Of a stretch of DNA of 64,000 nucleotides, positions 1 to 64,000 are shown piece after piece. Each line of letters starts with the position of its first letter. Positions within the stretch are counted from its first letter, which is position 1. The stretch spans positions 620,001 through 684,000 of the forward strand of contig NZ_WKLH01000002.1 of NCBI RefSeq assembly GCF_010882175.1. Reading direction: 5' to 3'. The position numbers and the translations under genes are program-made. The notes beneath the pieces are model-generated. The model worked only from the letters and a program-made list of their open reading frames with translations, was not told the DNA's origin and did not search any database. Origin of the DNA: Mangrovibacterium lignilyticum (GTDB taxonomy: Bacteria > Bacteroidota > Bacteroidia > Bacteroidales > Prolixibacteraceae).

Positions 1-974
1 CAACCAATACAGAGGGACACGGAGTGGGATTAGCGCTGGTCAATGCACTTGTTGAGCTGCAAAAAGGGTCCATTGAGTGTGTCAGCAAAGAATCAGATGG
101 AACGACCTTCAGACTGAGCTTTAAATTCGGAAAATCCCATTTCAAGGAATCTGAGCTCCAAACAGGCGAGCCCAAAACGTTAAGCCATGCAACCATTCCA
201 CCTCCTAACGTCAATTTGAATAACTTGAATCAACCGGGCGAGGAGATCTTAATTGTTGAAGACAACCCGGAACTCATGGACTATTTAATTTCTTTGCTCG
301 GAAGCGTTTATAGAGTAAAGTCTGCATCAAACGGCAAAGAAGCCCTAAAATTAATCGACGAAAATATTCCGGACCTGATCATCACAGACCTTATGATGCC
401 TGTGATGGATGGCATAACGCTTTCGAAAACTCTTAAGACAAAGATGAATACTCGTTTTATTCCGATCATCATTCTCAGTGCCAAGACAGACGAGGACTCC
501 AAAATTGAAGGGTACAAAATTAATGTAGATGACTACATTGAAAAACCTTTCAATCCGAACCTGCTTTTGTCGAAGATACAAAGTGTTCTAAATACGCGGG
601 GAGAAATCAGGAAAAACATTGCACAGTTTAGCGCCAACCAACAGAAAGAGATGAATCAGGGGGACAAACTACTTATGGAAAAGATTTTACTGCTATTGGA
701 GAACAATTTCGCAAACCCGGATTTCAATGCAGACATCCTTGGGAATCTTTTAAACATGAGTCGCGTTACGTTTTATCGAAGAATGAAAAAACTAAATGGC
801 GAAGGTCCCGGAGAGCTTATCCGTAAATATCGGCTCCAAAAAGCGGCTTCTATTCTCCAGGGAGGAAATAAAACAAGTACCGAAGTGAGTTCAGAAGTTG
901 GCTTTCAAAGCATATCTCATTTCCGTAAAAGTTTCAAAGAGCAATACGGGGTAAGCCCCAGCAAATTTAGATAA
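1..974 (+). CDS. Hybrid two-component regulator, C-terminal part (5' end outside window)
   Basis: This is the 3' end of a hybrid two-component system protein of the kind that senses glycan fragments and controls utilization loci in Bacteroidota. The frame is open from base 3, so the gene begins before the window. The first codons encode the end of a histidine-kinase ATPase domain (glycine box EGHGVGLALV). A receiver domain follows, with acidic residues in LIVEDN, a phospho-acceptor Asp in ITDLMMP and the conserved Lys in EKPF. The last ~100 residues form an AraC-type helix-turn-helix (NMSRVTFYRRMKKL, then a second helix pair ending YGVSPSKFR). The periplasmic sensor cannot be seen, so the ligand is unknown. 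It may control the sugar operon downstream or genes left of the window. Confidence 0.93.
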   Translation, partial: TNTEGHGVGLALVNALVELQKGSIECVSKESDGTTFRLSFKFGKSHFKESELQTGEPKTLSHATIPPPNVNLNNLNQPGEEILIVEDNPELMDYLISLLGSVYRVKSASNGKEALKLIDENIPDLIITDLMMPVMDGITLSKTLKTKMNTRFIPIIILSAKTDEDSKIEGYKINVDDYIEKPFNPNLLLSKIQSVLNTRGEIRKNIAQFSANQQKEMNQGDKLLMEKILLLLENNFANPDFNADILGNLLNMSRVTFYRRMKKLNGEGPGELIRKYRLQKAASILQGGNKTSTEVSSEVGFQSISHFRKSFKEQYGVSPSKFR

Positions 975-1325
975 AGACAATCGATATGAAAAAATATAAT
1001 AACTTTCAATACACCCCTTCGGCAGGTACAAAAAGATCAATTAATTAACAATGAACGCCTTGACCATTGTGCTTGCTCCGATTGAAACTCTTTGTACAAA
1101 CAGTCAGTCTCACAAAGACAGCTTGCACAATCCCAACAACTTGCTCTCTTTTCTGATTCCTCACATTTAAAATCGTTCAGTAATTTACCAGATTTATAAT
1201 CTCTCCGGTGACGAAAACGAACGTTATCATCGCGCAACCCGAGTAAACCACCTTTCGATTCAAACCAAAATTACTTCCGTATATTTTCTTATATTTGCGT
1301 TTCAACTTTTAAGTATTATTAAGGT
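975..1325. other. Gene-poor gap between the regulator and ribB
   Basis: About 350 bases with no gene I recognise. A minus-strand frame (1037-1270, first usable start TTG at 1237) would encode a Cys-rich peptide with SCWDCASCLCETDC, but it has no ATG and no recognised family. No hairpin terminator and no FMN riboswitch pattern was found. The right end carries the ribB promoter box. Confidence 0.5.
1290..1297 (+). promoter_or_regulatory. Candidate -7 promoter box of ribB
   Basis: TATATTTG matches the Bacteroidota -7 consensus TAnnTTTG and lies 28 bases before the ribB start codon. No convincing TTTG-like -33 box is present at the right spacing, so this is a partial match. Confidence 0.4.
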
Positions 1326-1955
1326 ATGACAGAGGCGGAATGCTTAGCTATTGAAGAAGCTATTGCTGACATTAGAGATGGAAAGCTGATTATTGTTACC
1401 GATGATGAAAATCGCGAAAATGAGGGTGATTTTATTGCTGCTGCAGAATTGACGAGTCCTGAAATTGTGAATTTCATGGCCACACATGGCCGAGGATTGA
1501 TCTGTGCAGCTCTTACCGGGGAGCGATGTAAAGAACTGAATCTTAATCGCATGGTAGAAGACAACACATCGCCCAACACCACCAACTTTACCGTATCCAT
1601 CGACTTGATCGGTCATGGATGTACAACTGGAATCTCGGCCAGCGATCGCTCGAAAACATTCAAAGCATTAACCGACCCGAATACAAAGCCTAAGGAACTT
1701 GGTCGACCTGGGCATATTTTCCCAATTATTGCACATCCCGGTGGTTTGCGCGCCCGACAGGGACACACCGAAGCAGCCGTATTAATACCGCGTCTGGCAG
1801 GCCTAAAACCTGCGGGCAGTTTGGTGGAAATCATGAAAGAGGACGGTACTATGGCTCGTTACGCCGACCTTTGTTTACTGGCTGAAAAAATGAACATCAA
1901 ACTAATAACAATCAAACAACTACTTGAGTATATGGACGAAAAATCCATCGACTAA
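1326..1955 (+). CDS. ribB: 3,4-dihydroxy-2-butanone-4-phosphate synthase
   Basis: RibB converts D-ribulose 5-phosphate to formate and 3,4-dihydroxy-2-butanone 4-phosphate for riboflavin synthesis in the cytoplasm. The 209-residue length fits the stand-alone synthase. The acidic active-site loop (DDENRENEGDF), the HGRGL segment, the GCTTGISASDR stretch and the C-terminal block with RPGHIFP and GHTEAA are all present. There is no GTP cyclohydrolase II (RibA) domain, whereas many Bacteroidota carry a RibBA fusion, so this may be a second copy. It ends 13 bases before the DeoR-family gene and may be co-transcribed with it. Its substrate, ribulose 5-phosphate, links it loosely to the sugar operon downstream; whether that link is functional is unknown. 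Confidence 0.93.
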   Translation: MTEAECLAIEEAIADIRDGKLIIVTDDENRENEGDFIAAAELTSPEIVNFMATHGRGLICAALTGERCKELNLNRMVEDNTSPNTTNFTVSIDLIGHGCTTGISASDRSKTFKALTDPNTKPKELGRPGHIFPIIAHPGGLRARQGHTEAAVLIPRLAGLKPAGSLVEIMKEDGTMARYADLCLLAEKMNIKLITIKQLLEYMDEKSID

Positions 1956-1968
1956 AAACCAAATAACA

Positions 1969-2736
1969 ATGGCAATGCTCCCCAATCAACGTCGTGAAAA
2001 AATATTGGAAATGATCCGCGAAGACGGTCATGCAAAAGTTCTGCAACTCAGTAAAATCTTCAAAGTAACTGAAGTAACCATCCGGCAGGATCTTGAAAAA
2101 TTGGAAAAAGACGGCTTTATTGAACGCGAACACGGTGGAGCTTACCTCAAGAATATTGGCATTAGCGTCAAAAACATCTCGCTGCAGAACCAGGAGCACC
2201 TCCACGAAAAAGCAGCCATTGCTAAAAAAGCTCTCGACTACATCAATGATGGAGATACCATTATTCTCGATTCCGGCTCAACGACAACCGAAATTGCAAA
2301 ATTGATTAACGGCTACAAAAACCTCACAGTAATCACAAACTCCTTGAATATTGCACTGATTCTTGGTGCCGACCCGGAAATCAATTTGGTTTTAACCGGA
2401 GGTGAATTTAAAGCACCCACTCTTTCGCTGACCGGGCAAAAAGCTGCCGACTTTTTTAACGATTTACATGTCGACAAACTATTTCTGGCAACAGCTGGCA
2501 TCACCCTTAAATCGGGGCTAACCTATCCTAGTATTAGCGACATTTGCGTTAAACGAAGCATGATTGAATCTGCAAACCTAGTATACTTGGTTGCCGACTC
2601 CAGCAAAATAGGAAAAAGCTCATTTGCCAGCTTGGGCGCACTTTCACTCATTGACGTTTTGATTACCGATTCGAAAATCAAAAAGGATGACATGAAGCTT
2701 TTCGAGGAAAATGATGTGAAACTGATCCTTTCTTAA
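1969..2736 (+). CDS. DeoR-family transcriptional regulator
   Basis: A DeoR/GlpR-type repressor that binds DNA and senses a phosphorylated sugar. I place the start at the ATG at 1969 (MAMLPNQRREKIL); the in-frame extension to 1924 would overlap ribB and lacks family similarity. Residues ~1-60 form the DeoR winged helix (QRREKILEMI, VTEVTIRQDLEKLEKDGFIEREHGGA). The rest is the sugar-phosphate-sensing domain, with ILDSGSTT, VITNSL and LTGG segments typical of the ISOCOT fold. It lies directly upstream of the kinase-isomerase-transketolase operon, whose promoter region carries TTTTCG-type direct repeats. It is therefore the obvious regulator of that operon, responding to a ketose phosphate made by it (inference). 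Confidence 0.93.
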   Translation: MAMLPNQRREKILEMIREDGHAKVLQLSKIFKVTEVTIRQDLEKLEKDGFIEREHGGAYLKNIGISVKNISLQNQEHLHEKAAIAKKALDYINDGDTIILDSGSTTTEIAKLINGYKNLTVITNSLNIALILGADPEINLVLTGGEFKAPTLSLTGQKAADFFNDLHVDKLFLATAGITLKSGLTYPSISDICVKRSMIESANLVYLVADSSKIGKSSFASLGALSLIDVLITDSKIKKDDMKLFEENDVKLILS

Positions 2737-2832
2737 ATAAACAATTATCCAACTACTTAAATTCCTGTTTCTCGCCTAATCTTAATTGAATAATTTCAAA
2801 TACGAATTATAAGCACAAATCCAAAGACTTTC

Positions 2833-2869
2833 TTTTGTTTTCGTTTATTTTCTTTTATTTTTGTTTTCG
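2833..2869 (+). promoter_or_regulatory. Promoter and candidate DeoR operator of the sugar operon
   Basis: A -33 box TTTG (2834-2837) and a -7 box TATTTTTG (2856-2863) are separated by 18 bases, a very good match to the Bacteroidota promoter pattern TTTG-N19-TAnnTTTG. The same stretch contains an exact 11-base direct repeat, TTTTGTTTTCG, at 2833-2843 and 2859-2869, with TTTATTTTC-like copies between. T-rich repeats containing TTTCG are typical DeoR-family operators. The overlap of repeats with both promoter boxes predicts repression by the regulator encoded just upstream. Confidence 0.7.
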
Positions 2870-2901
2870 AAAATCTAACAAAACTGAAATAAACGCAAAA
2901 A

Positions 2902-4401
2902 ATGAGTATGCAAGGAGTCTACATTCTGGCCATCGATCAAAGTACTTCCGGAACAAAAGCCATTCTTTTTGATCGTTCAGGAAAGCTGATTAACCGCAAA
3001 ACTATAAGCCACGAACAGTATTACCCTCAACCAGGATTCGTAGAACACGATCCGATTGAGATCTACAACAATACTTGCACTGCCATTCACCAGGTGATAG
3101 CCGAAAAAAAAGTAAGCGAAGCTCAAATTACCGGATTATCAATTACCAACCAGCGCGAAACGGCCCTGATTTGGAACAAGAACACCGGAGAGCCAGTAGC
3201 CAATGCCGCTGTTTGGCAATGCCAACGCGGTGCAGAAATGTGCAAGCAGTTGAAAGCCGATGGACTGGAAGCAAAGATCCGCTCAAAAACAGGTTTGGTA
3301 ATTGATCCCTATTTTTCGGCCAGTAAACTAAGCTGGATCATGAACAACACTGCTGGCTTAAAAGAACTGGCTCAGCAAGGCGAGCTGCTATTGGGAACAA
3401 TGGACAGCTGGTTGCTTTGGAAACTAACCAACGGCAAAGTTCACGCTACCGACCACAGCAACGCCTGTCGCACCATGCTATTCAATATTCACACCCTGGA
3501 CTGGGATGACGAATTAATTGAACTGTTTGGCCTGAATCGCAATATGTTCCCCGAGGTCCGTTTCAGTGACGAAATCTACGGATACACAACCATTTCGAAT
3601 CTTTTTAAAAAAGCCAAACCAATTGCCGGACTAATTGGCGACTCGCACGCCGCTTTATTCGGACAGAATTGCTTTCAATCGGGAATGGCCAAAGCAACCT
3701 ATGGCACCGGATCGTCCATCATGATGAATGTTGGACTCGAATGCCTCGATGCACCTGAAGGCCTGGTAAGCTCGATTGGCTATAGCTGTGAAAAAAAAGT
3801 GTACTATGTGTATGAAGGAAATATTCATTGCACCGGTGACACACTTAACTGGTTAAAAAACGATGTCGGCCTGATTCAGGACGCTTCCGAAACGGAATCA
3901 TTAGCAACATCTGTTCCCAATAATAACAACGTTTACCTGGTTCCTGCATTTGTTGGGCTTGGAGCTCCTTACTGGGACAACCAGGCAAGAGCATGCCTTT
4001 CGGGGATGGGACGCAACACTACCAAGGCACATATCGTTCGTGCCGCCTTGGAAAGTATAGCCTTCCAGGTGAACGACCTAATAAGCCTGATGGCTAAAAA
4101 AGGAGGAATTCAACTCAAAGAACTTCGGGTCGACGGAGGCCCAACACGCAATAAATTCCTGATGCAGTTCCAATCTGATTTATTAGGGCAACAAGTAGCT
4201 CCCTCAAAAATCGAAGAAGCATCAGCACTGGGCTCAGCTTATATGGCCGGTCTGGCTTTTGGTTTCTGGAAAGATCAAAAAGAACTCGAAAACCTTCGCG
4301 ACGAAAGTCAAACCTTCAATACAACAATGAATAAAGATGAAGTTAGCGCTTTAGTGAAAGGCTGGGAAACAGCAGTGAAAAGAGCCCGACTAACTGAATA
4401 G
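2902..4401 (+). CDS. FGGY-family carbohydrate kinase (glycerol-kinase-like)
   Basis: A 499-residue ATP-dependent kinase of the FGGY family, closest in appearance to glycerol kinase. The N-terminal ATP-domain motif AIDQSTSGTKA, the substrate motif NQRET (residues ~83-87), Tyr137 in PYFSASK, the catalytic Asp247 in GDSHAALFGQ and the phosphate loop ATYGTGSS are visible. Two positions differ from true glycerol kinase. WQDRR is WQCQR here, and the Gln after the catalytic Asp (GDQQ) is Ser (GDSH). With an isomerase and a transketolase downstream, the substrate is more likely a ketose (apulose, ribulose or xylulose) than glycerol. First gene of the operon behind the promoter at 2833-2869. The family is certain; the substrate is inferred. 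Confidence 0.85.
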   Translation: MSMQGVYILAIDQSTSGTKAILFDRSGKLINRKTISHEQYYPQPGFVEHDPIEIYNNTCTAIHQVIAEKKVSEAQITGLSITNQRETALIWNKNTGEPVANAAVWQCQRGAEMCKQLKADGLEAKIRSKTGLVIDPYFSASKLSWIMNNTAGLKELAQQGELLLGTMDSWLLWKLTNGKVHATDHSNACRTMLFNIHTLDWDDELIELFGLNRNMFPEVRFSDEIYGYTTISNLFKKAKPIAGLIGDSHAALFGQNCFQSGMAKATYGTGSSIMMNVGLECLDAPEGLVSSIGYSCEKKVYYVYEGNIHCTGDTLNWLKNDVGLIQDASETESLATSVPNNNNVYLVPAFVGLGAPYWDNQARACLSGMGRNTTKAHIVRAALESIAFQVNDLISLMAKKGGIQLKELRVDGGPTRNKFLMQFQSDLLGQQVAPSKIEEASALGSAYMAGLAFGFWKDQKELENLRDESQTFNTTMNKDEVSALVKGWETAVKRARLTE

Positions 4402-4435
4402 ACAATTGCAATTATAAAATCAAACAAAATAAATC

Positions 4436-5848
4436 ATGGAAAAGAAACACACCTTTGGCGTAATTATCGCGACAAGAAATATTTTCAACTCGCAATTGGC
4501 AGTTAATGCCCGCGCAAAAGTATTAGCAAAATTAAATAGCATGGGTTACGACCATGTGATTCTCGCGGAGTCGGAAACACCAACCGGAAATATTGAAGGA
4601 TACACCGATGCTGTTAAGTGCGCAAAGCTGTTCAAGGAAAACAGCGATAAAATTGACGGGATCCTGGTTGTTTTGCCAAACTTTGGCGACGAACTCGGCG
4701 TTGTGAATTCCATTAAAATGTCCGGTCTTACCGTACCAGTATTGGTTGTAGCCTGCGACGACGACAACGACAAAGTTGATGTGAAAAGCCGCCGGGATGC
4801 TTTCTGCGGAAAGCTTTCTGTTTGCAATAACTTCTACCAGTACGGAATTAAATTCACCGATACCATTTATCACACTTATAACTTAGACAGTGCTGAATTC
4901 ACCAAAGACCTGCTGAAATTCGCCGGCATTTGCCGCGTGGTCAAAGGCCTGAACGGTCTTCGTGTTGGAGCAATCGGAACCCGCCCTATCGGATTCCAAA
5001 CCATGCGCTACAGTGAGAAGCTGCTTCAAAAATACGGCATCACAATCGTTCCTGTTGATATGTCGGAAATTATTGCCGCGGCTGAAAAAATCGACGAAAA
5101 CGATCCGGCTGTTGTAGCCAAAGTAAAAGCCATTCAGGCTTACGGAAGCTGCGCCATCACCGCGCAAAAGAAAATCGCAAAACAGGCCCGTTTCGGTTTG
5201 GCTGTTGAAAACTGGATCAACGATAACGACATTGACATCTCTGCCCTGCAATGCTGGGAATCAATCGAGAAGAACTACGGTTGTGCCGCTTGCGTCACCA
5301 TGAGTATGATGGGTGAAAAACTGATGCCATCGGCCTGCGAAGTTGATGTTGCAGGAACCATCTCCATGTACGCGCTGGCTTTGGCCGCCGAAACACCATC
5401 AGCAATTCTGGACTGGAACAACAACTTTGCTGAAGACCGCAACAAAGTGGTCTGCACACACTGCAGTAACTACCCCAAATCATTCTTCCAAAACGACATC
5501 GAAATTGGCAGTCTGGATGTGCTGGGAACAGTTTTGGGTAGCGAAGATACTTTCGGAGCAGTCAAAGGAAAAGTTGCTGCCGGCAACATGACTTACTTCC
5601 GGATCTCAACAGACGATGTAAAAGGTACAATCAAAACATATTTGGGCGAAGGCACAATGACCGACGATCCTTACGGAATGGATGGCGGTATTGCCGTTTG
5701 TGAAATCCCGAACCTGCAAAACCTAATGAAGTACATGTGTAAAAACGGATTTGAACACCACGTTGCCATGGTTCGCGGACATGTATCTGAAATTCTGGAA
5801 GAAGCCATTGGCAACTATCTCGGATGGGATTTATACACCCACGAATAA
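4436..5848 (+). CDS. L-fucose/L-arabinose-isomerase-like sugar isomerase
   Basis: A 470-residue cytoplasmic protein of the FucI/AraA superfamily, which interconverts aldoses and ketoses using a divalent metal. Features consistent with the fold are the N-terminal Rossmann-like segment (FGVIIATRNIF), the central stretch ALQCWESIEKNYG with a candidate metal Glu, a CEVDVAG segment with a further acidic pair, and a late His (HHVAMVRGH). It follows the kinase by 34 bases and precedes the transketolase N-subunit by 20. It is not a canonical FucI (about 590 residues) or AraA (about 500), so the sugar cannot be read from sequence. Possible substrates are D-apiose, D-arabinose or L-fucose-like sugars. 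No aldolase or 4-epimerase gene is present, which argues against standard fucose and arabinose routes. Confidence 0.75.
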   Translation: MEKKHTFGVIIATRNIFNSQLAVNARAKVLAKLNSMGYDHVILAESETPTGNIEGYTDAVKCAKLFKENSDKIDGILVVLPNFGDELGVVNSIKMSGLTVPVLVVACDDDNDKVDVKSRRDAFCGKLSVCNNFYQYGIKFTDTIYHTYNLDSAEFTKDLLKFAGICRVVKGLNGLRVGAIGTRPIGFQTMRYSEKLLQKYGITIVPVDMSEIIAAAEKIDENDPAVVAKVKAIQAYGSCAITAQKKIAKQARFGLAVENWINDNDIDISALQCWESIEKNYGCAACVTMSMMGEKLMPSACEVDVAGTISMYALALAAETPSAILDWNNNFAEDRNKVVCTHCSNYPKSFFQNDIEIGSLDVLGTVLGSEDTFGAVKGKVAAGNMTYFRISTDDVKGTIKTYLGEGTMTDDPYGMDGGIAVCEIPNLQNLMKYMCKNGFEHHVAMVRGHVSEILEEAIGNYLGWDLYTHE

Positions 5849-5868
5849 CATCTAAAGTAGAAAATTGA

Positions 5869-6729
5869 ATGAAAAGATTTAGTGACATTGAATTGATGCT
5901 GAAATCGGTTCACTACCGCAAAGCATTACTCAAATACATCAAAATAGCTAAAGCCGGACATACGGGTGGAAGCCTCTCCAGTACAGATATTCTAAACGTT
6001 TTGTACAATGACGTATTGAACGTGTCGCCTGAAAATTTTGGGGATCCGAATCGTGATCGCTATGTGCAAAGTAAAGGACACTCCGTCGAGTCGCTTTATG
6101 TGGTGCTGGCCGATAAAGGGTTCTATCCTGAGAGTGATTTGGAAACGCTCTGTCGGTTCAAGTCGAAATATGTTGGTCATCCAACCCGGAAAGTGAATGG
6201 CATCGAGTTCAACACCGGTGGACTAGGCCATGGACTACCCATCAGCGCCGGCATTGCACTTGCCGGCAAAAAAGACAAGGCGCCCTACAAGGTGTTCACA
6301 CTGCTCGGCGACGGCGAGTTGGCCGAAGGATCGAACTGGGAAGGCGCCATGATGGCAGCCCACTACAAGCTGGATAACCTGACCGCTATTCTGGACCACA
6401 ACAGCTTACAGATCACCGGCCGCAACAGAGATGTTTGTTCTCCTTACCCAATCGACAAAAAGTTTGAAGCTTTTGGCTGGAAGGTTGTGATTGTTGACGG
6501 AAACAACATTCCGGAGCTTCGCAAAGTATTGAATGCGACTCCGGCTGAAGAGGGAAAGCCAACATTGGTCATTGCAAACACGGTAAAAGGCAAAGGCGTT
6601 AGCTATATGGAAGACGTAAAAAAATGGCACCACGGTGTACCTTCTGATGAAGAATACAAACAAGCCATCGCCGAACTGGATTCCCAGGAAGCTGAATTGA
6701 AAAAACAACTTGAAACTGTTAACTCATAA
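5869..6729 (+). CDS. Transketolase, N-terminal (pyrophosphate-binding) subunit
   Basis: The first half of a split transketolase, 286 residues. It carries the thiamine-diphosphate signature GDGELAEG followed by a downstream Asn (LDHNS), plus the family motifs KAGHTGGSLS, SKGHSVESLY and TGGLGHGLP. It acts as a heteromer with the next gene, moving a two-carbon ketol unit between sugar phosphates. Split transketolases occur as accessory enzymes in catabolic operons, including the apulose-4-phosphate transketolase pair, in addition to housekeeping full-length forms. The operon position after a kinase and isomerase indicates a dedicated catabolic role (inference). Confidence 0.92.
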   Translation: MKRFSDIELMLKSVHYRKALLKYIKIAKAGHTGGSLSSTDILNVLYNDVLNVSPENFGDPNRDRYVQSKGHSVESLYVVLADKGFYPESDLETLCRFKSKYVGHPTRKVNGIEFNTGGLGHGLPISAGIALAGKKDKAPYKVFTLLGDGELAEGSNWEGAMMAAHYKLDNLTAILDHNSLQITGRNRDVCSPYPIDKKFEAFGWKVVIVDGNNIPELRKVLNATPAEEGKPTLVIANTVKGKGVSYMEDVKKWHHGVPSDEEYKQAIAELDSQEAELKKQLETVNS

Positions 6730-6739
6730 ACTGAAAATA

Positions 6740-7690
6740 ATGAGCTTAAAAGCATTAGAATTAGGGAAAGCAAACCTCGAGGAATTTTCAGCAACAATGA
6801 TTGAGTTAGCAGAAAAGGACTCTAAAATACTGGCGGTTACCAGCGACTCTCGAGGATCAGGAAAACTGGTGTCTTATGCCGAAAAACTGCCCGAACAAAT
6901 TGTTGAAGTTGGTATTGCCGAGCAAAACCTCGTTGGCGTGGCAGCAGGCCTTGCGTCGACCGGCAAAAGCGTATTTGCGGTTTCGCCGGCTTGTTTTCTG
7001 GCGACCCGCTCACTCGAGCAAATCAAAAACGATGTAGCCTATTCGAACTACCCGGTTAGCCTGATTGGCATTAGCGCCGGAGTTAGCTACGGAGCTCTTG
7101 GTACAACTCATCACTCGCTTCACGATATTGCCGCCCTTCGTGCAATGCACAACATGCAGATTGTGATACCTGCCGACAACTTCGAAACACGGGAGGTCAT
7201 TACTTACGCCGCTCAATCAGAAAAGCCAATCTTCATTAAGTTTGGGAAGAAGAATATGCCCCACCTGCCGCGCGTGAATAAAAAATTCGAGATCGGCAAG
7301 GCATCGGTGATTTGCGAAGGCTCCGATGTGGCTTTCATTGCTTGTGGCGAAACGGTAGCTCCGGCCTACGAAGCAGCCCGCTTGCTCGAAGAGAAAGGCA
7401 TTTCAGCAGAGGTGGTGAGCATGCACACCATCAGTCCACTGGACGAGGCTGCGATTTTAAAATTGGCCTCGAAATGCAAAGCGATTATTACGGTCGAAGA
7501 ACACAGCGTGCATGGTGGCCTGGGTGAAGCCTGCGCTGCAGTGCTGCTTCAAAATCAAGCCATCGTACCGTTCAAGATTGTCGGCATACCCGACGAAGAT
7601 ACCGTTCCCGGCTCTCAGGGGGAAATCTTCGACTATTACGGAATTTCGGGCGAAGGATTGACTAAGACAGCATTGAATCTGTTGAAGTAA
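6740..7690 (+). CDS. Transketolase, C-terminal (pyrimidine-binding) subunit
   Basis: The second half of the split transketolase, 316 residues from the ATG at 6740. The longer frame to 6710 would overlap the N-subunit and was not used. It has the pyrimidine-binding domain with the cofactor-activating Glu in VGIAEQNLVG, then a C-terminal domain with the VVSMHTISPLD and ITVEEHSVHGGLG motifs. It begins 10 bases after its partner, consistent with coupled translation. It ends the operon; a hairpin follows at 7757-7799. Confidence 0.92.
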   Translation: MSLKALELGKANLEEFSATMIELAEKDSKILAVTSDSRGSGKLVSYAEKLPEQIVEVGIAEQNLVGVAAGLASTGKSVFAVSPACFLATRSLEQIKNDVAYSNYPVSLIGISAGVSYGALGTTHHSLHDIAALRAMHNMQIVIPADNFETREVITYAAQSEKPIFIKFGKKNMPHLPRVNKKFEIGKASVICEGSDVAFIACGETVAPAYEAARLLEEKGISAEVVSMHTISPLDEAAILKLASKCKAIITVEEHSVHGGLGEACAAVLLQNQAIVPFKIVGIPDEDTVPGSQGEIFDYYGISGEGLTKTALNLLK

Positions 7691-7756
7691 ATCGCCCGTA
7701 ATAGATAGAAATAAAATCGCCTTTTCAAACCTAATTCGAATTTAAAACCAAAGAAC

Positions 7757-7799
7757 TGCCGGTTTTGCTTTGCCTGCCTGGTAAGATGCAAAACCGGCA
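7757..7799 (+). terminator. Hairpin terminator of the kinase-isomerase-transketolase operon
   Basis: A perfect 12-base inverted repeat, TGCCGGTTTTGC (7757-7768) and GCAAAACCGGCA (7788-7799), with a 19-base loop. It is followed by a pyrimidine run (TTCTCTCTCT) rather than a clean T tract, so termination may be imperfect. Confidence 0.65.
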
Positions 7800-7913
7800 T
7801 TCTCTCTCTACACCTTACCCAAAAGAGTAATTTTATCGTTCATATCCGACTATTATGCAACGAATACCAAGCGAACAAATTTTGAAATAACTTTTCATCA
7901 AACTAACCAAACC

Positions 7914-9584
7914 ATGCGAAACAGAATCCTTCTTTTTGCTCTCTTGATCTATTCAACATTCAGCTGTACACCCAAAAAGCCAGAATCTCGGGTTGGCCTT
8001 TACCGCACTTTTGAACAGTCGTTGGAAAACACCACGCCTTATTCAAATAAGTTTACCGGTGTTGAGCTAAAATGTACGTTTATCGCTCCATCAGGGAAAA
8101 AGACGAAGTTTATCGGCTTTTTCGATGGTGACGGAGCTGGAGGTGGCGACAAGAAAAACGGTTCTATCTGGAAGTTTCGCTTCATTCCTGATGAAATCGG
8201 CGCATGGCACTATCAATGGAAATGGAGCGATAGCACACCCGGCGGAGAAGATCGATTTATATGTGATACAACCAACGCGGGCAAAGGTATCTTACGGGCT
8301 TACAGCAAAAATCCGCGTTGGCTGGCCTATAACGGCACCGAGCCGGTTTGGCTAAAATCGTATTACGAAAGCGGACACGGCTCTATTGCACAACCTTTCG
8401 ACTGGATCACCACCAACGTTTACCAACCAATGATTGACCGCGGGTACAACCACCTTATGGTGAACTGGCTGCTTTCACTTTGCTGCTTCACGCAAATCTA
8501 CCACGACGGTCCCGCCCCTGCAACACAAGATCTGACACTCTACGAAGATGGCAAAGCTTCGGAAACAATGCGTCTTAATGTGTGGCAACTAATGGAACAG
8601 CATGTTTCGTGGCTTAACGACCGAAATGTCGGGCTACACCTGTTTTTGGGATTTGACGGAAGTAAAAACGATGGGCCTGAGTGGTCGAATTTGAGCGAAG
8701 AGGAAAAAGATTTTCTGGTGCGTTATACGGTTGCCCGTCTGGCCCCGTACGCCAATATTGCGGGCTGGGGATTTGTATGGGAAGTTCCCGGTGACCGTGA
8801 ATACTCAGAATTGGGATGGGCCCGGCTTATTCAGAAATACGATGTGTTCGATCACCTCCGAACATACGAAGATGAACATCCGGTAGAAAACGAGTACAAC
8901 CGACCGGAATACAATTTCGCCGCAATCGAAAACCATTCTATTTTCTCTGATGATCGTGATGCTGACCGTCCCTACTGGAAGGACGCATGGACACATCATC
9001 AGGCTTGTTTGGCCGGTTATGTACCAGGCAAACCGGTTTACATGATTGAAGGCAATGCTCTATGGAGGCGTTTCTGGCAACAGCGAACGAAAGCCACACG
9101 CGACGATTTACGCCAATCGGCATGGGCCTGTGTTACCGCCGGAGCATCATTCAACTGGTGTGGGCACGCTGGAGAAGATTCCCTCGTGGCTTTCGGCCCC
9201 GAAGGCTTGCCCTTTTTTGGCGATGATAATCCTTATGCCGCGTCTGCCCGCCAAATAGATCTGCTGAGCGAAGTAATGAATCGCGAAGTACAGTTTTACA
9301 CCATGAACCCGGCCGACTCATTATTGGCCGACTGCGATGAAAAACATGTTTGGTGTCTGGCTGAGCCCGCCCAACAATATTTGGTATTTTCGACAACAGG
9401 AGATTCCTTCAAACTTCGATTGAACCAAGGAAATTACACCGACAATACCTGGATGAATACGATAACCGGAGAAAAACAAAACATTGCTCCGATCACTCTG
9501 AAAAAGGATAAATTAGTTTCGTTTAGCCCTCCCGATCAGCAATCCGACTGGCTTCTACTTGTACGCAGAAAGCAGAACGAATAA
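7914..9584 (+). CDS. Lipoprotein glycoside hydrolase, DUF5060 plus TIM barrel (apiosidase-like architecture)
   Basis: A 556-residue secreted lipoprotein (lipobox STFSC near residue 18). Residues ~30-130 look like the DUF5060 beta-sandwich (GVELKCTFIAPSG, GSIWKFRFIPDEIGAWHYQW). Residues ~145-470 look like a clan-A-type (beta/alpha)8 glycosidase barrel, starting with the entry motif WLAYNGTEPVWLKS. A candidate acid/base Glu lies in GFVWEVPGD and a candidate nucleophile Glu in MIEGNALW. This domain order is found in apiosidase-like (GH140/DUF4038) and related enzymes, but identity to GH140 cannot be shown by eye. The neighbouring kinase-isomerase-transketolase operon makes release of a branched or unusual pentose attractive. 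An alternative is another DUF5060-containing glycosidase with a different sugar. Confidence 0.65.
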   Translation: MRNRILLFALLIYSTFSCTPKKPESRVGLYRTFEQSLENTTPYSNKFTGVELKCTFIAPSGKKTKFIGFFDGDGAGGGDKKNGSIWKFRFIPDEIGAWHYQWKWSDSTPGGEDRFICDTTNAGKGILRAYSKNPRWLAYNGTEPVWLKSYYESGHGSIAQPFDWITTNVYQPMIDRGYNHLMVNWLLSLCCFTQIYHDGPAPATQDLTLYEDGKASETMRLNVWQLMEQHVSWLNDRNVGLHLFLGFDGSKNDGPEWSNLSEEEKDFLVRYTVARLAPYANIAGWGFVWEVPGDREYSELGWARLIQKYDVFDHLRTYEDEHPVENEYNRPEYNFAAIENHSIFSDDRDADRPYWKDAWTHHQACLAGYVPGKPVYMIEGNALWRRFWQQRTKATRDDLRQSAWACVTAGASFNWCGHAGEDSLVAFGPEGLPFFGDDNPYAASARQIDLLSEVMNREVQFYTMNPADSLLADCDEKHVWCLAEPAQQYLVFSTTGDSFKLRLNQGNYTDNTWMNTITGEKQNIAPITLKKDKLVSFSPPDQQSDWLLLVRRKQNE

Positions 9585-9659
9585 AACCATTAAGCCTACA
9601 GTAACTTAAACTAATTTTGGTTACCATTTAAGGATAATTTTCAACTCAAAACAAGCATC

Positions 9660-10985
9660 ATGAAGCGAAATCGAAAAAAGCAAGCCTTACAATTTTGTTA
9701 CCTGATTACCCTAACATTCCTGCTAATTTCCTGCCAATCCCCAATAAATAAAAATACACAAACCCAGAATGACACCCGCTTTCGAGTGATTGTCTCGAGC
9801 GATATTGGCGGCACAGACCCTGATGATTTTCAGTCGATGGTACACCTGTTTCTGTATGCAGATGTGATCGATTTAGAAGGGATTATATCCTCGGCTTACG
9901 GTCCGGGGCGCAAACAACACATACTGGCCGTAATTGATGAGTATGAAAAAGATTACCCAAATTTGAAAACCTATTCGGATCAATACCCCACGGCAGATTC
10001 ACTTCGTCAAATCACCAAACAAGGCGCCGAAGAAATCGCCGGCTATAGCGGGGTCGGCAAACCAACCGAAGGCTCAAAGTGGCTTATCGACTGCGCGCGT
10101 CGCAACGATGACCGACCGCTTTATGTTCTGATATGGGGTGGCATCGAAGACTTATCTCAGGCATTGCACGATGCTCCCGACATTCTGCCCAGGTTGCGTG
10201 TATACTGGATTGGAGGTCCCAACAAAAAATGGTCACCCGACGCCTACCAATACATGGTCGACAATCACCCCAATTTGTGGATTATTGAATCGAATTCAAC
10301 ATACCGAGGCTGGTTTACCGGTGGCAATCAATCAGAAGCGTTGAACAACAACGGCTTTCCAGCCCAGTCAATTGCCGGCCGTGGCGCCATAGCCAACTTC
10401 TTCATGACTCAATTGGGAGGAACCATCAAAATGGGCGATACACCTTCTTTGGCCTGGCTGCTGAACGGAAACCAGGAAGATCCCACACAACCGGGATGGG
10501 GCGGCCAATACATTCGGGCATGGGAGCGCCCTCACTACCAGCTCACTCAAATGCCGGAAGAAAAAGACAGGATGCAGGAATTTGGTATTATGGAACTTTC
10601 ATTGCCAATAAAGCAGCAGACGCAGGAACAACCACAAGCCTTTCTAAAAGTCGACAACCAGGCACTGACGGGGTATTTCCTCGGTGACGATTCAGTGCGC
10701 TTTCGTTTCTCGCCTAAAAGTGCCAAAGTTTTCCAATTTTCAATTGACAGTAATATCGAGGAACTAAACGGGATGACTGGTAGCATAACTGCTTTCATTC
10801 CTTCGGCTAAGCTCGCAAATCAACCAGCAGCGGATCTCCCCAATTGGTGGACAGACAATCCGAACCCGGAATTTGCTGAAGGCGATCACATCGGAGCCAA
10901 AACAGTTAGTCGCTGGCGTGAAGAATTTCTAGCGGATTTCGCCAAACGAATGAACCGATGCAAAACCCCAAAACCTTCAGAATAA
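9660..10985 (+). CDS. DUF1593 (nucleoside-hydrolase-like) lipoprotein
   Basis: A 441-residue lipoprotein (lipobox LLISC) with the DUF1593/Sde182-type domain. The N-terminal segment VIVSSDIGGTDPDDFQS carries the Asp-rich cluster that resembles the calcium-binding DxDxxxDD of nucleoside hydrolases. A C-terminal beta-sandwich-like region follows from about residue 310. Members of this family are secreted and found among plant-polysaccharide genes; some bind cellulose, and no activity is established for most. It is 75 bases downstream of the DUF5060 glycosidase and probably co-transcribed. It is convergent with the corrinoid operon to its right. Confidence 0.8.
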   Translation: MKRNRKKQALQFCYLITLTFLLISCQSPINKNTQTQNDTRFRVIVSSDIGGTDPDDFQSMVHLFLYADVIDLEGIISSAYGPGRKQHILAVIDEYEKDYPNLKTYSDQYPTADSLRQITKQGAEEIAGYSGVGKPTEGSKWLIDCARRNDDRPLYVLIWGGIEDLSQALHDAPDILPRLRVYWIGGPNKKWSPDAYQYMVDNHPNLWIIESNSTYRGWFTGGNQSEALNNNGFPAQSIAGRGAIANFFMTQLGGTIKMGDTPSLAWLLNGNQEDPTQPGWGGQYIRAWERPHYQLTQMPEEKDRMQEFGIMELSLPIKQQTQEQPQAFLKVDNQALTGYFLGDDSVRFRFSPKSAKVFQFSIDSNIEELNGMTGSITAFIPSAKLANQPAADLPNWWTDNPNPEFAEGDHIGAKTVSRWREEFLADFAKRMNRCKTPKPSE

Positions 10986-11066
10986 AATGAACTGATTCAG
11001 CCGGTTCGTTATATTGAAAAATACGCAGAACACAGGAGCACCCGGATAGTGATCCTATTATTGAAA

Positions 11067-11759
11067 CTACATCTTGCGATGCATGCAGGTTTTCATCTGG
11101 CACAAATCACAGTGATAGTCCCGGTACTGCACGTCAGAACCGACACCGATAATTCCGCTAATCGATTTTATCGGATGCATTAAGGCTGATGGCGTTAGCG
11201 AAACACCTCCTGTTTTACCCTCAAAAAGAGAAAACAACGCATGCTGGTCGGCCACATCCCAATGACAGTAGCCCGGGCTGTACCGATTGGTAATTTGCAT
11301 CCCTTGTGCCTGAGCCTCGGCTTGAATACGCTCCTGTAACCGATCGGCCACTGCTTCTGCAATGGCTGATCCGAAAACATTCAGCACATAACCATAAACA
11401 GGATCATCACCGCGCAAAAGTCGGTCGGCTTCTTCGGAAATGGTTTTGCCGGCTGTGCATATAAACAGGGCAGCATGGCTTGATTCTCTTAACTCTCCGG
11501 TAATTGTTTTGCCCGGCTTCAGCTTCACCCCCTTTAGATGCAAAGAGCGCCCGTTGGTCAGAAACTGCGAAGGTTCAAACAGTTGATAGGAACCGACAAT
11601 ATCGTTTACTGATGAAGCAAGATTTTGCGCTTCACTCAGATAAAAAGGAAAGGGTTCGGGCATCGCATCAAGGGGATAGCCCAGTTCCCGGGAAATGAAT
11701 TCTTCATCCAGTTCCAATTCTTCAAAACGAAAGGATATTTCGTAAATCATAGCCGACAA
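11067..11759 (-). CDS. MetH-activation-domain protein (corrinoid reactivation candidate)
   Basis: A 230-residue protein matching the S-adenosylmethionine-binding activation domain of B12-dependent methionine synthase, without the rest of MetH. The conserved binding segment RYSPGY (159-164) is followed by HWDVADQHALF, and SLTPSALMHPIKSISG aligns with the MetH SLTESYAMWPGASVSG region. The C-terminus is Cys-rich (CDLCQMKTCMHR), as in the stand-alone versions found with corrinoid methyltransferases of anaerobes. The likely role is reductive remethylation of an inactive cob(II)alamin on the corrinoid protein encoded at 13999-14667. The start overlaps the end of the CobW-like gene by 13 bases; an alternative start is the internal ATG three codons in. 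Confidence 0.85.
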   Translation of the reverse strand: MSAMIYEISFRFEELELDEEFISRELGYPLDAMPEPFPFYLSEAQNLASSVNDIVGSYQLFEPSQFLTNGRSLHLKGVKLKPGKTITGELRESSHAALFICTAGKTISEEADRLLRGDDPVYGYVLNVFGSAIAEAVADRLQERIQAEAQAQGMQITNRYSPGYCHWDVADQHALFSLFEGKTGGVSLTPSALMHPIKSISGIIGVGSDVQYRDYHCDLCQMKTCMHRKM

Positions 11760-12643
11760 TATTCATCGTATTTAAGCTGTAAGTTAACGCTTTTATCAAA
11801 CTGCCCGATCAACACCAATTCGGTGCTGCCTGCCTGCTGATCCAACTCTTTAATTTCGAGCTGATCGAAAACAGCCTGCATGAAACCCTGCTTTCCATTT
11901 TCGAGTCGAACAAAACCCTTGGCACGAAAACATGCTCCGTTCAAGTTCTGAACAAACGAGCGCAGTGCTTTTTCGCTAATACTTTGTGCACTTTTAATTA
12001 CGACCGACTCCACATCAGGGCGCCCGCCGATCGCCTGTTCAACCATAAAGAAACGTGGTTTTCCGCTCAGCTCGTAATCTTCAATTTGTCCGTGCCGGGC
12101 CTCGACCAAAGCCGAGAATGGATTCATCTTTTGAATGTCGGTTTTCAGTTCATTCAAATCCCCGTCGTACAGGTCAAGCTTATTCAACAGTACAATATCA
12201 GCACTGCGAACTTGATGTTCCAGACGCAATTTTAAAGCCGGAGCCCGGTCGAAATGTTTCGCATCAACCAGGCACCAAACTTTATCCAAATATATTTTTC
12301 CGCGTAATTTTTCAGATTGAAAAACCTGCCCAACCCCAAGGGTATCAGAAAGACCGGAAGCTTCCATCAACAGCAGATCAGGCTTTACCTGATCAACAAA
12401 CTGACGGAGCGAATCGATGAACGATCCCAGCAAACAGACACAAAAAACCGATCCATTATTCACTTCCAGCATCTCGCAACTAAAATCGGCTTTCAGCTCC
12501 TGCCCATCGATATTGACAGGCGAAAATTCATTTTGAATAACCGCCACTTTTTTCGACTGAGACAGGTATGGCCAATAATGTTTCAGGAAAGAGGTTTTGC
12601 CACTTCCCAGAAAGCCGGTAATTAATTGCAAGGGAATACTCAT
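11747..12643 (-). CDS. CobW/HypB/UreG-type GTPase
   Basis: A 298-residue G3E P-loop GTPase of the COG0523/CobW type. The Walker A motif GFLGSGKTS (residues 9-17), Walker B-like LLMEASGLSDT and the guanine-specificity motif NKLD are clear. The usual metal-binding CxCC motif is changed to CVCL (VFCVCLLGS), so one ligand Cys is missing. In this operon it may load or protect the metal or cofactor of the corrinoid system, in the way MeaB-type G3E GTPases protect B12 enzymes; that is inference. Its start codon overlaps the stop of the UroD-thioredoxin gene by 4 bases, showing translational coupling. Confidence 0.87.
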   Translation of the reverse strand: MSIPLQLITGFLGSGKTSFLKHYWPYLSQSKKVAVIQNEFSPVNIDGQELKADFSCEMLEVNNGSVFCVCLLGSFIDSLRQFVDQVKPDLLLMEASGLSDTLGVGQVFQSEKLRGKIYLDKVWCLVDAKHFDRAPALKLRLEHQVRSADIVLLNKLDLYDGDLNELKTDIQKMNPFSALVEARHGQIEDYELSGKPRFFMVEQAIGGRPDVESVVIKSAQSISEKALRSFVQNLNGACFRAKGFVRLENGKQGFMQAVFDQLEIKELDQQAGSTELVLIGQFDKSVNLQLKYDEYCRL

Positions 12644-13989
12644 ACGGCCAGTTCTTTTTCGAATGCCTCAATAATGGCAGACTTCGGTGGGATCTGGCTA
12701 ATAAAGGCCACCTTACCATTCACACAAGTAGTTGGCACATTCTGAACGCCCAACGCCATCATCATGCGAATACCATCCACATTTTTGATTTTGTGTTCGA
12801 TGACTTCTACTGCTCCATCAAAATCGGCAGCCGCTTGTTTTACCGCTTCGACCATGTATTGGCAAGGAGCACACGAAGCTGAATCAAGTGTAATAATATC
12901 GACCACAATTTTGTCGTCGGCAAAATGTCCATCCAGACTCATTGGTTCCAAAGAAGCCACATGCTCCATTTCGCGGGTAGCTTGTTGTGCATACTCACTA
13001 TAAACAAGCTCGGTTACCGCCTGCAGGTTTTCAACCGGCGTATCCATTGGCAAGTCGCATCCAGGAGCCAAAATAAATCCTTTTACGCCTCCCAAGTCGA
13101 TACAGCTAACAGCTTCCTTTTTCGAATCCAGCTCGTTCCCAAGAAGCAGCACACTGGTCAGTTTCAGGTTTCCACCAAAACTAATTCCTTTGGCTAGCGC
13201 TGTTTCCTTCACAAAATCCAATGGAATATTTTCATCAATCGAAATATTATCGGGACGGCAGTCACACATCACTTCAATGTTTTGTTGCGCATGACCACAC
13301 ACGAAAAAAGAACTATACTTATCTTTCGAACGAACGAAGTCGAAAATTCGTTTGGCATAAGGGCTTACGAAAGTCTCGAAAGACATCGGATCAATCTGGC
13401 TGGTCATTGGATCAACTACGGCAATGACATCGCAACCGGAATCCAGTAACATTTCCGAATAGCGCATCCCCACTTCAGTGCAAAAATCCATTAGCTCAAC
13501 TACATAATCGGGATCTTCAAACAACTTCATAAATATTTCAGTACCCAACAGGTGCAAGGCTAAAGTAAACGGTCCGGTAATTAAACCATACACACCCAAT
13601 TCGGGGTACTTACCTTTAATGGCTTTGGTCGCCTCCAACACGACAGGAATACGACCATCGGTTGCTTCAGGCAGTTTTAAGTCGGCCAGAGGCGTACCTT
13701 CCAACAATGGATGTGAAATCACAGCCGGTGGATTTTCCTTACTCCACACCAGTTTACAACCCAAAATTTCTGCTTCAACCTGCAAGTCGAACACAATAGG
13801 AATACCATCAGGTTGATACAAGCTAATGGATTTCTCGATACCTTGTTTAATCAACTCCGCATCTTTCAAGTAAGTTTCTGCGTCAACACCGATAAGCTTT
13901 CCTCCATGAACACCCACAAAAGGCACCCAGGGTGCGCGTTTAGTTTCTTCCAGCTTAAAAGCCTTCTTTAATAATTCTATTCCGTTCAT
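12640..13989 (-). CDS. UroD/MtaA-like methyltransferase fused to a thioredoxin-like domain
   Basis: A 449-residue two-domain protein. Residues ~1-345 belong to the uroporphyrinogen-decarboxylase fold used by MtaA/MtbA methylcorrinoid methyltransferases (RAPWVPFVGVHGG near the N-terminus, YGLITGPFTLALHLLG centrally). Residues ~360-449 form a small thioredoxin-like domain with CAPC at 373-376 and a cis-Pro-like NVPTTCVNG. The MtaA zinc motif HxC is changed: the Cys is present in FFVCGHAQQ but the His two residues before is Phe, with a His two residues after. The C-terminal zinc Cys (LAPGCDLPMDTP) is kept. It sits next to the corrinoid protein (9-base gap), so methyl transfer to or from cobalamin is the likely role. 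A heme-pathway decarboxylase is unlikely in this context. Confidence 0.85.
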   Translation of the reverse strand: MNGIELLKKAFKLEETKRAPWVPFVGVHGGKLIGVDAETYLKDAELIKQGIEKSISLYQPDGIPIVFDLQVEAEILGCKLVWSKENPPAVISHPLLEGTPLADLKLPEATDGRIPVVLEATKAIKGKYPELGVYGLITGPFTLALHLLGTEIFMKLFEDPDYVVELMDFCTEVGMRYSEMLLDSGCDVIAVVDPMTSQIDPMSFETFVSPYAKRIFDFVRSKDKYSSFFVCGHAQQNIEVMCDCRPDNISIDENIPLDFVKETALAKGISFGGNLKLTSVLLLGNELDSKKEAVSCIDLGGVKGFILAPGCDLPMDTPVENLQAVTELVYSEYAQQATREMEHVASLEPMSLDGHFADDKIVVDIITLDSASCAPCQYMVEAVKQAAADFDGAVEVIEHKIKNVDGIRMMMALGVQNVPTTCVNGKVAFISQIPPKSAIIEAFEKELAV

Positions 13990-13998
13990 ATTTTTGGC

Positions 13999-14667
13999 TT
14001 AAGCGGTTTGCTTGTTTAAGAATTCAACGACCCCTTGTGGATCGGGTGCGTAATAGTCGGCGCCGATTTTCTGACTAAAATCTGCATTTACCGGAGCACC
14101 ACCAATGGTAACCAGTGTATTGGGATAAACAGCTTTAATTTCCTGCGTGATGCGTTCCATGTTGGCCATTGTTGTTGTCAACAAAGCCGACAAACCTACT
14201 GCGGCATCCGGATGTTCCTCCAAGGCAGCCAGATATTTATCTGTATTTACATCAATACCCAAATCAATCACCTTGTAACCATTACCCTCCAGCATCATGG
14301 CCACCAGGTTCTTACCAATATCGTGCAAATCGCCTAAAACAGTTCCGATTATAAAGGTTCCTTTTTGTTTGGCCTCGCCTGAAGCAAAGAAAGGTTTTAA
14401 ATGGACCATCGCAGTACTCATTGCCTTTGCCGACATCAATACTTGCGGGACAAACACTTTGTTTTCGCGGAACTTCACGCCAACACGCTCCATTCCGGGC
14501 ATCAGGCCCTTAGTTAACACATCCTGAGCAGCAACGCCTTGTTCAATTGCCTGACGTGTAATTTCATCGGCTCCGTCCATTCCTTTCATTTGTGGCGGAA
14601 ACGGAGCAGCCTTATTGACTTTTCCAAACTCTACGCATTCCGAAAGTTGATTCAATAAATCACTCAT
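13999..14667 (-). CDS. Corrinoid (cobalamin-binding) methyltransferase protein
   Basis: A 222-residue corrinoid protein of the MtaC/MtbC/MttC type. An N-terminal helical cap (residues ~1-95) precedes a B12-binding Rossmann domain with the base-off signature DLHDIGKN, whose His115 would ligate cobalt. It continues with VIDLGIDV, LSALLTTTM and TIGGAPVN. It is the methyl carrier of the operon and would cycle between cob(I)alamin and methylcobalamin. It is the first gene of a four-gene minus-strand operon. A TAAATTTG box (minus strand, 14695-14702) lies 28 bases upstream. The methyl donor enzyme (an MtaB/MttB-type protein) is not in the window. Confidence 0.92.
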   Translation of the reverse strand: MSDLLNQLSECVEFGKVNKAAPFPPQMKGMDGADEITRQAIEQGVAAQDVLTKGLMPGMERVGVKFRENKVFVPQVLMSAKAMSTAMVHLKPFFASGEAKQKGTFIIGTVLGDLHDIGKNLVAMMLEGNGYKVIDLGIDVNTDKYLAALEEHPDAAVGLSALLTTTMANMERITQEIKAVYPNTLVTIGGAPVNADFSQKIGADYYAPDPQGVVEFLNKQTA

Positions 14668-14694
14668 ATTTTATCAGTTTAATCAGGTTCTCCA

Positions 14695-14702
14695 CAAATT
14701 TA
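14695..14702 (-). promoter_or_regulatory. Candidate -7 box of the corrinoid operon
   Basis: On the minus strand the sequence reads TAAATTTG, matching TAnnTTTG, 28 bases before the corrinoid gene start. No clear TTTG is found at the -33 position, which fits a promoter needing an activator such as the divergent AraC protein. Confidence 0.4.
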
Positions 14703-14785
14703 TCGGTGAAAACAGGCATAAAAAATAGTCCATTTTTTGAAAAAGATGTATTATCTTACTTTCTTCGAAAAATAAGAAAATACAA

Positions 14786-15649
14786 ATGATAATAAAACGA
14801 AGATTTTCGAAAGTTCCCGACGTTATTCTGAGCGCACAGCGCCATGATGAGCTCACCCTGGACTTGTATTTATGCGAACTGACCGAATTGTTGATGGGTA
14901 AACAAACAATCCACAAACAGCTCACTCCCTTGAATGATTACCTATTAATATACTGCACTAAGGGCCATTTATTACTCTCCATTGCTTCCGACAGGGTTTG
15001 GATGCAGAAAGAGCAATTTTGTATCATCCCTAAGGGCTTTCAATACCATTTTGAAGTCGGAGAAAGCGAGCCGACAAATGTTTTCTTATGCTATTTTAAC
15101 GGCTCCAAGACCAAGATACTTGAAAAAGAATTCACAGCGGTTCGAGACCTTGTTCCATCGGTAAACAACCTCGTTGCCAATCGCAAGATGCTGTTTGACG
15201 AGCTTTTTGCAAACCTGAGCAGAGGGTACAACAACGCGAACATGCACTATATAAACTTCACCTTTGCCCACCTACTGGCTACATTTGTATTTGCCTCGCG
15301 AACCGGGGATGATCTTTTGACCGAGGAAAACCCGATGGTTCAAAACCTGATTAGCTTTATGGAGCAGAATATTGAAAAGAAAATGACATTAAATGATTTT
15401 GCGCACGAAAGCGGCTACTCAATTACTTATTTGTCAACGATTTTCAGGCGGGTCACCAACTACAGCCCACTAAGTTACTTTTCACACCTGAAAATTAGCA
15501 AGGCCTGCGAATACCTTGATCAAACCAGTATGAAGATTAAGCAAATTGCCTACAAAATGGGCTACACAGACGCTTATTACTTCTCGAAGGATTTTCAGAA
15601 GAAAATGGGACTTTCACCCCGCGCTTATCGTCAAAGGCTGAAACAATAA
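14786..15649 (+). CDS. AraC-family transcriptional regulator
   Basis: A 287-residue regulator with an N-terminal cupin-like ligand domain (residues ~15-180; RVWMQKEQFCIIPKGFQYHF is a typical cupin strand run) and a C-terminal double helix-turn-helix (FAHESGYSITYLSTIFRRV, then IAYKMGYTDAYYFSKDFQKK, ending SPRAYRQR). It is divergent from the corrinoid operon, sharing a 118-base control region, so it is the likely regulator of that operon. The inducer may be a methylated compound or sugar; it cannot be read from sequence. Confidence 0.9.
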   Translation: MIIKRRFSKVPDVILSAQRHDELTLDLYLCELTELLMGKQTIHKQLTPLNDYLLIYCTKGHLLLSIASDRVWMQKEQFCIIPKGFQYHFEVGESEPTNVFLCYFNGSKTKILEKEFTAVRDLVPSVNNLVANRKMLFDELFANLSRGYNNANMHYINFTFAHLLATFVFASRTGDDLLTEENPMVQNLISFMEQNIEKKMTLNDFAHESGYSITYLSTIFRRVTNYSPLSYFSHLKISKACEYLDQTSMKIKQIAYKMGYTDAYYFSKDFQKKMGLSPRAYRQRLKQ

Positions 15650-15750
15650 AAAAAGCCAGCCGACTAAGTTGCCGACTGACTTAAAGCAAAAACCAATGTA
15701 GAAATTTATATTATTTCTATCTGTTCCTTAAGAATGAATTAAGATGTCCG

Positions 15751-18570
15751 CTATGATTTCACAAAGCGCAACACCTCCGTTTTGTTTGTAAATTCCACAT
15801 TCACAATATAAATCCCGGTATTCATGTCAGGCAAACTAAACTCTTTCCGGTAATCACCGTTCACCTGAAGATTTAGTAGCTTCTTTTGAAGCACCCGACC
15901 TGAAACGTCAATGACCGTCACCGATTTAATAACATCGCCATTGCTGAACCCCACCAAGGTAAACGACGGGTTGTTAACCGGGTTAGGAACAACGTAAATA
16001 TCGTTCAGTTTCTCCTGAAGGTCATTCATCCCGGTTGAAAAATCGGGCGTACAGCTTCCCTGGTTATTTGGCGTAAAAAATGCCACAACCTCTTTTGTCT
16101 TGCTGTCTCCATCTGCATCAGTCACTGTTAATATAAAGGACGCCATTCCACATGTCGCGCATTTAAATTCAGCGACATTGTCTGTAATCTCCACACTCCC
16201 GTTTGTTACATTGGCAGCAACAAATGAAGCAGTAGCCTCATAGCCTTTGAAGAACTCAGTCAAATTGATCGTAATTGGTTTGTTAACCGACTGGATAAAA
16301 TGTGGTTTAGCCATCCATTGCAGGTAATCTTCCAACTCGGTATAACCGTCACTGTCAAGATCCTGATTGGCTTCAGAGTAATCACCTTCAACCGAATTTA
16401 TATTTAGATTGTAGTAGTTTTCCCACCAATTAGGAAGGCCGTCTCCATCACTATCCCAGGATGCATCGCGGCTCTCTTCCGGGTAATCTTCCCAGCTACT
16501 AACATCCGCCTGATCATCGGGCAAGCCCGCTTTTCCGGAAACGCTGCCGGAGTAGGTGTATGTTCCGTTTAACGACTCATTAATCACCCGAACATCATGG
16601 TCATCGAGTTTCGGCTGAACGCATCCCACGTCAGACAAAACATCTTTGTAGGCTGCTTTGGCTGTCTGTGTTTCAACATAAGATTCGAAGAAAGGCTCGC
16701 TTACAAAGGTCTCCCAATCAACAATAGCACCATTCGATATCGTAAATTTTCGACCTTCGTCCTGGTTCGTTTCATCAAAATGGCCAGGCATCACATTGCC
16801 ATCGAAATAAGCTCTTTGTGTTCCATTTCCCGTGCCTTCATGTTGCATGTTTAATGCATAAAAGAAATTAGTTGCCGCTCCCGGTTTATAATAGTTGCCT
16901 ACAAAGTTGACTTCCATTGCTCCACCGTCGGTAGCCCGGTGGCCCCAGTTGTAAACCACATTGTTCCGTAAATCGAGTCTTCCCGCATAGTAACCGTTTC
17001 CGTCCAGCCCTCCGGCTAAACTCCAGTTACGCCCTTCGCAATGGGCCAGCAAGTTATGATGGAAGCTACCAACATCGCCACCAATACTGGCCGCATAGCC
17101 GTGAGCAGTACCTTCCGGATAATTCGGGTGACCAGCAACATTTAATGCTTCAGAAATCAGCGTTCGTTGCAGGCTGATATTTTTCCCCGAACGGGAACTA
17201 AATGCCTCATCAATCGTCCAGCTAATAGAGCAGTGGTCGATGATGCAGTTATTGCTTCCCTGCATCCCCATGCCGTCCAAGCCATGATCGTAATCACCAA
17301 TATTTCCTCGTCTAACCCGAATATTCTGAACAATCGCATCGTTTGCTCCACTCAGACCAAAAGGTGCATCGCGCAGGCAAATTCCTTTTCCGGGAGCAGT
17401 TTGGCCAGCAATAGTCACATAACTACTCGCCAAAACCAAACGGGATTGTAATGTTATCAATCCTGAAACATCGAAAACAATTGTTCGGGGGCCGGTTTCA
17501 TTTTCTATGGCATATCGCAAACTACCTTCGCCACTATCATCCAGATTGGTAACGTGTACCACTTTACCTCCACGGCCACCTTTAGCATAGCGTCCGTAAC
17601 CTTCAGCTCCGGGGAAAGAGAGCTGAGCCAAACGAAATGACCATATATTTCCTTTGGTCAGTGTTCCGTCTTCCTTCTGTTCATCAATTCGCCAGAAATA
17701 ATCGTTTTGCGTATTCAAGCCGGTCAATTGATATTCAGTTTCAGCTTGGGAACCTTTATACGCAGCATCATCTGTTGTCGCATCAGCCACTGTTGCTGAA
17801 TCGGTAGCAAAATAAATTAGGTGCAAAGTCGCTTCATCATCGGCTGTCCAGCTAAGTGCCACCGATCCGTTATCGGCAACTACATGTTCGTCCCCATTTT
17901 CAGGACTTGGGCTGATGGCTTGGTCGAGCATATTTGGCGTGTTGAGCTCGATGCCGTTTACAACAACATTTTTAAAATCTTCGTCACCAGCTGTCTCTGC
18001 CCTAAACGTGATTGCAACATTTTCTGATTCCTGCACGGTAAAAGTCAGATAAACAATCTTAGCTTCGTAATTGGTAGCGGCTCGGATTGTTGGAACAACA
18101 TTGTCCTCAACAAGCTCTCCGTTAACAAGAATATCGACAGGGCTAAACGTCCCCGCTGTCGGACTATCAACATTATTCAAATAAACCAGCAAGGAATGAT
18201 CCCCGGCTTCAAGTCCGCTGATGGTCAATGTGATTTCACCTCCAGCATTGCCATTGTCTACAGTTACACCATCACTGACTAACTTTGCCGTGCCAATTCC
18301 GGCTTTATACCAATTACTTTTCAATCCAACTCCGGCTGCACCTGTCTTCTCCAAGGTAAAGCTAACACCGTCAAATGTCATGCTTACAGGATTTGTATAG
18401 CTAACCCAAGGCTCATAGCCAGGTGTGTTGGTTTCAGATTCACTTCTCCCGGCTTGGTTGAAGTCGATCTTTACAATTGGGCTTCCGGCCCACAGAGAAA
18501 CTGAGAACATAATTCCGCAAAAAGTTGGAAAAACCCGCCTCGTCAGCATCTTTAATACTTGATATCTCAT
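15751..18570 (-). CDS. Multidomain PL1-type pectate lyase with type IX secretion tail
   Basis: A 939-residue secreted protein. After a signal peptide (to ~28) come a carbohydrate-binding-like beta-sandwich (~30-205) and a fibronectin-III-like domain (~210-310). The PL1 right-handed beta-helix (~315-660) opens with FPGAEGYGRYAKGGRGG and contains IAGQTAPGKGICLR and IIDHCSISWTIDEAFS. A thrombospondin-type-3 calcium motif (DSDGDGLPNWWE) and an Ig-like region follow. The last ~80 residues are a type IX secretion sorting domain (VVPNPVNNPSF, DVSGRVLQ, MNTGIYIVNV, final FVKS). It should cleave polygalacturonate outside the cell by beta-elimination. Last gene of the five-gene operon starting at 25102. 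The other pectate lyase of the operon lacks the sorting tail. Confidence 0.9.
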   Translation of the reverse strand: MRYQVLKMLTRRVFPTFCGIMFSVSLWAGSPIVKIDFNQAGRSESETNTPGYEPWVSYTNPVSMTFDGVSFTLEKTGAAGVGLKSNWYKAGIGTAKLVSDGVTVDNGNAGGEITLTISGLEAGDHSLLVYLNNVDSPTAGTFSPVDILVNGELVEDNVVPTIRAATNYEAKIVYLTFTVQESENVAITFRAETAGDEDFKNVVVNGIELNTPNMLDQAISPSPENGDEHVVADNGSVALSWTADDEATLHLIYFATDSATVADATTDDAAYKGSQAETEYQLTGLNTQNDYFWRIDEQKEDGTLTKGNIWSFRLAQLSFPGAEGYGRYAKGGRGGKVVHVTNLDDSGEGSLRYAIENETGPRTIVFDVSGLITLQSRLVLASSYVTIAGQTAPGKGICLRDAPFGLSGANDAIVQNIRVRRGNIGDYDHGLDGMGMQGSNNCIIDHCSISWTIDEAFSSRSGKNISLQRTLISEALNVAGHPNYPEGTAHGYAASIGGDVGSFHHNLLAHCEGRNWSLAGGLDGNGYYAGRLDLRNNVVYNWGHRATDGGAMEVNFVGNYYKPGAATNFFYALNMQHEGTGNGTQRAYFDGNVMPGHFDETNQDEGRKFTISNGAIVDWETFVSEPFFESYVETQTAKAAYKDVLSDVGCVQPKLDDHDVRVINESLNGTYTYSGSVSGKAGLPDDQADVSSWEDYPEESRDASWDSDGDGLPNWWENYYNLNINSVEGDYSEANQDLDSDGYTELEDYLQWMAKPHFIQSVNKPITINLTEFFKGYEATASFVAANVTNGSVEITDNVAEFKCATCGMASFILTVTDADGDSKTKEVVAFFTPNNQGSCTPDFSTGMNDLQEKLNDIYVVPNPVNNPSFTLVGFSNGDVIKSVTVIDVSGRVLQKKLLNLQVNGDYRKEFSLPDMNTGIYIVNVEFTNKTEVLRFVKS

Positions 18571-18605
18571 TAAGTTTAGTTTTGATTTGCAACGAAGGTT
18601 TCAGG

Positions 18606-19280
18606 CTACAGTTCAATTCCTTTTTCCCGCAAACGTTCATGCCATTCTTCACTGGCTTTATTCAAGTCATAACCTTCTTTCGACAGGTAGTTATTAATCC
18701 GGCCTTTGTATTTACCAAACCAGGCATGTTTTGCTTTTGATGAACCGGCATCCATCGCTTTTTCGCGCGCCTCAACCAACGCATTCCAAATGTAGGTTTT
18801 CTGGTCTTTGGTCAAGTCGGGAAGCATATCCAAATAGCCATCCCAGGTATGCACCAACACACTGTAAGTCATACCATTTTTAACTTCATCAATTTGCTCC
18901 GCAGTCAGTTCTTTAGACAAGTCTTTTAAATACGATTTATGCAGTTTAGCCAGATCCTTTTCGCGCTTGGCGTTTAGCTTCTCAATCTCCTTTTCTTTCT
19001 TGGCCTTTTCGAGATCCGATTTTTTCAGTTCCTCTATTTTCTCGTCTGTGGTGTCGTGAATGCCATTCAATCGGTAATACTGTGCCGCAATTAAGTCCTG
19101 CACCTGCTTCTCTTTCGCGGCATCCTTCAAATCCATGGACTCAACAATTTTTGCTGCCCTTCCGGATACGACTTCCCAATATTCTTGATTGGTAAACTCT
19201 TTATAATTCATTTGCTGTGCCATTCCGCTCAGGCTAAAAACCAGGATCGACACAAAAGCGATTAAACTTATCTTTTTCAT
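18606..19280 (-). CDS. DUF3826 secreted protein
   Basis: A 224-residue exported protein with a signal peptide ending near SLSGMAQQ. The body resembles DUF3826, a helical family common in pectin utilization loci of Bacteroidota. The middle (residues ~80-125) is a long charged helix rich in Lys and Glu, probably coiled coil. The C-terminal part contains WDGYLDMLPDLTKDQKTYI and WFGKYKGRINNYLSKEGYDL. The function is unknown. It lies 35 bases upstream of the large pectate lyase and 18 downstream of the isomerase-like lipoprotein. Confidence 0.8.
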   Translation of the reverse strand: MKKISLIAFVSILVFSLSGMAQQMNYKEFTNQEYWEVVSGRAAKIVESMDLKDAAKEKQVQDLIAAQYYRLNGIHDTTDEKIEELKKSDLEKAKKEKEIEKLNAKREKDLAKLHKSYLKDLSKELTAEQIDEVKNGMTYSVLVHTWDGYLDMLPDLTKDQKTYIWNALVEAREKAMDAGSSKAKHAWFGKYKGRINNYLSKEGYDLNKASEEWHERLREKGIEL

Positions 19281-19298
19281 CTTGTCTGCTTGTTAGTT

Positions 19299-20198
19299 TT
19301 ATTGAAAAATTGATTTTAAGTAAGCCACATTGGCTCCGAAATTTCCACGAACATCGCGTGGGTTATTGGCGTCTCTCGACCGTTCTACAATTAACCAGCC
19401 ACTCCATCCCATTTTATCGAGCGTACTCTTCACCTTCTGCATGTCAATCTCGGGATCGTTCTCTAACCAAACGCTATCTTTATTGGTTGCGTGTATCTGG
19501 CAGATCCGGTCGGCTCCCAGTATTTCAAGTTCCTGGTATAAATCGCGTCCGGCTTTCAGAGGGTTTGAGAAGTTGAAACTAATTTGAATAGCCGGACTAC
19601 CAATTTCGTCCAACAGTTGCACTTCACCCGTTGCATCCAGTGCGGTTTCGATTCCAATTACGACTTCAGCTTCTTCGGCATATTTTGCCACCTCTTTTAG
19701 CCGTTCAACAATAGCCTCGCGGCGTTCCGGATGTTGCACAAGGTCACCTTCGACGCCCAAAGGCAGAAATCCAACTTTTGTGCCAACCTTTTTCATGCTA
19801 GTAATGCAATCACGAACCGCCTGAACTGCAGTTTCCTTATAGGGGAACGATTGAGCATAAAAACCGGACATGGACAAGGCACAAATTTCAATTCCGTTAT
19901 CTTTTGATGCCTGTAAAAACAAGTTCAGCAATGAATCGTTGGCCAGCTTGTTATCGAAAGTTGGTCTTTTCCCCAGACCTCCCATATCCACTTCCAATCC
20001 TTCAGCTCCAATTTCTTTCGCCAAAGGAAAAGCACTGAGCTTTTGCCGTTTTAGAATCATCAGGTCGACAACAGCAATTTTATACTGTTGTTCTTTTTCG
20101 CTTTTCTTACTTGCTGACTGGCAACTAACCGTATTCAGGCATAGCGCAGCAAGCAAAAAGAGACTTATGATTTTATAGTTTGATTTTTTCATTTTCAT
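19299..20198 (-). CDS. Secreted TIM-barrel sugar isomerase/epimerase-like lipoprotein
   Basis: A 299-residue lipoprotein (signal LLAALCLNTVSC, Cys 27 as anchor) with the AP-endonuclease-2/xylose-isomerase-like TIM barrel used by sugar-phosphate isomerases and epimerases. Barrel motifs include LEVDMGGLG, VVIGIETALD, IQISFNFSNP, RICQIHATNKD and GWLIVERSRD. The candidate metal ligands are Glu in GIETAL, Asn in SFNFSN, His in QIHATN and Glu in VERSR; the position usually Asp is Asn. Most relatives act in the cytoplasm, so the lipoprotein signal is notable. It would act in the periplasm or at the outer membrane on free sugars or oligosaccharide ends. Alternatively it has lost catalysis and binds ligand. 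Confidence 0.8.
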   Translation of the reverse strand: MKMKKSNYKIISLFLLAALCLNTVSCQSASKKSEKEQQYKIAVVDLMILKRQKLSAFPLAKEIGAEGLEVDMGGLGKRPTFDNKLANDSLLNLFLQASKDNGIEICALSMSGFYAQSFPYKETAVQAVRDCITSMKKVGTKVGFLPLGVEGDLVQHPERREAIVERLKEVAKYAEEAEVVIGIETALDATGEVQLLDEIGSPAIQISFNFSNPLKAGRDLYQELEILGADRICQIHATNKDSVWLENDPEIDMQKVKSTLDKMGWSGWLIVERSRDANNPRDVRGNFGANVAYLKSIFQ

Positions 20199-20215
20199 GT
20201 TAGTTTGATTTCAGT

Positions 20216-23200
20216 CTACATCTTTCGAAGCCAGAAAACAGCGTCCGAATCCTTGTTGGCTTTCAGCTGAACTGATTTTCCTCCTTTTACCCGAACGGAC
20301 TTACCGACCTGTTCGCCTGATGAAGGGGCAATTTGAACAAGCTGATAATTTCCGTTTGGAACTTCGACCGAATATTCGGGGTTTTTCCCATTCAAAAAGA
20401 AGATACTTCCTCCACCTGCTTGCTCTAATTTGTAGACCCCCTCTTCAGCAACATCCACTACGTTCATACCGGAAGCCGCGTCGAGAAAACCGTCAACTTT
20501 AATTGCAGGAATACCGGCAAGCGACCCGCCAGCCATAAAAACAGCCCACGCCCACTTATCCGATTGGTCGAATGAATACATGACTGCCTTTTCGGGGAAA
20601 GCTTTTTTATAAGTAAGTACATCACTGTATACCTGATCGAACGAACGTTTTCCGATCTTCTCCAAACGCATATGCTGACGAGGCGCTAAATGTTGACCGC
20701 CAAGTGGTGCAAATTGGCTACCGTCGTCACGACTCGACCAGTATCGAATATCAATCAAGTCAACGATTTTTGAGCGAACCGGGTCAGCCAGAATAGAATC
20801 CTGAACATCTTTGGTAGCGCTCAATCCTACCAACTCATGAATACCGGTTTCTTTTTCCCATTCAGCAATCGCATCCAGCCAGAACTGCATGAAATGAAGC
20901 GGTCCGGTATATTCGGCACTCAATAATTGAATGACACCATTATTATCCTTGAAATTATCCAAACACTGCCGGATGAACTTTCGATGCAATTCGCGACGAA
21001 CCGGGTTGGTTACATCGTAGAAATGCTGATCCATAAACACACGCTTGTCTCCTGCAAAAGGTACTGGCTCCGGAAAGCCGGTGTTATTGATATTATTGAC
21101 TGTTCGCCAGGGTGAATCAACCCAGTGTGCGCCTGCTTCAATAATGTTGTGTTGAAAATAATTTTGATGAATCAGCAATAGCCCTTCCTGATCGGCCATA
21201 TCGGCAAATTGCTTCAGGCGCCCCCAGTACCAAGGGTTGTATTTCGTCAAGTCATACTTGCTCAGGCCATCCCAAGCCAACTCTTTACCGCTACGGGCAA
21301 AAGGCAATTCGTAGTATGGAGCCCAAGCCTCACCATCCATCCTGCGGATGCGCTCGTGATCATCGCGACGGCGATCATACCAAAGCGCATAATGCTGCTC
21401 AGCCCCAATCATATTTGCATCCGTCATCCATTGGATGACATCCGTCAATCGATCGGTATATCCGGTTCCCAGTCTTCCCGGCACATAGCGTGTAATTGCG
21501 GGCTGGGCCTGTTTCACTTTTCGCGGACGCAAGCTACCGTTCCACCATGGCACCGTATGTCGTTTACCGGTCAGCACCTCTTCTCCGCGAACTAACCATC
21601 CGTTATCAACATGCATTTTTGGCGCTAATTCCTTCGGCGCATCGGTCGATTTTTTGATATTTAGCCTGCTGTATGCAATTGCATTTTCTGAAGCTAATGA
21701 GATTGGATTTTCGGCTGCCTTTTGTTCGATGAATTCAATCAATGTAACAGCCGGGTGTTCTGCAAATTTTGTTAGCTCTGCAGCTTCTTCCAAAGTCGGG
21801 CTACTCGTTTCATTGGTTGTTATATCAATCACCGGCGATTTGGGTAGTTTATCAGCCCCAATACGCTCGCCTAGTTGAGCAAAAAACAGACTTCGTGGAT
21901 GAATATGCTCATTGGCATTTTTCCAGTAGCCATTGCCTGCAAATTGTGCCCAGGCACCAAACGCCCAATTAGTCGCTCCCGGTGGGTTGTAGCACTCTAT
22001 TAATGCCGCAGAACATTGCCAGAACATGCAATTGGCAGCCGTCCATCCGGCGCCATGGTCATGCATTTCCCGATTCCGGAAACTCAGCGCATTACCATCA
22101 ACATTTACAATATCGAACAACGCTCCCGATGCCCAACTATCAACAGTACCGCTAAAGCTCGAAGCCAAATGCGATTCACACTGCACAAATGCATTTGGGC
22201 CGGCAGCACATGCTCCTGTTGAAAAATCGTGATACCCAAACTCCGCATACAAGCGCAGAAACAGACACTGCTGACCTTCGGTAAAAAAAGTATTGCGACG
22301 CAATGCTGCGATCTCGGACACAGGATCAAACGACATACAATCCTGGACAGTAATCCGCGATGCTGATTCGAAAACAGCAACAGCAGAGCCAGCCAGATTT
22401 TTAAATTGAACTCGTCTAACCCACGCATCCGTCGTATTTTCAAAACTGATTCCATTCCAGCAATGTTCTTCATCTTTCACATTGTCCGTATTGAAATCGG
22501 AAATAATACTCAAGTTCTCTATTCCAATGTGATTAATCCTTTCATCAGCCTGATAAGCTTGAACAAAAGCACCTCCGTATTTACGATCAAGAGCCGTCGT
22601 CAAGGGTGCATCCAGCACCAGGGTATCTCCTTTTACCGAGACCACGGTCCTATCCCATCGCAAATCTCTTCCCCCGGGCTTCCACCCCAGCCAATCCGTT
22701 TCGCCACCAAACCAATTCATTTGCAACAAGTCAATCCAGTTTTGGGTTGAAGGGCGTGTAATGGCCACTTTTGTGCCTACCGGAAACATCGTCGTATCTT
22801 CTACCTTCAACTTAAACGATCCGACAGGAACGTAATCCTGATTCAGCCCTACCTGCTTCTCATTCAGTGTTACCTCTTCCCCTTCGATCCGAATCAAAGT
22901 TTCACGGCTAATACCAGCGGCTTTTAAAACCGTGCCGTTATTTCCGAAACCGGCTCCGCGAATCACAATTCCGGAATCATGAATCATCAATCGGCCAGCC
23001 AGATTATACTGCCCCGGCTCTAACAACAAAGCACCTCTAAAACCATTCTTATCGAGAGGAAGCCCCGCCAAATAATTAATTGCTTGTTGCAAGCTTGCCG
23101 TAGCATCACCTTTTGTTGGCCCCAGCATCACTTTTACCGGAACAAAAGGAATATTCTCGGAAGAAGCCTTGTAGCCACAATAGGAAAAATCGGGAACCCG

Positions 23201-23383
23201 ATTTCCCAGCGTGTCCGCTGAATAAACCAAATTCCCGATTTCTGATAGCTGAAGCGGCGGTGTTTGTTCTTTTTTCTTCTGCGCATTTGCAGACCAAATA
23301 GCTCCTAAAGAAAGTAGTAGCAAAAAAACATGTTTCAACATCTTACTCATATTTCTTTTAAAGCGTCCGGACACCATCTTCAT
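20216..23383 (-). CDS. Large beta-helix plus TIM-barrel-like secreted protein (DUF6298-type)
   Basis: A 1055-residue exported protein. The signal peptide is MLKHVFLLLLSLGAIWSANA; translation may start at the ATG at 23383 or 23350 (MSKMLKHV). Residues ~60-500 are a right-handed parallel beta-helix of the pectate-lyase-3 type (KGDATASLQQAINYLAG, VIRGAGFGNNGTVL, many short repeated strands). Residues ~590-960 resemble a clan-A-type glycosidase barrel (DANMIGAEQHYALWYDRRRDD, LLLIHQNYFQHNI, a candidate Glu in LLSAEYTGP). The C-terminus is a small beta-sandwich. This fusion occurs in pectin loci and matches what I know as DUF6298; no activity is known to me. It is flanked within 18 bases on both sides by operon partners. 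Confidence 0.75.
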   Translation of the reverse strand: MKMVSGRFKRNMSKMLKHVFLLLLSLGAIWSANAQKKKEQTPPLQLSEIGNLVYSADTLGNRVPDFSYCGYKASSENIPFVPVKVMLGPTKGDATASLQQAINYLAGLPLDKNGFRGALLLEPGQYNLAGRLMIHDSGIVIRGAGFGNNGTVLKAAGISRETLIRIEGEEVTLNEKQVGLNQDYVPVGSFKLKVEDTTMFPVGTKVAITRPSTQNWIDLLQMNWFGGETDWLGWKPGGRDLRWDRTVVSVKGDTLVLDAPLTTALDRKYGGAFVQAYQADERINHIGIENLSIISDFNTDNVKDEEHCWNGISFENTTDAWVRRVQFKNLAGSAVAVFESASRITVQDCMSFDPVSEIAALRRNTFFTEGQQCLFLRLYAEFGYHDFSTGACAAGPNAFVQCESHLASSFSGTVDSWASGALFDIVNVDGNALSFRNREMHDHGAGWTAANCMFWQCSAALIECYNPPGATNWAFGAWAQFAGNGYWKNANEHIHPRSLFFAQLGERIGADKLPKSPVIDITTNETSSPTLEEAAELTKFAEHPAVTLIEFIEQKAAENPISLASENAIAYSRLNIKKSTDAPKELAPKMHVDNGWLVRGEEVLTGKRHTVPWWNGSLRPRKVKQAQPAITRYVPGRLGTGYTDRLTDVIQWMTDANMIGAEQHYALWYDRRRDDHERIRRMDGEAWAPYYELPFARSGKELAWDGLSKYDLTKYNPWYWGRLKQFADMADQEGLLLIHQNYFQHNIIEAGAHWVDSPWRTVNNINNTGFPEPVPFAGDKRVFMDQHFYDVTNPVRRELHRKFIRQCLDNFKDNNGVIQLLSAEYTGPLHFMQFWLDAIAEWEKETGIHELVGLSATKDVQDSILADPVRSKIVDLIDIRYWSSRDDGSQFAPLGGQHLAPRQHMRLEKIGKRSFDQVYSDVLTYKKAFPEKAVMYSFDQSDKWAWAVFMAGGSLAGIPAIKVDGFLDAASGMNVVDVAEEGVYKLEQAGGGSIFFLNGKNPEYSVEVPNGNYQLVQIAPSSGEQVGKSVRVKGGKSVQLKANKDSDAVFWLRKM

Positions 23384-23401
23384 TTTTAAAGTTTTAATTG
23401 A

Positions 23402-25102
23402 TTACCAAAGTTTACCGTCTTTTTTGTTCAACGTATCGTAATCATTCTCCTTGTTGGTCCAATCAACTTTCACAGTCGGATCAATTCCGTTAATGTATTT
23501 TTCGATGTTTGTATAACCATCGCCGTTAAGGTCTCCGTTAGCGTCAGATGGGTCATTCGGGTTCAATTTATACTTTTTCTCCCAAGCATCTGGCATACCA
23601 TCGCCATCAGAATCTTTGTAAGGTGTTCCTTTGTATTCAGGATAACCGCCAACTTGAGCAATATCGGTAATAATTCCTTTTTTGTACGAATCTTCCGGCA
23701 AACGACGGTATTTAAAATGAGGAACATGGCTTAAATCAACATTCTTCGGATATTCGACAACACCGGTTTTAACCTGCTTGGTAACACGCGCATCTACAGC
23801 ATCGCGTTTGGGGAAGGTAGCACCTGCATTGTCCAACACATATTCGAAAGCCTCTTTTGCAGGATAAATAGTCATATAAGGCATCGGATGCGGGTTATCC
23901 CATTTGATGTAGGGCGTATACTCGCCGGCATCTTCCATCTCTTCGATCTGCACACCACCATCCCAATTGTCTTTTGTTACTTTATCGTTTCCTTCAACAA
24001 CGTTTCCATTCACATAAACCAAGCCGTAAACTTTCCGGCCATTCATGGTATAACGCGATTCAGGCTTCAGTATTCGATGCCCCACTGGTGAATCAGCAGG
24101 CGTTAACGGACCAGGTTTAAAATAGTTATTGATGATGTTGTAACGAGCAGTCTGGTCTCCACCATCTAAAGAACGGTGTACCCAGTTAAACAAAACATTA
24201 TTGACAAAATTGAAGACACCATTCCAACCGATCGATGGATTCCTTCCGGTATTATCAGCCCAAAGGTTGCGAATAAAAGAACAATTCTCGCCACCAATGG
24301 TACTTCCAAAAGCATGATTCCAGGTATCCAGTCCTTCAGAAAAAATTGAATTTTGGATGGTGATATTCACGGTACCCAGTTTTTCTTCCGGTTTACGAGG
24401 ATCAGTCAGATACATGTGACGATAGATCGACATGTTTTCATCGAGTCCCCAGCTGGCCGAAATATGATCGAGCATAATGTTTCCGACCGGGTTACCACCA
24501 ATGGCATCGTCACGACGACCAACCCAGGTTTCACCCCTGCGGAAACGCATGTGACGAATGATCACATCGTGCGTATTAATCCAAACAGTTTCACCGGCAA
24601 TACAAACGCCATCGCCAGGTGCTGTTTGTCCGGCAATAGTGATATAAGGTGCCCGGATAATCAGTGGAGATTTAATGCGGATGATCCCTGCAACATTGAA
24701 AACAATAATCCGCGAACCACCAGTTTCGCAAGCTTCGCGAAAACTACCAGGACCATCATCGTTCAAGTTAGTTACTGTAATTACTTGTCCACCACGACCT
24801 CCAAAGGTGTACATACCGCCACCTTCAGCACCAGGGAAAGCAGGAATTACAGCCTGTGGCAAATCAGTCGGACGCTTTGCCCAAGGTACATATGGTTTCC
24901 CTTGAGCGGCTTCTTTTTCGATAGCCGGTATCGCTTTTTCCCAAGCTATGTCGGAATGCTCTTCCGCTGCCTTCATCAGTTCTTCTGCTGCATGTTTCAC
25001 TGAATCCGGAATTGTTGGATACTGTGCATACACAGAACCTGAATAGAATGTGCAGGCTGCTAATGCAATAACGACTCCTAATCTTCTAAACTTCTTTCTC
25101 AT
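23402..25102 (-). CDS. PL1-type pectate lyase
   Basis: A 566-residue exported enzyme (signal ending GSVYAQ). After a short helical segment (~30-75), the PL1-type beta-helix runs ~88-400: FPGAEGGGMYTFGGRGG, IAGQTAPGDGVCIAG, IIRHMRFRRGE and IMLDHISASWGLDENMS. The conserved basic and acidic residues in RFRRGE and RRDDAIGG are consistent with calcium-dependent beta-elimination of polygalacturonate. A thrombospondin-3/dockerin-like calcium segment (DSDGDGMPDAWE, then NGDLNGDGYTN) lies near the end. No type IX sorting domain is present. First gene of the operon running to 15751; its upstream region has a palindromic operator and a -7 box. Confidence 0.9.
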   Translation of the reverse strand: MRKKFRRLGVVIALAACTFYSGSVYAQYPTIPDSVKHAAEELMKAAEEHSDIAWEKAIPAIEKEAAQGKPYVPWAKRPTDLPQAVIPAFPGAEGGGMYTFGGRGGQVITVTNLNDDGPGSFREACETGGSRIIVFNVAGIIRIKSPLIIRAPYITIAGQTAPGDGVCIAGETVWINTHDVIIRHMRFRRGETWVGRRDDAIGGNPVGNIMLDHISASWGLDENMSIYRHMYLTDPRKPEEKLGTVNITIQNSIFSEGLDTWNHAFGSTIGGENCSFIRNLWADNTGRNPSIGWNGVFNFVNNVLFNWVHRSLDGGDQTARYNIINNYFKPGPLTPADSPVGHRILKPESRYTMNGRKVYGLVYVNGNVVEGNDKVTKDNWDGGVQIEEMEDAGEYTPYIKWDNPHPMPYMTIYPAKEAFEYVLDNAGATFPKRDAVDARVTKQVKTGVVEYPKNVDLSHVPHFKYRRLPEDSYKKGIITDIAQVGGYPEYKGTPYKDSDGDGMPDAWEKKYKLNPNDPSDANGDLNGDGYTNIEKYINGIDPTVKVDWTNKENDYDTLNKKDGKLW

Positions 25103-25388
25103 AATATTATACTTTTCTACAATTACCTCTAGATCAATTGCTTATTTTCATTTCAATTATTAAACAAAAACTATTCCCTATATTTTTAGCAAATAGCAGT
25201 TACCAATAGGTGAGGTGCCGCTAATTGGATCACACCCAACGGGGCACAAGTAGTGTGTTTTACTTGTAGCTTCTTCATTAAACATCTATTTCCAGCACAT
25301 CGGTTAATGAGGTTTAATTGAGTGCAACATGTTCGAATTCATTTTGAAATATCTTAACAGAAACACTTCTCTCATCATGTTACGTCTT

Positions 25389-25396
25389 CAAAAATA
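25389..25396 (-). promoter_or_regulatory. Candidate -7 box of the pectate lyase operon
   Basis: On the minus strand the sequence is TATTTTTG, an exact TAnnTTTG match. The palindromic operator begins 8 bases upstream of it, occupying the place where a -33 box would be. Confidence 0.5.
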
Positions 25397-25404
25397 ATAC
25401 AAAA

Positions 25405-25420
25405 ATGATAACGTTTACAT
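25405..25420. promoter_or_regulatory. Palindromic operator copy 1 (pectate lyase operon)
   Basis: ATGATAACGTTTACAT, two mismatches from the shared palindrome ATGTAAACGTTTACAT. The centre CG and the right arm are intact. It lies about 300 bases before the pectate lyase start. Confidence 0.65.
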
Positions 25421-25591
25421 TTTACAGGGCACTATTTACGAGTATTTTAAACTTTATTTTTAAAACTAACATGTAATCGTTACAACACCAGAATATTACT
25501 TTTAAAAATAGGTTGTAGAACATACTGAGGGTCTCTTTTAGAAAAATTAAAAAATGGTTTAACATGAAAACTCCTTTTTAAGGAAAGAAAA

Positions 25592-25619
25592 AAACCGCTG
25601 AGAATAATCTCAACGGTTT
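25592..25619 (-). terminator. Terminator of the SusC/SusD/surface-protein operon
   Basis: Arms AAACCGCTGAGA (25592-25603) and TCTCAACGGTTT (25608-25619) pair with one mismatch around a 4-base loop. Read on the minus strand, the hairpin follows the stop at 25684 and is succeeded by a T-rich tract (TTTTTTCTTTCC). Confidence 0.8.
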
Positions 25620-25683
25620 CTCCTATATCAGTTAACAACTCGTCAGTCTGTTCTAGAGTGACTCATCATCATAAATCGAGTTT

Positions 25684-27480
25684 CTATTCATATAACGCTG
25701 GATTACCTTTCGATGCTGAACCACCGGTAATCGTAAAGTCCAGGTTATTCAGATTGGCAAATGTGACAGAAACTGTAGGTCCTGCGAGTGGATTATTCAC
25801 CGTATTTGAGTTTGCACCGTACAATTGAGCTAAAGAAGTTCTTGTAGTCATCGACACTGCATCGGCCGCCTCATTTGTTGACGGGTTAAAGTTGTAGCCA
25901 TTAGCTATCTGTCCGGTCCTTGTTGAATACGAACCATTGCTGATATTGGCAAACAAACAATCTTGCACAAAGATACCACCCGCGTATGATTTTCCCTCAT
26001 AGTTGTAATCTTCAACCAGGAAGATTGGAGCTTCATCAGCAATTGCAATCAAGGTCGTGTTAGAAAGCGTAAACGTACTTCCCAAGGTGTTGTTATTTAA
26101 ATTCTTACCAGCGTCAATTCTCACCAAAGAATTTCCACGTGTATAAACATCACCTTCAATCGTACCACCTTGAGTGGCTACCTTATAAGCTGTTGATCCC
26201 TCGATTGTAATATTTTTAACAGCTGAACACCAATATGGGTTACCTGCCTCAAATTTCGAGTTTACGCCTTCCTCGTCCCATTTTCTGAAGTCAATCAGGC
26301 TACCGTAAATATTTGCAAAAGTCGTATTCGAAATCGTAATACTCTCGAGTCTTTGGTAAGCCTCTTTCGGCGAGTAAATCGCTGATCCGGTATAATTAAC
26401 AACCCAACAATCCTGAATATTGATACCAGTTGCCTCAGCAGGAACACCTTGTTCCACAACATCCATATTGGCACTTTGGAACGTAATGAAGTTTTCTAAC
26501 TCATTATTACCATCGATGTTTAGTCGCATCAAGTTGAGCATACCGCTTTGTTCCTGGTATTCAACAGCCAATTTAATCGTTACAGTAGAAGCTTGCGTAC
26601 CGTCGTAAGACTCAGGTCCCATCAAGTAAATATCGCCGGTAGGCATGGGGCCTGAATATTCGTAATCGGTTGTTTGTTCAGCAGAAAGCGTAATTGCACC
26701 GCCGCTCGACATAAATTCTTCGATAGCCATAGCCAATTCGCTACTGTTGTACACAATTGCTCCACCTGACATTGATGTTTTCAACGTATAGCGGCCAACA
26801 ACTCCGCCGTCCTTATCGATCAGTTCTGCAGTATAACCAGTAAAAGAAACCAACCCTTCAACGGTTATCGAAGTAGAAGAAGAAGGAATCTCCATTTCAA
26901 CAACAACAGCCGTTTCCTCAGCATTCGGATTCAGATCATCTTCATTCGGCGTCACGACAATTTTCTTTGCCACCCCGGCACCAATAGGTTTCCATTTAAA
27001 GGTTGCTGTTGTTGCAGTTGTTGCAACTTTCGTATTACTTCCCACGATGTCGTCAATAACAGACTCGAATGTGATCGTTGCCGCATGCCCCTGAGTTTCG
27101 TTCATATAGGGCATAATTTCCACTTCGTATATTGTTCCGCTCAGGAGTTCTTCATCAACCAGCACACTATAATCATCAACTCCTTCTATGTGAGTAACTT
27201 CTTTGACCGTTGAGATTGGCGTGCCACCTTCTTCAATCAGTCCCTTATAGGTGGTCACTAAATAATGAGTAGCAGGAGTTTCGTCCCGATCTTCCCACGT
27301 ATAAGTTCCCATATTGTACGTGCTTGAGAATTTATCTTGATCAAGCGAATAAGTCAGGTTAATCGGCTGAAAAATGAATACTTCATCCCCTCCGTCTATG
27401 TCATCTTTACAGGCATTAAAGGCCATAGACATACTCAGTACCACCCCAAGAAGTACCAAGTAATTTATAATTTTTTTCAT
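25684..27480 (-). CDS. Surface glycan-binding-type lipoprotein (DUF5123/DUF4957-like)
   Basis: A 598-residue lipoprotein (lipobox AFNAC) in the SusE/SusF position after SusC and SusD. Residues ~35-240 contain two fibronectin-III-like domains. The C-terminal half is a beta-helix-like region (FITFQSANMDVVEQG, GINIQDCWVVNYTGSAIY, ESITISNTTFANIYGSLIDFRKW) of the DUF4957/DUF5123 type found in pectin loci. It probably binds pectic oligosaccharides at the cell surface; it has no recognisable catalytic motif. It starts 51 bases after SusD and is followed by a strong terminator. Confidence 0.8.
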   Translation of the reverse strand: MKKIINYLVLLGVVLSMSMAFNACKDDIDGGDEVFIFQPINLTYSLDQDKFSSTYNMGTYTWEDRDETPATHYLVTTYKGLIEEGGTPISTVKEVTHIEGVDDYSVLVDEELLSGTIYEVEIMPYMNETQGHAATITFESVIDDIVGSNTKVATTATTATFKWKPIGAGVAKKIVVTPNEDDLNPNAEETAVVVEMEIPSSSTSITVEGLVSFTGYTAELIDKDGGVVGRYTLKTSMSGGAIVYNSSELAMAIEEFMSSGGAITLSAEQTTDYEYSGPMPTGDIYLMGPESYDGTQASTVTIKLAVEYQEQSGMLNLMRLNIDGNNELENFITFQSANMDVVEQGVPAEATGINIQDCWVVNYTGSAIYSPKEAYQRLESITISNTTFANIYGSLIDFRKWDEEGVNSKFEAGNPYWCSAVKNITIEGSTAYKVATQGGTIEGDVYTRGNSLVRIDAGKNLNNNTLGSTFTLSNTTLIAIADEAPIFLVEDYNYEGKSYAGGIFVQDCLFANISNGSYSTRTGQIANGYNFNPSTNEAADAVSMTTRTSLAQLYGANSNTVNNPLAGPTVSVTFANLNNLDFTITGGSASKGNPALYE

Positions 27481-27530
27481 ATTCTTATTTTTAAAGAATT
27501 CTGTTCAATAATTTAATTTGAAGCGTAATA

Positions 27531-29525
27531 TTATTCTGCCTGGAAATCAAATGTTCCCGCAGCACCAGTCTCAGTACTCCATCCTTTTGTCTGCACCAAC
27601 CAATCATTTTGGGTAAGCAGGTTTGAACGGAAGCCACTCACATAGTAGTTGTTATTCCATGTAAACACATTCTCTTGCTGCAAGTACTGATCCATATAAT
27701 TGGACAGTTCCGCTTCTTCAAAATTAGCATCATACCAAGCGCCTAAGTCCTCCAATTGACTTTGAAAGTTGGCCGAGTTTGGATCGGCTGCGACTAAGTT
27801 AGCCTCAGCAATCGGATCATCTTTGCCGGAAACAGTACCTGTGTATTTAAGGAAATAACCTCGGCGTGCGCCACCGGCCATTGGCTCTACACCAATCTTG
27901 TTACAGGTATTATTTGTGGTAATCGCTTCGTCTCCTCCATCGTTGAACAACATCCAGCGTTGCATATCCCAGTAGCGTTTACCTTCGTATGCCAACTCAA
28001 CCTGGCGCTCGTATAAAACGGCGTTAAATGCATCCATTTTTCCATTTGGATTATCAATCTCTCCGGCACCTACCCTGTTGCGAACACGATTGATGTATTC
28101 CGCAGCCATGGCTGTATTGCCAACACCTGCGTAACCTTCGGCCATGATTAACAAAAATTCAGCATAACGATATTCCATGATGTTAATTCCCGACAACGAA
28201 TAATTCGTACTGGATGCACTGGCATTTCCAGACATTTTACGCACAAACACGGGGCTCTGAATATTATCATTCTCGCCGGCGAAATAGTTAGTAGAACCCG
28301 ATTGCCACATGTAGGTATATAAGGTGTCTGCAGTATTCTCCTGGTAAGGCCAAATTACCCCGTTAAATGCAAATGTGCGATAAAAACGAGGATCCCTGTT
28401 CAAAAAGAATTTGAAAGAATCGTAACCGTTTCCGGGAGTTGGACGGGAACCGTCAGCCATTGGAAATAGATCAATCATATCGCGGGGAACAGCAACGCCC
28501 CCACTACCACCCTGACTAGCCAGGCGCAAACCATTTTCCCAGTTGTTTTGGTAAGCATTGCTCGAACCGCTTTCCGGGGCATTCAATAATTGAATGACAA
28601 TTGCCTCCATATTACTTGACGCACTGTAAGCATCTTCGCTCAACATTTCTTCCCAATCTTTTACAGAACTTCCATAAAGGCCATAACCTTCAGCCTCCAA
28701 GGCGGTTTCTGCCTCCATACCTGCATTTACAACATCCTGCCATCTGGATGCATCTTCCCAGTTCGGGTTAAACAGCGGACTGGCATAAGTTAACAGCACA
28801 CGAACTTTTTGGGCCAGCGCCGCACAGGAAGTAGGACGTCCATAGTCTGAAGCAGGATCGCTCCAGGTACCGGGAAGCAACTGGGCTGCCATATCCAAAT
28901 CAGAAATAATTTGCGCAACCGTTTCTCCTGTTGTGGAACGAGGAATTTTGATCGATTCATCATCACTTGATGAATTTTGCACACTGGTCACAATTGGAAC
29001 ACCACCATAAACCTTCATCAAGTCGTAATATTGTAAAGCACGCAGATAATACATCTGCCCTTTCACTTCATTTCTGAATTTTTCAGAAAGGTAATCAGCT
29101 CCGTAAGCATCTATCTTCTCCAGAACATCTGTAACGTACCGAATCCGGTCGTACGAATAGTTCGTAACCGAACTGCTCAGGCGGTCAGGACCAATGTATG
29201 ATGGAAACATGGAGTCATCTCCGGTTGAATAGGATGCATTTGTTTGAATCCACTTATACGAAGAAATTCCTCCTCCACGCTCTTCAGTAAGGCGAGACGG
29301 CATATTTGTATAAACTCCGACCAAATTCCGATCAGGCGAAGTAAAACCCGAAAAATAGTAGGTATAAAGTGTCGCCACGTGGCGATTCAGCAAGTTTTCA
29401 CTTTCGTAGATATTATCTCCAAAGCGGTCAATTGGCCCGGCTTCCTTTAAAAAATCTTCACTGCAAGAGTTGAACGCAGTCAGAATAGCCAGCCCTAATG
29501 TTATATGTTTCAGTATATTTTTCAT
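27531..29525 (-). CDS. SusD/RagB-type outer-membrane lipoprotein
   Basis: The glycan-binding lid that works with the SusC pore to import oligosaccharides. I start it at the ATG at 29525 (MKNILKHITLGLAIL), 19 codons after the longest open frame, because this gives a proper signal and lipobox (AFNSCSEDF). About 664 residues. The SusD fold is shown by the TPR-like helices (GQMYYLRALQYYDLMKVYGGVPIV), the mid-region DMIDLFPMADGS and the C-terminal YRYAEFLLIMAEGYA with RQVELAYEGKRYWDM. It starts 43 bases after the stop of its SusC partner. Confidence 0.93.
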   Translation of the reverse strand: MKNILKHITLGLAILTAFNSCSEDFLKEAGPIDRFGDNIYESENLLNRHVATLYTYYFSGFTSPDRNLVGVYTNMPSRLTEERGGGISSYKWIQTNASYSTGDDSMFPSYIGPDRLSSSVTNYSYDRIRYVTDVLEKIDAYGADYLSEKFRNEVKGQMYYLRALQYYDLMKVYGGVPIVTSVQNSSSDDESIKIPRSTTGETVAQIISDLDMAAQLLPGTWSDPASDYGRPTSCAALAQKVRVLLTYASPLFNPNWEDASRWQDVVNAGMEAETALEAEGYGLYGSSVKDWEEMLSEDAYSASSNMEAIVIQLLNAPESGSSNAYQNNWENGLRLASQGGSGGVAVPRDMIDLFPMADGSRPTPGNGYDSFKFFLNRDPRFYRTFAFNGVIWPYQENTADTLYTYMWQSGSTNYFAGENDNIQSPVFVRKMSGNASASSTNYSLSGINIMEYRYAEFLLIMAEGYAGVGNTAMAAEYINRVRNRVGAGEIDNPNGKMDAFNAVLYERQVELAYEGKRYWDMQRWMLFNDGGDEAITTNNTCNKIGVEPMAGGARRGYFLKYTGTVSGKDDPIAEANLVAADPNSANFQSQLEDLGAWYDANFEEAELSNYMDQYLQQENVFTWNNNYYVSGFRSNLLTQNDWLVQTKGWSTETGAAGTFDFQAE

Positions 29526-29568
29526 TTGAATAATCTTTAGTATTAAAATATAATCTTCAATATCCTGA

Positions 29569-32500
29569 TTAGAACTGAACATTTACTCCCAATGACCAGG
29601 AACGTAAAGTCGGATAGCCGGCCGTTGACGAGTCGTACATATTTCGATATTTCTTCGGATATGGATTGTATAAATCCCACAGGTTATATCCAGTCACAAC
29701 AAAGGAAGCTTTATCGACACCGATAGCCTTCATCCAATCTTTTGGTAGATTATAGCTTAAAGACATATTTCTTACAAAGCATCTGAATGTGCCTACTTCC
29801 CAGAAATCTGATTCGTTCAGGTTGCCGGATACAGATGAAATTGGGTAACGCCCAGCCGATGGATTGTTCGGATTATACATATCAGCCCAAAAAATCTCAG
29901 GATTCCAGAAGAAATCATTGGTGTATGATTGTACTCTGTCAATATATCTTACACCTCCCCACGAAGTGCTAATCTGTGTTTTTAGTCCGAATGATTTATA
30001 GTTAAGTCCCAGGTTCGTTACAAACCCATGATGGGCATTTGCTTTTGAAAGCTCGTAGAAATCCTGGCTACCATCTTCACCAATACGACCGTCGGCTTCG
30101 CTCATCGAGCCATCGTCATTGGGTTTACCATAACGGTCCTGGTAAGCCAAGTTACCCAATTGCATTTGACTTTTATCGGTAACACCAAAGTAGTAAGCTC
30201 CATCGCTTCCTGCAGTCGTAGCATTTTGCGACAGGTAGTCCCAATAGCTATCTATATCTCCCTGGGTGCGAAGAATACCATCGCCACCCGAAGTCGCTGT
30301 CCAGGCTTTATAACCGAACGAAGGACGGATGGTTGATTCGCCTTCCTTCATGCTAACATCGGCAGGATACCGATAGTTCGATTCGAAATACTTCACAACC
30401 TTGTTGTTACTGCGTCCCCAGTTAACACCAATGCTATAGCGCAATTCGGAACCAATTTTATCGCTCCATTGTATCTGTGCTTCATATCCCCAGGCATCAA
30501 TCGCGCTGTAGTTTTGTTCCGTGAAGGCTCCTCCTGTTGTAATCGGAGATCCCAGCTGTGCACTCATCACTGTCAACATATCTCGCGACATATCGTAGTA
30601 AAAATCAAAGCCCAGCGTCAGACGATCGTCCAGCACGCTTGCATCAATACCAAAGTTATTTTTGTAGGTTTTATCCCACTTAACATCCGGGTTAGGAGAT
30701 TTCCCAGGCTTTAAACCTTCGACTTTGTTACCTCCGTCTTCGCCAAACCCTGTACCACCGTCTGAAGTATAATCATACTGTTGCAACCAAAGCCATGCAC
30801 GTATATTATCCTTACCGGTAACACCAAGCGAATAACGAATTTTTAAATAATCAACCCAAGGCAGTGCATTTTCAAACCACGATTCCTCAGACATGACCCA
30901 ACCTAAAGAAAGGGAAGGAAATGTCCCCCAATAGTTATCCGGGGCAAATTTTGTAGAGGCATCGCTACGAATAAGGAATGACGCCAAATACCTGTTTTTG
31001 TAAGAGTAGTTCACACGACCAATGTATGACATCGAGGCATTTTGATATCTCATGACATAGGACCCATCCTGAATATCACCGGCAGTAGAACTACCCCCTA
31101 AATAGGGATCATCCGGGTTGGAATAGATCTTACGCTGACTGCTTCGGTATCCTTTGGAACGTTCTATTGCCCCCATCGCAGAGATAGTATGTTCGCCGAA
31201 TGAACCCGAATAATTGACGTAAAAGTTGTATTGGTCTCTTTTGTTATATTGGGTATCATAAAGAATCTCCAAATCATCACCCCCATTATTTGTTGCCGAT
31301 ACAAAACTGGCATCAGGGTCGTACAGGTGGTGGTTAACCTGATTTGTATTTTCCTGGTACAACAACTCTACAGGAAGTGCGACCTGGTCGCCCTCGGTGT
31401 AGCTTTGCTGAATGCTGTAGGTTCCTTTCACCGATAAGCCTTTGATAAAAGGCACTTCATATTCCAACCCGAAATTAGCATTATAAGACATTGACTCTTC
31501 AATGGATTTGGAACCCGAAGCCTCATTTGCAAAATAGTTCCATCCCGCCATGCTCGATTTCGAGTTGACCGAAGATGCCGTAGTCGCAATCGTCGTTCCC
31601 ATTAGCGGAGAGAAAAAGTAGTTATCGTCTTCATACGCTACTTCCCATGGGATATGCGTTGGCATGTGCAAAAGAACGGCGTAATCACTTCTCGTCCCTG
31701 TAGCATAACCATTCCTGATATTTGCGCTGGCTTTTGTGTACGAACGTTCCAGATTTCCCTTGTTTGCACTAAGGTTTGCATTCAATTTTAAGCCATCTGC
31801 AACTTTCACCGTTACATTTGAACGGAAGTTATAGCGTTGATAGTCCTGCGACCCCAGGTTTGCTCCCTGATCAAAAACAGACATCCCTGCATAATAGGTC
31901 GCATTGTCTGAACCGCCGCTAACCCCTACCGAGTGTCTTTGTGTCATACTCGCCTTCCAGGCTTCGTCAAGCCAGTTGTAATTGGCGCGGGACATATCGT
32001 AGATCTCGTTAATCGAGTAAAGGTCATTTACTTCCGCGTCGCCGGTAATATCCACGAGCGTATTCCAGTAATTACCGTATTCTTCTCCGCTTAAAACTTT
32101 ACCGTGGCTGATTGCATCGTTATAGGTAACTTGCCCGGAATAAGTAATTTTTGCAACTCCTCGCTTTCCTCTTTTCGTTGTAACAATGATAGCACCTTGC
32201 GCCGCACGAGCTCCGTAAATTGCAGCACTCGCATCCTTAAGCACTGTTATATTTTCGATCTCAGAAGGGTCCAGCATATTAAACTGTTCCAAGGTTGGAA
32301 GGCCGGTATTGGCATCCAATTGCATCACATCGTCAATGATTACAAGAGGAACTGAAGTACCTCCGTCTTTCGACAGACTAAAAGTCTGGCGAATGCTCAC
32401 ATCAGCCGATTCACCCGGCCGACTGGAAACATTGCTGATATTAAGCCCGGGAATTACCCCTTGCAATGATTCCGACAAATTTGAAACCGGAAGTTCGGAA

Positions 32501-33219
32501 ATTTCCTGCGCTGATACAGTAGCGACAGCAGCAGTAAGAGCTCCTTTAGTTTGTGTTCCGTATCCTACAGCAACAACTTCTTCAAGTGCAATATTTCCGG
32601 AGGCCATTGTAACATTAATGGAAGTTCTCCCTTTTACCGAAATCGTTTGAGTTTCCATTCCGATAAACGAAAATATAATAGAACCGTCGGCAGGAACTTG
32701 TGCGAGCGAATATTTACCGTTGACATCGGTTATCGTTCCGTTTGTTGTTCCTGCGATAACAACTGTAACGCCGGGAAGCGGGCCAGTATCGTCTCTGACT
32801 ACCCCCGATACAGTAATAACGTCTTCAGATTGCATTGTAGCCGAAGGTGAGTCAGCCGACACAATAACGATCTTATTACCGGAAGCAAGATTGTATTCAA
32901 GGTTTTGTCCTGCAAGAACCTCGCTCAGAACGGTCTCAATTGATGCATTCTCTGCCTCAATGCTTACCAATTCATCAAAATTCACATCATTACTTTCGTA
33001 AATAAACTGATAACCTGTGCTCTCTTCAATTCTGTGTAGAATGGTTGACAACTTCTCATTTGAAGCTTCGATAGTAATTGTTGAAGCAAGAGTGCCAACC
33101 GATGCTGTAGCTTGTACATGTGTAAATAACATGAAAGCAAACAGCAGACACGTCATTTTCGCCGGAAAAGGTAGTCTCCCAAAACCCGGAGCTAACTTAG
33201 AATAAAGACCTTTTCTCAT
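29569..33219 (-). CDS. SusC/RagA-type TonB-dependent transporter with STN domain
   Basis: A 1216-residue outer-membrane importer energised by TonB. After the signal (to ~38) comes an STN signalling domain (~48-100; TITIEASNEKLSTILHRIEE). A carboxypeptidase-like beta-sandwich (~130-210) follows, then the plug (~225-340; SLQGVIPGLNISN, VLKDASAAIYGARAAQGAIIVTTKRG) and the beta-barrel ending SWSLGVNVQF. The STN domain normally contacts a FecR-type anti-sigma factor, but none is beside this gene. The upstream region (33220-33731) holds two palindromic operators. Confidence 0.95.
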   Translation of the reverse strand: MRKGLYSKLAPGFGRLPFPAKMTCLLFAFMLFTHVQATASVGTLASTITIEASNEKLSTILHRIEESTGYQFIYESNDVNFDELVSIEAENASIETVLSEVLAGQNLEYNLASGNKIVIVSADSPSATMQSEDVITVSGVVRDDTGPLPGVTVVIAGTTNGTITDVNGKYSLAQVPADGSIIFSFIGMETQTISVKGRTSINVTMASGNIALEEVVAVGYGTQTKGALTAAVATVSAQEISELPVSNLSESLQGVIPGLNISNVSSRPGESADVSIRQTFSLSKDGGTSVPLVIIDDVMQLDANTGLPTLEQFNMLDPSEIENITVLKDASAAIYGARAAQGAIIVTTKRGKRGVAKITYSGQVTYNDAISHGKVLSGEEYGNYWNTLVDITGDAEVNDLYSINEIYDMSRANYNWLDEAWKASMTQRHSVGVSGGSDNATYYAGMSVFDQGANLGSQDYQRYNFRSNVTVKVADGLKLNANLSANKGNLERSYTKASANIRNGYATGTRSDYAVLLHMPTHIPWEVAYEDDNYFFSPLMGTTIATTASSVNSKSSMAGWNYFANEASGSKSIEESMSYNANFGLEYEVPFIKGLSVKGTYSIQQSYTEGDQVALPVELLYQENTNQVNHHLYDPDASFVSATNNGGDDLEILYDTQYNKRDQYNFYVNYSGSFGEHTISAMGAIERSKGYRSSQRKIYSNPDDPYLGGSSTAGDIQDGSYVMRYQNASMSYIGRVNYSYKNRYLASFLIRSDASTKFAPDNYWGTFPSLSLGWVMSEESWFENALPWVDYLKIRYSLGVTGKDNIRAWLWLQQYDYTSDGGTGFGEDGGNKVEGLKPGKSPNPDVKWDKTYKNNFGIDASVLDDRLTLGFDFYYDMSRDMLTVMSAQLGSPITTGGAFTEQNYSAIDAWGYEAQIQWSDKIGSELRYSIGVNWGRSNNKVVKYFESNYRYPADVSMKEGESTIRPSFGYKAWTATSGGDGILRTQGDIDSYWDYLSQNATTAGSDGAYYFGVTDKSQMQLGNLAYQDRYGKPNDDGSMSEADGRIGEDGSQDFYELSKANAHHGFVTNLGLNYKSFGLKTQISTSWGGVRYIDRVQSYTNDFFWNPEIFWADMYNPNNPSAGRYPISSVSGNLNESDFWEVGTFRCFVRNMSLSYNLPKDWMKAIGVDKASFVVTGYNLWDLYNPYPKKYRNMYDSSTAGYPTLRSWSLGVNVQF

Positions 33220-33356
33220 AAAATTTTGTGGTTTAAATTAGTAATTATCGTGTTCATATTAGTTAAATAGTGCTGGTTTGAGAATGCAACAACTTTTCCT
33301 AAACTTCCATCGTCTTTACAACCAGCGACCTCTTCATTCGGCCAAGTAGTAATCAA

Positions 33357-33372
33357 ATGGAAACGTTTACAT
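33357..33372. promoter_or_regulatory. Palindromic operator copy 2 (susC proximal)
   Basis: ATGGAAACGTTTACAT, one mismatch from ATGTAAACGTTTACAT. It lies 138 bases before the susC start. Confidence 0.68.
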
Positions 33373-33555
33373 GGAATGCCAGTCAGGTTTTTATTTTGTG
33401 ATTGCAACAACTCTGAGCTAACCTGGAGTAAAGATTTGTTTTCGTAGAACTCTAATATTTAAAGCATTGTACACTTTAACTATTGTTTTCAATAAGCACC
33501 TCTTAACTCTAAGTCAGCATCAGGTTTGAAATCGGATAACACTCCATCATGCAGT

Positions 33556-33563
33556 CAAAAGTA
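33556..33563 (-). promoter_or_regulatory. Candidate -7 box of the susC operon
   Basis: On the minus strand the sequence is TACTTTTG, matching TAnnTTTG. An operator palindrome begins 10 bases upstream, the same arrangement as at the pectate lyase operon. Confidence 0.45.
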
Positions 33564-33573
33564 ATAAAAAATA

Positions 33574-33589
33574 ATGGTAACGTTTACAT
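33574..33589. promoter_or_regulatory. Palindromic operator copy 3 (susC distal)
   Basis: ATGGTAACGTTTACAT, two mismatches from the shared palindrome. It sits in the -33 region of the candidate susC promoter. Confidence 0.65.
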
Positions 33590-33731
33590 TAAATTTCAAA
33601 AAATATAATAACTCGTGCAAAACTGGCTACAATAACCTAAAATACAACTAATTGACAAAATACAAAGAATATTATCAAACCTGTTCCACACGACATTAAC
33701 TTTCAAAATCACGTAATAACATGGCACAAAA

Positions 33732-33757
33732 AAAAGCAAGCCCGGAGGCTTGCTTTT
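33732..33757 (-). terminator. Terminator of the Ig-like lipoprotein gene
   Basis: A perfect 11-base stem, AAAAGCAAGCC (33732-33742) and GGCTTGCTTTT (33747-33757), with loop CGGA. On the minus strand it lies 22 bases past the stop and runs into a T tract. It separates this gene from the susC operon. Confidence 0.9.
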
Positions 33758-33779
33758 ATATTATTTGTATGTGATCAGA

Positions 33780-35684
33780 TTAGTTAACAACAACCGTCAT
33801 TTGAGCAGTGTTACCCTCGCTGTCTGTGATCGTAATGATAGCAGTTCCGGAAGCAACACCAGTAACAGTTAATCCATCGACAGTGGCAATAGCTTCGTCG
33901 CTTGAAGTCGCAGAAGCAAAAGTTGCACCTTCAACTTCAGATTTAAACGTAATGTCAAGTGTACCAGCAACATCAACACCGTTGTTATTAAATTGCCAAT
34001 AGTTATCAGCGTAAGAAAGGGCTGCGAGAACACCATCTTCATACTTTTGGCCAGATGGAGCTTCAGCATAAACTACTGATTTACCGTTTTCAGTGAAATT
34101 AATCACACCTTGATCAGATATTGATGCGATATTCGTATCAGACATTCTGAAAGTAATATTGCCTTCGTCTCCTGGCACATTGGTGTAGAACATCACTTGT
34201 ACATTTGCATCGTTAATAGCAGTCGCATCGGCGTATTTCATACGAACCTGAGCACGGTTTTTAACTTCTTTATTCGCCTTCGTATTATAAGTTTTCTCGT
34301 AACTCTCACCATCGGAAGTATTAAGAACTACCGTGTAAGCATCCTCAGAATATGGAAGATCGTAGAATGAGATATATTTGAATTCACCATTTTTACCATC
34401 TGCCGGATCAATTTTTTCATGAACATATGCCGCTGTAAGCGCAGCAGCTTCATCGAATGTCGGAGTCACATAAGGAGCGTCCGCGTTAATATAGGAATAT
34501 TCATAAACTGTCTTGTCTTGACTCCATGCACCAATCTCAGCAAGGACGTTACCGGCAGCATCTTTAACTTGCACGGATGAAATATCTTCATAAGTCACAC
34601 CATTTCCAATCTGGATACGATCAGTGATTCTACGACACTCAGCCATGCTGTTTTGTGCAGAAGAAGCATCTCCATACCAAACAGACTCATTTTTAGATGC
34701 CTGTATTCCTGAAATTGGACTTGGCATCGTTGTATTGGTAGAGTCTAACACAGTACCCGAGGCATCAACAATATCGAACCAGTAAGACTCGTTTGAAATA
34801 AGAGCTGAAACTGTTACAGCAGTATCTGCTACAATAGAACCTACTTCTGCATAGCTAACTGCATCGCCTCTGACGTAATATCCACCATCTACGATAGGGG
34901 CACCACGCAAATAAACATTTACACCTGCTGGCACAATACCACTGTTAACACAGGCAATATCCCAGTCGAAAGAAATTGTAGTAAGCGTTCTGTCTGTAGT
35001 GGCAAACTGATCGTGAACTGTTGGATTTTTCCATACTGGATCTTCTGATCCCTCAACTGTAATTTTCACCTGAACAGTCACCCCGGCTTTGAACTTATCG
35101 CTTCTTCCGGTAGGTTTCATAATAAAAGACCCATTTGTATAATCGGGCAAGAAAAAGAAGTCGATGGCATTTTTATCAGCCTCAAGATCACCTCCTAAGA
35201 GCGTAACCTCTCCTGCTTCATCATAAACAACAACATCAGTAACGGTCATCTTTTCAGTATCCCAGGTATACTCAACTGAACCGTTAAGCAAACGAAGCTC
35301 TGTAAACGTTGGAGCAGGTTCAGCAGCGATAACTTCCACAGGAATAGTTACTTTAAGACCAGAAGAAGTTCCTGATACCGATACAGTTGTATTTCCACCC
35401 CCTACAGCTGTAACAACACCTGTATTGCTGACACTGGCCACAAGAGGATCAGCTGAAGTGAATGTGTAATTTTCCGTAAAAGCTTCACCATCTTTAGTGG
35501 TTGACGCAGTGATCGTTTCAGTAACAACATCTCCATCGTTCATGTCTAAGCTAATGGACGTAACATTTGTTGTCATTAGGTAAACCGGTTCTGCCACCTC
35601 GTCGTCCTTACATGACACCGCGATAACCCCAAGGATTAAAGCAAGAACTGGCAACCATCTTAGATTTGAAAACGTTTTCTTCAT
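33780..35684 (-). CDS. Surface lipoprotein with bacterial Ig-like repeats
   Basis: A lipoprotein of about 634 residues, started at the ATG at 35684 (MKKTFSNLRW); the longer frame to 35714 adds only a non-signal leader. Lipobox IAVSC. Residues ~35-120 and the last ~150 residues contain BIG2-type Ig-like domains (SNTGVVTAVGGGNTTVSVSG; SDQGVINFTENGKSVVYA; GLTVTGVASGTAIITITD). The middle has further beta-sandwich regions. No catalytic motif. It is transcribed alone, with its own promoter and terminator, just upstream of the susC operon. A role as an extra surface glycan-binding or adhesion protein is likely but unproven. Confidence 0.75.
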   Translation of the reverse strand: MKKTFSNLRWLPVLALILGVIAVSCKDDEVAEPVYLMTTNVTSISLDMNDGDVVTETITASTTKDGEAFTENYTFTSADPLVASVSNTGVVTAVGGGNTTVSVSGTSSGLKVTIPVEVIAAEPAPTFTELRLLNGSVEYTWDTEKMTVTDVVVYDEAGEVTLLGGDLEADKNAIDFFFLPDYTNGSFIMKPTGRSDKFKAGVTVQVKITVEGSEDPVWKNPTVHDQFATTDRTLTTISFDWDIACVNSGIVPAGVNVYLRGAPIVDGGYYVRGDAVSYAEVGSIVADTAVTVSALISNESYWFDIVDASGTVLDSTNTTMPSPISGIQASKNESVWYGDASSAQNSMAECRRITDRIQIGNGVTYEDISSVQVKDAAGNVLAEIGAWSQDKTVYEYSYINADAPYVTPTFDEAAALTAAYVHEKIDPADGKNGEFKYISFYDLPYSEDAYTVVLNTSDGESYEKTYNTKANKEVKNRAQVRMKYADATAINDANVQVMFYTNVPGDEGNITFRMSDTNIASISDQGVINFTENGKSVVYAEAPSGQKYEDGVLAALSYADNYWQFNNNGVDVAGTLDITFKSEVEGATFASATSSDEAIATVDGLTVTGVASGTAIITITDSEGNTAQMTVVVN

Positions 35685-35741
35685 AAGTTGATAAATTTTA
35701 ATATTAGAAATCAATAGTTAATTGTGATCTAGTTTGGATTA

Positions 35742-35773
35742 CAAACGTAAACAGAAGAATTTAATGCTGCAAG
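35742..35773 (-). promoter_or_regulatory. Promoter of the Ig-like lipoprotein gene
   Basis: On the minus strand a -7 box TACGTTTG (35742-35749) is preceded after 20 bases by CTTG (35770-35773), close to the -33 TTTG. The -7 box is 57 bases before the start codon. Confidence 0.55.
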
Positions 35774-35866
35774 CATTTTGCCGGATAATTTAAGATATTG
35801 AAAAGCCTAAATAACAGTTAGTTTCAACAAAACAAGAGCTAACAATCTAATTATCCGAAAGATATA

Positions 35867-35882
35867 ATGTAAACGATTACAT
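35867..35882. promoter_or_regulatory. Palindromic operator copy 4 (Ig-like lipoprotein)
   Basis: ATGTAAACGATTACAT, one mismatch from the shared palindrome, about 180 bases before the lipoprotein start. Confidence 0.68.
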
Positions 35883-36072
35883 TTAATGTTTTGAAAAATG
35901 TTTGGCAACATAGCAGCCACACGATAGCGCCGAATTTCAGCTTTCACCCTCTTGGTAAAATATAAAAATCAGCTTTTAATAAACCAAATGGGCTCTAATA
36001 CACATTTACAAATACCAGTCTAAATACGCTAAACAACAGTTATTAAACAAGATACATCACATTAAGCTTTTA

Positions 36073-36088
36073 TTGTAAACGTTTGCAT
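36073..36088. promoter_or_regulatory. Palindromic operator copy 5
   Basis: TTGTAAACGTTTGCAT, two mismatches from the shared palindrome, about 390 bases upstream of the Ig-like lipoprotein gene. Confidence 0.6.
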
Positions 36089-36395
36089 AACAGTTCTTGC
36101 AGTATGGTAAGCTTCTCGGGGAGACTTCGCTGGAGACCGTCGGGCGGGCAATGTTCCTTACAGCGAACTAATGTTTTATTGTGAGTCAGTTCGATGTCCA
36201 TTTCAACCTGCATTTGTGCTTTGAGCTGCTGCAGCATTCTATGTTATAGCTGCCATGCTTTAATGTATGTTGGTAAACGACCATTGCTGCAGTGCAGTTT
36301 TTTGCAAGAAAACAATCCACAGTTATTTGAACGCCCTCAACACCCCTCAAACAATTGACACAGTTAATCTTCACACAAAATCTGAGACACTATCG

Positions 36396-36626
36396 AGAAA
36401 TCATGATTTATTCCAGAGAAATCATGATTTATTCCAAGAAAATCATGATTTATTCCAAGAAAATCATGATTTGTTCCAGAGAAATCATGATTTATTCCAA
36501 GAAAATCATGATTTATTCCAAAGAAATCATGATTTGTTCCAAGAAAATCATGATTTATTCCAGAGAAATCATGATTTATTCCACAGGAATCATGATTTGT
36601 TCCAGGAAAATCATGATTCTTTCCCG
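36396..36626 (+). repeat. 21-bp tandem repeat array, 11 copies
   Basis: The core TCATGA recurs every 21 bases exactly, from 36401 to 36611 (11 copies). The unit is close to AGAAATCATGATTTATTCC plus two bases, with small differences (TTTATT or TTTGTT, AGAG or AAGA). Each copy centres on the palindrome AAATCATGATTT. A plus-strand frame (36267-36668) reads it as heptads NHDLFQE/NHDLFQR; since 21 is a multiple of 3, other frames also stay open. I therefore do not call a gene. It may be a minisatellite or a row of protein-binding or hairpin sites. Confidence 0.9.
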
Positions 36627-36756
36627 GAAAACATTATCCCCAACGGTGCTAAAAAGGTTACCGGGTAGTTTCTGGACGTTGAAACTGGACGGGCACAATG
36701 CCAGCAGCCCCTTCCCTTTTTCTTTTTAAACAGATCTTTTGGAGGAGTTTCGACAC

Positions 36757-36795
36757 AAAAAGAGGGAAGCAGTTTTTCTCTGCATCCCTCTTTTT
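36757..36795 (-). terminator. Terminator of the ten-gene enzyme operon
   Basis: Arms AAAAAGAGGGAAGCAG (36757-36772) and CTGCATCCCTCTTTTT (36780-36795) pair with one A-A mismatch around a 7-base loop. It lies 29 bases past the stop of the transporter gene. A-rich and T-rich flanks would allow function on both strands. Confidence 0.85.
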
Positions 36796-36824
36796 ATCGC
36801 TTGCGTTATTTCAATAAAATAGAC

Positions 36825-38408
36825 TTAATGCCCGTTAAAGAGTATATAAAGTCCAACCATGACAACAACCAAGGCGATCCACAGGCCGACAACCCCTTTT
36901 GAAGGCTTCGACAATTTCCCGTAGTCCAATTCGTTAACGGTATTGCTTGTTTTATCGAGCAATGAAATAACGACAATCAATACCGAGAGAACCACAAATA
37001 AAATAAAAGAAAGCAACAGGAAATGAGGCCAAAAGTCATATTGTTCTTTCGGGAAAATCCACAGGTAAAACACTCCGGTTCCAATACTTAAGATCGTTCC
37101 TACAGACAAAATAAAGTTGGCAGCTCTGCGCGTTGTTTGTTTCCAAAGCACTCCGGACAAAAAGACAACAGCCATTGGTGGCGCAATGAAACCCAAAATT
37201 GCCTGGAACACATCGAACAGGTTCAGGCCTTTAATCGAGTCGATGCCCAATGCCATTAAAACAGCAATAGCGGCTCCCAAAACTGTTACCACCCGACCAA
37301 TCTGCACAATCTCTTTTTGCGTGGCTTTTGGGCGGAATCGCTTCACATAGATATCCATCGTAAAAACGGTACTGAGAGAGTTCAGTGCTGAATCGATGGT
37401 ACTCACCAAAGCTGCGATCAACACAGCCATGACCATCCCAATCATCCCGGAAGGCAGCAAACGAGTGACCATCGTCATATACGCTTCGTCCGGGTTCGAA
37501 AGATTTGGAAAAAGAACGAAACAAGTGATTCCCGGGATAATGAAAAGAGCAACATCCAGAATCTTTAACCAACCTGTAAAGTTAGCACCAAGCTGCCCCT
37601 GCTTCAAATTTTTGGCACCCAAAACCGATTGGACCATCGACTGGTCGGTACACCAAAACCAAACGCCCATTACCGGGTAGCCGAGTACGATAGCCAGCCA
37701 GGGATAATTGTCATTGTCCATCGGCAGCAATAAATTCCAGTAATTGCCTGGCGTGTGCTCGAAAACAGCCATCGGTCCTCCGGCTTTCACCAAACCGACA
37801 ACCGTCAAAAACAAGGAAACAGCTATCAGTAAAATCATCTGAAATACGTTGGTGTAAGCAATTGCTTTCAATCCACCGGCTATAGTGAAAAAGCCAGCGA
37901 TGCAGACCAGAATAATCACCGAAATCCATAGTGGGAAATTGAGGATTTGCCCAACAAGGATCCCCCCGGCAAAAAGCGTCAGCGCTAACCACGAAATCAG
38001 TATGGTCACCAATGTGTACCATGCCAAAATACTTCGTGTCGACTGTCCAAAACGTTTCCCCATAAATTCAGGTAATGTTTGAACATTCGCCCCCAGGTAA
38101 CGGGGAGCAAAAACCAGCGACAACAGCAAAATAAAAACAAAGGCATACCAGCCAAAGTTTCCGGCAACAATACCGGTTGTATAACCGATGCTGGCCGAAG
38201 CAATCAACATCGAAGGTCCAACATTGGTACCCCACATCGTCAGCCCGATGCTGGACCATCCTAAGGTTTTGCCTGCCAAAAACAGATTTTCATCTTCGTC
38301 GTGTCCTTTCACAAAACTGACCCAATAGCCAATTCCGATCAGAACAATAAGGTACAGCGCAACGACAATAAAATCGATTGGCTGCAAAAAACTATTGATA
38401 CTCTCCAT
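36825..38408 (-). CDS. Sodium:solute symporter (SSS family)
   Basis: A 527-residue inner-membrane transporter with about 14 hydrophobic segments, of the SGLT/SSS type that takes up sugars, sugar acids or other small solutes with sodium. Family features include FLAGKTLGWSSIGLTMWGTNVG near the N-terminus, GGLKAIAYTNVFQM centrally, and LVSTIDSALNSLSTVFTMDIY in the core. It is the last gene of the operon beginning at 57553. It likely imports the monosaccharide released by the upstream GH2, GH95, GH31 and glucuronidase-like enzymes. The substrate is not predictable from sequence alone. Confidence 0.92.
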   Translation of the reverse strand: MESINSFLQPIDFIVVALYLIVLIGIGYWVSFVKGHDEDENLFLAGKTLGWSSIGLTMWGTNVGPSMLIASASIGYTTGIVAGNFGWYAFVFILLLSLVFAPRYLGANVQTLPEFMGKRFGQSTRSILAWYTLVTILISWLALTLFAGGILVGQILNFPLWISVIILVCIAGFFTIAGGLKAIAYTNVFQMILLIAVSLFLTVVGLVKAGGPMAVFEHTPGNYWNLLLPMDNDNYPWLAIVLGYPVMGVWFWCTDQSMVQSVLGAKNLKQGQLGANFTGWLKILDVALFIIPGITCFVLFPNLSNPDEAYMTMVTRLLPSGMIGMVMAVLIAALVSTIDSALNSLSTVFTMDIYVKRFRPKATQKEIVQIGRVVTVLGAAIAVLMALGIDSIKGLNLFDVFQAILGFIAPPMAVVFLSGVLWKQTTRRAANFILSVGTILSIGTGVFYLWIFPKEQYDFWPHFLLLSFILFVVLSVLIVVISLLDKTSNTVNELDYGKLSKPSKGVVGLWIALVVVMVGLYILFNGH

Positions 38409-38452
38409 GTTGTTTGTTTAGGTATGATTTCGTTTAATTTGGTTTATTTATT

Positions 38453-39514
38453 TCATAATGGAATATCTTCGAGAAGCGACTTCACCTTGACAGGCACCCC
38501 TGTTTTTAGTGATTCTTCCATTGCTTTCATCACAGCGATGGTACCAATTCCCTCCTTTAAATCGGGATAAGCCGTCACTCCTTTTTCCAGACAATCGGCA
38601 AAATATTCGAGGTAATTTTGGTATTCTCCGGCATGATGCGACTTGCCTTCAAAACGGAAATAGTGCTTTAGTTTATGGTCGAAGGTGATCAGCTTTTCTT
38701 CCCCTGTTTTATCAGTAATTGCATAGCGTAAATCCATGTAATCGCCCTGACTGCATCCTTCGCTTCCACGCAAAATACAGGTCATTTCGCTGTCGCGTTG
38801 TTGTGGTTGAATCGGGCAGGTGTAAGTACCGCTAACACTGGCAATTCGGCCATCAGTGGCTTTCAAAATAAAGTGCATCGTATCTTCATTCTTCAGCCCT
38901 CCGGCTTTTCCGTTTGGGCTGAGCATTCCATAGCCCATCACTTCTTCAATATTGGGCAAGTACCAACGCACCAAATCCACTGGGTGACTTAATCCGCCAT
39001 ACAACCACTTGAAGCTATCCTGTAACGACCATCCCTTCCCTAAAAACCAGCGATGGTCTGCATTGTAGTTCGCTTCAATGGTTACCAGTTCACCAATTTC
39101 CCCGGCAACGTAATCCTGCCGTTGTCGTTTCATAGGCTCGAAAAAACGCGAACTTTGACCAACGAAGACCTTTTTCCCGGTTTCTTCAGAAATCTTTAGC
39201 AACTCGGCAGCATCGGCTAAATTATCCAGCAGGGGTTTGGTACACACCACATGTTTACCAGCCGTCAATGCCATCTTAATATGCGTGGCATGTAAATGAT
39301 CAGGCGTATAAATGCCAATGGCATCAATCTGCGGGTAGTCCAACATTTCCTGAAAATCAAGCGTGTAATTATGAAAGTCGAACTCTTTGCAGCGTTGCTG
39401 ACAAAGTGCTTCATTTCTGTCGCAAATAGTTTTCAACTCCCATTTCTCACTTTTCAAGGCAGCTGACATCGTGCTTCTGCCTTCCCCCAATCCCAAAATT
39501 CCTAGTCGAAGCAT
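38453..39514 (-). CDS. Gfo/Idh/MocA-family oxidoreductase
   Basis: A 353-residue NAD(P)-dependent oxidoreductase. The N-terminal Rossmann motif is LGILGLGEGRST, the conserved EKP is VCTKPLLDN (Lys kept, Glu changed to Thr), and the C-terminal half has the family's beta-sheet substrate domain (GGLSHPVDLVRWYLPNIEEV, with the conserved His in SHPVD). No secretion signal, so it acts in the cytoplasm on a sugar or sugar acid imported by the neighbouring transporter. It lies between the UroD-like gene and the SSS transporter with 40-44-base gaps. Confidence 0.9.
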   Translation of the reverse strand: MLRLGILGLGEGRSTMSAALKSEKWELKTICDRNEALCQQRCKEFDFHNYTLDFQEMLDYPQIDAIGIYTPDHLHATHIKMALTAGKHVVCTKPLLDNLADAAELLKISEETGKKVFVGQSSRFFEPMKRQRQDYVAGEIGELVTIEANYNADHRWFLGKGWSLQDSFKWLYGGLSHPVDLVRWYLPNIEEVMGYGMLSPNGKAGGLKNEDTMHFILKATDGRIASVSGTYTCPIQPQQRDSEMTCILRGSEGCSQGDYMDLRYAITDKTGEEKLITFDHKLKHYFRFEGKSHHAGEYQNYLEYFADCLEKGVTAYPDLKEGIGTIAVMKAMEESLKTGVPVKVKSLLEDIPL

Positions 39515-39554
39515 ATTCTACAGTTTTAAGTTAAAAGTTTACAGTTTTGAGTTA

Positions 39555-40619
39555 CTATCGATATTTTTCAATGATTTTCATGGCCGCTTCAATGTCTTTC
39601 TCGTTTTTAAAGTCAACATTGATATGCATTCCCTGGTTACCGACATTGTCCAACAGCGGCTCCAGTTCATCCAGTGTTACCCAGTTGGCCATGATCGATT
39701 TCCCACCAGCCAGAATCTTCTTATACAGGTCAAACCAGCAGGGATCGCCGCCTTGTGGCTCACCAACCCCGGGGGTCCACTGGATGGCATTCAGCTCCGG
39801 AATATCAAGCAGCATATCCAGGTGGCGCTGTGCTCCCACTCCATCCAAATGATAAAGGGTGTAGTCGATTTTCTCGCATTGCTCCTTGATAAATGGAAAG
39901 ACAAAGCGCTGGTAATCCTCTTCCGAGATCATGATGGAAATATCAGACTGGACTTTGGCAACCTTGCCCGGTGCCCAAAGCGAGAAATAGCAAAAGGCAC
40001 TTTCATCGCCCTCGCGGATGATATCGTAAATCCGGTTGAACACCTCGAAATACACCTTATTGATCTGAGCTAGTTGTTGCTCCAATTCATCCGGCTGCAT
40101 CATCATATCCATCAACACCTCCTGCGTGCCGCGAATACTGGCCAGCACATCCAGCCCTTCAACCAGGTCGGGACAGCCGACATAGTATTTGCCCTGTGCA
40201 TTGGCTTTACTAGCTTTCAACAGATCGACATGCAGTTTCCACATCGGGTGATTCTCATCAAACTCCAGTTTCATTTCTGTTCCGGCTTTATGGCGGATCC
40301 AGATGGTATCTTCTCCGCCATCCAGTTCTGCTCCCATCAACGCGGCCAGCGAGCCGGGGCCCAAGTGCGTATTGGCAATCGGTGGAATGTCGGCTAAAAA
40401 GGAGCTGCGAGACAGCAAGTAGTGCAAATTGTCGGCCCGCCATTTGGGGTCGAACCAGTATTGTTGCAGATTTTGAGGTGCTGCAGGTTGTGCAATATTC
40501 TCGTAAGGTGTAACACCTTCCTGCAGGTGTTCCCACATACTCAGCACAATGCCTTTACCATTCCACCAATCAGTATAATGTTTCTTGGATTCCTCCCAAT
40601 TTTTTTTCCAGGTATTCAT
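39555..40619 (-). CDS. UroD/MtaA-fold protein (methyltransferase-like)
   Basis: A 354-residue cytoplasmic protein of the uroporphyrinogen-decarboxylase fold, a distant relative of corrinoid methyltransferases. At the position of the MtaA zinc HxC it has HLD (YHLDGVGAQRHL), so zinc-thiolate chemistry as in MtaA is doubtful. Other segments are GPGSLAALMGAELD, WAPGKVAKVQSDISIMISEEDYQRFV and WTPGVGEPQGGDPCW. Relatives sit in Bacteroidota sugar loci, sometimes labelled trimethylamine corrinoid protein, without proven activity. It is the eighth gene of a glycosidase operon, 24 bases after GH31, and the second UroD-fold protein of the window. A role with O-methylated sugars is possible but unproven. 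Confidence 0.75.
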   Translation of the reverse strand: MNTWKKNWEESKKHYTDWWNGKGIVLSMWEHLQEGVTPYENIAQPAAPQNLQQYWFDPKWRADNLHYLLSRSSFLADIPPIANTHLGPGSLAALMGAELDGGEDTIWIRHKAGTEMKLEFDENHPMWKLHVDLLKASKANAQGKYYVGCPDLVEGLDVLASIRGTQEVLMDMMMQPDELEQQLAQINKVYFEVFNRIYDIIREGDESAFCYFSLWAPGKVAKVQSDISIMISEEDYQRFVFPFIKEQCEKIDYTLYHLDGVGAQRHLDMLLDIPELNAIQWTPGVGEPQGGDPCWFDLYKKILAGGKSIMANWVTLDELEPLLDNVGNQGMHINVDFKNEKDIEAAMKIIEKYR

Positions 40620-40643
40620 GTTTCAGTTAGTTTTGGTTTAACG

Positions 40644-42917
40644 TTATTTTTGGACTTTGAGCAGGTTGGCAAGGATACTGTTGCCCAGGCCGCTGTAAGT
40701 TTGATCGAATACAAGCTTTTCAGTTCTGGCAAAATCCATTTCATCGGTATTGCTGACCGGTTCCGGGTAAACAGTGATCTTTGCACCGGCTTTCACCCAC
40801 ACAGGCATTTCATCCAGCGGGCAGTCGAAATTCTTCAGCCATTTGCCGCCGGTTAATTGCCCCCCAGAGAACAAATTTACCCACTCGCCTTCCGGTAAAT
40901 ACACGTCGCGTTTATTGGCACTGTTCATCACCGGGGCAACCATCATATCATCACCGAAATAATACTGGTCGTCGATGTGCCAGCACATTTTATCATTGGC
41001 ATGATGGAAGATCAAGGCCCGCAACACCGGGTAACCGGTTTGCGTTGTTTTGTCACTTTGCTCCACTAAATAAGGCAGAATTGCATAGCGTAATTTCAAC
41101 CATTTCCGAACGATTCCGGCAATAGCAGGATATTCATAGGGCTCGCGCTTGGAGGTTCCATGATAACGCAGGTGCGATGAAAACACACCGAACTGGGTCC
41201 AGCGCACATACAGATCATCAGGCACCACCGAGTTCATAAAATCGGGGACGCTGTGAAAGCCCGGCACATCGTGGCTCCAGAAACCAAAGCCGGACAAACC
41301 GATGTGTAATCCTCCTTTTAGCGATCCGGCCAGTCCATCCCAGGAACAGGCTGAGTCGCCTCCCCAGTGCAGCGGGTAACGCTGGCAACCAGCCCAGCCG
41401 GCCCTCGCCCAAACAATACCGTCACCGGTTATTTCTTTGGTCACCTCGTAAGCTGCCTTTTGATAAAGCAAACCATATAAGTTGTTGAGTTTTTCAGGCT
41501 CCATACCGTGGTATTTAGCCTGCATATGTATGTCTTCACCAAAATCGGTTTTGATACACAACACGCCCATATCGAGCAGTTCCTTCAGCAATCCCTTGTA
41601 CCATTCTACAGCCTTGGGATAAGTAAAATCGATGGTGCCTGCGTAGTCCAATGCACTAAAGTTAGACCCGCCTTGCTTTTCGCTTTGCTCAAGAATACAC
41701 ATGTACTTGTTCTGCAATGCTTCTTCACATTGCTCAGCCTCCCGGGCAATATAAGGCATTTGCCACAAGCTCACCTTGTAGCCGTCCTCCCGCAAGTTTT
41801 TAATAAACCGCTTTGGATCGGGAAAACGCTCCGGGTTGAATTTCCATTCACAAAGCCAATCCGTGCGAAACCAGCCGGTATCTAAATGAATCACATCACA
41901 AGGAAAATCTTCGGCACGCAAACGACGGCAAATCTCATTCACCTCTTCCTCTGAAAAATATGTCATACGGCTCATCCAGGTACCAAAACTCCACAAGGGA
42001 AGCTTGGTTGGAAAACCTGTCAGGCAGCGATAGTTATATAAAATTTCTTCAGGTGTGTCGCCACCTAAAAAGAACAGATCCAATACCGGTTCTTCACTCA
42101 TCAGCTGCACTGAGCGACTGGAATGGTCGGCGATGGAAAACTTCGAATAAGCTGATGTATGCATGAAAACACCATACTTCCGACTCGACAACAGGAAAGG
42201 CACATTTTTATACGTTCGGCGATTATTCACGCCCTGCCCGTCCTGATTTTTCAACTGGAATGTTTGTCCGGCCAGGTCCATTTTGGTAAAACGTTCACCG
42301 GTTCCTGCAAAACATTCGTCAGCCTCGCAATGAAACGACAATGTTGTACATCGTGTTTCCCCTTCCTTCTCAACATAGGCCAATGCAAATGCATCGTGGC
42401 GGGCAGGAAAAAACTGGTCGTAGGCACTTATCCGAATTTCCTTTTCTGCATCGGGATATAACACCAACTCCAAACCTTTGGAAGCTGCCGGTAACAAATC
42501 GCTCCAATAGTCCAGTTGAAACGCTTTGCGGTTGATCGATGCTTTTAATTGGCCATCGGCTGTTTGTATTTTCCAGCAATCAGTATCTTCAATAACTTTT
42601 AAAGTTTTTTGCTGAACATCAGTATGAAAGTGCAGGATCTCGGAACCTGGCAATTCAGCATTCTCAAAGCCAAATGCCACCCGTAAAATTTTATCGCCAT
42701 ATGCCCGAATACGAAGTTTCGCCATTTGTACAGGACAGTCAGTGTCGGGCTCCAAGTCGTTTTGTGCTTTTTGGCGCTGAAAGGGTATTTCTATCACCGC
42801 ATCGCCTTGTTCCTCCCGAACAGCGAGCGGTTCTCCACATTTCCAAAGGAACTCGTCCCCCTTGAAGGCAGGGTCGAAATCCAGGAAATCGATTAGTTGA
42901 TAATTGGTTCGTTTCAT
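40644..42917 (-). CDS. GH31 alpha-xylosidase/alpha-glucosidase-type enzyme
   Basis: A 757-residue GH31 enzyme. The N-terminal beta-sandwich (~1-290) leads into a TIM barrel with the nucleophile Asp458 in CIKTDFGED and the acid/base Asp521 in HWGGDSACSW. WARAGWAG and GFGFWSHDVPGF are typical of the YicI-type alpha-xylosidase subgroup. No signal peptide, so it is cytoplasmic, or exported without one. It should remove alpha-linked xylose or a related sugar from imported oligosaccharides. It is placed between GH2 and the UroD-like gene with 24-27-base gaps. Confidence 0.9.
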   Translation of the reverse strand: MKRTNYQLIDFLDFDPAFKGDEFLWKCGEPLAVREEQGDAVIEIPFQRQKAQNDLEPDTDCPVQMAKLRIRAYGDKILRVAFGFENAELPGSEILHFHTDVQQKTLKVIEDTDCWKIQTADGQLKASINRKAFQLDYWSDLLPAASKGLELVLYPDAEKEIRISAYDQFFPARHDAFALAYVEKEGETRCTTLSFHCEADECFAGTGERFTKMDLAGQTFQLKNQDGQGVNNRRTYKNVPFLLSSRKYGVFMHTSAYSKFSIADHSSRSVQLMSEEPVLDLFFLGGDTPEEILYNYRCLTGFPTKLPLWSFGTWMSRMTYFSEEEVNEICRRLRAEDFPCDVIHLDTGWFRTDWLCEWKFNPERFPDPKRFIKNLREDGYKVSLWQMPYIAREAEQCEEALQNKYMCILEQSEKQGGSNFSALDYAGTIDFTYPKAVEWYKGLLKELLDMGVLCIKTDFGEDIHMQAKYHGMEPEKLNNLYGLLYQKAAYEVTKEITGDGIVWARAGWAGCQRYPLHWGGDSACSWDGLAGSLKGGLHIGLSGFGFWSHDVPGFHSVPDFMNSVVPDDLYVRWTQFGVFSSHLRYHGTSKREPYEYPAIAGIVRKWLKLRYAILPYLVEQSDKTTQTGYPVLRALIFHHANDKMCWHIDDQYYFGDDMMVAPVMNSANKRDVYLPEGEWVNLFSGGQLTGGKWLKNFDCPLDEMPVWVKAGAKITVYPEPVSNTDEMDFARTEKLVFDQTYSGLGNSILANLLKVQK

Positions 42918-42944
42918 TAATTGGTTTTATTTAGGTCGAAAGGC

Positions 42945-45900
42945 TTACTGTACTTTTACAAAGCGGAACCACAGCGGCCCGTCTTTTTTCAATTTCAATT
43001 TCAATTTATAGGTTCCGGCATTGATGATCGTCCCGGTATCTGTCCGGAGACTTCGCCAGCGGTTTATGGCCGGAACGAATTCCAGATCCATCGAACTCAT
43101 TGGACGACCGTCTTTACTTTCAATCGACATTTCTACCGGAATATCTTCTTCGTAAGGGTTTGAAAAACGGAACTCCAACCCGTATTTCGAGGCCAGTCCA
43201 ACCTGGAAGGTAAAGATTGCTTCGTCACCAGCTTTCAACAGCTTTTGTGCCGGCTGCTCCAAATATTCCTCCAACACCGTATTGCCGTTTCCTTCAGCAT
43301 CAGTTGCCTGGTAGGTCACCGAAGGACGTAAATCACGGGCATCGTCCAGCGTACTAACCGGAACAGCAGCAACCAAAGCACAGGCAACAGATCCCTGGTT
43401 TGCATCAAGCGTCACGGGTTCTCCTGCCTTTATTCTTTTTTGGTACAATTGGTATTCAATTTCACCATTCCGGGTAATCTTCACACCTGTCTTAGGAGAT
43501 ATTCTAAATCCATCGGGGATTAAATTGGTATCAATTAAAGCGAGGTAAATATCAGCCTCGGCAGCAACCGAGAATTCGAGTTTTTCCGCATTTTCGACAT
43601 TTCCAGGTTTCAACCACTCAGTACCATAGAGCACTGGTGCTAATGACGAAAATAAACAAGTACCGGCGCCATCAATTGACTCACCTGTATTCAACCAATT
43701 TTCAGCGGTCCAGCTTTTGTTTTTTGTGCTAGGTTGAATGAGCGTTTTAGATGCCGGTGCAGCTTTTAACGTGTTGTCGACAGTTGAAATGGCAATAGCT
43801 GAAATCACAGCTTGCCCTGATTTTACGGTTGGAAACGACAGATCCAATTGGCCATCGGTTATCGAAACTGGAATTTTCTTTTTCAGCAAACGGTCGTGAC
43901 CTACTTCCTTCCAGATGTCGAGGTCTTTCAACACAACTTCACCGTTAACAGCCACATCAAATACCCGCCAATCTTCGCAAACAGCACCACCGCCGGTACC
44001 AAACCAAGGCTCTATGAAATACAGCTCCAGTTCGTAATCGCCATCTTCCAGCGGAAAATGATAACCCAGTTTATGTTGCCCGTAACGGAAGGTTTGCAGC
44101 AACGGCCACTCTTTCGTTCCCTGTATTGGATCGTAAGTTTGGCGTTGACTACCATAGAAAGCCGGTAAGCCGGGATAATCGTCCGTCCAGTTGCGCGATC
44201 CCCAGCTGTCACCGCCATCCCAGCGAACATCAGCCATCCAGGTATTTCCCGATTGGTCGGCATAGTCTGCTCCTCCGCAATTTACCCGATAGATGTAGTT
44301 GCGACCTTGACTCCCTTGTTCCGGTGCAATTTTACCAGCCAACAATTCAATATTTTTAGCCTCGGGAAGATGATGCAATACGATTACATCCTGCGCCACT
44401 TCTTTGCCATCAACATAGCCAACAGCCATTAGTACATCATTTTGAATGTCGACATCATTAAACACAAAGTGATGGCCTCGTCCCGGATTCTTTTGCTTTC
44501 CAAACGATATTTCACGAACGCCGTTAAACAATTCAACTTCGTCGCAGTTAGAGAATACCCGAATGCCGTTTTTCAGGCCAGGTTCCGTCCAGCGATCGGG
44601 CCATGTGTGCGATACAATGTAAACCATCGGCTCGGTCTCTTTGGGCGCATAATTTGCGCGAAACATGTAATATCCGTCGAGTGGTTCACCCCAGGCCGAA
44701 AGCAATCCTTTGTAGTTCACCGGACCGACGCGATCCAGCTCACGAAATCCTTCACCTCCCTGTGTGCGCCCGGGATTTTCATGCGAATTCAACAACCAGT
44801 GATACTGTCCACAAACACGATCTTTCACTTTTTCAGCCAGACGAATCTTTGTCTCCATCAGCAAATTGAAACGGTCTTCACTCCACGGACCATCCTGTTC
44901 AAAGTCCCCTTCGGTATGAAAATCAATACTTCTCCATGCTCCATATTCTCCGTTCAGCAATTGTTTCGAAAGCTCCTGGTCGTATTCAAACGGCTTTCCG
45001 CCGTAGGTTCCCGACCAGTTTTGAATGACATTCCAGTCGGTTCCTTCCCCTCCATTGCAAGTTGTTACCAATCGTTGTGAGCTGGTTGTTGGATCCAACT
45101 TGCGGATTAAGTCTGTACATTCCTCAGCAAATTCTTTTGGGAGAGTACTCTCGTTTTCAAGTCCCCATAGGATAACAGACGGACTGTTTCGGCGCTCGCG
45201 CACCCAGTCGGTCATCAGCTGCTTAAAATTCTTCTTAAAATCGGGATTATCGAACCAAATGTGTGCAGCCATCTGGGTCCACCACAAAATTCCCAGGCTA
45301 TCCCAATATTCCTGGTATCGGAAGTTATGCGGTTGGTGAGCATCTCGAAACGAGTTATAACCGGCGCCCACAATTTGTTGAACGCGGGCTTTAATTTGCT
45401 TATCGGTAAAAGCATGACTACGGCCCATAAGGTGTTCATACTCGGCAGTTCCGTTAATGTAAACCGGCTTTCCGTTCAGGTAAAAGCAGTTCGTTGCACC
45501 TTCGTGATTCACATCCCATTCTATCCATCGGATACCGTAGGGGGTGCCCAGTTTATCCAGCAATTCTTTGCCTTTGTAAACCGACGTTTCAACCGTATAC
45601 AAATACGGATTTTCGATCGACCAAAGAATTGGGTTTTCGATTGATGTGAGCTGCTGACTGATAGTGTCTGTAACTCCCGGTTTTGCGGTAATTTTTGAGA
45701 CAACTTCTTTTACAAGCTGGCCATCAACATCCAATAAGCGGCTGACAACTTTCAGCTTTTGTGGCTGTGAACCGTAGTTACGAAGCTCTGTTGTCAGGTT
45801 CAGTTCAGCTTCTTTTTCGCTGACATTATTGTCGTTCCAAATGTGCACACCAAAGGGTTCGATTCGAACTTTATCGGTTACAATCAAGTGAACAGGTCGA

Positions 45901-46508
45901 AAAATCCCTAAAGGCTGTGATCCCTCAGAGAATCCCCACTCGGCGCTACAACCGCCGCAAACCCAAGGCAGGTCGCGAATTTCGGTTGGATGATCTACTT
46001 TCACCAGCAGTTCATTGTCGCCGGCTTTTAGTGCTTTGGTAATGTCGAGCGTAAAACTTGTGCGCCCCCCGGCATGGTAACCGATAGAGTCGCCATTGAG
46101 CCAAACAGTAGCATAAGATCCCACCCCCTCAAACCACAGAAAATACTGTTTATCCTGTTCCAGCTTGTCAACTGTCAGGTTCTTTCGATACAAAGCTGAG
46201 CCGTGCAAATTACCATGAACCATCCGTCGATAGCCTGCGTAATCATCCCAGTTGTGCGGCACATCAACCGGTTTCCAGTCACTCTCTGAAAAGCGATTGT
46301 CAGAATAATAAACGAATGCTTTCTCTTCATCGAGCAAAAGCGTTCTCCATTGCTCGTTTAAGTTAACTTGCTTTCGCACCGGCTGCTGTTTATCCAGTGG
46401 TTGGGCATTGCTGAATTGTGCATTCAGCAAGCAGGTAAATGCCAAAACACCACCCTTAACAAGTTGCGCTATTCGACTTCTATTTTTATGTTTTAATCGA
46501 CCAATCAT
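42945..46508 (-). CDS. GH2 glycoside hydrolase with C-terminal malectin-like domain
   Basis: A 1187-residue exported GH2 enzyme (signal ending NAQFSNAQ). Residues ~45-320 are the jelly-roll and Ig-like domains (PHNWDDYAGYRR, VWLNGDSIGYHAGGRTSF). The TIM barrel (~330-640) has the acid/base Glu453 in WGLENES and the candidate nucleophile Glu521 in NGEYGAW. A malectin-like module follows (~750-920; YRVNCGG, DYELELYFIEPWFG), and the C-terminus has further beta-sandwich regions ending FRFVKVQ. Specificity could be beta-galactosidase, beta-glucuronidase or beta-mannosidase. It follows the GH95 gene by 6 bases. Confidence 0.88.
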   Translation of the reverse strand: MIGRLKHKNRSRIAQLVKGGVLAFTCLLNAQFSNAQPLDKQQPVRKQVNLNEQWRTLLLDEEKAFVYYSDNRFSESDWKPVDVPHNWDDYAGYRRMVHGNLHGSALYRKNLTVDKLEQDKQYFLWFEGVGSYATVWLNGDSIGYHAGGRTSFTLDITKALKAGDNELLVKVDHPTEIRDLPWVCGGCSAEWGFSEGSQPLGIFRPVHLIVTDKVRIEPFGVHIWNDNNVSEKEAELNLTTELRNYGSQPQKLKVVSRLLDVDGQLVKEVVSKITAKPGVTDTISQQLTSIENPILWSIENPYLYTVETSVYKGKELLDKLGTPYGIRWIEWDVNHEGATNCFYLNGKPVYINGTAEYEHLMGRSHAFTDKQIKARVQQIVGAGYNSFRDAHQPHNFRYQEYWDSLGILWWTQMAAHIWFDNPDFKKNFKQLMTDWVRERRNSPSVILWGLENESTLPKEFAEECTDLIRKLDPTTSSQRLVTTCNGGEGTDWNVIQNWSGTYGGKPFEYDQELSKQLLNGEYGAWRSIDFHTEGDFEQDGPWSEDRFNLLMETKIRLAEKVKDRVCGQYHWLLNSHENPGRTQGGEGFRELDRVGPVNYKGLLSAWGEPLDGYYMFRANYAPKETEPMVYIVSHTWPDRWTEPGLKNGIRVFSNCDEVELFNGVREISFGKQKNPGRGHHFVFNDVDIQNDVLMAVGYVDGKEVAQDVIVLHHLPEAKNIELLAGKIAPEQGSQGRNYIYRVNCGGADYADQSGNTWMADVRWDGGDSWGSRNWTDDYPGLPAFYGSQRQTYDPIQGTKEWPLLQTFRYGQHKLGYHFPLEDGDYELELYFIEPWFGTGGGAVCEDWRVFDVAVNGEVVLKDLDIWKEVGHDRLLKKKIPVSITDGQLDLSFPTVKSGQAVISAIAISTVDNTLKAAPASKTLIQPSTKNKSWTAENWLNTGESIDGAGTCLFSSLAPVLYGTEWLKPGNVENAEKLEFSVAAEADIYLALIDTNLIPDGFRISPKTGVKITRNGEIEYQLYQKRIKAGEPVTLDANQGSVACALVAAVPVSTLDDARDLRPSVTYQATDAEGNGNTVLEEYLEQPAQKLLKAGDEAIFTFQVGLASKYGLEFRFSNPYEEDIPVEMSIESKDGRPMSSMDLEFVPAINRWRSLRTDTGTIINAGTYKLKLKLKKDGPLWFRFVKVQ

Positions 46509-46514
46509 GAATCT

Positions 46515-49004
46515 CTATTTTGCTAGTTTCAGGATGTACGTTTTTCCGGCTTCCGTTGGCAGATCGTAGCTAAAAGTCTCCGCCAGATTCACCGGTTCCA
46601 GTTTTGCTTTGTTTGAAATCAAAGGCTTTTTCACCTCACTCAGTTGGTAGAACGGATTTTCATTTTCTCCCTGAGCAACTATTAACTTCTTCCCGTTACT
46701 GCTCATTAACTGATTCAGCGAACGGATACGACAATTACCACCCAATTTTGAAAGCAGCTCCACTTCGGCAACTTTTCCGTTTTCCCATTTAATATCGATT
46801 TCAAAACCTCCGCGAGCCACTAGCCCGGCAATCTCTCCATCCTTCCACTGATCAGGCAAAGCCGGAAGAATGTCGATACAACCATCGTAGCTTTGCATTA
46901 GTATTTCGGCAATACCTGTAGTGCATCCAAAATTGCCATCAATCTGGAAAGGTGGATGTGCATCAAACAGGTTCGGATAAGTGCCACCGTGCTCTTTTCC
47001 GCCACCCGGAGGTACAGAAGGCGACAACTGATCACCAATTAATTTCAGAGCATGATTACCATCGCGGAAGCGAGCCCACAAATTCACTTTCCAGCCCATT
47101 GACCAGCCTGTAGACTCGTCGCCACGATATTCCAATGAGTTTTTGGCAGCCTGAAATAACTCGGGTGTGCGGAATGGTGAAATTTGGTTACTCGGGAACA
47201 CAGCATACAAATGCGAAACGTGACGGTGATTATCATCAGCCCGGTCCCAATCTTTAATCCATTCCTGTAATTGACTGATTTTTCCAATTTGGAGGGGCGG
47301 CAAACGATCTTTTGTCGTTGCTAACGTATCGGCAAATGCCGTATCTGTATCTAATATTTTGGATGCCTCAATGACATTTGAGAAAAGGTCGAATACCAGT
47401 TCGTTGTCGCAGGTATTTCCTACTCCAACATTAATACCCGGTAAATAGCTGTTTTCGGGCGACACAGAAGGGCCAATCACCAACCAACCATGCTCAGGTT
47501 CTTCAATCAAGATATCCAGCAAGAATTCTGCAGCACCTTTCATCGCCGGATAGACTTCTTTAAGGAAGCTTTTGTCGCCTGTATACTGATAGTGCTCCCA
47601 CAAATGCTGGCAAACCCATGCCCCGCCGGTTGGCCACATACCCGACCGTGCCCAGTCAATAGGGCCAGTCACCCGCCAAATATCGGTATTGTGGTGAAGT
47701 ACCCAACCACGAGCATTGTATAATACGCGGGCAGTTTCCTGTCCACTCACCGACAACTCTTTTACCATATTCAGAAAGGGCTCATGCAGTTCCGACAAGT
47801 TGGTCAGTTCGGCTGGCCAGTAGTTCATTTCAGCATTAATGTTACAGGTATATTTGCTATCCCAGGGAGGTGTTACCCGATCGTTCCAGATCCCTTGCAG
47901 GTTCAATGGCTGTCCACCTGGTTGCGAACCCGAGATCATCAGGTAACGGCCAAACTGAAAGTATAAGCTTACCAGCTGCGGATCGTCGCCACCTTTAAAG
48001 CGTTCAACCCGAATATCAGTTGGAAAAGCAGAGGCTTCACTATCGCCTAAATCAATGCTTACACGATCGAAATAGCTTTTGTAGATTTCCGCATGTTTCG
48101 CTTTTGAATTTTCAAAATCACCAGACATCGCTTCGTGTAAAATATCTTCAGCTTTCGCCAGTCCGTCGCCGCTAATATCCTTGTAGTTAATGAAATTCGT
48201 TCCTATTGAAATGAAAACCGTTGCTCTGTTTGCTCCGGTAATAATCAACTCATTGCCGTCCAACATCATCTGGCCGCCATCGATCTGAGGTTTAACCAGC
48301 GCGTGGAAGCGAACCCGTCCAATTTCTCCTTCGTGATCATCGGTAATTCCCGACAAATGAATGGTTGAATCCTTTTCCATGTTCACACGACTGCGAAGGC
48401 CGCAATCGAGTCCCATTTTGAAGTTGATCTTTCCTTCTTCGTCAGCTGTCAGGTTCACCATGATGGTGTTGTTATCGAGTGAAGCGATGTACTCACGGGA
48501 ATAGTTCACCTTGTTCAGGCGATACTCCACCTTCGTAACGGCATTTTCAATATCAAGCTCGCGGTAGTAGTTCTTCACTTCACCTTGCTCAGGGAAAGTC
48601 AACCACAGGTTACCAACAGGTTGGTACATCATCCCGTTATTAGGGGAACGCTTTTCCGCATTGGCCAAACCGTCAGCTTCCTGGTACTTTCTTTCGAAGA
48701 ACAACTTAACAATCTCCGGCATTACATCAGCAATTTCCGGATTAATATTTTGGTTTGGGCCTCCCGACCAAACGGTTTCTTCATTTAGTTGAATCTGATC
48801 AACATCTGTTCCTCCATATACCATCGCACCTAAGCGTCCGTTCCCAATCGGGAGCGCTTCATTCCAATTTGAAGCCGGTCGTTTATACCAAAGCTTCATC
48901 TTGCCATCGGACTGTGCCATTCCGCTTAATCCAAAACAAACCAATGTCAGCAGTATTAAAACACGCCTCCTCACACATCCGCTAGCTATTCTTATTCTTT
49001 TCAT
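46515..49004 (-). CDS. GH95 alpha-L-fucosidase/alpha-L-galactosidase
   Basis: An 829-residue exported GH95 enzyme (signal ending GLSGMAQ). The N-terminal beta-sandwich begins LWYKRPASNWNEALPIGNGRLGAMVYGG, a family signature. The (alpha/alpha)6 barrel has NINAEMNYWPAE (candidate catalytic Asn), SVSPENSY (candidate acid Glu) and HPPFQIDGNFG (Asp ~689). GH95 enzymes remove alpha-1,2-L-fucose or the similar L-galactose from hemicellulose and pectin side chains. Which sugar is not decidable here. The gene is followed 6 bases later by GH2, consistent with joint side-chain removal. Confidence 0.93.
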   Translation of the reverse strand: MKRIRIASGCVRRRVLILLTLVCFGLSGMAQSDGKMKLWYKRPASNWNEALPIGNGRLGAMVYGGTDVDQIQLNEETVWSGGPNQNINPEIADVMPEIVKLFFERKYQEADGLANAEKRSPNNGMMYQPVGNLWLTFPEQGEVKNYYRELDIENAVTKVEYRLNKVNYSREYIASLDNNTIMVNLTADEEGKINFKMGLDCGLRSRVNMEKDSTIHLSGITDDHEGEIGRVRFHALVKPQIDGGQMMLDGNELIITGANRATVFISIGTNFINYKDISGDGLAKAEDILHEAMSGDFENSKAKHAEIYKSYFDRVSIDLGDSEASAFPTDIRVERFKGGDDPQLVSLYFQFGRYLMISGSQPGGQPLNLQGIWNDRVTPPWDSKYTCNINAEMNYWPAELTNLSELHEPFLNMVKELSVSGQETARVLYNARGWVLHHNTDIWRVTGPIDWARSGMWPTGGAWVCQHLWEHYQYTGDKSFLKEVYPAMKGAAEFLLDILIEEPEHGWLVIGPSVSPENSYLPGINVGVGNTCDNELVFDLFSNVIEASKILDTDTAFADTLATTKDRLPPLQIGKISQLQEWIKDWDRADDNHRHVSHLYAVFPSNQISPFRTPELFQAAKNSLEYRGDESTGWSMGWKVNLWARFRDGNHALKLIGDQLSPSVPPGGGKEHGGTYPNLFDAHPPFQIDGNFGCTTGIAEILMQSYDGCIDILPALPDQWKDGEIAGLVARGGFEIDIKWENGKVAEVELLSKLGGNCRIRSLNQLMSSNGKKLIVAQGENENPFYQLSEVKKPLISNKAKLEPVNLAETFSYDLPTEAGKTYILKLAK

Positions 49005-49057
49005 CTTTATTATTTTTCGTCTCCGGTCTATTAACCTGGTATCTCTTTTGTTTGTGC

Positions 49058-51775
49058 TTAATAGAAAAGCCAGTCAACGGCCGGTCCATTCGGATCATCG
49101 ACCATACCGGCATCGTGAATTTCAATGTCTTGTCCTGCATCCATAAAGCCCAGAATCAGCACCCGGCCTTTACCTAAACCCAATTCCTGCTCACCGGCGT
49201 CAAAGCGATAGGTGTAAACATTCACCGGGTACAATCCCGGCAGGTCGATCGCATTGGCAATTTTAATATCTGCCTGTCCGCGATCGTTGGCATTTGCATT
49301 CGTTTCGAGCGTTGGTGGTTCTAAAACGGTGTAGCTGTTTGTGTTAAAATAGCCCACCACTACCTTCACCGATTTTTCAGATTTAAAGCGAAGAACAGTT
49401 CCGTTTTCGCGCTGCTCATTATCCGAAAATTTCACGCCCGACAAGCCGTTTAATTCGTCAGCTACTGCTGCTATTGTCGCTTTATTGTCGGTGTACACCT
49501 TCTCGCCTGGGGTCAATGGATAGCGTTTCACGCCTGCATTGAGGACCTGTACATTAACCGACTTCAATTGTGGGTAATCAGACTTCACTTCTCCAACATT
49601 GTCCTTCAGCATTTGCAAATTGCGCTTGAAGTTATCGACCTCCGTTTGATAATGTGGCAACAGTTCCTCCCATATTTTATTGGTTCCGTCGATCCCCGAA
49701 ATCGGAATGCGACGTTGGGCTGTTTGCATGCTGTTCGCATACAGGTAAGTGTCTTTAGTGAGATCAACCAACTTTTGATAATGCTCCAAACTCTTCACCA
49801 AATGCGGCAATGCAAATTCCAGGTCATCAATTTTGTTTGAATACTTGTACTTGAGTACCAACATGGCCGCTTTCACCTTCTCGGCAAAGCAATCGGCAAA
49901 AGCCTGGTAGCAGTGCATATCGTTTTGAAGTCGTGCAAACTCCACTGTATTCTCTGTGATTTGGGTTGAAACGGCATCGATAGCTTCCACCGCTTTCCGC
50001 CCATTCGCAGTCACTTCGTCGATAATTCCCGACGGAGTTTCACCTTCGTGCGCTTCACCTTTAAATTCCTTTTCAGCATAAACCTGCAACACTTCTTTCA
50101 CAGGGCCGCTCGATGTCCAGAAGTTGCTGTATACATTGTATTTCTGCGGATTGACTAATTGCCCCATAAACATACCCAGCAACAAAGTCTGGCGGTTACC
50201 ATCCGAAATCCCGAATGTGCGCAGCAGCTTAGGTGCAATTTCACCACTTTCTTCGTAAGCCGTCAAAATGTTTTCACCGGCTGTTTTGCTGCCGTAAAAT
50301 TCATTCAACTTCCCCGACCAGTAATTCACTTCCTCCAGGCTGTCACGCTTCGCTTTCCAGGCATAACGTCCCCAGGCGCCATACCAGATCCAGTCGCGAT
50401 CCATTTCCAGCAACCTGTTGTCGGTTTTATCGGCCGAGTATGGCCAATCCCAGTATGAAGCCTGTGGATATACATGCACACCATTTGCTCCCTGATCACG
50501 GTGCATAGCCTGTACACTCTTTTGAATGAAGTCGGGCGAACCATAGCGGAATGGTTCCAGATTGGCCAAGATGTGCACATTTGAAATATGCACCGATCCC
50601 AGCTGGCTAAGCGCCGTCGGAATAGATGACCAGGAATCACGCGGCGTATATGTTGTGAGCGATTCACCATTGTACTTAAACATCGTGTACAGGTTTTTAT
50701 AAATCGGCAAAGCGGCGCCCATCACGCGTTTGGCGTCGGTGTCGTGCCCACGCAACACAATCGGAGGTTCGTGGTCAGATCCCAAAGCTTTCAGGCCGTC
50801 CTGAACACCGGGGATAATGGTTTTGGTGAACCAGTCCACATCGTCATCAATGGTATTCATCGCTTCACCCAAAGTTACCAGCAAACCAACATTCGGATAA
50901 TTTTCGATAAAGGCGGCGATACTTTTCCGCGTGTAATCAGCAATCAAAGGCGTGATTGGCCGGCTGCGATCCTGCGTTTTCAGGTTGTTGTGCTCGGCAA
51001 ACGGTTTGGAAAGGATGATATTATAGAACATTTGAATCACCCAGATCCCCCGCTTATCTGCCTCTTTGGTCAGGAACGCAAACATCTCCTTATTCTTTTC
51101 AAAGGTTGCATCGTCGACCTCAACGGCATACGGATAATCTTTCAGCTTCACGAGTGAGGCAAATGGATGGCCATTCCACAAATACAAGGAATTATAGCGG
51201 TTTTCAACCATCATATCGAGATACTTGATCCAAAGCTTTTTGTCGTAAAACCAAGGAAAATTCTCCGGTGTATAGGGATATTCGTAAACGCCCCTTCCCG
51301 GCAAATAAGTTGTTTTCTGCAGTCCGATACAAGTACCGCGCATGACCATCTCCGGCTGATCGGCCAAATTGATGTCAGCAGGAAGTTCTCCCTTTTCTTT
51401 CAACTGATCGGCCAGATACAAACAACCATATAATATCCCGCTGATTCCGGTAGCGGTCACCTGAATGTTGCTGCCTTTACTTTCGATGGCATAGGCCTCT
51501 TCTGACAAATTAGCTCTACCATCATCCACCTTCGTTGTATCTTTTTGAATCTGTTGCAGGATAATTTTCGCGTCTTTTGTATCATCCGCAACTGTAGTAA
51601 TTTCAACCTGATAACCGGCTACTGACAACCGGGCTGAAAGCTGCTCAACGGCGTACTTTTCGCGCGGGCTGCTTTGTTCTGATACGATGACTACTTTCCC
51701 TTTTCCAGTGCAAGCCCAGAACGTAATCAGGGTAACAAGAAGGTATAAACTGTGTTTTATTCGTTGAAAATTCAT
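49058..51775 (-). CDS. Alpha-glucuronidase-like glycoside hydrolase, family unassigned
   Basis: A 905-residue exported protein with a lipobox-like signal (LITFWAC). Residues ~28-135 resemble the alpha/beta N-terminal domain shared by GH67, GH115 and GH20-type enzymes (VVIVSEQSSPREKYAVEQL, YAIESKGSNIQVTATGISGILYGCLYLAD). The central TIM-barrel-like part (~150-480) includes NRYNSLYLWNGHPF, NVGLLVTLGEAMNT and VHVYPQASYWDWPY, with candidate acidic residues in TLGEAM and RDQGANG. A helical region and a C-terminal beta-sandwich follow. It lacks the GH115 entry motif I would expect, so I do not assign a family. Removal of (methyl)glucuronic or galacturonic acid is plausible. Confidence 0.6.
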   Translation of the reverse strand: MNFQRIKHSLYLLVTLITFWACTGKGKVVIVSEQSSPREKYAVEQLSARLSVAGYQVEITTVADDTKDAKIILQQIQKDTTKVDDGRANLSEEAYAIESKGSNIQVTATGISGILYGCLYLADQLKEKGELPADINLADQPEMVMRGTCIGLQKTTYLPGRGVYEYPYTPENFPWFYDKKLWIKYLDMMVENRYNSLYLWNGHPFASLVKLKDYPYAVEVDDATFEKNKEMFAFLTKEADKRGIWVIQMFYNIILSKPFAEHNNLKTQDRSRPITPLIADYTRKSIAAFIENYPNVGLLVTLGEAMNTIDDDVDWFTKTIIPGVQDGLKALGSDHEPPIVLRGHDTDAKRVMGAALPIYKNLYTMFKYNGESLTTYTPRDSWSSIPTALSQLGSVHISNVHILANLEPFRYGSPDFIQKSVQAMHRDQGANGVHVYPQASYWDWPYSADKTDNRLLEMDRDWIWYGAWGRYAWKAKRDSLEEVNYWSGKLNEFYGSKTAGENILTAYEESGEIAPKLLRTFGISDGNRQTLLLGMFMGQLVNPQKYNVYSNFWTSSGPVKEVLQVYAEKEFKGEAHEGETPSGIIDEVTANGRKAVEAIDAVSTQITENTVEFARLQNDMHCYQAFADCFAEKVKAAMLVLKYKYSNKIDDLEFALPHLVKSLEHYQKLVDLTKDTYLYANSMQTAQRRIPISGIDGTNKIWEELLPHYQTEVDNFKRNLQMLKDNVGEVKSDYPQLKSVNVQVLNAGVKRYPLTPGEKVYTDNKATIAAVADELNGLSGVKFSDNEQRENGTVLRFKSEKSVKVVVGYFNTNSYTVLEPPTLETNANANDRGQADIKIANAIDLPGLYPVNVYTYRFDAGEQELGLGKGRVLILGFMDAGQDIEIHDAGMVDDPNGPAVDWLFY

Positions 51776-51809
51776 CCGTTTTCTGTTATTTCAAATTGAA
51801 TGATTGTCG

Positions 51810-52532
51810 TTACTTTTCCCTCGGTTGAACAGGATCCAGAAAAACCCAGGTTTCACCAGGTTCTGTTCCTTCTATTCCTTCCTGGTATTTACTCATGATG
51901 TTGTTCCACTCGACCATGCGGGGATTGTTTTCCACCGTTTTGGGATCAAGCTCATCAAGGGTTTTATCTGCTGGAATTGAAATGACGAGCATCAATTGGC
52001 GACCTGTTCTGAAAACCAGCAATTGTTGAAAGCCGGCATAGCAAAAACCTTCTGCCACCTCGGGCCACTCGTCAAACTGAACAGCATGGTAGTGGATGTA
52101 CTCAGCCTGCGCCACCGAATCGTCAACCAGATTAGCAGTCAGCAGGTAATCGCGCCAAGGTTTCACAACCGAGCTATCGCCGCAATCCTTTGTCCGATCA
52201 AATGCGTAAAAGGGTGCGTTGTAATATTTTATCTGCAGCTTGATTCCTGTTTTTAAAATCTTCTTGCTCAGGCCGCTTGTATCGGCAGCTTCTCCAAACA
52301 GCACCAAGTGGTTTTTCCAGCGATAGCTATCCAATCCTGTTTCGCCCAGCTGGTCCGCAAGAGAATCAACAAGCGGTTCCTCTTCCAGAATCAACTCAAT
52401 GGCAACCCGGTAACTTTCCGCTGTTGACTCCTCTCCGGCTACTGTTACCTTTTTACCGGACTGATTACAGGAAGCCAAGAGGAGCAAAATGAAGTATCCT
52501 CCGAAAACTCGAATTAAATTGATCTTTTTCAT
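51810..52532 (-). CDS. L-rhamnose-mutarotase-like lipoprotein, two-domain form
   Basis: A 240-residue lipoprotein (lipobox LLASC, anchor Cys22). The C-terminal ~100 residues (~140-235) match the L-rhamnose mutarotase fold: YHAVQFDEWPEVAEGF (the family's H..wWPE), then FQQLLVFRTGRQLMLVIS and PRMVEWNNIM. The N-terminal part (~40-115) looks like a second, degenerate copy of the same ferredoxin-like fold. The normal enzyme is a cytoplasmic ~104-residue dimer that interconverts alpha and beta rhamnose. Here it is exported and appears fused head to tail. It supports rhamnose- or fucose-like sugars in the target glycan. Loss of catalysis is possible. Confidence 0.75.
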   Translation of the reverse strand: MKKINLIRVFGGYFILLLLASCNQSGKKVTVAGEESTAESYRVAIELILEEEPLVDSLADQLGETGLDSYRWKNHLVLFGEAADTSGLSKKILKTGIKLQIKYYNAPFYAFDRTKDCGDSSVVKPWRDYLLTANLVDDSVAQAEYIHYHAVQFDEWPEVAEGFCYAGFQQLLVFRTGRQLMLVISIPADKTLDELDPKTVENNPRMVEWNNIMSKYQEGIEGTEPGETWVFLDPVQPREK

Positions 52533-52547
52533 ATTCTTGACTTCCGT

Positions 52548-54695
52548 TTAATGGAATACATCGCGTTCTTTAAAACCTTTCGGGTGAATGCTGATTCGTT
52601 CAGGTTCTTCTTCCGGGATAATATCTTTGTACTCATCCTCAATTCCCGCATTCTCGATTACTTTCTGTGCTACCTCCGGAAATTCATCTTCGCGAAAAGC
52701 GTAGGTTTCTTCAATGATATCGTTCGTACCATTGTCCATCAATAGGTTATTTTTTACATAATTTTCGCGAGCAGTAATATCGTGGCACCGCTTAGTCCAC
52801 AGGTGCAACCACATCCATTTGTAACTATCGTTACCGATCACATTTCGTGTAATGGTCAGATAAGCAGATCCATCGTCAGGATAAATACAACGTGGCCCGT
52901 TAAATATGTAGTTACCTTCGACCACCGTTCCCGGTTGCTCACCAAGCAGGTAAATAATTCCACCATCATCTAATACCTGGTGCGTATTACCGGCTCTGTT
53001 GAAACTGATGCTGTTATTCTTTGCAACGGTCGATGCCGGAATCTCAGAGTTCCCCCACCACCAACCGCAAACAATGGCTCCGTAGGGTGTCCACTCAATA
53101 TCGTTGTGCTCTATTTTTGTATTCGCCACGAAAAAAGCTGTAATCCCTTCGAATTGCCGGAAATCGAGACTTACATTCCGCAAATAATTATTGGCTATTT
53201 GATTGTTTTCGCACAGCCCTTCTATGCCGGCCAGGTAAATGGCGCCATCACCTGGTTTGTATGTGGGTACATAGGTATCGCCATTCGATGACGTATATGA
53301 ATAAGTAGCATCGTCACGGTTGTTGTCATTGCCATTGATCACTGAACCTGCATCAGCGAGCAGCAGATCGCCATGTTGCACGGCAGCGCTTTCGCCGGAT
53401 ATAGCATCGCCAATCTTATAGTGCTGCGGGTGTCCTACGTTAACAGCATTCCCGAGCAAGTCCTGAAAATAGTTTCCTTCTACCCGGCTGTCTGTTACAT
53501 CATTTACCAAATTGATGGCAGTACCTGAGCTAATGCCAACGAAGCGATTTCGAACGCACTCAATATTTTCGGCATTTTCAACCTGAATTGTTCCGGGTGG
53601 AACATCTGTACTGTTGTATTCGGTGGTATGCCAATTTCCACCGGGGATATATTTCACTGCTAAGCCCAAACTTTGAATACCGGCCAAACCATGTGATCCG
53701 GCCACTTCCATTAACGACCAATGGTCGTATGAAAAAATGATTCCTTCAAGGCGAATATTTTTGACCCGGTCTGTAGTCGATTTTCCCTTTACTTCAACTA
53801 AACCCTCTACTGTCGGAGCAATCACTTCAGCTGTGGCCATGTCTTCGCCATCACTGTAATAGTAAAGTGTTTTTGTATGACGGTCGAAATAGAACTCTCC
53901 CGGTGAATCCAGTAATTCAAAAGCATTGCGAATCACAAAACTCTTTTCGTAATTAATCTTGCCTGCCCAGGCCATGGTTGTTGCAATGGCGCCATAGGGC
54001 TGCTGCAGCTTGATCACAGTCGTATCAGCAATCTGCTCCATTTCACGAGCGCACAAAATCTTCTCAGTCCAGATATTGAATTGTACCAACTCAACATCGT
54101 CAGCATTGGAAAACGGCTGAATATCGGATGCAGCAAACTTAATTCCGTCTATCGCAGAGCCAGCACCAAAAGCCCAATCTTCATCACCGTCGATTTCGAA
54201 GGTTCCCCAATCCCCCAGACCATTAACCGGCACATCTGTTCCAGCCATATGCATCCGTTTGCCATTTACAAACAACGAACGCAGCTTTGTGTCACGATCC
54301 AGACTGGCCTTGTAAATGTTGCCATCATACTGTTCCCAACCGGTTACCTGAACACCACCGCTCACAACAACTTTGGCCCCCTCTGCTGAGCGGATGATTG
54401 TTGGAGACTCCTTTGTACCGGAATCGTCGGGGCCAATTACAATTGATTCATTTAAATCGTACGTCCCCTCTGCCAAAATAATTTGAATGCCGTTTTTGAC
54501 AGCCGATTGATTTTCCTTACGAAGCTCTCTCGCCTTTTCCAAAGCCTTCCGGATGGTTAACAAGGGCTTTTTCTCAGTACCCGAATTGGAATCTTTACCG
54601 TTAGGTGAAACCCAAATATCAGCTGCTGATACTGACAAGCTAAAGGCCGCCACCAGTATCGAAGCAAGTATGGTTTTAAGTTTAAATCGTTTCAT
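52548..54695 (-). CDS. Right-handed beta-helix glycosidase (GH141-like)
   Basis: A 715-residue exported protein (signal ending SLSVSAAD). It opens with the typical start of secreted beta-helix enzymes (IWVSPNGKDSNSGTEKKPL, TIRKALEKAREL) and continues with the helix coils (IIRSAEGAKVVVSGGVQVTGW, VEGNYFQDLLGNAVNVG, NNQIANNYLRNVSL). This architecture matches GH141, which contains an alpha-L-fucosidase of rhamnogalacturonan-II breakdown, and related uncharacterised families. Candidate acidic residues lie in the NGNDNNRDD and HQVLDDGGIIY stretches. It lies between GH2 and the rhamnose-mutarotase-like gene. Family assignment is tentative. Confidence 0.7.
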   Translation of the reverse strand: MKRFKLKTILASILVAAFSLSVSAADIWVSPNGKDSNSGTEKKPLLTIRKALEKARELRKENQSAVKNGIQIILAEGTYDLNESIVIGPDDSGTKESPTIIRSAEGAKVVVSGGVQVTGWEQYDGNIYKASLDRDTKLRSLFVNGKRMHMAGTDVPVNGLGDWGTFEIDGDEDWAFGAGSAIDGIKFAASDIQPFSNADDVELVQFNIWTEKILCAREMEQIADTTVIKLQQPYGAIATTMAWAGKINYEKSFVIRNAFELLDSPGEFYFDRHTKTLYYYSDGEDMATAEVIAPTVEGLVEVKGKSTTDRVKNIRLEGIIFSYDHWSLMEVAGSHGLAGIQSLGLAVKYIPGGNWHTTEYNSTDVPPGTIQVENAENIECVRNRFVGISSGTAINLVNDVTDSRVEGNYFQDLLGNAVNVGHPQHYKIGDAISGESAAVQHGDLLLADAGSVINGNDNNRDDATYSYTSSNGDTYVPTYKPGDGAIYLAGIEGLCENNQIANNYLRNVSLDFRQFEGITAFFVANTKIEHNDIEWTPYGAIVCGWWWGNSEIPASTVAKNNSISFNRAGNTHQVLDDGGIIYLLGEQPGTVVEGNYIFNGPRCIYPDDGSAYLTITRNVIGNDSYKWMWLHLWTKRCHDITARENYVKNNLLMDNGTNDIIEETYAFREDEFPEVAQKVIENAGIEDEYKDIIPEEEPERISIHPKGFKERDVFH

Positions 54696-54721
54696 GGTTT
54701 GTTTTTTTTAGTAGAAATCGA

Positions 54722-57553
54722 CTATTGGTTTGAAGAGAAATTGAAATACAGCGTCATTTGCTGACTGCGAATCCGCCAGTCATCAAAGGGTCCGTAATCG
54801 AAAAACTTATTTTTTTGTCCTGCAGGCCCCATGTTCCAAGCCTCGTTACATTTTGTTCCGATTGCCGGGATTGCCTGCATAAACGAGATGTCACCCCCGG
54901 GAAAAGCCGGTACAACGCGAGGATCAAACGGATCAGGCTGCGCCGGTGTGTACAATCTCAAAAAGACATCATCTGTTGATGTTGCCACTGTAAATGATTG
55001 TTCTTTTGATTGTATTTTTGCCCAATACAGATTGGAATGATAGCCTTTAAACTCGGGATAAATAATCGGACTAACACCTGTTATTGTATTGTTGTAAGCC
55101 TTCTGATGTAAGCCGAATTCAGCTCCCTGCATCCGGTTTTTCCACACGCGATAGGGGCCGTTTCCTAACCATTCTACTCCTTCAACCAATTCTTCCGGAT
55201 AAGAGAAATCCACTCCCATCAAGTCGAAATCAACATCGTAAACCGGTGGGAAATAGTAAATGTGCAGTTTGGCCCAGCCATTCGGGTAAAAAGTCCAGGT
55301 GAATTCTTTCATCCGTGATGAATCTGCATCTCCTGTTTCAAAAGAACTAATCAGAACGATACTATCCTTTGAGGTTCTCGCCTCTACATTCTTAAAGGCT
55401 GTAACACCCGCGCTTAATGACGGGCCTTGGTTGAATGGAATGATACCCTCTTCGTTTTTCACCTGCTGCAACATCCCATTGTTCTTACTAATTGAAAACT
55501 GGTTCTTAGCGGCCTGAATCACAAATGCATCATCCCCTTCAGTCAGGCTCAATTTATCCGAGTTTGATGCAGATTCCACCAAATTACTTGCAACTTCACC
55601 TGCAGTATGCAGCGGATAACTCCATGTGTATAGTTCTTTTCCGTAACGATCGGTTGCCGTGATTTCCAGCACATCAAAATCGGCCCAATTTTCCGACAGC
55701 GGAATCACCAGTTGTCCTTTTGCTCCCGGATTCAAATCCGGTACAGGAATGCTACCTGTTTCCACTGTTTGGATGACCATTTGACCAGGCAAAGGCAGTT
55801 TTTGCAGTTTATAGCTGAAATTGCATTCGTTCAGGTTAGTATAAATATACCGGTTTTCGATACCTATTTTCTTTTCCCAAGTTGGCGTAATTTCCAGGTC
55901 TTCCAAACGAACCGGGCACCAAATTTTTTTAATAGCGAAGTAGCTCCCTTCACGCTCCAGCTTCGGTCCTACAATTCCGTCGGCACCATGGTTGCCGTCA
56001 GTGTCGTAGACTTCGCCTTCCTTGTCAGTTCTCAAAATTCCCTGGTCGAACAAATCCCACAGAAATCCACCGGCTGCTTTGGGTTTGTTCCAAATGTATT
56101 CCCAGTAATCGTACAAACTCGCTCCGTGCCCGCCATCATACATCCCATGCAGAAATTCAGTTGGCATGGTAATCAACCGGCCATTCCAAAAGGTTCCGGC
56201 ACCGTAATCGTACCCCCGATAGTGTTGTGTGGCCAGGCCATTGTGCTCCATCCACGGATAAATTACCAGTCGTTTTTGAATATCGTATTGGGTGAACAGC
56301 TCATCGAATGCCGGATTATGTCCGCCTTCATTGCCATTATCCCACATCAGGATTGATGGATGATTCACATCACGCGTCACCATTTCTTTTACCAGCTTAG
56401 GCCCTACTTCGTTGTCGTAAGTTGCATGCCAACCGGTCAGCTCGTCCAGCACAAAAAGCCCGAGCGAATCACAAACTTCCAGAAAATGTGAATCCGGTGG
56501 GTAATGAGACATCCGAACCGCATTCATATTCATGGATTTGATCAATTCCACATCTTCGATACTAATTACCTTACTCGATGCACGTCCGTATTGCGCGCGG
56601 AATGTGTGACGGTTCACCCCTTTAAATTTCACTTTTACGCCGTTTACATACACGCCATCTCGCTGGCGGATTTCCACGGTGCGGAATCCAAAACGAGTTG
56701 TATTTTCATGAACGGTATTGCCGTTAGCCTGCAGCTCAAATTTCACCTGATACAGTTTCGGATATTCTGCGTTCCAGGCTTCAACGCCATTCAATTTAGC
56801 ATGCAACTGTACTTTATCTGCTCCTTTTTTAAGCTCAGTAAAAAATGCGACACCTACAGGTTGCCCTTCGAGGCTGTAAATCTGCGCTTTCACGGCATCA
56901 GCACTCGATACACTTGTCAGAAATACATCAGCTGTGAACTCGCCATCTGCTTTCGCATCAATAGCAACACGTTCAATATTTTGCTCTGGTTTTGCTTCCA
57001 GGTACACCGGGCGATAAATACCTCCGAAAATCCAATAATCACCATGTCCTTCAGCCTTTTTAACCGATTCGTTGTTAGAATGCTTGGCTACAGTAACTTC
57101 CAACTGGTTCTGCTGTCCGTACTTCAGCAACTTACTGATATCGTATTGAAATTGGTAATAAGCTCCCTGGTGGACTACACCGGCTGATTTTCCGTTAACT
57201 TTCACATTTGCATCGGTCATCACTCCCTGAAAAACAATTTCGACTTGCTTTTTATTCCATTCTTTTGGTACGGAGAACTGGAAGCGATACAAACCTTTTT
57301 CATCCAGACGCTCTTCATCTTTGGCATGTCCGTAATTATAAACTCCAAATCCTTCTTGCTCCCAACAGGATGGAACAGGTATTTTTGTCCACTCACCGGA
57401 ATTGCGACCTGCTGTGCAATAAAAATCCCACTCAACCTGCTTATCCACGCCTGTTCCCGACAAGTAAACCAGCTCAGTAGATTGGGCAGAAACCTGCAGA
57501 CTAATGTAAACGTTTACAACTAACAAAAGAAGTAATTTGATCGACAATCTCAT
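54722..57553 (-). CDS. GH2 beta-galactosidase-type enzyme
   Basis: A 943-residue exported GH2 enzyme, first gene of the ten-gene operon (signal ending LQVSAQ). It has the LacZ-like order: jelly roll (PSCWEQEGFGVYNY, YWIFGGIYRPVYL), Ig-like domain, TIM barrel (FKGVNRHTF, MNAVRMSHYPPDSHF) with acid/base Glu409 in WDNGNEGG and candidate nucleophile Glu466 in MPTEFLHG, and a C-terminal beta-galactosidase small-chain-like domain (WLGNGPYRVWKNR). It probably releases beta-linked galactose from pectic side chains. Its 5' end carries a palindromic operator inside the coding sequence. Confidence 0.92.
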   Translation of the reverse strand: MRLSIKLLLLLVVNVYISLQVSAQSTELVYLSGTGVDKQVEWDFYCTAGRNSGEWTKIPVPSCWEQEGFGVYNYGHAKDEERLDEKGLYRFQFSVPKEWNKKQVEIVFQGVMTDANVKVNGKSAGVVHQGAYYQFQYDISKLLKYGQQNQLEVTVAKHSNNESVKKAEGHGDYWIFGGIYRPVYLEAKPEQNIERVAIDAKADGEFTADVFLTSVSSADAVKAQIYSLEGQPVGVAFFTELKKGADKVQLHAKLNGVEAWNAEYPKLYQVKFELQANGNTVHENTTRFGFRTVEIRQRDGVYVNGVKVKFKGVNRHTFRAQYGRASSKVISIEDVELIKSMNMNAVRMSHYPPDSHFLEVCDSLGLFVLDELTGWHATYDNEVGPKLVKEMVTRDVNHPSILMWDNGNEGGHNPAFDELFTQYDIQKRLVIYPWMEHNGLATQHYRGYDYGAGTFWNGRLITMPTEFLHGMYDGGHGASLYDYWEYIWNKPKAAGGFLWDLFDQGILRTDKEGEVYDTDGNHGADGIVGPKLEREGSYFAIKKIWCPVRLEDLEITPTWEKKIGIENRYIYTNLNECNFSYKLQKLPLPGQMVIQTVETGSIPVPDLNPGAKGQLVIPLSENWADFDVLEITATDRYGKELYTWSYPLHTAGEVASNLVESASNSDKLSLTEGDDAFVIQAAKNQFSISKNNGMLQQVKNEEGIIPFNQGPSLSAGVTAFKNVEARTSKDSIVLISSFETGDADSSRMKEFTWTFYPNGWAKLHIYYFPPVYDVDFDLMGVDFSYPEELVEGVEWLGNGPYRVWKNRMQGAEFGLHQKAYNNTITGVSPIIYPEFKGYHSNLYWAKIQSKEQSFTVATSTDDVFLRLYTPAQPDPFDPRVVPAFPGGDISFMQAIPAIGTKCNEAWNMGPAGQKNKFFDYGPFDDWRIRSQQMTLYFNFSSNQ
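57504..57519. promoter_or_regulatory. Palindromic operator copy 6, inside the GH2 5' coding region
   Basis: ATGTAAACGTTTACAA. The inner 14 bases TGTAAACGTTTACA are a perfect palindrome, the best copy in the window. It lies 35-50 bases downstream of the GH2 start codon, in the signal-peptide codons. Confidence 0.65.
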
Positions 57554-57692
57554 AAGTATAAAAATAGGTTTAGAATTGATACATGCTTTGTAAACCGCTA
57601 ATTTAGTTATTTTTTTTAAGGGAAATAAGAAAATAATCCGAAAGTAGAACAGTTACAATCTCAGTTCCACAACTCAATTTAATTCAAAATAT

Positions 57693-57708
57693 TTGAAAAC
57701 GTTATCAG
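57693..57708. promoter_or_regulatory. Degenerate operator copy 7 upstream of the GH2 operon
   Basis: TTGAAAACGTTATCAG keeps the AACGTT centre and part of each arm of the shared palindrome, about 140 bases before the GH2 start codon. Confidence 0.4.
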
Positions 57709-57797
57709 CCGGTCTTTCCATTAACAATCTTTTATTATCTATTCGCGTGATCTGTTTTCAAAATATCGGATAGAGGTCTTCATTCGCGAAAGAACAA

Positions 57798-57820
57798 AGA
57801 GGGAGCCCAAAGCTCCCTCT
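57798..57820 (-). terminator. Terminator of the second SusC/SusD operon
   Basis: A perfect 9-base stem, AGAGGGAGC (57798-57806) and GCTCCCTCT (57812-57820), with a 5-base loop. On the minus strand it lies 19 bases past the SusD stop and is followed by TTTGTTCTTTC. Confidence 0.8.
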
Positions 57821-57839
57821 CCATATAATTTTTCACTAA

Positions 57840-59417
57840 CTATTGAGATACATTATCATCGTTCTGTGTCAATGCAGGGTTTGAATCCAGGTCATACTGA
57901 GGAATCTTAAACAAGAAATCCTTTGAAGGAACAAACTCCAACGGTGTATACATATAAATTCCCTGTGTTACCCCCCATGCAACATGATTACTTACATTCT
58001 CGCCAATGCGATTGGTACGCAGTTCATCAAAGAACAATTGCCCCTCGCCAACCAATTCAAAGCCACGCTCGCGGTAGATCGAATCAGCCATTTGCTCTGT
58101 ACTCAAACCAGCAGGAAGATCATCTAATCCGGCACGAGTACGAACCATATCAATTTTCTCATATGCATCAGCCGATGCTCCGTTCAGGTTATTTTCCGCT
58201 TCGGCATAATTAAGCAACACATCGGCATAACGAATGGCGTAGAAATCGGCCTGTGGCTTTTTCAAACTGGCAGATTCTTCAGTACGGTCGTAAAATTTGA
58301 TATTACCGGGTGAGGCTGTTTTCCAACCTCTGGTTCCGGGATAAAATCCCTTGTCTTCGGGTACAAAAACAAGGGTGTCTAAAATATTCGATGTATTTCC
58401 TTTTTCTGTCTGGTAGAATCGCGTTAAAAATGTCCCTTCCTTACGTGCATCATCGTCGCTATATGACAGGTAGTGGTCGATGGTCGGACCAAAGCGACGA
58501 TACATGTAACAACCGATTGTTGCTTCGGTAATATTCACTCCAAACATCACGTGCAGGTTGTTGTATTCGTTACCATAGTTGCCAAATTGAATTTCAAATA
58601 CTGATTCGACACCGTTTTTATTGCCAGTGTTCCACCAATACCACAGATCTTTGAAATCGGGTTCCAATTCATATTCAGTCGATTGGATCACAGCCCCCAG
58701 GTAATCTTTGGCTTGCTGGTAGTAACTGTCATTCGACAACATATCTCCCATCGTCAGGTAAACATCGCCGAGCAGAGCTTGCGCTGCTCCCTGCGAAGCT
58801 CTCCAAACGTCGCTTGAGGCGTATTCCGATTTCTTAGGAAGATTTGCAATTGCATACTCAAGATCAGCCACAATATAGTTATAGGTTTCTTCAACCGTAC
58901 TACGTGAAACTTCCAGTCCTTCGAGCCCTTCTGTAAAACTTTCAGGAATTGGTAGCCCACCATACATGCGTACCAGGTTGAAATAAGTCGCTGCCCTCAA
59001 GAAACGAGCTTCAGCAAAATATTGCGCTTTCAAATCTTCATCCATATCAATATCAGCACCACGACCAACCACCAAGTTCGCGCGGTTTATCGTTGCGTAG
59101 GCATCGTCCCAGTTTCCGAAGACCATTTTATCGGCATTGTTTATGTCCGACCAAACGTTCCACAAATGTACATTGTCTTTGGCATAAGCGGGAGCGCCAA
59201 ACTCGGTCATCACCTCCAACTGCATAATGTATTTGTAATAGCGCACAAAGGTTTCCTGATAGCCGTCATACACACTGGTTAGGGCCATTTCCAAATCATC
59301 AGCTGACTGGTAGAAATTAGACGGTGAGAGGAAGGTATACGGATCTTCTTCCAGGTCAGTACATGAGGTAAAGCTAAAGATTACCAGACTGAAAAGAATA
59401 TATTTTAATAGTTTCAT
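57840..59417 (-). CDS. SusD/RagB-type outer-membrane lipoprotein
   Basis: A 525-residue SusD-family protein, partner of the SusC just upstream. Lipobox SFTSC, then the SusD core (YFAEARFLRAATYFNLVRMYGGLPIP) and C-terminal KPQADFYAIRYADVLLNYAEAENN with ERGFELVGEGQLFFDELR. It binds oligosaccharide at the outer face and closes the transporter. It is shorter than the window's first SusD (about 664 residues), so the two pairs are distinct and likely take different ligands. The gap to SusC is 21 bases. Confidence 0.93.
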   Translation of the reverse strand: MKLLKYILFSLVIFSFTSCTDLEEDPYTFLSPSNFYQSADDLEMALTSVYDGYQETFVRYYKYIMQLEVMTEFGAPAYAKDNVHLWNVWSDINNADKMVFGNWDDAYATINRANLVVGRGADIDMDEDLKAQYFAEARFLRAATYFNLVRMYGGLPIPESFTEGLEGLEVSRSTVEETYNYIVADLEYAIANLPKKSEYASSDVWRASQGAAQALLGDVYLTMGDMLSNDSYYQQAKDYLGAVIQSTEYELEPDFKDLWYWWNTGNKNGVESVFEIQFGNYGNEYNNLHVMFGVNITEATIGCYMYRRFGPTIDHYLSYSDDDARKEGTFLTRFYQTEKGNTSNILDTLVFVPEDKGFYPGTRGWKTASPGNIKFYDRTEESASLKKPQADFYAIRYADVLLNYAEAENNLNGASADAYEKIDMVRTRAGLDDLPAGLSTEQMADSIYRERGFELVGEGQLFFDELRTNRIGENVSNHVAWGVTQGIYMYTPLEFVPSKDFLFKIPQYDLDSNPALTQNDDNVSQ

Positions 59418-59438
59418 AAGTCTTTCTAATTTTTGAGA

Positions 59439-62400
59439 TTAAAATTTAGCTCTTACACCGAAAAGCATGGTTTTAGCATATGGAAATTTTGAATTGCCGT
59501 TCTCCGGATTATATCCCCTGTGGTTGGCGAAGTTGACGTAATTTTGAGCGTTCACATAGAAATACAGTTCATTAACCCAATTATACTTTTTGATGATGCT
59601 TGAGAAATCATATCCCAATTTGATATTTTGAATTACGAAATACTTCCAATCGCCATTGGTTTTGTCGCTTAGATAGGCTTCTTGCGCACCTGCCCGAGGC
59701 ATGTTTCCATTGGTATTTGTAGTGCTCCACATACGCTCATAGGCATATTTTGTAGGAAGGTAGTTGCGGTTCTGAATCTGGTACTCACCATAAATCAAGT
59801 AATTATCATCGTCGTTGGATGCGATTCCGGAAGCTCCTTGTCCAAATACATCCAAGGTGAAATTCTTATAGCTCAAACGGGTTGAAATACCGTAGAAGAA
59901 ATCCGGCATCGTTGAACCAATATTGATGTAGTCGGCTGAATTAATTGATTTATCATCGTTGCGATCAACATACATTTCTTCTCCCAACTGAGCGGAAGAA
60001 CGAATTTCCTGGTAAGCTGCCAACTCTTCATCAGTCTTGATGATTCCGGCTGATTCGCGTGCCCAAACACTGTTTACCGGCTCCCCGATTTTCAGGTAAC
60101 TGGCAATGCCCGATGATGATGATCCCAGGTTGATTTCCTCAACATCACCATAAAGTTCCACCACTTCATTTTTATTGCTTGAAACATTAAGCGTCACATC
60201 CAATTTCAGTTCGCGATCGATTACCCGGGCGTGTGTCGTCAATTCCAAACCGTAGTTTTTCACTTCGCCAATATTGTCGAGCATGCTTGAATACCCTGAA
60301 GTCGTTGGAATTGGTACATTGTACAGCAAATCTGAAGTCCGGCGTGTATAATAGTCCAGGTTGAAGTCCAACCGATCCCAGAAGCTAACATCTAAACCAA
60401 CATTATACTGTACGTTGCGCTCCCATTTCAAATCGGGGTTTCCAATCGTTTCGGTGAAACCAAGAATTGGCACCGCGTTGTAAATGTAGTAAACCGACTG
60501 CAGTGTAGACAGCGACTTGTAGTTACCAATTTCCTGGTTCCCGGTTACCCCATAACTGGTTCTCAACTTCAGGTTTGTAACCGCCGATTGGTCAGCCATG
60601 AAGTTTTCCTGGTCAATTCGCCATCCGAAACCAACTGATGGAAAGAAACCCCATTTGTTGTTTTTACCAAAACGCGAAGATCCGTCGTAACGACCGGTAA
60701 CAGTCAGCAAATACTTGTCAGCATATGAATAAGCTGCACGTGCAGTCCACGAAATCAAACGATTGGAATATTTATCGGTGTCATAGCTAATGCTCTCGGT
60801 ATCGGATAACGACATATCGTAAGCCCCTGTAGCATCGTTTACAAAACCGCTACCAGAAATTTCCATGCTTTCGTAGTCGTAATCTTGCCATGAGTAAACA
60901 CCTGTAGTCGTAAGCCGATGAACATCGTTCCAAGTATTCGTATAACTCAAAATATTTTCAGTCAAGCGGCTGGTCTTCCGGTAACTGCTTTGTCCACCAG
61001 TACCTGTACTACCCGATCCGATACCTGCAGTCGATTTTGACGTGTAATATTCGTAGCCTTTTTCATTCGCGATATCAACACCAAAGTTGGTTTTAAACTT
61101 GAAGTTTTTCAAAAACTTGAACTCAGCATACACATCCCCCAATACCCGATCACTCGATAATTGGTTTGTTACTTCGCTGGCTTCCGACACAGGATTCCAG
61201 GTTCCTTCAAAATAAGAGCTGATTGCCGGATCTTCAGTGGCGTAATACCACGATCCATCCGGGTTTTTGACGGGCACTGTTGGCCATCCGTAGCGAAAAA
61301 TATTCTCTGTCGGATCTGTCCGGATATCACGTTGCGAACGGCTGATTTGCATGTGTGTACCCACAGTCAACCAAGGTTTAAACTCGTGGCTCAGGTTCGA
61401 GCGAACAGATAGTTTGTTGAACGCTGCAGCTTCAACCATCCCCTCCTGATTGTAGAGGTTTCCAGACAGCATGTATGTTGTTTTGTCTTTACCACCGGCG
61501 AAAGAGATTGAGTAATCCTGAGTCAATGAATTATCGCGCATAATTTCATCCTGCCAGTCCGTATCGTAAGCCGGAGCCGGATTGGATGAAGAATACACCG
61601 GCATTCCATTGGAGTATGTATAAGCCTCATTGATGAAGTCCAGAAAATCTTCGCGCCCCAACATCTCCGGAACACGAGCCGGAGTATTGACACCCAACGA
61701 ACCGGAAACCTCCAGGTTGTTAGCTCCTTTGGAACCTCTTTTGGTGGTTATCAGAATTACACCGTTTGCACCACGAGAACCGTAAATAGCGGCAGAAGAT
61801 GCATCTTTCAGAATTTCCATTGATGCGATATCATTGCTGCTAATGTCATTCAGGTTGTTATTGACAAGCGGAAAGCCATCAACAACAATCAACGGATCGT
61901 TGCCGGCACTAATAGAACCGCTACCACGAATACGTAAAGTTGGAGAAGAACCAGGAGAAGCGTCAGCATTCATCACTGCTACACCGGAGGCACGTCCAGA
62001 AAGAGCCTGAATAGGATTTGATCCATTTACCGTTACCAGGTCATCCGCAGATACGCGCGTCACCGAACCGGTCAGGTCACTCTTTTTCATCGTACCGTAA
62101 CCAATGGCAATTACCTCTTCAATACCAACTGTTTCTTCTTCTAATAGTACATTTAGGCTGGTCTGCCCGTGGAAAAGTACTTCCTGACTCTGCATACCCA
62201 CAAAAGATATCACGAGAACATCCCCTTCTCGAACATCAGCCAACGAAAAATTTCCGTCGACATCGGTGATGGCTCCATTGCTGGTTCCCTTCACTACAAT
62301 CGTTGCACCCGGAATCGGCTCTCCGCCGGTTGTTTTTACTTGTCCGGTGACGGTTTGTGGCTGTGCTGATTTACCAGCTTTAGTGGAAGACTCATCTTCC

Positions 62401-62753
62401 CGAATAATAACCTGACGATCGAAAATCGAATATTTCAGGTTCTGATCTTTTAAAATGATTGCTAAAGCTTCTTCTATTGAAGCATTCTCCAGGTCCACAT
62501 TAACTCTCTTACTTTCATCGAGTTCATTCAAATTATATAAGAAAACAAAATCGCTTTCAGATTCTATCTGGTTTAAAATTTCCTTAACAGTTGAGTTGTT
62601 AAGTTTCAGGTTGAGCTTCGTTGACTGCGAATAGGTGCTCGCAGCTGCTGTGATTACGAAGCAAAACGTAATCAACAAGGTTAGTTTCATGATTCTACAT
62701 AACTTTTTAACGCTTCCCCTAAAAGGGAAGTCAGTTAATGACTTTTTTTTCAT
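59439..62753 (-). CDS. SusC/RagA-type TonB-dependent transporter with STN domain
   Basis: A 1104-residue outer-membrane importer. The start at 62753 gives a leader with a basic N-terminus, then the signal (MKLTLLITFCFVITAAAS). An STN domain (~48-110; NLKLNNSTVKEILNQIESE), carboxypeptidase-like domain (~130-215), plug (~225-330; ALSGRASGVAV, ILKDASSAAIYGSRGANGVILITTKRG) and barrel ending MLFGVRAKF follow. With the FecR anti-sigma gene directly upstream, the STN domain is expected to signal substrate binding across the membrane to an ECF sigma factor beyond the window edge. Confidence 0.95.
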   Translation of the reverse strand: MKKKSLTDFPFRGSVKKLCRIMKLTLLITFCFVITAAASTYSQSTKLNLKLNNSTVKEILNQIESESDFVFLYNLNELDESKRVNVDLENASIEEALAIILKDQNLKYSIFDRQVIIREDESSTKAGKSAQPQTVTGQVKTTGGEPIPGATIVVKGTSNGAITDVDGNFSLADVREGDVLVISFVGMQSQEVLFHGQTSLNVLLEEETVGIEEVIAIGYGTMKKSDLTGSVTRVSADDLVTVNGSNPIQALSGRASGVAVMNADASPGSSPTLRIRGSGSISAGNDPLIVVDGFPLVNNNLNDISSNDIASMEILKDASSAAIYGSRGANGVILITTKRGSKGANNLEVSGSLGVNTPARVPEMLGREDFLDFINEAYTYSNGMPVYSSSNPAPAYDTDWQDEIMRDNSLTQDYSISFAGGKDKTTYMLSGNLYNQEGMVEAAAFNKLSVRSNLSHEFKPWLTVGTHMQISRSQRDIRTDPTENIFRYGWPTVPVKNPDGSWYYATEDPAISSYFEGTWNPVSEASEVTNQLSSDRVLGDVYAEFKFLKNFKFKTNFGVDIANEKGYEYYTSKSTAGIGSGSTGTGGQSSYRKTSRLTENILSYTNTWNDVHRLTTTGVYSWQDYDYESMEISGSGFVNDATGAYDMSLSDTESISYDTDKYSNRLISWTARAAYSYADKYLLTVTGRYDGSSRFGKNNKWGFFPSVGFGWRIDQENFMADQSAVTNLKLRTSYGVTGNQEIGNYKSLSTLQSVYYIYNAVPILGFTETIGNPDLKWERNVQYNVGLDVSFWDRLDFNLDYYTRRTSDLLYNVPIPTTSGYSSMLDNIGEVKNYGLELTTHARVIDRELKLDVTLNVSSNKNEVVELYGDVEEINLGSSSSGIASYLKIGEPVNSVWARESAGIIKTDEELAAYQEIRSSAQLGEEMYVDRNDDKSINSADYINIGSTMPDFFYGISTRLSYKNFTLDVFGQGASGIASNDDDNYLIYGEYQIQNRNYLPTKYAYERMWSTTNTNGNMPRAGAQEAYLSDKTNGDWKYFVIQNIKLGYDFSSIIKKYNWVNELYFYVNAQNYVNFANHRGYNPENGNSKFPYAKTMLFGVRAKF

Positions 62754-62808
62754 AAATTTGAAATGTTTAGATTATAACTAAATCAGCTGGTTTACAATGA
62801 ACTGGCAT

Positions 62809-62840
62809 AAACCGGAGGATGTGCCACCATCTTCCGGTTT
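62809..62840 (-). terminator. Hairpin between the FecR gene and susC
   Basis: Arms AAACCGGAGGATG (62809-62821) and CATCTTCCGGTTT (62828-62840) pair over 13 bases with one wobble around a 6-base loop. On the minus strand it follows the FecR stop and precedes susC. Only three T residues follow, so it may attenuate rather than fully stop transcription. Confidence 0.65.
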
Positions 62841-62846
62841 TTTCAT

Positions 62847-64000
62847 TTAGTTCAGTTCATATTCACCTGCACTGATTTTATTCACTTTTCCATCAGTAAT
62901 ATTTTCGAGGTATTCAAAAACTTCATTTAATTCGGCATTCAAGTTCAATTTACCGCTCATCACACGGCTTTGAATTTGAGGATCCGGTATTTGTATCGTA
63001 ATATTGAAATAGTGCTCAACCTTATCAATCACGTCAACCAGTGGTTCCTCGTTGATTTCAAGAATTCCTTTTTTCCACGAGGAATAAGCCTTCTGGTCGC
63101 CTTTCACTAAGCGGGTATTGCCTGTCGCACCATTTGTTAATGCCTCCTGATTGGGTTTCATTTCCGTCCACCCGGCAAGAACCGAGTGTTCTGCGTTGCG
63201 AATCATTACCTTTCCTTCACTCAGGAATGTTCGTTGTTCAGGCAGATCGGCATATGCTTGCACTCGGAAGCTGGTTCCTAGTACCTTAATTTCAGTCAAT
63301 ATTGTATTGAGAAAAAACGGATGATCCGGATCTTTGGAAACGTCGAAAAATGCTTCGCCCAAAAGATAGGCTGATCGGTCTGTTCTGGAGAAATGTTCCG
63401 GAATTAGAATCCGACTACCGGCAGTTAACTGCACCTGGCTCTTATCAGGCAAGCCTACTCTTGCTCGCTTTCCGTATGGTACAACCACCATATTTACGCG
63501 ATTTTCGGATCCCGTGGCGCTCATCACCAGCGTGTCGTTCCCTAAAATAAGCTTTCGGTCGGATACAAAATCAATCAACAAATCACTGTTACTAACTTCT
63601 TTCTTGCTGCCATCGGCCAAATAGATCGTCGTATTATTGGCTGCACTTTTTACCAACAACTGTTCAGATACAAAATGGGGGTTCACCTGCTCGGTCAGTT
63701 TCATGATTAAACTCCCCAGCGAAAAGAAAACAAGCGCTACTGCGGCGTAAGGCAGCAACTTTCGATACAACAACCTGGTCTTGATCTCCTGCTCAATTGT
63801 TTTTTGAGCCAGGATATTTCTGTATATCGCATCCTTTCTTTTTTCTGACACTGATTTATTCCGAACAGCGAGCAACAACAACTCTTCATGGGCTTTTATC
63901 AAAGCGGCTTTTTCTTCAGGATGTTCTTCCATGTACTTCTGGTAAAAAGCACTGGCTTCAACATCATTATCCATCGTCCAACGAATAAATCTCGGATCCT
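62847..64000 (-). CDS. FecR-type anti-sigma factor (5' end outside window)
   Basis: A FecR-family transmembrane anti-sigma factor, at least 384 residues here. The frame stays open past the ATG at 63974 to the window edge (reading DPRFIRWT), which is the usual start of the conserved cytoplasmic part, so the true start lies outside. One transmembrane segment (LLPYAAVALVFFSLGSLIM) separates the cytoplasmic sigma-binding part from the periplasmic FecR domain (VVVPYGKRARVGLPDKSQVQL, YLLGEAFFDVSKDPDHPFF, VLGTSFRVQAY). A C-terminal STN-contact domain follows (EPLVDVIDKVEHYFNITIQI). It controls the susC/susD pair that follows. Confidence 0.93.
   Translation of the reverse strand, partial: DPRFIRWTMDNDVEASAFYQKYMEEHPEEKAALIKAHEELLLLAVRNKSVSEKRKDAIYRNILAQKTIEQEIKTRLLYRKLLPYAAVALVFFSLGSLIMKLTEQVNPHFVSEQLLVKSAANNTTIYLADGSKKEVSNSDLLIDFVSDRKLILGNDTLVMSATGSENRVNMVVVPYGKRARVGLPDKSQVQLTAGSRILIPEHFSRTDRSAYLLGEAFFDVSKDPDHPFFLNTILTEIKVLGTSFRVQAYADLPEQRTFLSEGKVMIRNAEHSVLAGWTEMKPNQEALTNGATGNTRLVKGDQKAYSSWKKGILEINEEPLVDVIDKVEHYFNITIQIPDPQIQSRVMSGKLNLNAELNEVFEYLENITDGKVNKISAGEYELN

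Follow-up and report, generated by a model that had tools for sequence, protein, structure and literature searches.

Four tightly coupled genes of Mangrovibacterium lignilyticum, contained in a stretch of 64,000 nucleotides that was analysed as a whole (hereafter the window), probably encode the constant part of a corrinoid-dependent system for sugar O-demethylation that works without oxygen, a predicted function in which this core would be partnered by UroD2a. In the proposed scheme, an O-methyl sugar would be imported and a sugar-specific UroD-type methyltransferase (MT1), encoded outside the core, would take its methyl ether group and place it on the cob(I)amide of the corrinoid protein COR, yielding the free sugar and methyl-COR. 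The MtaA-like UROD-Trx would then relieve COR of the methyl group and hand it to an acceptor, either a thiol or a C1 carrier. CobW and the MetH-type activation protein (ACT) would load COR or, should it become oxidised by accident, restore its activity. UroD2a would be the MT1 partner in this genome, and win39 may be a second.

According to the passages covered, pectin RG-II, the porphyran of red algae and further glycans contain sugars capped by O-methyl groups. Bacterial removal of these groups was found described for one route, an oxygen-using P450 (PMC10033563, in the part covered). Among the matches listed, the titles and abstract beginnings of the open-licence literature held no description of corrinoid sugar demethylation. 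If the prediction is true, it would to our knowledge be the first route by which methyl-ether sugars are used anaerobically. It would also explain how methyl-capped sugars are finished in sediment and mud without oxygen, link the breakdown of glycans to the availability of vitamin B12, provide anaerobic C1 metabolism with a further source of methyl groups and assign a concrete function to the UroD-family proteins of glycan loci. The partner list for tests comprises UroD2a, COR, UROD-Trx, CobW and ACT.

The four-gene unit

Coordinates and Pfam matches confirm the arrangement claimed in the earlier note, namely four tightly coupled families with gaps or overlaps below 15 bases; all four genes lie on the minus strand (Table 1). 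COR and UROD-Trx are spaced by 9 bases, UROD-Trx and CobW overlap by 4, and the CobW/ACT overlap amounts to 4 bases with the ATG at 11750 as the start of ACT or 13 with the TTG at 11759, the ATG falling inside the TTG start.

Table 1. Genes of the core unit, of the remaining window and of the partner locus, with Pfam matches where scored
Feature	Position	Strand	Description	Pfam match
COR	13999..14667	-	Free-standing corrinoid protein (methyl carrier); GDLHDIGKN cobalt-ligand motif	B12-binding_2 3.5e-19; B12-binding 2.5e-25
UROD-Trx	12640..13989	-	MtaA-like UroD methyltransferase with C-terminal thioredoxin domain (SCAPC); constant component	URO-D 2.5e-57
CobW	11747..12643	-	CobW/COG0523-type GTPase; CxC motif = C68, C70	cobW 2.7e-36; CobW_C 5.5e-9
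ACT	11067..11759	-	MetH-type activation-domain protein; Cys-rich C-terminus	Met_synt_B12 1.3e-10
AraC-family regulator	14786..15649	+	Divergent from core	HTH_AraC 8e-23
DUF3826-type and TIM-barrel isomerase-like genes	18606..20198	-	Labelled from Pfam of L006 homologs	
SSS-type transporter and Gfo/Idh/MocA oxidoreductase	36825..39514	-	Transporter labelled by eye, Gfo/Idh by Pfam	
win39	39555..40619	-	UroD-fold protein; HxDG instead of HxCG; missed in the earlier note	
Glycan genes around win39	40644..54695	-	GH31, GH2-like (by eye), GH95, rhaM-like, GH141; by Pfam	
UroD2a	G000:C9:717787-718830		Only non-HemE Pfam UroD of the genome besides UROD-Trx; 83 kb from core	
GH139 partner gene	G000:C9:718868-721186		Neighbour of UroD2a	

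Conservation was assessed over 38 UROD-Trx loci (the window and 37 relatives), of which 25 are well flanked, having 3 kb or more of sequence to either side. COR and CobW each lie within 5 kb of UROD-Trx in 24 of the 25 well-flanked loci (31/38 and 33/38 overall, respectively), and ACT does so in 19 (23/38 overall); this recurrence bears out the co-occurrence of the four families and shows that their neighbourhood is not due to chance. An AraC ortholog adjoins UROD-Trx in nine of the 38 loci, the window counted, and the divergent regulator is therefore probably a member of the module. The earlier note had also credited the unit with its own reactivation protein and regulator, of which the former is upheld by ACT within it and the latter probably corresponds to the AraC gene beside it. 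Its description as self-contained is not supported: the unit contains no second UroD, and the genome's only other non-HemE Pfam UroD, UroD2a, is 83 kb away. The unit is conserved, yet not self-contained.

COR is a small free-standing corrinoid protein with a His-on motif; across an alignment of 55 homologs, conservation of D113, H115 and G118 is 95% or higher. Its nearest NCBIfam families are MtgC/pyl_corrinoid, with MtgC/MtbC the best, all below cut-off. UROD-Trx, the MT2 candidate, matches MtaA best in the PDB (4ay7, 3.5e-30) and carries a thioredoxin domain at residues 370-441 (Thioredoxin_3, 5.3e-8) that was previously overlooked. Its C231, C311, C373 and C376 are each kept in 97% or more of 58 distinct orthologs, but F229 aligns with the histidine of MtaA's HxC, such that the zinc site reads Phe-Cys-Cys. 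Judged from these features, the protein is a probable second transferase and/or redox partner. The GxxGxGKT region and C68/C70 of CobW (40 homologs) and the RxSPGxC motif of ACT (35 homologs) are conserved to at least 95%; CobW is probably a GTPase for the maturation or reactivation of the corrinoid protein, and family membership suggests that ACT would serve the reductive remethylation of the corrinoid.

It is possible, though rather unlikely, that the unit belongs to a dispersed methionine synthase, in which methionine is made by COR and ACT, joined in relatives by a homocysteine S-methyltransferase, and the UroDs stand in for the folate domain so that an alternative donor is used. ACT is indeed a MetH activation domain, 14/38 loci have a gene for a homocysteine S-methyltransferase near UROD-Trx (the one scanned matches S-methyl_trans in Pfam at 1.8e-69) and HMT-COR-ACT stand side by side in L171; the window unit, however, contains no such gene, and the sole S-methyl_trans match of the genome is MetH itself on contig C10. 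As this explanation concerns the acceptor, it is compatible with a methyl-sugar donor. For the sugar O-demethylase favoured here, no dedicated methyl route to tetrahydrofolate is visible, since Pterin_bind occurs in the genome only in MetH and in one other protein far off on C9, presumably FolP.

Candidate partner UroD proteins and their loci

The genome encodes three Pfam UroDs, namely HemE, UROD-Trx and UroD2a. Of the family, 120 genomes were sampled; 45 encode UROD-Trx, and every one of these carries an extra non-HemE UroD, compared with 43 of the 75 genomes without it (Fisher 1.5e-8, uncorrected for phylogeny). The pairing is not exclusive, given those 43 genomes and the corrinoid-protein modules without UROD-Trx in L094 and L101. 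The partner UroDs vary and often adjoin sugar genes (RhaT/RhaM, galactokinase, alpha-amylase/GH31). In 13 core genomes, a sugar-transport, sugar-kinase, glycosidase or SusC/D gene was found near 17 of 26 extra UroDs; four have a Gfo/Idh gene alone (L169, L170, L172, L173), one has a corrinoid cluster (L171) and four lack any labelled neighbour (L174, L177, L179, L181). HemE neighbourhoods in nine genomes were devoid of RhaT, RhaM, galactokinase and corrinoid labels, with SusC/D in one and GH3 in one.

UroD2a, the MT1 candidate outside the core unit, carries an HxC motif and is flanked by RhaM, RhaT and a GH139 enzyme. The latter is similar over its full length to structure 9HYQ (1.1e-276), and eight residues named in the GH139 paper (Q411, N412, E561, N639, E641, W683, D723 and N729) are identical in it and in 10/10 further homologs checked. 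According to the part of PMC12282258 covered, no family other than GH139 is known to release alpha-1,2-linked 2-O-methyl-L-fucose. UroD2a, RhaT and the core occur in one place in L036, and COR, GH139, UroD2a and RhaT stand together in L094, which belongs to another family. Two genomes of the same genus, G209 and G227, keep GH106-GH139-GH78-GH127 and are missing the UroD2a-rhaM-RhaT-transporter cassette; they also lack UROD-Trx, win39 and any UroD but HemE. Among 15 genomes with UROD-Trx and GH139 (at least 57% identity), eight are without UroD2a beside GH139, and five GH139-positive genomes are without UROD-Trx. No gene labelled for a sugar or corrinoid function lies within 6 kb of the UroD2a of G108 (L095). 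The RhaT/RhaM and GH78/GH106 genes of the UroD2a locus point to rhamnose as strongly as to methyl-fucose.

These neighbours make 2-O-methyl-L-fucose (or a methyl-rhamnose), derived from pectin RG-II, the most likely substrate. It is possible, though rather unlikely, that the module instead serves a 6-deoxyhexose ether of bacterial or algal glycans, methyl rhamnose or another, and that GH139 is present for some other reason. RhaT lies within 6 kb of 9 of the 11 distinct UroD2a proteins and of 5/5 UroD2b, RhaT and RhaM of this genome hit rhamnose models of NCBIfam at scores below cut-off, GH78 and GH106 share the UroD2a/GH139 locus, and sulfatases adjoin UroD2b in L007/L008; against this, GH139 is found within 6 kb of 8/11 UroD2a proteins, with a further case in L257, and the eight GH139 residues are all kept.

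In the window, the pectin link of the earlier note is substantiated by an RG-II-type GH141 (BT1002-like; PDB 5mqp BT_1002, 3.1e-54), alongside the GH139 beside UroD2a. Neither Pfam nor NCBIfam recognises win39, yet it has the UroD fold: hhalign aligns it with the UroD2 profile (probability 95.8%, E 7.6e-9), and its AF2 model (pLDDT 92.7) finds MtaA (4ay8) as best Foldseek match (1.1e-9, TM about 0.6). In L200/L201, its homolog belongs to a single run of genes on one strand that also includes the core, and homologs of the window's transporter and oxidoreductase, 73-84% identical, sit between the two; homologs of the DUF3826-type and TIM-barrel genes directly precede COR in L006, L200 and L201. 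On the strength of fold and position, win39 may be a second sugar-specific MT1 of the same locus.

We lean slightly towards a single core acting as a plug-in platform for exchangeable UroDs, in which UROD-Trx would be a second transferase of a novel type. The plug-in sites would be GH139/RhaT loci for 2-O-methyl-fucose, galactokinase loci for methyl-galactose and alpha-amylase/GH31 loci for methylated alpha-glucans. Galactokinase accompanies UroD2f at core loci for two of five proteins, and alpha-amylase/GH31 accompanies UroD2c at core loci L027, L109 and L110; galactokinase, amylase and GH31 labels are absent for the other three UroD2f proteins and at three UroD2c loci (L021, L024, L025).

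It appears improbable that the system handles methyl-sulfur or methyl-selenium in the manner of type I mlp clusters, with UROD-Trx as an S/Se-methyltransferase moving methyl groups between the corrinoid and sulfide, selenide or a thiol, and the sugar genes as bystanders. UROD-Trx and UroD2d are the top scorers on MtaA/MtbA models among the UroDs scanned, both zinc-site cysteines of MtaA are kept in UROD-Trx, and weak below-cut-off matches to a CobW-related selenoprotein (2.1e-12) and a HUIPC thioredoxin selenoprotein (1.8e-7) were obtained; the H4folate methylase is missing from type I clusters too (PMC10418091, in the part covered). By the rule given in the same part, a His-Cys-Cys zinc site is typical of S-methyltransferases; it is present in 14 of 69 distinct partner-type UroDs but missing in 55. 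The third zinc-site column holds His in 44/69, and in 24/24 HemE rows as well, hence a His at this position is not necessarily a ligand. Sugar transporters, mutarotases, kinases and glycosidases also recur beside UroD2 proteins, a RACo-type activator, which comes closest to Ram/RACE, lies near the core in 3/25 well-flanked loci at the threshold used (two further loci, L013 and L026, have one at 32-33% identity), and the main text of PMC10418091 is without "Bacteroid-", "CobW" or "sugar".

A methanol, methylamine or aromatic O-demethylation module free of any glycan tie is very improbable despite its similar composition and the MtgC/MtbC affinity of COR, as PF06253 is found in 0/15 genomes (MtaB not covered), amine or aromatic genes were unrecognised in the loci read, where some genes are unlabelled, and sugar genes are the recurrent labelled neighbours.

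Of the donors considered in the earlier note, methylated sugars are supported. No neighbourhood read suggests methyl-esterified pectin (pectin methylesterase lay outside the search) or gives a hint of trimethylamine. An MttB-type gene for a known substrate, which that note held would refute it, was absent from all 15 genomes, the present one included, in a PF06253 search that rang in the Methanosarcina acetivorans control.

Comparison with known systems

The O-demethylases of acetogens and Desulfitobacterium combine a UroD-type MT1 (VdmB/OdmB) with a corrinoid protein, an MT2 and an ATP-dependent activating enzyme. The present system shares with them a UroD-fold methyltransferase, a small corrinoid protein and a reactivase assigned by family, with RACo-type genes by some relatives. 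It differs in that its MT1 candidates sit among sugar genes, CobW and a MetH-type activation domain would take the place of the reactivase, UroD is fused to thioredoxin and the genome has no MT2-like Pterin_bind gene. A methylamine or betaine system of the MttB/MtgB type was rejected on the PF06253 result.

According to the part of PMC10418091 covered, Kountz and Balskus describe type I mlp clusters with Mlp2 and Mlp3, Ram/RACE, His-Cys-Cys zinc sites and sulfur/selenium genes, in genera that are 73% Firmicutes. MtaA-like UroDs, a corrinoid protein and the lack of an H4folate methylase are common to both; membership was rejected for a unit with one MtaA-like protein, Phe-Cys-Cys, and with neither a RACo nor a second UroD among its five genes. 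With MetH and split MetH/MtgBCDE (PMC12478193, in part), the system shares corrinoid, activation and homocysteine domains, as separate genes in some relatives, whereas UroDs are seen in place of a pterin-binding (folate) gene. Membership of MetH was likewise rejected, neither the homocysteine domain nor Pterin_bind being found by the unit.

In RG-II utilisation by B. thetaiotaomicron, the GH139 enzyme BT0984 releases 2-O-methyl-fucose; "demethyl" is absent from the main text of PMC12282258, and the passages covered do not state the fate of the methyl sugar. GH139 and the BT1002-like GH141 are shared with that system. Demethylation of methyl-ether sugars next to glycan loci is in turn shared with porphyran-degrading Flavobacteriia, in which, according to the part of PMC10033563 covered, a P450 monooxygenase demethylates 6-O-methyl-D-galactose and releases formaldehyde, whereas here the methyl group would ride on cobalt.

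Sugar genes beside the candidate partner UroDs

The core unit, comprising a corrinoid protein (COR), a UroD-thioredoxin fusion (UROD-Trx), a CobW GTPase and a MetH-type activation protein (ACT), is most likely part of a corrinoid-dependent, oxygen-independent O-demethylase for methylated sugars, a reading which rests on computation and in which the enzyme activities are predicted and a separate, sugar-specific UroD would act beside the core. Candidate partners, being non-HemE UroDs other than UROD-Trx (among them the types UroD2a, UroD2b, UroD2c, UroD2d and UroD2f), were surveyed as all 26 such extra proteins of 13 core-bearing genomes picked for having no more than three each; neighbour labels came from BLAST to a reference set, part being verified by Pfam/NCBIfam, and unlabelled genes may also be sugar genes. 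A rhamnose-type transporter label (RhaT) adjoins 10 of the 26, of UroD2a or UroD2b type, in the genome of the window (G000), G213, G216, G218, G231 (twice), G239, G243, G261 and G262. Other sugar genes lie beside seven more: GH106/GH139/GH78 in G260, with ROK kinase, fucosidase families, SusC/SusD, GH31/GH2/GH141 and a sugar MFS transporter as the remaining labels. The non-sugar cases comprise four with a Gfo/Idh gene only, one in a cluster of homocysteine S-methyltransferase (HMT), COR and ACT, and four with no labelled gene. HemE neighbourhoods in nine genomes contained no RhaT, RhaM (rhamnose-type mutarotase), galactokinase or corrinoid label, SusC/SusD being found in one and GH3 in one. 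The rhaM counts are probably too low where another ORF overlapped this gene.

Within 6 kb of the 11 distinct UroD2a proteins, RhaT was found in nine cases and GH139, the family releasing 2-O-methyl-L-fucose, in eight, while RhaT lies equally close to all five UroD2b proteins; rhamnose ethers, instead of 2-O-methyl-fucose, are a serious alternative as the substrate. Galactokinase directly adjoins UroD2f and the core in two loci, L106 (above the NCBIfam TIGR00131 cut-off) and L107, from which UroD2f is predicted to act on a methyl-galactose; no galactokinase label was found near the other three UroD2f proteins. Alpha-amylase and/or GH31 stand beside UroD2c and the core in L027, L109 and L110; the UroD2c loci L021, L024 and L025 carry neither label and have HMT. 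The UroD2a sequence had no match in the PDB at E 0.01.

According to PMC10418091, S-methyltransferases of the UroD superfamily use His-Cys-Cys, and in its O-methyltransferases one or both Cys are replaced by carboxylates or non-coordinating residues. Among 69 distinct partner-type UroDs aligned (24 HemE rows, four Phe-type rows and one duplicate being set aside), His-Cys-His was found in 44, His-Cys-Cys in 14 and other combinations in 11; the third-column His may not bind metal, because all 24 HemE rows have His there too.

GH139 and the UroD2a cassette

The gene adjoining UroD2a in G000 encodes a near end-to-end match to PDB 9hyq (1.1e-276), and all eight GH139 residues named in the literature are identical in this protein and ten further homologs; a GH95 identity for this DUF5703/GH139 protein was wrong. 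The window itself contains a BT1002-like GH141.

Twenty genomes carry GH139 at no less than 57% identity, 22 with weaker GH139-like matches being set aside. UROD-Trx is present in 15 of these 20 vs 30 of the 100 others (Fisher 2.6e-4, with shared ancestry ignored and the 22 weaker-match genomes counted as GH139-lacking). A rule that GH139 implies UroD2a is false, as UroD2a lies beside GH139 in only seven of the 20. All seven carry UROD-Trx. Of the 13 without adjoining UroD2a, one of which (G273) has only 0.5 kb of sequence on one side, eight carry UROD-Trx and five lack it; UroD2a is thus not beside GH139 in eight of the 15 genomes with both GH139 and UROD-Trx.

G209 and G227 belong to the genus of G000 and preserve the gene order GH106, SASA-type-like gene (assigned by eye), GH139, GH78, GH127, with UroD2a, rhaM, RhaT and a transporter-like gene (labelled by eye, no Pfam match) all missing between GH139 and GH78; in both, no UROD-Trx at 1e-60, no UroD except HemE and no win39 (a UroD-fold protein of the window) were found. 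The fourth sampled member, G239, has RhaM, RhaT, and UroD2a and GH139 that are 87% and 90% identical to those of G000, together with a UROD-Trx only 53% identical to that of the window and adjoined by a gene for RACo, a corrinoid activator type, as if the core had been swapped while the UroD2a/GH139 partnership stayed. In another family (G064), locus L094 unites an MtaA-like UroD (25% identity to UroD2d), COR, GH139, AraC, UroD2a and RhaT, and L036 holds RhaT, UroD2a and the full core.

A gene set shared by the window and L257 is listed in the table; in L257 the genes for its kinase (67%) and its isomerase (87%) directly adjoin GH139-UroD2a, as do the transketolase-like ones. Split transketolases are found in apiose pathways, apiose being a sugar of the pectin rhamnogalacturonan II.

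Probable partner requirement and conservation of the core

UROD-Trx is present in 45 of 120 sampled family genomes. A non-HemE UroD beyond UROD-Trx was found in 45/45 of these genomes vs 43/75 of those without (shared ancestry ignored), HemE being taken as any URO-D match below 1e-85, with at most 15 candidates scored per genome and one UROD-Trx assumed per core genome (G243 has two). The unit probably needs a partner UroD; G000 has three Pfam UroDs, namely HemE, UROD-Trx and UroD2a, the last approximately 83 kb from the core. UROD-Trx is itself unlikely to be the substrate enzyme because it is the constant component, and it is the remaining UroDs that differ along with the neighbouring sugar genes. 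The earlier note had regarded the unit as self-contained, which does not hold, and a self-contained methanol/methylamine module is rejected, there being no MttB (PF06253) in 15 genomes searched, and no separate MT1 candidate in the constant unit.

A second candidate partner, win39, has no Pfam match, yet profile alignment and a structure predicted from alignment give it a UroD fold, with HxDG where HxCG is expected. Its orthologs (at least 60% identity) occur in 11/45 genomes with UROD-Trx vs 2/75 without, shared ancestry being ignored; these 13 were drawn from 17 of 120 genomes with matches at 1e-6, G230, G288, G300 and G309 (25-31%) being set aside, of which G230 and G300 have UROD-Trx. In L200 and L201 the win39 homolog starts a same-strand run containing Gfo/Idh, transporter, isomerase-like, DUF3826-type, COR, UROD-Trx, CobW, ACT and GH43-like genes.

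Locations of features in the window, in G000 and in related loci
Sequence	Positions	Strand	Feature
Window	1924-7690		DeoR-like regulator, FGGY-type kinase, fucose-isomerase-type protein, split transketolase (partly by eye)
L257	823-6681		Same gene set (partly by eye)
Window	7914-9584		Tested as GH140; no match in PDB
Window	11747-12643	-	CobW; weak match to NCBIfam CobW-related selenoprotein NF041053
Window	12640-13989	-	UROD-Trx; weak match to NCBIfam HUIPC thioredoxin selenoprotein NF047660
Window	39555-40619	-	win39
G000, contig C9	717787-718830		UroD2a
L189	7296-9731		Glycan locus pairing Pfam UroD with win39-like UroD (HYCG)
L190	6742-8946		Glycan locus, same pairing (HYCG)
L200	10982-15322		After core: GH43-like, RhaM-like, aldo/keto reductase, amidohydrolase-like and dehydrogenase-like genes (last two by eye); reminiscent of an oxidative fucose/rhamnose pathway
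L003	1222-2121		Third B12-binding protein of its genome; resembles by eye a MerR-type regulator of the light/B12 sensor type
L171	9253-11552		HMT-COR-ACT cluster

The four genes described in the earlier note were present as stated, on the minus strand in the order COR, UROD, CobW, ACT, with a 9-base COR-UROD gap, then a 4-base overlap and then a short overlap; an AraC gene is divergent from COR. Absent from that note was the C-terminal thioredoxin domain of the UROD protein, with its CxxC (SCAPC) motif. Relatives of UROD-Trx in named genomes number 37, of which 34 are Bacteroidota by name; L033, L035 and L038, all MAGs, are named as other phyla. Across 25 well-flanked loci (at least 3 kb each side, window included), COR lies near UROD-Trx in 24, CobW in 24, ACT in 19, a second UroD in 11, HMT in eight, an AraC ortholog in six and RACo in three; over all 38 loci the corresponding counts are 31, 33, 23, 12, 14, nine and three, further RACo-like genes in L013 and L026 falling under the identity threshold. 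An ortholog was found in 10 of 198 genomes of the order (E ≤5.1e-167), the next match being 3.2e-25; the family is sharply bounded and patchy in distribution. In 58 distinct orthologs, each at least 53% identical to the protein of the window, C231, C311 and both thioredoxin Cys are at least 97% conserved, and Phe occupies the position of the His in MtaA's HxC.

Longer UROD-Trx proteins, of ~540 aa or more, occur in L013-L018, L021, L022, L024-L026, L028-L035 and L040, their extra ~90 C-terminal residues past the thioredoxin domain appearing by eye to be a second thioredoxin fold without CxxC. In L028 and L032 the core genes are rearranged in order and strand, with no sugar label; Nramp-like and hydantoinase-like genes lie downstream in L028, and genes of similar size in L032. 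Judging from the weak selenoprotein matches in the table, selenocysteine versions of related systems may exist.

Proposed methyl route and comparison with MetH

In the most likely course, an O-methyl sugar would be imported, its methyl group would pass via the zinc site of UroD2 to the cob(I)amide of COR, UROD-Trx would hand it onward, and CobW and ACT would restore COR. Since Pterin_bind matches in G000 are confined to MetH and a single further protein, presumably FolP, the data lend no support to tetrahydrofolate receiving the methyl by way of a known MT2. Homocysteine would be a plausible acceptor in view of the S-methyltransferase gene lying near 14 of 38 cores, though none lies near the window's own core. 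Within the titles and abstract openings of the open-licence literature, no description of this system was found. The L171 cluster, which is without UROD-Trx and adjoins a UroD2c-like gene, may be likened by analogy to a dissected MetH minus its folate module.
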